NCBI GenBank assembly: GCA_003511885.1
Contig: DOIX01000284.1
Span: 1-19,810, forward strand
From: Cyanobacteria bacterium UBA11153
GTDB lineage: Bacteria > Cyanobacteriota > Cyanobacteriia > Cyanobacteriales > Coleofasciculaceae
DNA: 19,810 nucleotides
Direction of reading: 5' to 3'
This document shows, piece by piece, positions 1-19,810 of the stretch. Every line of letters starts with the position of its first letter. Position 1 is the stretch's first letter. The position numbers and the translations under genes are program-made. The notes beneath the pieces are model-generated. The model saw nothing but the letters and a program-made list of their open reading frames with translations. It made no database searches and was not told the DNA's origin.

Positions 1-26
1 TTAGTGGTGCGTGGTACGTGAAGAAA

Positions 27-79
27 GGGTGTGGGGTGCGGGGTGTGGGGTGTAGGGTGTAGGGTGTGGGGTGTGGGGA
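27..79. repeat. G-rich heptamer tandem repeat
   Basis: The + strand carries consecutive heptamers of the form GGGTGTG, GGGTGCG and GGGTGTA. They resemble the short tandemly repeated repetitive (STRR) sequences known from cyanobacteria. A second array of the same unit lies at 13240-13271. The runs of three or four G on one strand could form a G-quadruplex; this was judged by eye only. Confidence 0.8.
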
Positions 80-92
80 TAGTCCCTTAATT

Positions 93-203
93 CTCGGATC
101 TTGCACCAATGTCAGTAAGCATGAAAAACCTGGGTTTTTGGTGCTTCTGTCAAGGAAATATCAAGGGTTGTGGAACTTTATTGAGAATGGTGCAAGATCT
201 GAG
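93..203. repeat. MITE-like inverted-repeat element, 111 bp
   Basis: The left end CTCGGATCTTGCACCA (93-108) and the right end TGGTGCAAGATCTGAG (188-203) are inverted repeats with one mismatch in 16. Inside, 124-139 is a perfect 7-bp hairpin (AAAAACC, TG loop, GGTTTTT). No open frame of note lies inside. Part of the left end recurs near 16087-16106 (CTTGCACCAATGTCA), so this is a dispersed family. I infer a non-autonomous mobile repeat; no transposase is present. Confidence 0.65.
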
Positions 204-539
204 TTAATTGCAATTTCAAGGGACGAAGAGGGTTGAAATCATTACTGTGATGGCATTACAGTTTCCAATCGCCTATTTTTTTCTGGTGAGAAAATTAAAG
301 ACTTGGTAAAGATTGCTCAATTGTCTTGCTGATGTCACGAAATTGAAATACTATACAGATATGTAATACATGTCATACGCAAGTATGACGCAATGAGGGG
401 TCTTACAGATTACAGGCAGTGGACTGGCAATCCTAGTCCACTTGCTTTAACTCTCCAAATCAGGTTTGACAGTACTTAGGGGTGAATTTGGTCTTTTGGT
501 GACACTCCAGACTAATTATTATTGCGAGAATAAATAACC
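204..539. other. Gene-free leader region with two hairpins
   Basis: No convincing gene is seen here. Two perfect stems stand out. At 372-389 GTCATAC and GTATGAC close a GCAA loop, which is a GNRA-type tetraloop. At 418-442 AGTGGACT and AGTCCACT flank a 9-base loop. Neither is followed by a T-run on the + strand, so they are not classical terminators. A TTGACA at 466-471 has no good -10 box at the right distance. The stems could belong to the leader of the creatininase-family gene at 540 or to an unrelated repeat. Confidence 0.45.
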
Positions 540-1292
540 ATGCTGCTACATTTAATGACTTGGACAGAAGTGGAAGAGTATTTAAAGGTATCCCAAGGGA
601 TTATTTTACCGATTGGCTCAACGGAACAACATGGACAAACTGGATTAATTGGCACTGATACGATTTGCGCTGAAGGGATAGCGCGGGGTGTGGGTGAAAT
701 GACGAATACTGTGGTTGCGCCGACGATTAATGTGGGGATGGCACTCCATCAAGCGGCATTTCCGGGTGCGATTGCGCTGAGACCAAATACTTTAATTGAG
801 TTGATTCAAGATTATCTTACCAGTTTGGCTAGAGCTGGGTTTACTAAATTTTTCTTTGTTAATGGTTATGGTGGCAATGTGGCTACGCTGAGGGCGGCGT
901 TTGCGGAAAGTTATAGTTATCTAACGGATTTACATATTCCCAATGCTGAGAAGGTTGAGTGTAGGATTGCTAACTGGTTTACTTGCAATTCTGTCTATAA
1001 ATTAGCCAAAGAATTATATGGGAGTTTAGAAGGTTATCAGGCTGCTCCGGGCGAGGTGGCGGTAACTCAGTATTTTTATCCAGAAATTATCAGTAAAATG
1101 CCTGTGATGGCAGAGGTAGGATTGCCATATCCAGTATACAGTACAACTCGTTTCCGCGATCGCTATTCTCATAGAGGAAGAGGTTACGATCCTGCTATGG
1201 CGACACCGGAGGATGGTAAAATATTTTACGATTTGGCGGTACAGGAATTGAGTGAGGTTTATTTGGAGTTTATCCATTCAGCCGCAGCTTAG
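540..1292 (+). CDS. Creatininase-family amidohydrolase with altered metal ligand
   Basis: The 250-residue protein belongs to the creatininase family, metal-dependent hydrolases that cleave amide bonds in cyclic or small substrates. The signature IGSTEQHG (about residues 26-33) supplies the Glu and His ligands, and GTDT (about 38-41) the bridging Asp. ALHQAAFPGAI (about 69-79) matches the family's substrate-loop region. The second metal-binding motif, normally NGHGGN, reads NGYGGN here (about 109-114), so the usual His ligand is Tyr. Length is normal for the family and there is no signal peptide, so it is probably cytosolic. The ATG at 540 has only a weak purine stretch upstream (GCGAGAA). Its TAG overlaps the stop of the convergent gene at 1289. 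The true substrate is unknown; relatives include creatininase, FAPy deformylase and the mycofactocin peptidase MftE. Family call secure, activity uncertain. Confidence 0.9.
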   Translation: MLLHLMTWTEVEEYLKVSQGIILPIGSTEQHGQTGLIGTDTICAEGIARGVGEMTNTVVAPTINVGMALHQAAFPGAIALRPNTLIELIQDYLTSLARAGFTKFFFVNGYGGNVATLRAAFAESYSYLTDLHIPNAEKVECRIANWFTCNSVYKLAKELYGSLEGYQAAPGEVAVTQYFYPEIISKMPVMAEVGLPYPVYSTTRFRDRYSHRGRGYDPAMATPEDGKIFYDLAVQELSEVYLEFIHSAAA

Positions 1293-3073
1293 TCCCTTGC
1301 TATATCTGCAATGGAAGCAATGAGGCGATCGCAATCTGCTTTTTTTCTGACTGCGAGTCGGAAAAATGCGCCATCGCCATGGAAGCGACTGGAAACGTCT
1401 TTGACGTAGATGGACTGCTGTACAAGCAATTTCTCGGCTAAAGCATTGGCTTGAGGGCGATTTAAGCGTAATTTGGTGAGGAGGAAGTTACCGCCACTGG
1501 GGAAAACTTTCTCGACAATGGGGAGAGATTCGAGCATTGTAGCAAAGCGATCGCGGTCTTGGGCTGTCTGGTCAAAGGATTTTGCGATCGCCTGACGGTG
1601 TTTTAAAATAATCTCTAGAAAATGTTCGGCGATTGAGTTGAGATTCCAAATCGGAATATTTTCACGCAAAAATTTGTTAAATTCTCGATTACAAGTATAA
1701 GTATAACCCAGACGAATACCAGGTATACCTAGAGTTTTACTCAGGCTTTTAATAAGGATAATATTAGGTAAAGGATCTTGTTCTAAGAATGAAACTAAGC
1801 TGGGTTGATTGGAAAAGTCGATGAATGATTCGTCAACGATAATAAATTTATCTGGATTCGCCTCGGCTAGTCCAAAAATCCAGTCTGAGATGAGGGTTGT
1901 TCCGGTTGGGTTATTGGGATTGACAAAAACTATAACATCGTAAGAGTCAATCCTATTAAGAAGTTTATGACCGTTAATTCCCACTTCATCGAAATAATAT
2001 TCTGCTTGGGGAAAGATTCGGCTATATTCGCCAAAAGTAGGGCTGGGCAGGAGAATCCGCTGTCCTGCAAAGAAATGAGCCAAGATGGGATAGATTTGAG
2101 CCGCACCATTAAGTACTGTCACGTTTTCTTCTCGACATAATAAATAATAGGCTAGTTTTTGATTGAGAATTTCCTGGCAACTGCCATAATTTTGGATTAG
2201 TGCGGGTAATCCATTGCGCAATTCAGAAATAACTGCACCTGTAGGAAAATACATGTTTCGGATGTAGCAGAAATCTAATAAATCGTAATTCCAGTAACTC
2301 CCGTGGGATTTTTGAACTAATGAGTAGCGATTGGCTGAATCAAAGATGTAGTTAGCCGAGTCGAAGTCATTTGGATCGTCTAATTCTGCCCAGTTATAGC
2401 CTTCTAATATTTCGGCGTGGATAACTTCTCGCTGCATAGTAATAATAATACCCAGAATAACTTCATAGTAACACTGAGAATCGATAACTTTGGCATAGTA
2501 AGTTAAGAGATTTTTGAAAGTACCTTGGCAAAACTCTTGAGAAAACTTATAAATATTGAGAGTTTTGTATTTATCGGCAAAGTTAAAATCCGATCCTTGG
2601 AGGTGAGGTGGGATAACATTAGTGACAATACCATCCACTACTGTAACGACTGTACCATCCATTCCCGTCCGGTAGCGATCCAGGAGTGCAATATTAGGAT
2701 GAGGAGAGGTAAATAGCCTGGTAAATACAGAAGATTCTACGACTAAATCGCTTTCGATTAGTATAATATCATCATCTATTTCTACTTTCTCCATTGCTAG
2801 TGCCAAGGAACAGATATTATTGGTTTCTCCATAGCGATGGTTGTGGATAAAGTGGAAATCTATCGCTGGGTGATGAGCGATGAGGTGTTTTTCTACCTCC
2901 TCAGCTCGATAACCTGTTACAATGGTAATGTGAGTGACTTGATTGGCAACTAGTTGGTCAACTAGACGATCGAGAATAGTGCGATCGCCAATTTTTAACA
3001 GTGTTTTATGAGTTGCTAAGGAAAGGGGACGCATCCGTTGTCCGGAACCTGCGGCGAGGATAATTGCTTTCAT
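1289..3073 (-). CDS. LicC-like nucleotidyltransferase fused to HisC/CobD-like PLP enzyme
   Basis: The 594-residue protein has two domains. Residues 1-245 form a sugar/phosphocholine-type nucleotidyltransferase: the loop LAAGSGQRMRP (6-16) with K23 binds NTP, IESD (106-109) is the likely metal-binding acidic motif, and NWAELDDPNDF (227-237) matches the W-x-E-x-D signature common in LicC-type enzymes. Residues about 250-594 form a class I/II PLP fold: NPNNPTGT (385-392), DES (414-416) whose Asp contacts the PLP ring, SLSKTLG (443-449) with Schiff-base K446, R454, and FRLAVR (571-576) for substrate carboxylate. Both active sites look complete. PLP relatives include HisC transaminases and CobD-like amino-acid-phosphate decarboxylases. 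I infer that one domain makes a phosphorylated amino compound and the other activates it as a CMP or CDP derivative for the LicD proteins nearby. The substrate, and transaminase versus decarboxylase, cannot be told from sequence alone. Confidence 0.9.
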   Translation of the reverse strand: MKAIILAAGSGQRMRPLSLATHKTLLKIGDRTILDRLVDQLVANQVTHITIVTGYRAEEVEKHLIAHHPAIDFHFIHNHRYGETNNICSLALAMEKVEIDDDIILIESDLVVESSVFTRLFTSPHPNIALLDRYRTGMDGTVVTVVDGIVTNVIPPHLQGSDFNFADKYKTLNIYKFSQEFCQGTFKNLLTYYAKVIDSQCYYEVILGIIITMQREVIHAEILEGYNWAELDDPNDFDSANYIFDSANRYSLVQKSHGSYWNYDLLDFCYIRNMYFPTGAVISELRNGLPALIQNYGSCQEILNQKLAYYLLCREENVTVLNGAAQIYPILAHFFAGQRILLPSPTFGEYSRIFPQAEYYFDEVGINGHKLLNRIDSYDVIVFVNPNNPTGTTLISDWIFGLAEANPDKFIIVDESFIDFSNQPSLVSFLEQDPLPNIILIKSLSKTLGIPGIRLGYTYTCNREFNKFLRENIPIWNLNSIAEHFLEIILKHRQAIAKSFDQTAQDRDRFATMLESLPIVEKVFPSGGNFLLTKLRLNRPQANALAEKLLVQQSIYVKDVSSRFHGDGAFFRLAVRKKADCDRLIASIADIARD

Positions 3074-3316
3074 TGTTTTTAATGGCTAAATAAATAGGTT
3101 TTTTGAAGATTTGATGAATTTATTAGTATTTTGACCCCACTCTCTTGATATTTATGTTAATTGTAGTACAGGTTAGGCAACAAATGGAATTTCTCTGGAG
3201 AATGATTAGTGTTGGGACTGGAGATGGAGGATCGGGTTGATGGGATCGTACTCTCTTTGCATTTAGGCTAATTGTAGGTTAGAAATGAGTCAAGACTTAT
3301 TTGTTTTATATCATAC

Positions 3317-4018
3317 ATGAAGATCGAAAATAACTGGTATACGATTTGGAATCGCAGGAATCAAACGGGGACATTCAAGTCTACTCTAGCATCGTTGATA
3401 GCCGCAGACGGGTTTGATACAGCTTATGGAGGTATTGAAGAATCGGCTTGGATGGAATACGTTCAACACCTAACTGCCAAGCTGGAAATTAATCGGGATG
3501 ATTCAATATTTGAAGTAGGCTGTGGTGCGGGTGCTTTCCTCTATCCTTTTTACCAACAAGGAAATCCTGTGGCGGGAATTGATTACTCAGAAAATTTGGT
3601 AAAGATTGCTAAAGATACTATGCCAAAAGTAGCGATTAGCGTGGGTGAAGCGATTGATATTTCAGGAAAAAGTCAATTCAATGTCGTCTTGTCTAATGGA
3701 GTTTTCCTGTACTTTCCAAATTATGATTATGCTGGAGATGTACTCCAGAGCATGGTAAAAATTGCTAAGAAAAGTATCGGGATATTTGAAATCCCCGATT
3801 TAGGGAAGAAGCAGGAAGCATTGAAAATGAGAAAAGGGATGATAGGAGATGCTGAATATGAGGAAAAATACCGAGGCTTAGACCATTTGTATTTTAGCAA
3901 GGATTGGTTTCAAGAAGTCCTAGCGGCTGAAGGGGTGAGGGTGAAGATTGAAGATCAAGATATCCCAGGCTACGGTAACAGTCAGTATCGTTTCAATGTT
4001 TTCATTTATAAGATTTAA
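3317..4018 (+). CDS. Class I SAM-dependent methyltransferase
   Basis: The 233-residue protein has a Rossmann-type methyltransferase core. Motif I is FEVGCGAGAF (65-74), the acidic end of strand 2 is GIDYSENL (87-94), a third acidic position lies in EAIDI (111-115), and FNVVLSNGVFLYF (121-133) fits motif IV. There is no membrane segment. The methyl acceptor is not visible from the motifs. The gene diverges from the nucleotidyltransferase/PLP fusion across 243 bases and leads towards a LicD-family gene, which makes a small cytosolic metabolite such as an aminated head-group precursor or an activated sugar plausible; this is inference. No clear Shine-Dalgarno precedes the ATG, but no other start fits better. 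The 243-base spacer shows no repeat or clear promoter. Confidence 0.88.
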   Translation: MKIENNWYTIWNRRNQTGTFKSTLASLIAADGFDTAYGGIEESAWMEYVQHLTAKLEINRDDSIFEVGCGAGAFLYPFYQQGNPVAGIDYSENLVKIAKDTMPKVAISVGEAIDISGKSQFNVVLSNGVFLYFPNYDYAGDVLQSMVKIAKKSIGIFEIPDLGKKQEALKMRKGMIGDAEYEEKYRGLDHLYFSKDWFQEVLAAEGVRVKIEDQDIPGYGNSQYRFNVFIYKI

Positions 4019-4064
4019 TTGATTTAGTAAAATTTCCCAATCATTACTTTGAGGAAGTTTATCG

Positions 4065-4150
4065 GGACTTACGTAAACTATCTATCTGTATGGTGCATTA
4101 TGCGTAAGCTAACGCACCATCCACTATTGGTAGCGTGACTGCGTAAGTCC
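4065..4150. repeat. MITE-like palindromic element, about 86 bp
   Basis: The outer arms GGACTTACG (4065-4073) and CGTAAGTCC (4142-4150) are perfect inverted repeats. Inside, 4090-4100 and 4110-4120 pair as a second stem (ATGGTGCATTA against TAACGCACCAT, one mismatch, 9-base loop). Elements with ends like GGACTTACGCA are familiar to me from cyanobacterial spacers. It fills much of the gap between the methyltransferase and LicD genes and may separate their transcription. Confidence 0.7.
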
Positions 4151-4244
4151 TATTTATTAAGGATAATTTATTGTGTCAATTAAACATGGGAATCAAGGGT
4201 GATATGCTCCTAGGTTTATATTCATAGACAAACAGAAATAGGGT

Positions 4245-5051
4245 ATGAAATATACAAAATATTGTACAAGGAATACACTCCGATGTGAAGAAAATATGGG
4301 CAGCCCCAACTATCGATATTCCTCTTACGGAAAGAATAGCCCTATTTGTTGTACTAGCCATTTAGTCAAAATCTTATTCTTTGTCACTTCTCTGTTGGAA
4401 GAGCATAATATTCCCTATTTTATTTGTTGGGGAACTCATTTAGGCGCTGTCAGGCATCAAGGATTAATTCCCTGGGATACAGATACAGATATTGGTATTT
4501 TTACTGAAGATTACGAGAGAGTCAAGAATCTGACTTCTACGATAAATGAAAAAGAATTTTGTTTGCGTTACTCGAAATCAACAGGATGTTTAACAGCTTA
4601 TTATAGCCAGATAAATGAGTTACATCTAGACATAGAAATTTGGGAAAAACAAGGAGATAAGATTGTATGGGACAACTATTGTATTGAGTATAATGAGATG
4701 TTTCCACTTAAAAAATATAAGTTTTATGACAGATATTTATTTGGACCAAATAGCTTAAATTACCTCTTCAGTTATTATGGTGCAGACTGTTTAGAGTCTG
4801 TTAAAAAACAATGGATGTATTGGGATACACGTCTATGGAATCCTAATCTAACGAATCGAGAAACTTTCAAATTGATGGATAATGCACCAGCACCAATTGA
4901 TTTGGAGAGAAACTTTGAAGAAGAACAACAAAATTTTAGTATGCAAGATCTAATCTATCAAAAGATAATTTTGACAATTAATTCAACCAAGCTGTGGAAA
5001 TTACTCATATTTTGGGTGCAATTCAAAAACAAGCTAACTTTGAGAAAATAA
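4245..5051 (+). CDS. LicD-family phosphotransferase
   Basis: The 268-residue protein carries the LicD/fukutin-type nucleotidyltransferase-fold signature: CWGTHLGAVRHQGLIPW (61-77) followed by the acidic triad D78-x-D80-x-D82 and a later ELHLDIEIW (125-133), giving the third metal-binding region. LicD proteins move phosphocholine or related groups from CDP donors to sugars. No signal peptide is seen; two Cys pairs sit near the N-terminus (C7/C14 and C35/C36). The start is uncertain: the ATG at 4245 has AGGG touching it, and the internal ATG at 4296 would remove 17 residues without touching the conserved core. The GT2 gene follows after 16 bases, so the two are probably co-transcribed. It shares its core motifs with the first domain of the convergent 483-residue protein. 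The family is clear; the transferred group is unknown. Confidence 0.85.
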   Translation: MKYTKYCTRNTLRCEENMGSPNYRYSSYGKNSPICCTSHLVKILFFVTSLLEEHNIPYFICWGTHLGAVRHQGLIPWDTDTDIGIFTEDYERVKNLTSTINEKEFCLRYSKSTGCLTAYYSQINELHLDIEIWEKQGDKIVWDNYCIEYNEMFPLKKYKFYDRYLFGPNSLNYLFSYYGADCLESVKKQWMYWDTRLWNPNLTNRETFKLMDNAPAPIDLERNFEEEQQNFSMQDLIYQKIILTINSTKLWKLLIFWVQFKNKLTLRK

Positions 5052-5067
5052 TGCCCATATATTAGAG

Positions 5068-6051
5068 ATGGATACGAATATAAATCAACCTTGGGTTACT
5101 TGGCTAATGCCTGTAAAAAATGGTATGCCTTATTTACCAGAAACATTAGCCTCAATAGAGGCACAAACTTACAAAAATTGGCAAATTCTGGTTTGGGATA
5201 ATGGTTCAAACGATGGTACATTGGCAGAGCTACATAAGTGGATTCCTTCACGTTTACCCGGTAAAATAATTGAAGGAAAACCCTTGAGTGTTGGTGGTGC
5301 TTGTGCTGAATTAGTAAAACAGTGTGAGACAGACTTAGCCGCCCGCATTGATGCTGATGATGTAAATTTACCCGAAAGATTAGAAAAACAAGTTGCTTTT
5401 TTGCAAGCACACCCAGACATAGCAGTTGTCGGTAGCGGTGTTTTTACTATAGACGAAGAAGGAAATACGCTTGAGAAGCCAAATAAATTTCCACTCCATC
5501 ACAAAGATATTGTCTACCATTTGCTTGTAGATAACGCTATCAACCACCCCACTGTTGTCTTCAGATGTTCAGTTATTTTAGAGGTTGGCAACTATCGAGA
5601 TATCTTATATATGGAAGATTTAGATCTTTGGTTAAGAGTTGCTCAAAGTTATAAATTAGCAAATATACCAGAATTACTGGTAAAGTATAGAATTCACTCA
5701 AGAAGTAGCACTCAAATGGCAATTGCCCAAAATAAATTATTCGATCAAACCAATAATTGCTGGGCAGAATATGCTCAGTCATTATATGGCTTATCAAGAA
5801 GAGATGCCGAACAATTGCGATCAAAAAAGCACCCTTTGGCTTTGATTGCTTTGTTCAAAATTGCAAATTACTTAGGGCATTCTCATGGAGATAATTGGTG
5901 GGGTATCTGGCAAGAAAAGCACTTTATTATTTCTGGGAGGGCAGTTATCGCTAACAAAGATATTATTTCCCGAATCCTTTGGGCTATTCTTTGGTATTGG
6001 AGTCAAAAACAAAATCCTCTTATGTACGGGCAAAATAGAGATAAAATATGA
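5068..6051 (+). CDS. GT2-family glycosyltransferase
   Basis: The 327-residue protein is a GT-A fold, family 2 glycosyltransferase. WVTWLMPVKNGMPYL (9-23) is the N-terminal nucleotide-binding strand, VWDNGSNDGT (42-51) the next, and IDADD (94-98) contains the DxD-type metal/nucleotide motif. YMEDLDLWLR (181-190) matches the ED-x-x-LW-x-R acceptor-side motif with the likely catalytic acid. An aromatic C-terminal stretch near 300 could touch the membrane but is not a clear transmembrane helix. It transfers a sugar from an NDP donor to a growing glycan on the cytosolic side. It lies 16 bases behind the LicD gene and ends just before a terminator-like hairpin. Donor and linkage cannot be predicted. 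Confidence 0.92.
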   Translation: MDTNINQPWVTWLMPVKNGMPYLPETLASIEAQTYKNWQILVWDNGSNDGTLAELHKWIPSRLPGKIIEGKPLSVGGACAELVKQCETDLAARIDADDVNLPERLEKQVAFLQAHPDIAVVGSGVFTIDEEGNTLEKPNKFPLHHKDIVYHLLVDNAINHPTVVFRCSVILEVGNYRDILYMEDLDLWLRVAQSYKLANIPELLVKYRIHSRSSTQMAIAQNKLFDQTNNCWAEYAQSLYGLSRRDAEQLRSKKHPLALIALFKIANYLGHSHGDNWWGIWQEKHFIISGRAVIANKDIISRILWAILWYWSQKQNPLMYGQNRDKI

Positions 6052-6065
6052 TAGAAGTCTGGAAT

Positions 6066-6084
6066 ATAGCTAAAAAGCTATTTT
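6066..6084 (+). terminator. Small terminator-like hairpin between convergent genes
   Basis: ATAGCT (6066-6071), an AAAA loop and AGCTAT (6076-6081) are followed by a T-run to 6084. It begins 15 bases after the GT2 stop, so it can end the + strand transcript. The same stem overlaps the TAG stop of the - strand gene at 6070-6072, where no T-run follows. The stem is short, so strength is doubtful. Confidence 0.5.
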
Positions 6085-7521
6085 CTTAGCAAATCGGTAA
6101 ATTTTTTCGAGAAAAGGTTTGCCTGAGAAGAGAAATTGTAAAGCTTTGGCTGATAGAAAAATTGAAAAACCCCAGCGCGTGTGGAGAGTAATAACTTCAC
6201 CAATAATATTTTCAATTGCTAGCCAAATATCTCCGTCGCCGGGAAAATCACTGGTGAGTAAAATTTTACCTTCTGTAGTCACTTCCACTACCCGTTTAAT
6301 TGAAAGCAATCCTTTCTCTTCAACCAAGACAATCATTCCGGTTTGGATTGAAAGATTGATTTTTTTGACAGTAATCCTGTCGTGATAGGGAGTCAATAAA
6401 TGATAAGTCCACGAATATGGTAGATATCTATATTTTAGCCAAGTCTCATTGAGTGATATTTCTATTTCTCCCTGTCGCTCCAATTTTTGAGTTAGTAAAG
6501 CAAGTTTTTTATTAGTATTAAAAGCAGTAAATTCGGGTTCTTGCCAAAACGAAGTGCCATATAAGTAAGCTAAATATTTTTGATATTTCTGTGGAATAGG
6601 ATATTTTTCTCCTCGAAATTCTACTGATTCTAGGTGAGAAAAAAAATCACTGTAATAAGGGGTTTTACCGCAAATCCATCGATATCCTTTTATCTGTTGA
6701 ATTAAACGAGGTTTTTGGATAACCTCAACGATCACTTTTTCCCCATTGCGGAGAATAACAGTATTCCATCTTGGAATGCTAGAAACTTTGAATGGTTGAA
6801 ATCCGAGTTGATATAATTCTGGCATTAATGCTAATATTTTGCTTTTTTCTTCGATATAAGTGCCAATTATAATCCCGATGTCATCCTCGCTAGCTTGATG
6901 GGATGTCACAATATCTAAGCAAGTTGTTTTAGCCAAGAAAAACTTAATTTCGTTCTCGGAAAAAACTTGATTGATTAATCTTAAGTTTTCGTGACGTATT
7001 TCCCATTGTTTTTGGCTAAATTGGAGGTTCATTGTATTGTGATAATCCCAAAAGTCTTCAATTGGTTGTTGCCATGTCGAACCATATATATAGAGGAGAT
7101 AGGCAATGGTATTTTTAGGTATTTTATAAATTTCTCCTAAAAATTTAATAGACTCTAATTCGCTAAAAAAATCTTGTTCTATGAAGTCATTATCGGTTAT
7201 CCAGCCGATAATATCTTGTCCTTTTTTAACAGGCTTCACCAAGAAAATATCGATATATTCTTTTTTTCTCCCTAGTCTTATTGTCGTAGAAGTCCAAGGA
7301 ATAGGTTGAAAACCTAGAGCTTTTAATTCAGGAATTAAGGCAGTAACCCGTTTCCTATCTTGAATATGGACTTCAATATCTGTGTCGTCATCATGGGCGA
7401 TAAAATCTTGCTCTCGGATTGCGCCTAAACAGGTTCCCCAAGCTAACCAAAAGGTAATTTTATGCTTATCTAAAATTGATTTCAGCAAACTCAAATTTTC
7501 TTTGGCTATTTCTCTGTTCAT
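6070..7521 (-). CDS. Tandem LicD-domain protein with S24/S26-like C-terminal tail
   Basis: The 483-residue protein has three parts. Residues 1-165 are a LicD domain with intact motifs: WGTCLGAIREQDFIAH (28-43), acidic D44-D45-D46-x-D48, and YIDIF (89-93). Residues about 175-335 are a second copy, clearly homologous (FFSELESIKFLGEIYKIP at 118-135 against FFSHLESVEFRGEKYPIP at 293-310; LIPELKALGFQP against LMPELYQLGFQP), but its active site is worn: GT is TT (199-200), DDDTD is EDDIG (212-216), YIDIF is IVEVI. Residues about 365-445 resemble a signal-peptidase-type S24/S26 fold: GMIVLVEE (395-402), SIKRVVEV (407-414), LLTSDFPGDGD (421-431), ENIIGEVITL (437-446). K409 sits where type I peptidases have the catalytic Lys; S370 is a possible but weak Ser counterpart. 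The first domain is probably the active transferase; the tail's role is unknown. No signal peptide. Confidence 0.82.
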   Translation of the reverse strand: MNREIAKENLSLLKSILDKHKITFWLAWGTCLGAIREQDFIAHDDDTDIEVHIQDRKRVTALIPELKALGFQPIPWTSTTIRLGRKKEYIDIFLVKPVKKGQDIIGWITDNDFIEQDFFSELESIKFLGEIYKIPKNTIAYLLYIYGSTWQQPIEDFWDYHNTMNLQFSQKQWEIRHENLRLINQVFSENEIKFFLAKTTCLDIVTSHQASEDDIGIIIGTYIEEKSKILALMPELYQLGFQPFKVSSIPRWNTVILRNGEKVIVEVIQKPRLIQQIKGYRWICGKTPYYSDFFSHLESVEFRGEKYPIPQKYQKYLAYLYGTSFWQEPEFTAFNTNKKLALLTQKLERQGEIEISLNETWLKYRYLPYSWTYHLLTPYHDRITVKKINLSIQTGMIVLVEEKGLLSIKRVVEVTTEGKILLTSDFPGDGDIWLAIENIIGEVITLHTRWGFSIFLSAKALQFLFSGKPFLEKIYRFAKKIAF

Positions 7522-7566
7522 AAGAATTTACCAGATAACAACAGGCATAAATATTATAACTAATAT

Positions 7567-8487
7567 TCAAAAGCCAAGCAATGACATCAAATAAGATTTA
7601 ATGGCTTTAAGATGTAACCTGATCCCTGAAATATATTTGCTATTGCGAATCATTGCCCTTCCTTCTTTTATCCACAAGTAAGGGAAAAATCGATATTCCC
7701 ATAACCAGGCTAATTCAGCATATTTTGCTTTTGCTTCTTCTGGTATTTCTCTTCCTTCTTTCCATTTAGTAATTAGCTTTTCCATCTGGATTTCAAACTT
7801 CACTGTTGTTTGTGAAGTCTGCTGAGAATGTCGGCGATAATAGTACAAATTTTGAGGAATAAAATGTACTTCACTTAATAATGCTACCTGAATAAATAAA
7901 TCTATCCCTTCACCTCCTTGCCCCAACCACTCAGCCCATCCGGTTGTCTTTTCATAAACCAAACGTCGCACCATCGCCATTGCTTCGGGAATGCAATCAA
8001 ATCCTACAGAAATAAATGAAGTTTCTGGCGTTTGATATGGTAAATTTTGGATACCAAATTTTGTGGGAATACGTCTGGGAGTTTTGGCTGTTTTGATAAT
8101 TTTATCCTCGGTATCAATTAGATAATAATCGCAGAAAACTAAACCGACGTGAGGATGCTCTTCAAGATAGTTAACCATGATTTCTAGTATCTTTGGATCT
8201 AAGGAATCATCTGGATCGAACCATAATAAGTATTTACTGTCAGGAGAAGATGCTTTAAAACCATTATTTCTCGCATTTTGTAATCCCCCATTAGGCTGAT
8301 TAATTAATCTAATCCGCGAGTCTTTTTTCGTGTAATGTAAAATTATTTGCTTGGAATTATCGGTACTGCCGTCATTAACTATTATCTGTTCCCAGTCGGT
8401 AAAAGTCTGGGCTAGCATACTATCAATGGCTCTAGCAATGTATTTTTCTTGGTTGTAGCAGGGGCTAATTATACTAATTTTGGGCAT
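7567..8487 (-). CDS. GT2-family glycosyltransferase
   Basis: The frame is open from 8595, but the ATG at 8487 begins exactly at the conserved MPKISIISPCYNQEKYI strand, so I use it; the 36 residues further upstream come from the flanking repeat region. The resulting 306-residue protein has IIVNDGSTDNS (35-45), NGGLQNARNNG (66-76) and the DxD-type motif WFDPDD (89-94). GEGIDLFIQV further on is the likely acid region. Two short aromatic-rich helices near the end may rest on the membrane. It transfers a sugar from an NDP donor to a surface glycan. It lies 45 bases upstream of the LicD-tandem gene on the same strand and is probably co-transcribed with it. No good Shine-Dalgarno precedes the start. 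A hairpin array separates it from the next GT2 gene upstream. Confidence 0.9.
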   Translation of the reverse strand: MPKISIISPCYNQEKYIARAIDSMLAQTFTDWEQIIVNDGSTDNSKQIILHYTKKDSRIRLINQPNGGLQNARNNGFKASSPDSKYLLWFDPDDSLDPKILEIMVNYLEEHPHVGLVFCDYYLIDTEDKIIKTAKTPRRIPTKFGIQNLPYQTPETSFISVGFDCIPEAMAMVRRLVYEKTTGWAEWLGQGGEGIDLFIQVALLSEVHFIPQNLYYYRRHSQQTSQTTVKFEIQMEKLITKWKEGREIPEEAKAKYAELAWLWEYRFFPYLWIKEGRAMIRNSKYISGIRLHLKAIKSYLMSLLGF

Positions 8488-8846
8488 AATCGTATTGGAA
8501 AATAAAATATATGAGATTTCACAGCCTTCGTTACCATTTGACAGTCGCGACAACCCGACAGTGGTTAAAACCACTGTCTTATAGCTAAAGTCCATTGAAA
8601 TGGACTGAAATTCTGATATTGAAATCTACTAAAATTTAGTTTTACCCCTCCCCTGCGAGGAGAGGGGAGGCAGAAATCTTTCTCCCCCTTCCCTGGCAAG
8701 GAAGGGGGCTGGGTGGTTAGGTTTTTCCCTAATTTCAATGGACGAAAATGATCGTTCCCAGTCAGTTTTAACTGACTTAAGCTATAAGACAGGGATTTTA
8801 ATCTCTGTCTGATTAGGCTGAAACTCAAACAATTAATTCTCTGCAC
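8488..8846. other. Gene-free spacer filled by hairpin repeats
   Basis: The 359 bases between two same-strand GT2 genes hold the hairpin array at 8557-8809 and no supported gene. A 93-codon - strand frame at 8565-8846 crosses the hairpins and encodes low-complexity sequence, so I do not count it. Any read-through transcript of the glycosyltransferase run would carry this structured stretch. Confidence 0.6.
8557..8809. repeat. Composite array of six hairpins with inverted outer halves
   Basis: Six stems follow one another: 8557-8566/8569-8578 (GACAGTGGTT, perfect), 8589-8596/8599-8606 (AGTCCATT, perfect), 8647-8654/8663-8670 (CCTCCCCT, perfect), 8684-8692/8700-8708 (CCCCCTTCC, perfect), 8760-8767/8770-8777 (AGTCAGTT, perfect) and 8788-8797/8800-8809 (GACAGGGATT, one G-U pair). 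The outer halves mirror each other: CTGTCTTATAGCTAAAGTC on the left reappears on the opposite strand at the right end with one change. The whole therefore looks like a large inverted repeat with a GC-rich double hairpin at its centre. Confidence 0.8.
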
Positions 8847-9731
8847 TTACTTACCTCTTACCAACTCAAACAGTTTGAACAAAAAACCTTGAGGATGAAA
8901 TATCACTAACCATAATAAAAACTTGGCAGATTTGAGTGGATTGGTTTTCAAATTAAACTTAGCCGCTTTCAAGTGATAAAGTAAAGCCGCATCTTGACGT
9001 ACTTTCTTGGGAATTATCTCCCAATCCCAGTACCTTCTAATTACTGCTGCATGTTGTTCTGCTACCATTGCTAATTGAGAAGTTAAACTGGATGACTGTT
9101 TTTTGCGATAACTTCCATAGATACCGGGAATATAAACAAATTTCAACCCAGCGGCTGCTATCCTTAACCAATAATCTAAATCCTCTGCTGCTTTGAGATT
9201 AGTTGCAAAATAACCTACTTTTGCCGGAATACAGCTTCTCATCACAACTACATTACTCGCGATGTAGTTTTTTGCCAAGAGACTCCCAGGAAACTCAGTG
9301 ATATCCTCTGGAGAAGGTCCCCATATATCGATAACTTTATTGGTTGCATCCTGAAACATTTCCACAGTAGAGTAAACTAGATCGCAACCAGTTTTATTGA
9401 TGGTATTAACTGCTGTTTCCAGATGATGTGGTTTCCATAAATCGTCATAATCGAGGAAAGCAAAATATTCTCCCTTTCCCAGCTTCATAGCTGTATTTCT
9501 AACCGCACTAACTCCTTGATTGTACTCGTGGCGAATATATTGCACCCTATCTTCCCCAACTTCTCTAGAAAATTCTTTGACAATTTCCTCCGTGCGATCG
9601 CAAGAAGCATCTTCGACTACAATAAGTTCCCAGTTGGTATAAGTTTGCCCTTTAATCGTCGCGAGAGATTCTGGAATAATTTTTTCCGCATCATAAGCAG
9701 GCATAATGATACTGACTAGAGATTTATTCAT
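8847..9731 (-). CDS. GT2-family glycosyltransferase
   Basis: The 294-residue protein begins with SLVSIIMPAYDAEKIIPESL (4-23), has VVEDASCDRT (38-47), GVSAVRNTA (73-81) and the DxD-type motif FLDYDDLW (92-99), then an AEDLDYWLR acid/acceptor motif near 182. This is a complete GT-A family 2 enzyme of normal length. Hydrophobic residues near the C-terminus (LLWLVIFHPQGFLFKLF) could attach it to the inner membrane face. Its start codon overlaps the end of the upstream GT4 gene by 8 bases (ATGAATAA), which suggests translational coupling and a shared role in the same glycan. Donor and acceptor are unknown. Confidence 0.92.
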   Translation of the reverse strand: MNKSLVSIIMPAYDAEKIIPESLATIKGQTYTNWELIVVEDASCDRTEEIVKEFSREVGEDRVQYIRHEYNQGVSAVRNTAMKLGKGEYFAFLDYDDLWKPHHLETAVNTINKTGCDLVYSTVEMFQDATNKVIDIWGPSPEDITEFPGSLLAKNYIASNVVVMRSCIPAKVGYFATNLKAAEDLDYWLRIAAAGLKFVYIPGIYGSYRKKQSSSLTSQLAMVAEQHAAVIRRYWDWEIIPKKVRQDAALLYHLKAAKFNLKTNPLKSAKFLLWLVIFHPQGFLFKLFELVRGK

Positions 9732-10854
9732 ATTTAGTAATACCCATAATATTAAGATAATTTTCGGTAGCAGCTTCTAAAGTAAACTGCTGCAACCAAT
9801 CTGAATCTACAGACTTAGTATTCCCAGTTAAGACTCGCAAAATTGCTTCAGCCATTGCCTCACTATCCCCTACTGCTACTAACTCCCCATACTTACCATT
9901 ATCCAGAATTTCTGCCGGACCGCTAGGGCAATTTGTTGATACTACTGATGTTCCCAGTGCCATCGCTTCTATCAACACAGTCGGCAAACCCTCACAAATT
10001 GAAGATAAAACAAATACTGAAGATTGTGCCATATAAGGATATGGATTATTGACAAAACCAACTAAATCAACATCATCTTCTATTCCCAAATCATCCACCA
10101 TCTTCATCAGATAATTCCTTTCTCCACCATCACCTAAAATTACTAATCGAGATGGCTGCCTCTGACGCACTTTAGCAAAAGCTTGGATAAGTGTAGGAAA
10201 GTCTTTTTGTTGCACCAACCTCCCTACTCCTAAAATTATAGGAACTTCTTTTTCCCCAAACCAAGGATGATCCAAATTAGATTCTGCTTCAATTAATAAA
10301 TGAGGATTCCATACAGGATTATAGATAGTTTTGATCCAACCAGGTTGCAGATGCAAGTAACTTTCCAACTCTCGCGCTAACCCTTTCGATACGGCAATAA
10401 TACGATCGATTTTGGGATAAATACATCTCATGGCTAGAGGTAATAACTCTTCCTGCAATTGATTCCGTCTATTTTGTTTGTCAGATAAAGAAATATGTTC
10501 GACGAAGGCTAACTTAACCGAAGATAGAGAGATAATTTTTGCAAATGCTGCCACCACATTACAAGTAAATAGATGACAAACTAATACCTCCGGCTTTTCC
10601 TCCCGTAAATAACCTATTAGTGGTGAAATAACTCTCAGACAACTACTCAAGCGCGGCTGAATTGGTATGTCAAAATCGATAACTCTTACTCCTGCTGGAA
10701 TATCATCTAAAAACTGCCCTTCAGCCTTGGCAACAACTAAATCTAAAGGTATCCCTTTCATCGCTAATCCTTGCAGCAAGTTTAGTGCTACTCGCTGCAA
10801 GCCGCCTCCATCTAAGTCTGGAATGATAAATGCAATTCGTGGTAATTTATTCAT
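9724..10854 (-). CDS. GT4-family glycosyltransferase
   Basis: The protein (376 residues from the ATG at 10854) is a GT-B fold, family 4 retaining glycosyltransferase. The N-terminal half opens with RIAFIIPDLDGGGLQRVAL, whose glycine loop binds acceptor and diphosphate. The C-terminal half has ILGVGRLVQQKDFPTLIQAF, FVLSSICEGLPTVLIEAM with the E-x7-E motif, and VVSTNCPSGPAEILDNG. A TTG two codons upstream (10860) is possible, but the ATG is preferred; neither has a strong Shine-Dalgarno. It is a close paralogue of the gene at 11028-12251: the C-terminal third matches nearly word for word (GKYG-LV-VGDSE-MA-AILRVL). It overlaps the GT2 gene downstream by 8 bases. The role is sugar addition to a lipid-linked or surface glycan; the specificity is not predictable. 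Confidence 0.92.
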   Translation of the reverse strand: MNKLPRIAFIIPDLDGGGLQRVALNLLQGLAMKGIPLDLVVAKAEGQFLDDIPAGVRVIDFDIPIQPRLSSCLRVISPLIGYLREEKPEVLVCHLFTCNVVAAFAKIISLSSVKLAFVEHISLSDKQNRRNQLQEELLPLAMRCIYPKIDRIIAVSKGLARELESYLHLQPGWIKTIYNPVWNPHLLIEAESNLDHPWFGEKEVPIILGVGRLVQQKDFPTLIQAFAKVRQRQPSRLVILGDGGERNYLMKMVDDLGIEDDVDLVGFVNNPYPYMAQSSVFVLSSICEGLPTVLIEAMALGTSVVSTNCPSGPAEILDNGKYGELVAVGDSEAMAEAILRVLTGNTKSVDSDWLQQFTLEAATENYLNIMGITKYE

Positions 10855-10917
10855 TGCCAAGATTAAGTATCAATCCTACACCTCTAACCAGAATATCGCG
10901 ATTAAAATAATCAAAAA

Positions 10918-10974
10918 CTAAGTCAAATATTCGATTTCACTAAAAAATGGAATAACTACACTAATTTTTGGCGA
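10918..10974 (-). pseudogene. Remnant of a GT2 glycosyltransferase N-terminus
   Basis: Read on the - strand from 10974, the frame gives SPKISVVIPFFSEIEYLT and then a stop at 10918-10920. PKISVVIPF is the typical first strand of GT2 enzymes and closely resembles the start of the intact gene at 8487. There is no ATG in place (CTATCG precedes CCA) and no DxD region follows. I read it as the decayed end of a deleted glycosyltransferase gene between two GT4 paralogues. Confidence 0.55.
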
Positions 10975-11027
10975 TAGGAAACAGTTTATCCAAGTAATCT
11001 CCCACCGCTGCTGTCAAGAGTCACCAT

Positions 11028-12251
11028 TTATTTTCTAGCCAAAATACTCCCTTTTTTATTCACACCCAAAATCTCCAAATATTTTTGCACAGAATTTTCT
11101 AAAGTAAACTGTTTCAACCAACCAGAATCAACCCTTTTCGACTCACCCGACAAAACCCGCAAAATCGCCCCCGCCATCCCCTCACTATCTCCAACTGATA
11201 CTAATTTACCATACTTACCTCCAGCTAAAATCTCTTGCGGACCGCTTTCACAATTAGTAGAAACTACAGAAACTCCCACTGCTAAAGCTTCGATTAAAAC
11301 AGTTGGCAATCCCTCCCAAACAGAAGACAAAACAAATAATTTTGCTCGCTGCATATAAGCAAAAGGATTATCCACAAAACCCATCCAAGCGATATCCTCT
11401 TCTATCCCCAATTCCCGCGCCAAAGCTTTCAGTTTTTCCTCCTCTCTCCCACTGCCTAAAATCATTAATCGTGCCCTTTTTAATTGCCTTACTTTAGCAA
11501 AGGCACGAATTAAAGTGGAGAAATCTTTTTGCGCTACCAGTCTACCTATACCCAAAATTACTGGCACTTCGCCCGGTTGAAACCAAGGATGATCGACAGT
11601 TTCTTTTGCTTTTACCAATAAATCTGAAGTAATCACTGGATTATAAATAACTTCAATCTTATCTTTGCCAATACTAGTTATCTGAGATAAATCCTCAGCT
11701 ACTCCATCAGAAACAGTCACAATTCCATCAGCCCTAGGATAAAGAAATCTTGCGGTTATAGGAATAAATCGCGCCGAAACCTGTTCCACTTTTGCTGCTT
11801 CTACAGAAAGGGTAGTATGTTCTGAAACAATAACACGAGTCCCTACTTTAGCTAGATGTTTAGCTATAATCGCAATTTCATTGGGGTAGTGGGTGGCAGA
11901 AAGCAACGCCAAAGGTTGCTCTTGTTTGAGGTAAGCTATTAACTTGAATAGACTACCCGTAGATGCTAAACCTGTGGGGAGGTTGAATATGCGATCCTTT
12001 CCAAAGTTGGCAGCATTAAAATCAATTAACCTGATGTCTTCCGGTACCTTATCTAGATATTCTCCTTCTGCCTTGGTGAGCAATAAATCAACTTTTATAC
12101 CTTGATTAGCTATACCGCAAGCTAAGTTTAACATTACCCTTTCTGCTCCTCCACCGACAAGGTTGCGGAGGAATAAAGCAACGCGAGGCTGACTTGGGAA
12201 AGAGGTAAAAATAAGGGGATATTTGTATGACTTAGCAATATTCAATATCAA
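11028..12251 (-). CDS. GT4-family glycosyltransferase
   Basis: The 407-residue protein is a GT-B, family 4 glycosyltransferase paralogous to the gene at 9724. Markers in order: RVALFLRNLVGGGAERVML (23-41), VSEHTTLSVEAAKV, VTVSDGVAEDL, ILGIGRLVAQKDFSTLIRAF, FVLSSVWEGLPTVLIEAL with E-x7-E, and VVSTNCESGPQEILAGG. The start is a TTG at 12251 preceded by AAAAGG with 4 to 5 bases spacing; no ATG lies before the conserved core, so the TTG is the best choice, although the exact start is uncertain. It heads the - strand glycosyltransferase run, so a promoter is expected in 12252-12500, but none is clear by eye. The tandem paralogues probably add successive or alternative sugars to the same glycan; this is inference. 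Confidence 0.9.
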   Translation of the reverse strand: MILNIAKSYKYPLIFTSFPSQPRVALFLRNLVGGGAERVMLNLACGIANQGIKVDLLLTKAEGEYLDKVPEDIRLIDFNAANFGKDRIFNLPTGLASTGSLFKLIAYLKQEQPLALLSATHYPNEIAIIAKHLAKVGTRVIVSEHTTLSVEAAKVEQVSARFIPITARFLYPRADGIVTVSDGVAEDLSQITSIGKDKIEVIYNPVITSDLLVKAKETVDHPWFQPGEVPVILGIGRLVAQKDFSTLIRAFAKVRQLKRARLMILGSGREEEKLKALARELGIEEDIAWMGFVDNPFAYMQRAKLFVLSSVWEGLPTVLIEALAVGVSVVSTNCESGPQEILAGGKYGKLVSVGDSEGMAGAILRVLSGESKRVDSGWLKQFTLENSVQKYLEILGVNKKGSILARK

Positions 12252-12512
12252 TTACCTTTTCGCATTCCATGGTTTAGATCTCGACTAATTAAATCTTTGC
12301 GAGAGTTTATTTAGTGATACAACCTGAAATTGATAATTACTGAAAATGCTGTATTTTTTAATCTATAACTACACCAATAAACCGCGCTATAGCAGCCGCA
12401 GCTAAATTAACTTCCATCTAGTCCATGGTAGCTCACGCGATCGCAACTGTCCACTCAAAGGCAGAGAATCCTCATGAAATTTCTCATTCAACCAGTTTAT
12501 GGAGAGAAAAAA

Positions 12513-12545
12513 AGAAACCGGGTTTCTCCAAGAAACCCAGTTTCT
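12513..12545. repeat. Dispersed palindrome AGAAACC...GGTTTCT, copy 1
   Basis: This is a 33-bp near-palindrome. Its core GGGTTTCT (12520-12527), CCA loop and AGAAACCC (12531-12538) is perfect. A second member of the same family lies at 13449-13481. Palindromes of this type are common between genes in some cyanobacteria. Confidence 0.75.
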
Positions 12546-12684
12546 CCAACTCACATTAATCAAACTATTACCCCTATCCTCTCACCTCTTATAGCAACAG
12601 CCACATCTGTTAATACATCAATAACATCATGAATAGAGCAAAGAAGCATTCCTGAGTAAACAGTTTGATTTACATCAAATAACA

Positions 12685-12711
12685 GTCAACTGTCCACCGT
12701 CAACTGTCCAC
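12685..12711. repeat. Direct repeat GTCAACTGTCCAC x2
   Basis: GTCAACTGTCCAC occurs at 12685-12697 and again at 12699-12711, a 14-bp period just downstream of the repeat-protein stop. A fragment (AACTGTCCACT) also appears near 12447. It is STRR-like in character and no function is evident. Confidence 0.65.
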
Positions 12712-12722
12712 TGCTATACCTC

Positions 12723-13124
12723 CTAATCTAGAAAACCCATTAAATATGCGTCATCATCAATAAAATTGGAAGCGATGGGGCGATTCCCCATAATCATTTG
12801 TACGTCAGAAAGTTTGATAGCACTACTAGCAATGGGACGATTTCCGGATACAGAGATGACATCCCATACCTTCATACTGCTAGCCGCAATCGGGCGCTCG
12901 CCCATCGCAGAGATTGTGCCAATCACCTCAAAACTGCTAGAATCAACGGGACGGATTCCAGAAATCGATACTTGTTCGCTAATATTCAGGGTACTGATGG
13001 CGATGGGGCGATTGCCAGGAAGAGCAACCGATGGTTCAACCAAAACCACTCCTCCTACAGATGTTCCTGTGGTTTTTTCCTCAAGTGCTGTTGCACCTGC
13101 GCTGCTTTTATTATCCTTACTCAT
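12723..13124 (-). CDS. Small protein of five 19-residue GNRPIA repeats
   Basis: I do not recognise a named family. The 133-residue protein has a polar, low-complexity N-terminal third (1-36, rich in Ser, Thr, Gly, Val). Five units then start exactly 19 residues apart at G37, G56, G75, G94 and G113 with the consensus G-N-R-P-I-A-S-S, followed by alternating hydrophobic and polar residues (for example IKLSDVQM). The last unit ends in an acidic tail, IDDDAYLMGFLD. There is no signal peptide, membrane helix or Cys. The start is well supported: AGGAG at 13131-13135 lies 6 bases before the ATG. The alternating pattern would suit stacked short beta strands; a repeated precursor peptide is an alternative I cannot exclude. 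It lies alone between the glycosyltransferases and petA, with repeats on both sides. Translation likely, function unknown. Confidence 0.8.
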   Translation of the reverse strand: MSKDNKSSAGATALEEKTTGTSVGGVVLVEPSVALPGNRPIAISTLNISEQVSISGIRPVDSSSFEVIGTISAMGERPIAASSMKVWDVISVSGNRPIASSAIKLSDVQMIMGNRPIASNFIDDDAYLMGFLD

Positions 13125-13130
13125 CTCAAT

Positions 13131-13135
13131 CTCCT
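13131..13135 (-). promoter_or_regulatory. Strong Shine-Dalgarno of the repeat-protein gene
   Basis: On the - strand AAAGGAGATTGAG precedes the ATG at 13124, with AGGAG 6 bases away. Most other genes in this window lack such a site. It fixes the start and supports real, possibly abundant, translation. Confidence 0.75.
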
Positions 13136-13239
13136 TTTTCCTTTAAGTCGGTTTATAAATGCTATTTTTAGATTATAAACCTAAAATTAAGATAAATACC
13201 TGCGATCGGGTTTGCGGAAAAAGTCTTTTCGTGAGGGGA

Positions 13240-13271
13240 GGGTGTGGGGTGTAGGGTGTGGGGTGTGGGGA
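13240..13271. repeat. G-rich heptamer tandem repeat, second array
   Basis: Units GGGTGTG and GGGTGTA repeat about four times, the same unit and order style as at 27-79. The array sits about 115 bases upstream of the small repeat-protein gene, so on the coding strand of that gene it is C-rich. Confidence 0.8.
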
Positions 13272-13448
13272 TTTGAAGAGTTTTCTTGAAGGCAATTTTC
13301 CCATTTAAGTTAAAAAGTCCATGAATTTTTAGGGGTGTAACTCTTATTCCTGATACTTTTCTCTAACTCAATCAGCGCTCGAAGCGGCATTGCCGTCAAG
13401 GTTTCCGACTTATACAGCAAACCCTAAAATATAAACCATAGAAATCAG

Positions 13449-13481
13449 AGAAACCCGGTTTCTTCAAGAAATCGGGTTTCT
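13449..13481. repeat. Dispersed palindrome AGAAACCCGG...GGGTTTCT, copy 2
   Basis: This 33-bp near-palindrome begins AGAAACCCGGTTTCTTC and ends AAATCGGGTTTCT, so it is nearly its own reverse complement. It lies about 58 bases after the petA stop in the direction of transcription and may help end or stabilise the petC-petA mRNA. It matches the copy at 12513-12545. Confidence 0.75.
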
Positions 13482-13539
13482 CTTATATCTGACAAAAGCT
13501 GCTAATTTCTCTATCAGGAGAAAGAAGACTGAAAACCAC

Positions 13540-14529
13540 TTAGAAATTCATTTCAGCGGCTTGGACTTTCTCAATTTGCTTCTTCTTAATCACCAGCATG
13601 GCTTGAGATAGCATAATGGCAGCAATGAATACCATCAACCACTTCACCCGATTGGGATCTTGCAGGACAATTTCCACATCTTTTTGACCAAATCCACCCA
13701 CATTAGGATTATTAGTCAAAGGTGTGCCAGCAGTAACTTCTTGTCCAGCAGAAACAATTAACTCAGGTCCAGCAGGGATAGTATTAACAACTGTTGCACC
13801 ATCTGCTGTTTGAATGGTGACTTCATAACCACCATATTCCAGCGCATTAATTTCGGTAATTGTACCAGATGTAGAGGCATTGACAGCATTGTTATTGCTG
13901 GGATCGCCTGTGGGGTAAACTTGTCCCCTGCCTCGGTTAGCACCTACATGAATTTGGTACTTACCAAAGTGGATAGATTTGTCAGTATTGGGATCGGGAG
14001 ATAAAACAGGGAAAACGATTTCTTGGTATTGTTCTCCAGGTAAAGGTCCGACAATTACCACATTTTCCCAATCTGGGCGGTAGTTTTGGGTATAAAGTCC
14101 GCCCACTTCTTCCTGCATTTCCTCTGGAATTCGTTCCGGTGGGGCAATCTTGAAGCCTTCGGGCAGCATTAAAACAGCACCCACATTCAAGCCACCTTTA
14201 GATCCATCACCTAACACCTGCTGACTGCTTAAGTCATAAGGAATTTTGACTATTGCCTTAAATACTGTATCTGGCAATACGGCTTGGGGCACTTCTACTT
14301 CTGTTGGTTTAGAAGCTAAGTGACAGTTAGCACAAACAATTCTACCAGTAGCTTCGCGGGGGGTTTCTGGTGCAGTTGCTTGCGCCCAAAAAGGATATGC
14401 CGCTGCTGATTGAGGAAGTGCCAAATCGCTGGCACATAAAAATGTAAAAATTGCCAAAACCAGCACGATAGTTTTGGTCATCAGCCGCTTGCTGCTGCTG
14501 TACATCACCGCTAAAGAAGGTGTTCTCAT
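13540..14529 (-). CDS. petA: Cytochrome f precursor of the cytochrome b6f complex
   Basis: The protein is 329 residues long. Residues 1-44 are a cleavable signal with a basic start, a hydrophobic core ([14 protein letters not shown]) and an SAAA end. The mature chain starts YPFWAQ; the amino group of that Tyr is the axial haem ligand in this family. CANCH (66-70) binds haem c, with His as the other ligand. [35 protein letters not shown] and [11 protein letters not shown] are classic cytochrome f blocks. One C-terminal transmembrane helix ([17 protein letters not shown]) leaves a short stromal-type tail ending in EMNF. The frame is open to 14568, but the ATG at 14529 gives the usual signal length, so I use it. 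It passes electrons from the Rieske protein to plastocyanin or cytochrome c6 in the thylakoid lumen. It lies downstream of petC, as in most cyanobacteria, and is probably co-transcribed with it. Confidence 0.98.
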
Positions 14530-14574
14530 CGTTATCAGGAAAAAACTCGAAAGTTGGTCTTTGGTCATTGGTTA

Positions 14575-14644
14575 TTGGTTATTTATTGTTGGTTATTTGT
14601 TGTTGGTTATTTGTTGTTGGTTATTTGTTGTTGGTTATTTGTTT
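14575..14644. repeat. Five tandem 14-bp units in the petC-petA spacer
   Basis: The unit TTGGTTATTTGTTG repeats five times without gaps. Only the first (ATTTATTG end) and last (TTTGTTT end) units differ, by one base each. The flanks GTCTTTGGT (14557-14565) and ACCAAAGAC (14649-14657) are perfect inverted repeats, so the array could be closed in a stem. It lies inside the presumed petCA transcript, 46 bases upstream of the petA start. Confidence 0.9.
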
Positions 14645-14713
14645 AACAACCAAAGACTTGGACTCATTGTCTTACATCTTCTACAACAATTGGCTTTCAG
14701 CCCCTTGCCATAA

Positions 14714-14779
14714 ACAACTAACTAATAACTAATAACTAATAACTCACAACTTACAACTCACAACTCACAACTAATAACT
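14714..14779. repeat. AT-rich heptamer repeat abutting petC stop
   Basis: Units such as CTAATAA, CTCACAA and CTTACAA recur every 7 bases right up to the petC stop codon at 14780. This is typical STRR-like sequence. With the 14-bp array it makes almost the whole petC-petA spacer repetitive. Confidence 0.8.
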
Positions 14780-15322
14780 CTAAGTCCACCAGGGTTCTTC
14801 GCCAGTGCGGAAGTCTGTTTCTGTCCACTGAGTGAAGGAAAGCTTGTCATCTTCTGTGACAGTGGCATGAACCAATGCCAAAGATAAAGGTGCTGGTCCT
14901 CTAACTACCCTGCCCTCGTTGTTATATTGAGAACCGTGACAGGGGCACATGAATTTATTTTCACTGGCGTTCCAAGGAACCACGCATCCTAGGTGGGTGC
15001 AGACGGCGTTGATACCGTACTGAGCAAGGCTCTGATCTTCGGTAACGATCACGTAAGTGGGGTCGCCTTTGAGACCTTGTGCTAGGGTGCGAGAACCTAC
15101 CTGATGACTGGCTACGAATTCGCTGACAACAATGTCATTCCCTAAAGCATCCTTGGCAATGACACCACCGCCGACACCACCACTCGAAGGTGGAATAAAG
15201 TATTTGACAATTGGATAGAGCGCTCCGACGAATGTACCTGTCACAGTACCAAACGCCAAGAGGTTCATAAATTGACGACGCCCCATATCGGGCACATCTG
15301 CGGAGCCAGAAACTTGAGCCAT
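14780..15322 (-). CDS. petC: Rieske iron-sulfur protein of the cytochrome b6f complex
   Basis: The 180-residue protein has the two cluster boxes CTHLGC (108-113) and CPCHGS (126-131); C108, H110, C126 and H129 hold the 2Fe-2S centre, and C113-C128 form the stabilising disulfide known in this family. The N-terminus has a twin-arginine stretch (GRRQFMN, 14-20) before a single membrane anchor (about 20-43) and a glycine-rich hinge (SSGGVGGGV, 46-54) that lets the soluble head move. Length and order match cyanobacterial PetC. It takes electrons from plastoquinol on the lumenal side and passes them to cytochrome f. It is the first gene of the petC-petA unit. No clear Shine-Dalgarno or consensus promoter was seen upstream. 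Cyanobacteria often have several Rieske genes; the petA linkage marks this as the main one. Confidence 0.98.
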
Positions 15323-15548
15323 AACTGAATGCCAGAAGGTATATTTTTTTTAACAACGCTGGTCATATTCCCAGAGTTTTCTTAACCTATGCTCTGTTAA
15401 GGCGGGGGAATTCCAACTGGAGCATGGTTGCCAAAATCCTTACAATAGAAGGATTTACAGCTTGAGATAGGAGTATTATTACATTTTTCGTACCGCTAAT
15501 CATAAATTAATGAAATAGCGCTTTTGTAACGAAGTGTAAAGTTGGAGA

Positions 15549-15576
15549 GGTTAGAGGTTAGGGGTTAGGGGTTGGG
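15549..15576. repeat. GGTTAGG heptamer repeat
   Basis: Four consecutive heptamers (GGTTAGA, GGTTAGG, GGTTAGG, GGTTGGG) lie just upstream of the ribosome binding site of the gene at 15600. They are STRR-like and would fall in the 5' leader of that gene. Confidence 0.75.
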
Positions 15577-15599
15577 GGCTAGGGATCGGAGTAAAAATT

Positions 15600-15917
15600 A
15601 TGACAGGAAATGACTTGCGGCAACTGCTGCTTTCCAAGTGGGGACGCTCTTACGATATTCAGCTTCGACGGATTCAGGGTAAGATTTTGGTTCAGGTAAT
15701 GTGGAAATACCTCGAACAAGTATCTTTTCCCCTGTCTGAAGCTGAGTATCTGGAGCATCTCGATACCATTGCCAATTATTTACATGGATGGGGCGCTGTG
15801 ACTCAGGTACGGGATTATATCCAGCATAGTCGCGATCGCCCCCGTACTGGTAGAGCTATCAGTATCCAAATCGATTTAGGCGATCGTGCCTCAGAATGGA
15901 TAGTGGGGGATTTTTAA
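15600..15917 (+). CDS. DUF3067-family protein
   Basis: The 105-residue protein matches from memory the DUF3067 family, which is conserved across cyanobacteria. Recognisable blocks are LLLSKWGRSYDIQLRRIQGK (9-28), QVMWKYLEQVSFPLSEAEYL and a C-terminal RASEWIVGDF. It has no signal peptide or transmembrane helix and looks like a small soluble alpha/beta protein with many charged residues. Its function is not known to me. It diverges from petC across 277 bases; a link to cytochrome b6f or photosynthetic redox work is therefore a guess from position. The start is supported by GGAG at 15588-15591, 8 bases before the ATG. A HIP1 octamer lies inside the gene near 15832. Confidence 0.88.
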   Translation: MTGNDLRQLLLSKWGRSYDIQLRRIQGKILVQVMWKYLEQVSFPLSEAEYLEHLDTIANYLHGWGAVTQVRDYIQHSRDRPRTGRAISIQIDLGDRASEWIVGDF

Positions 15918-16058
15918 CTGTGGGTTGATTGAGTAAATATAATATAAAATCTCAAATCTTTTGAGCATCAGGTGTCTTTGCCAACACCTGCGCTCCTGTT
16001 AATGGTACTGAAAAATACAAATTTACAGGCGTTGATACTATCCTCAGAAAAGTCATTA

Positions 16059-16106
16059 GTGCAAGATCTGAGTTTCAACTCATAACTTGCACCAATGTCA
16101 TTCAGC
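16059..16106. repeat. MITE-like ends related to the element at 93-203
   Basis: GTGCAAGATCTGAG (16059-16072) equals the right end of the element at 93-203, and CTTGCACCAATGTCA (from 16087) equals its left end, continuing with a similar GCAAGAAAA. Here the two ends face each other in the opposite order, as if two copies abut or one element has been rearranged. The outer borders are not clear. Confidence 0.55.
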
Positions 16107-16270
16107 AAGAAAACCCGCCGTAGAATTAATGATGCTGTTGGCAAAGTCGTGTGACATTGAAATTTCATTCTGAAACACAGCGTTCAACAGACGTGAAATC
16201 GTCATGTAACAAGAGAGCAACATTGGTGTAGTATGACTTAACCAACAGTATCCTTTATTAAGGGATATTT

Positions 16271-16556
16271 TGTAGGGGCGAAGGATATGGGCGATAAGAT
16301 TTGTCGTAAATCCAAGGTTTTGTATCCATATCCTTCGCCCTGAATCTCACATTTGGGCGATAAGATTTGTCAGAAACCCAAGGTTTTGTCCCCATATCCT
16401 TCGCCCTGAATATCACAACTGGGCGAGCAGATTTGTCGAAAATCCAAGGTTTTGTATCCATATCCTTTGCCCTTAACACAGCGGCAGGGCGAAGGATATG
16501 CGTATGAATTCCCTGGTTTACCTGATAAAATCTAGCGCTTATGCTTCGCCCCTACA
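16271..16556. repeat. 286-bp element: 66-bp tandem units inside 13-bp inverted ends
   Basis: The ends TGTAGGGGCGAAG (16271-16283) and CTTCGCCCCTACA (16544-16556) are perfect inverted repeats. Inside, GGGCGA marks units starting at 16289, 16355 and 16421, and GGGCGAAGG starts a fourth, partial unit at 16487: exactly 66 bases each time. GGGCGAAGGATATGG (16276-16290) pairs perfectly over 15 bases with 16326-16340. End sequences of this GGGGCGAAG type are familiar from cyanobacterial dispersed repeats; the internal tandem expansion is unusual. It ends 33 bases after the CHAT gene stop. Confidence 0.85.
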
Positions 16557-16588
16557 GCCAAACCTCCATCTATATATTCCCTATATCA

Positions 16589-19558
16589 TTACGACTCCCC
16601 AATCAAAGTAAACGCCGCCCAATAAAGCGGATTATCATACTTTTCCCTAGTCTTCAACATCGCTAACCTTAACGCTTGCGCCTTATCAATCTTTTGCTGC
16701 AAATTCTGATAAAACTCCGTCATCAAAAAAGCCGTAGAATCATCAGAAACTGACCATAAGGAAACAACCACACTAGATACACCAGCCGAAATTAAAGAAC
16801 GAGATAATCCAATCACACCATCACCTGTAACCCTCCCTCGCCCCGTATCGCAAGCACTTAAAACTACTAATTCCGCATTCAATTTTAAGTCAAATATCTC
16901 ATTAGCAGTCAGCAAACCATTATCATTAGCAGAAGGGGCAAGTACAATCGCACCTGGTATTCCTAATCCTTTGAAATCATCCAGTAAGCCGTGGGTAGAT
17001 AGATGAATAATTCTGGCATCTTTCATCCTTTCCACTACCGTATTTTTAGTAGCTTGGTTACCGATTAATGGCGTAGTTTTGAAGAGTTCAGCAATTTCTT
17101 TCGCTTCCTTTTCTGCACCAGGAAGAGAGATTAGTTGAATTTCTTCACCAATAGGTGTAGTCAGATTTTGAGGCATAGTCGGATTCCCCACAATCAAAGC
17201 CTTCCCCATCCTTACATCCGCTGTTCTATTTCCCGTTCCCTGTTGATGAGTTAAATCTAATACCTGAATCGCTGGAGCAGTCAGCATGGTATGTTGTTCA
17301 ATTAGGGATTTACCATTAGCATCTTGGAGTGCAGGGAAGGGAACTAAAAATAGGGATGATTGAGGTAAAAAGATGACATGAGCATTAGGATCGGTAGGTA
17401 GAAGATCCGCAATGGGTTCAATTAAGATTTGATAGAGTTGGTTTAATCTTTCTTCCTGACTTTTCCCTGGTTTCAATACGATTTCAATACCAGCAGCACG
17501 ACCTCTGACACCCATAGCTTGGCGGCTGCTGTAAACTAAATCTGCTAGGGAAGTTTCTTGTTTCTGCCATAAGGGTTTGAGATCTGCTTTTCTGAAGGTA
17601 ACTTCACCTGTGGGTTTAATTACCCAGATATAGAGTTCTGATTCTTTGAATTTTTGTTTATCTTGAAGTTTGAACTCATCGCCAATAATAGAATATTCAA
17701 CTAGAGTGGCATTGTGAGTTTTGGCAGTTTGTTTAAGCTGGGCGATAGTTGGTGGTGTAATGGTAACTGGTTCGTTTGGGTTGAGAGATAAGCGACTAGC
17801 GAGTAATTCCACAAAGGCTCTGGATCTACCTCTTTCGGAGATTTCTAGAGCGGTATCGGTTTTATTTTGAGCGACTAAGACTTGTTGTAAAGTGCGGTAA
17901 GTCCGAGCTTGCTCCTCGAAAATTGAGACTTTGTTGGCATCATTATTACCTAAGTTAGCGCGGATAGATTCCCAAACTTTAATGCCATCAAGTAAAGTCT
18001 GCTCCGCTAGGGTGAGATTACCAGATTCATAGAGAGTACGTCCTAGATTATTCAGTACTTTTCCTTCACCGTCTAAATCTTTAATTTCCCGTGCGATCGC
18101 TAAACTCTGCTGATAGTATTCAATGGCTTTGGGATAGTCTTCTAGGGAGTCGTAAGCTACTCCTAGATTAGCCAGAGCGTGTCCCTCCCCAAGTCTATCC
18201 TTAATTTCCCGTGCGATCGCTAAATCTTGCTGCTGATATTCAATCGCTTTGCTGTAATCTCCTAGCGAGTAGTAAGCATTTCCTAGACCACCCAGAGCGG
18301 CTCCCTCTCCACTTCGATCTTTAATTTCCCGTGCAATGTCTAAACTCTGTTCCTGGTATTCAATGGCTTTGGGGTAGTCTCCTAGGGAGTCGTAAACATT
18401 TCCCAGACTTCCCAGAGAACTTCCTTCCCCTCTTCGATCTTTAATTTCTCGTGCAATGGCTAAACTCTGTCGCTGGTACTCAATCGCTTTGGCATAATCT
18501 CCCAGGGAATTGTAAGCATTTCCCAGATTTCCCAGAGATATTGCCTCACCTCGGCTGTCTTTAAGTTCTCGTGTGATGGCTAAACTCTGCTGGAGGTACT
18601 CAATGGCTTTAGCGTAATTTCCTAGGGCATCGTAAGTCATTCCTAACTCGTTTAGAGCCATCCCCTCATCTCGGCGGTTTTTGATTTCCCGTGCGATGGC
18701 TAAATGCTGTTGCTGGTAATCAATCGCTTTGGTGTAATCTCCCAGATCGTGGTAAGCAATTCCGAGATTTCCCAGAGATTTTCCCTCGCCTTGGCGGTTT
18801 TTGATTTCTCGTGCAATGGCTAAACTCTGGTGATAGTAATCAATCGCTTTGGCGTAATCTCCTTGGGCATTGTAAGCAATTCCCAAATTTCCCAGAACAA
18901 GTCCCTCCCCATGTCGATCTTTTATTTCCCGTGCGATCGCTAAACTCTGCTGATGATATTCAATCGCTTTGGTGTAGTCTCCTAGAGAAAAGTAAGCTAA
19001 TCCTAGATTACCTAGAGCTGCTCCCTCCCCATGTCGATCTTTTATTTCCCGTGCGATCGCTAAACTTTGCTGATGATATTCAATCGCTGTGGTGTAGTCT
19101 CCTAGGGAGTGGTAAGCTAATCCTAGATTAACCAGAGCTGCTCCTTCCCCAGATTGATCGTTAATTTCCCGTGCGATGGCTAAACTCTGCTGCTGATATT
19201 CAATCGCTTTAGTGTAGTCTCCTAGGGATAAGTAAGCTGCTCCTAGATTAACCAGTGCCGCTCCCTCACCTTGTCGGTCATTAATTTTCTGATATATTAT
19301 CAATGCCTCTTGCCAAGACTGTAGCGCCGCTTCAAATTGACTACTTTGATACTGGTGAATCCCTTGCTGCAATAGTTCATCTGCTCGTGCTTCCAACTCA
19401 TCCGGTGTTTGCGCTAACACCTGAGACTGCAGCAAAAATTGCCAATTTATCCCCCATCTCGCAGCTGGTAATTGAGCGAGAAATCTGAAATCCCCATTGA
19501 GAATTACCACCAGGAGGAAGGTGACGATTGTCGTGATGGCAAATTTGGGGAGGCCCAT
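16589..19558 (-). CDS. TPR-repeat protein with C-terminal CHAT protease domain
   Basis: The protein is 989 residues from the ATG at 19558; a TTG two codons earlier is also open. A hydrophobic N-terminal segment (FAITTIVTFLLVVIL) looks like a signal peptide or membrane anchor, so the rest may be exported or membrane-bound. One divergent TPR (about 55-96) is followed by ten almost identical 40-residue TPRs (about 97-496; consensus GEG-AL-NLG-AY-SLGDY-KAIEY), then one or two worn ones. The last 300 residues are a CHAT domain, a caspase-like cysteine protease fold: HLSTHG and VLSACDTG carry the catalytic His (about 856) and Cys (about 903), and SLWSVSDDST and YWAAFTLIG are the usual closing motifs. 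TPRs normally bind a partner that controls the protease; the partner here is unknown. No CRISPR or other defence gene lies nearby. The gene stands alone, with repeat elements on both sides. Confidence 0.93.
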   Translation of the reverse strand: MGLPKFAITTIVTFLLVVILNGDFRFLAQLPAARWGINWQFLLQSQVLAQTPDELEARADELLQQGIHQYQSSQFEAALQSWQEALIIYQKINDRQGEGAALVNLGAAYLSLGDYTKAIEYQQQSLAIAREINDQSGEGAALVNLGLAYHSLGDYTTAIEYHQQSLAIAREIKDRHGEGAALGNLGLAYFSLGDYTKAIEYHQQSLAIAREIKDRHGEGLVLGNLGIAYNAQGDYAKAIDYYHQSLAIAREIKNRQGEGKSLGNLGIAYHDLGDYTKAIDYQQQHLAIAREIKNRRDEGMALNELGMTYDALGNYAKAIEYLQQSLAITRELKDSRGEAISLGNLGNAYNSLGDYAKAIEYQRQSLAIAREIKDRRGEGSSLGSLGNVYDSLGDYPKAIEYQEQSLDIAREIKDRSGEGAALGGLGNAYYSLGDYSKAIEYQQQDLAIAREIKDRLGEGHALANLGVAYDSLEDYPKAIEYYQQSLAIAREIKDLDGEGKVLNNLGRTLYESGNLTLAEQTLLDGIKVWESIRANLGNNDANKVSIFEEQARTYRTLQQVLVAQNKTDTALEISERGRSRAFVELLASRLSLNPNEPVTITPPTIAQLKQTAKTHNATLVEYSIIGDEFKLQDKQKFKESELYIWVIKPTGEVTFRKADLKPLWQKQETSLADLVYSSRQAMGVRGRAAGIEIVLKPGKSQEERLNQLYQILIEPIADLLPTDPNAHVIFLPQSSLFLVPFPALQDANGKSLIEQHTMLTAPAIQVLDLTHQQGTGNRTADVRMGKALIVGNPTMPQNLTTPIGEEIQLISLPGAEKEAKEIAELFKTTPLIGNQATKNTVVERMKDARIIHLSTHGLLDDFKGLGIPGAIVLAPSANDNGLLTANEIFDLKLNAELVVLSACDTGRGRVTGDGVIGLSRSLISAGVSSVVVSLWSVSDDSTAFLMTEFYQNLQQKIDKAQALRLAMLKTREKYDNPLYWAAFTLIGES
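18071..19270 (-). repeat. Ten tandem 120-bp TPR-coding units
   Basis: The DNA repeats every 120 bases, and many units share long stretches such as ATTTCCCGTGCGATCGCTAA (given on the + strand). The nucleotide similarity shows recent duplication or gene conversion, so copy number probably varies between strains. Several units contain a HIP1 octamer at the same place. Confidence 0.9.
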
Positions 19559-19658
19559 AAGCAATTTGGGGATAGGTGTTGGTGTGAGTCGTTCACTTAC
19601 CCATATCTCTCACTAGTTTTACCTTATGCAGTTTTATTTTTCAATACTCCCCGCGAAG

Positions 19659-19724
19659 GTTCGTAGTAAGCACTTTAGTGCCTGAAGTAGAGGCTTTTGC
19701 GGCACTGAAGTGCCTACTACGAAC
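19659..19724. repeat. Long hairpin repeat upstream of the CHAT gene
   Basis: Two 24-base arms, 19659-19682 (GTTCGTAGTAAGCACTTTAG...) and 19701-19724, are inverted repeats matching at 22 of 24 positions; both mismatches keep G-U pairing in one RNA strand. The loop is 18 bases. It lies 101 bases upstream of the CHAT start. Similar TTCGTAGTAGGCACTT palindromes are familiar between cyanobacterial genes. The rest of 19559-19810 shows nothing I recognise. Confidence 0.8.
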
Positions 19725-19810
19725 AAGAGCGATATAACAGGACATGATATAACATATATTTTTAGTCTATTTCAACTGATAACTTGCTCTATTAGCGATA
19801 ACCCGGCAGT

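Follow-up and report, generated by a model that had tools for sequence, protein, structure and literature searches.

A LicC-like/CobD-like fusion protein as the probable source of CDP-ethanolamine for a choline-independent head-group pathway in a cyanobacterial glycosyltransferase cluster

Two sources of phosphocholine surface decoration have been described in bacteria, namely imported choline, which is used by the Lic-1 pathway (LicA-LicB-LicC-LicD), and phosphatidylcholine, and a 2023 survey reports some phosphocholine-expressing species without any known route (PMC10434233). In Lic-1, the head group is CDP-activated by a LicC-like enzyme and transferred by LicD. In PntC-AEPT of Treponema denticola (Tde1415, 6PD1/6PD2), an N-terminal LicC-like cytidylyltransferase is joined to the PLP enzyme supplying its amino substrate, which is a class V aminoethylphosphonate (AEP) transaminase acting on phosphonates. 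Two PLP decarboxylases have been tied to ethanolamine phosphate. SMUL_1544 of Sulfurospirillum multivorans (6OUX) was proposed in a proteomics paper as the source of ethanolamine phosphate for norpseudo-B12 (PMC4585668), and Cj1436, which is described as converting serine phosphate to ethanolamine phosphate for capsule amidation, offers a precedent within a surface-glycan locus; the same source describes one capsule locus holding both serinol phosphate and ethanolamine phosphate enzymes (PMC11800397). Finally, the PMT/PEAMT enzymes are phosphoethanolamine N-methyltransferases.

We analysed a window of 19,810 nucleotides (contig DOIX01000284.1, positions 1 to 19,810) from the 6.65-Mb genome of Cyanobacteria bacterium UBA11153. 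An earlier sequence-only reading had noticed a LicC-like nucleotidyltransferase fused to a PLP enzyme, a SAM methyltransferase (MT), two LicD proteins and glycosyltransferases in one cluster, and all of these ORFs were found with their domains confirmed (Table 1). The two domains of the fusion lie in one ORF (1289-3073 on the minus strand, 594 aa), in which Pfam matched NTP_transf_3 (1.2e-11) and NTP_transferase (2.7e-11) at residues 2-122 and Aminotran_1_2 (1.6e-29) at residues 295-588, and the structure model of the whole fusion had a mean pLDDT of 89.4. The MT, first LicD and adjoining GT2 genes (3317-6051, plus strand) are divergent from the fusion, with 243 bp between the MT and the fusion. 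PF04991 matched both LicD proteins above its curated cut-off, each time as a partial match to the first ~50-60 of 227 model positions; the second LicD protein was 78% identical to its homologue in locus L018, and its internal repeat was 35% identical. Pfam recognised five glycosyltransferases among ten window proteins and no CDP-alcohol phosphatidyltransferase. We consider the fusion a probable bifunctional enzyme in a head-group pathway that does not depend on choline, in which CDP-ethanolamine is made from phosphoserine, N-methylated and transferred by LicD.

Table 1. Features of the cluster, with window positions and assigned or predicted roles
Feature	Position	Strand	Assignment
Fusion, N-terminal domain (residues 1-250)	2324..3073	-	LicC/PntC-like nucleotidyltransferase; predicted CTP:phosphoethanolamine cytidylyltransferase
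Fusion, C-terminal domain (residues 251-594)	1289..2323	-	CobD/SMUL_1544-like PLP domain; predicted O-phosphoserine decarboxylase
SAM methyltransferase (MT), class I, 233 aa	3317..4018	+	Predicted N-methyltransferase of aminoethyl group
First LicD protein	4245..5051	+	PF04991 1.2e-17; predicted transferase of the phospho-head-group from CDP to glycan
GT2 glycosyltransferase	5068..6051	+	Same strand, 16 bp past LicD
Second, longer LicD protein	6070..7521	-	PF04991 8.3e-19; internal LicD-like repeat; C-terminal region unassigned
GT2 glycosyltransferase	7567..8595	-	Pfam
GT2 glycosyltransferase	8847..9731	-	Pfam
GT4 glycosyltransferase	9724..10860	-	Pfam
GT4 glycosyltransferase	11028..12251	-	Pfam

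The fusion belongs to a large family. Of the 7995 protein-database candidates sharing most words with it, which were the ones scored, 3230 matched at E<=0.001, and the 120 matches listed were 53-100% identical to the query over 95-100% of its length, the few named sources among them being Microcoleus, Chitinivibrionales, Chitinispirillaceae, Terriglobia and Anaerolineae. When each species was represented by one genome, at least 514 stretches encoding the fusion were detected, and the best 80 of these (L018-L097) together with the window made up the 81 loci used below, which cover many phyla and include archaea. Among the relatives found for the window's own locus, the closest with a name was the cyanobacterium Limnofasciculus baicalensis BBK-W-15, with a fusion 85% identical to that of the window. 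Among 97 relatives, a full-length match was present only in the window's genome and in one genome of the same genus (G001), and 2 of 386 genomes sampled from the cyanobacterial phylum encoded the fusion at E<=1e-100. The fusion is rare in the window's own surroundings, though widespread as a family.

A LicD profile built here and run at a threshold of E<1e-10 on the 81 loci, window included, detected 42 ORFs in 40 loci across phyla, so that LicD does co-occur with the fusion, a point that the earlier reading had proposed to survey; 39 of the 42 ORFs independently matched Pfam LicD at E<=0.001. For 35 of the 40 loci, LicD lay at most two genes away from the fusion, against an expectation of 12.9 when LicD was placed at random within its own locus, and none of 10000 permutations reached as high a count. 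In 15 loci LicD was the ORF adjoining the fusion, on the same strand in all 15 and with an overlap of 4 or 8 bases in seven. The cluster is more than a chance arrangement, with a large fusion family and an adjacency to LicD that recurs across phyla. When 110 neighbouring ORFs were scanned in the loci without LicD, five matched CDP-OH_P_transf and five Glyphos_transf. LicD, the CDP-OH_P motif, L030 (under its cut-off) and a TagF-like cluster together accounted for 50 of the 81 loci, and the count rose to 52 with L020 (weak, under cut-off) and L021, that is, 12 loci beyond those with LicD, some of them weak. Since these three kinds of transferase use one kind of donor, they support a CDP-alcohol as the product of the fusion.

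A profile built from 24 N-terminal domains scored against solved structures in the order LicC (1jyk, 73 bits), PntC (6pd1, 64 bits), 4y7t (49 bits) and then sugar nucleotidyltransferases. The grouping with LicC and PntC is taken from this profile because the single-sequence search gave a near tie (PntC 39, mannose-1-phosphate guanylyltransferase 37 and LicC 36 bits); NCBIfam gave only matches of the sugar type, all of them below cut-off, and the best, to an archaeal GlmU-type model, fell far short of it. The domain did not group firmly with sugar-1-phosphate nucleotidyltransferases, and its description as LicC-like was upheld, with LicC first and PntC second by profile. E107, D109, E204, E230 and D232 were invariant in all 81 loci. 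In sequence alignment, D109, E230 and D232 correspond to the metal site of LicC (the E216/D218 stretch at a non-significant score), in which we take D107 and D218 to be metal-binding acids; E107 aligns with Glu104 of Tde-PntC. The PntC structure paper names LicC E216 as metal-binding and places Glu104 and Glu196 of Tde-PntC next to the primary amine of AEP, where LicC has a smaller Asp that may leave room for choline (PMC6697681). As in PntC-AEPT, the amine-side Glu of the fusion is part of an ESDL motif, which also occurs in the stand-alone nucleotidyltransferase of an AEP cluster (L114); nucleotidyltransferase domains linked to PEP mutase, in L114 and L118, carry YGDV. Judging from these residues, phosphoethanolamine or another small primary amine should be a better substrate for the fusion than phosphocholine, which suggests that methylation more likely follows activation.

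For the C-terminal domain, the highest profile score against solved structures was that of SMUL_1544 (6oux, 165 bits), deposited under the title 'Structure of SMUL_1544, a decarboxylase', followed by 3ftb (157 bits), Porphyromonas gingivalis CobD (3fkd, 137 bits), S. enterica CobD (108 bits) and HisC (1fg3, 93 bits). SMUL_1544 differs from the fusion in its proposed role, cobamide synthesis, and in its size, the 393-aa chain of 6OUX being too short for both domains; Cj1436 is likened to the fusion by published function and differs in serving capsule amidation. NCBIfam placed CobD (173.7 bits) above HisC (141.4 bits), both under their cut-offs, the equivalog cut-off of the CobD model (threonine-phosphate decarboxylase, TIGR01140) being 290.55 bits. 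Three marker positions were derived in this analysis from alignments, and at these the fusion has Phe417, Trp-x-x-Asn (476-479) and the second Arg of RxAxR (576), as S. enterica CobD and SMUL_1544 do, and unlike HisC 1fg3. Across the 81 loci, F417 and W476 were constant where readable, N479 was replaced by Ser in eight and Gly in one, and R576 by His in one and Lys in two. The marker set has exceptions, in that Tyr and Gln occupy two of the three positions in 3fkd (deposited as CobD), 3ftb, deposited as HisC, has Phe and Trp-x-x-Asn, and Phe and Trp also occur in 10 of 18 other PLP proteins from the window's genome and its relatives, including that of L100, the genome's own best match to the CobD model.

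At E<=1e-50, a profile built from 13 clustered MTs detected the MT in 14 of the 81 loci, and the best match beyond these had an E-value of 7.7e-12. In 13 loci the MT was at most four genes away from the fusion, with the gene order fusion-MT-LicD in L042 (Pedobacter sandarakinus) and L054 and fusion-MT-TagF-like in L020 (weak). In the remaining locus, L061 (Syntrophaceae), which was left out of the profile build, the LicC, PLP and MT domains are contained in a single 839-aa ORF. A search with the MT region of L061 (proteins of ~461-1468 aa) returned eight proteins, all eight with a PLP domain and seven of them with a nucleotidyltransferase; the seven LicC-PLP-MT proteins are 830-848 aa long and come from several sources, so the triple fusion is not an assembly error. 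These arrangements tie the MT to the pathway of the fusion. The structure model of the MT had a mean pLDDT of 92.6, and its top PDB sequence match was a PEAMT, an enzyme of the reaction proposed here, at only 27-30 bits per domain; this is generic class I similarity, and membership in PMT/PEAMT is not claimed. PEAMTs were also among the top fold matches, tied with others, and the fold cannot separate N- from O-methylation.

The same MT was found in 7 of the 386 phylum genomes (E<=1e-15). It accompanied a close fusion in G000 and G267, formed a row with LicD and a fusion relative in G234, and was head to head with a fusion relative in G329. In G008, whose MT is a truncated ORF with 62% identity to that of the window, and in G091, the MT was found within sets of PEP mutase, phosphonopyruvate decarboxylase and AEP aminotransferase, and all three enzymes scored above their curated cut-offs. 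In the 14 kb around the MT of G370, neither a fusion nor any of these three enzymes was recognised; PEP mutase and LicD were on another contig. With archaeal L069, where the fusion stands side by side with PEP mutase, the decarboxylase, the MT and a separate AEP transaminase of class V, this MT family is present in three complete AEP gene sets. PEP mutase was over its cut-off in 33 of the 386 genomes. Such a PEP mutase, or else a close fusion, was found in 6 of the 7 MT genomes against 35 of 386 in the background (P = 2e-6), or 5 of 6 against 34 of 385 without the starting genome (P = 2e-5), with relatedness ignored in both tests. Given its occurrence in AEP gene sets, the MT likely acts on an aminoethyl-P group, which is the simplest reading. 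Because the MT is common to AEP sets and fusion loci, the fusion would make the phosphate analogue, phosphoethanolamine, and the fusion module, which would lead from phosphoserine through phosphoethanolamine to its CDP form, is most simply read as replacing the AEP module.

With the domain identities, the conserved catalytic positions and the association of the fusion with MT and LicD in different phyla in place, we infer the chemical steps, the nucleotide, how many methylations there are and in what order they occur, and which glycan accepts the group, as follows. The CobD-like domain would decarboxylate O-phospho-L-serine to phosphoethanolamine, to which the LicC/PntC-like domain would add a CMP moiety to give CDP-ethanolamine. 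The adjacent MT would then add between one and three methyl groups to the aminoethyl nitrogen, with the CDP-linked form as its most likely substrate, and LicD would transfer the (N-methyl)phosphoethanolamine to a glycan that the glycosyltransferases encoded nearby would assemble. Such a route had been favoured from the sequence, and as predicted chemistry it is the best fit to the evidence.

The PLP domain may instead use another substrate, producing 1-amino-2-propanol phosphate by decarboxylation of threonine phosphate, or serinol phosphate by transamination of dihydroxyacetone phosphate as in Cj1437, with the fusion activating the product. These enzymes are of the same superfamily, structure comparison left CobD and HisC matches tied without separating the types, and the NCBIfam ranking, with the threonine-phosphate enzyme first, and the mixed capsule locus mentioned above (PMC11800397) are in keeping with this substrate choice; we nevertheless find it rather unlikely, given that SMUL_1544 and not CobD is closest by profile and that the sharing of the MT with aminoethylphosphonate sets points to an unbranched aminoethyl group. 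A phosphonate product, which the sequence-only reading had left open beside a phosphate, would follow if the PLP domain formed 2-aminoethylphosphonate by transamination and the N-terminal domain activated it, as in PntC-AEPT. That protein has the same domain order and was the top Foldseek match over both domains (TM ~0.4, rmsd ~21, with the domains placed differently), and in L069 the phosphonate genes adjoin the fusion. However, the PLP domain matched Pfam Aminotran_1_2 only, of class I/II, with no class V AEP transaminase domain found in the C-terminus, and the PEP mutase motif EDKxxxxxNS was present in 1 of the 81 loci, L069, with its separate transaminase. The window's genome, unlike the setting of PntC-AEPT, showed no PEP mutase over the cut-off, its best superfamily proteins scoring 128 and 81 bits against 319.55, and the motif was absent from L098 and L099, the stretches with these two proteins. 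Of the two products, the phosphate fits best and the phosphonate route is very improbable. The suggested genome checks also covered choline kinase, and a search limited to PF01633 gave no match, in which the locus differs from Lic-1; here the polypeptide that activates the amine is predicted to produce it as well. Phosphatidylserine decarboxylase (PF02666) likewise gave no match. As the genome is 95% complete, these absences are likely, not certain.

Two further readings keep the predicted phosphoethanolamine chemistry and change what surrounds it. Plain phosphoethanolamine might be made and transferred while the MT, a mere neighbour in the cluster, O-methylates a glycan sugar. The silence of the fold on N- versus O-methylation would allow this, as would the 67 of 81 fusion loci that carry no member of this MT family; the natural LicC-PLP-MT proteins, the MT in AEP gene sets and its excess in genomes with PEP mutase or a close fusion all argue against it, and we regard it as possible but unlikely. 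Alternatively, the cluster could supply a membrane lipid by a bacterial Kennedy-type route. A few loci, such as L043 and L065, do have CDP-alcohol phosphatidyltransferase-like genes next to the fusion, but LicD is far commoner near it, and of the ten window proteins scanned five are glycosyltransferases and none is of this type, which makes a lipid product improbable here.

LicD was detected in 79 of the 386 phylum genomes, 76 of them in families f47 and f55, whose genomes are 1.7-2.5 Mb and which, judging from this size, probably represent a non-photosynthetic gut lineage; the other three were G000, G008 and G227. As LicD is almost confined to f47 and f55, a LicD-type head-group pathway looks unusual for a photosynthetic cyanobacterium, as had been proposed for such a decoration.

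Another tailoring branch may exist around more distant fusions. An octopine-dehydrogenase-like gene was found directly 3' of a distant fusion in 13 loci, with LicD downstream in eight, and an ornithine-cyclodeaminase/mu-crystallin-like gene in six other loci, with LicD next in all six; both gene groups were identified by Pfam on one member each, and the hosts were mostly gut Bacteroidales. Enzymes of these two kinds act on amines together with keto acids or imines, which again suggests that the product of the fusion carries a free amine; the predicted outcome of the branch is an N-carboxyalkyl ethanolamine phosphate. It is conceivable, though we put it forward tentatively, that a widespread, self-contained and choline-independent pathway leads from phosphoserine to a family of CDP-activated zwitterionic head groups, in which CDP-ethanolamine from the fusion would be tailored by plug-in enzymes, either the N-methyltransferase shared with phosphonate sets (up to phosphocholine) or, for the most part in gut Bacteroidales, an enzyme resembling opine dehydrogenase or ornithine cyclodeaminase (to N-carboxyalkyl ethanolamine), and passed to glycans or lipids by interchangeable LicD, CDP-alcohol and TagF-like transferases. 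If so, phosphocholine-like decoration could arise in bacteria without Lic-1 or the phosphatidylcholine route.

If the pathway proposed for the window is correct, a single polypeptide making and activating its amine, with its own MT, would be another source of phosphocholine decoration, presumably independent of phosphatidylethanolamine, and choline-like decorations would be possible without external choline. Phosphate and phosphonate head-group chemistry would be joined via one shared MT, and a large protein family known so far from annotation alone would be marked as worth testing. More distant relatives of the fusion were also found in L116 and L117, in genomes of ~1.9 Mb.

In the loci L070–L097, mostly from gut Bacteroidales and among the best 80 of at least 514 fusion-encoding stretches (one genome per species), the slot directly 3′ of the nucleotidyltransferase–CobD-like fusion gene was occupied alternately by an octopine-dehydrogenase-like or an ornithine-cyclodeaminase-like gene, and this alternation suggests an N-carboxyalkyl head group in these loci. 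On the upstream side, the YidC-like ORF of L072 matched both the 60KD_IMP and the TagF-like (CDP-alcohol transferase) profiles.

Features at the window and related loci (numbering own to each locus)
Feature	Locus	Position	Strand	Remark
Creatininase-family gene	window	540–1292	+	convergent with fusion
Longer LicD protein with internal duplication	window	6070–7521	−	sequence comparison with L018 homologue
Small ORF built of repeated motif around GNRPIASS	window	12723–13124	−	by eye
N-terminal fragment duplicate of fusion, 150 aa	L018	7724–8176
YidC-like (60KD_IMP) ORF	L022	8490–10004		directly upstream of fusion
Full aminoethylphosphonate gene set, methyltransferase and fusion, side by side	L069	5246–11785		Methanomicrobiales archaeon
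YidC-like (60KD_IMP) ORF	L072	7875–9785		directly upstream of fusion

The internal duplication in the longer window LicD protein lies at residues 166–329, which share 35% identity with repeat one of the homologue in L018. By eye, the GxLG...D.D.D motif was absent from the second repeat copy, and a Pfam scan of the protein returned the N-terminal LicD match only and no further family. The fusion fragment in L018 adjoins the methyltransferase gene and is separated from the intact fusion by two ORFs on the opposite strand.

The creatininase-family gene of the window overlaps the 3′ end of the fusion gene by 4 bases, and another gene takes its place in L018. The ORFs neighbouring the GNRPIASS-repeat ORF resemble petA and petC by eye.
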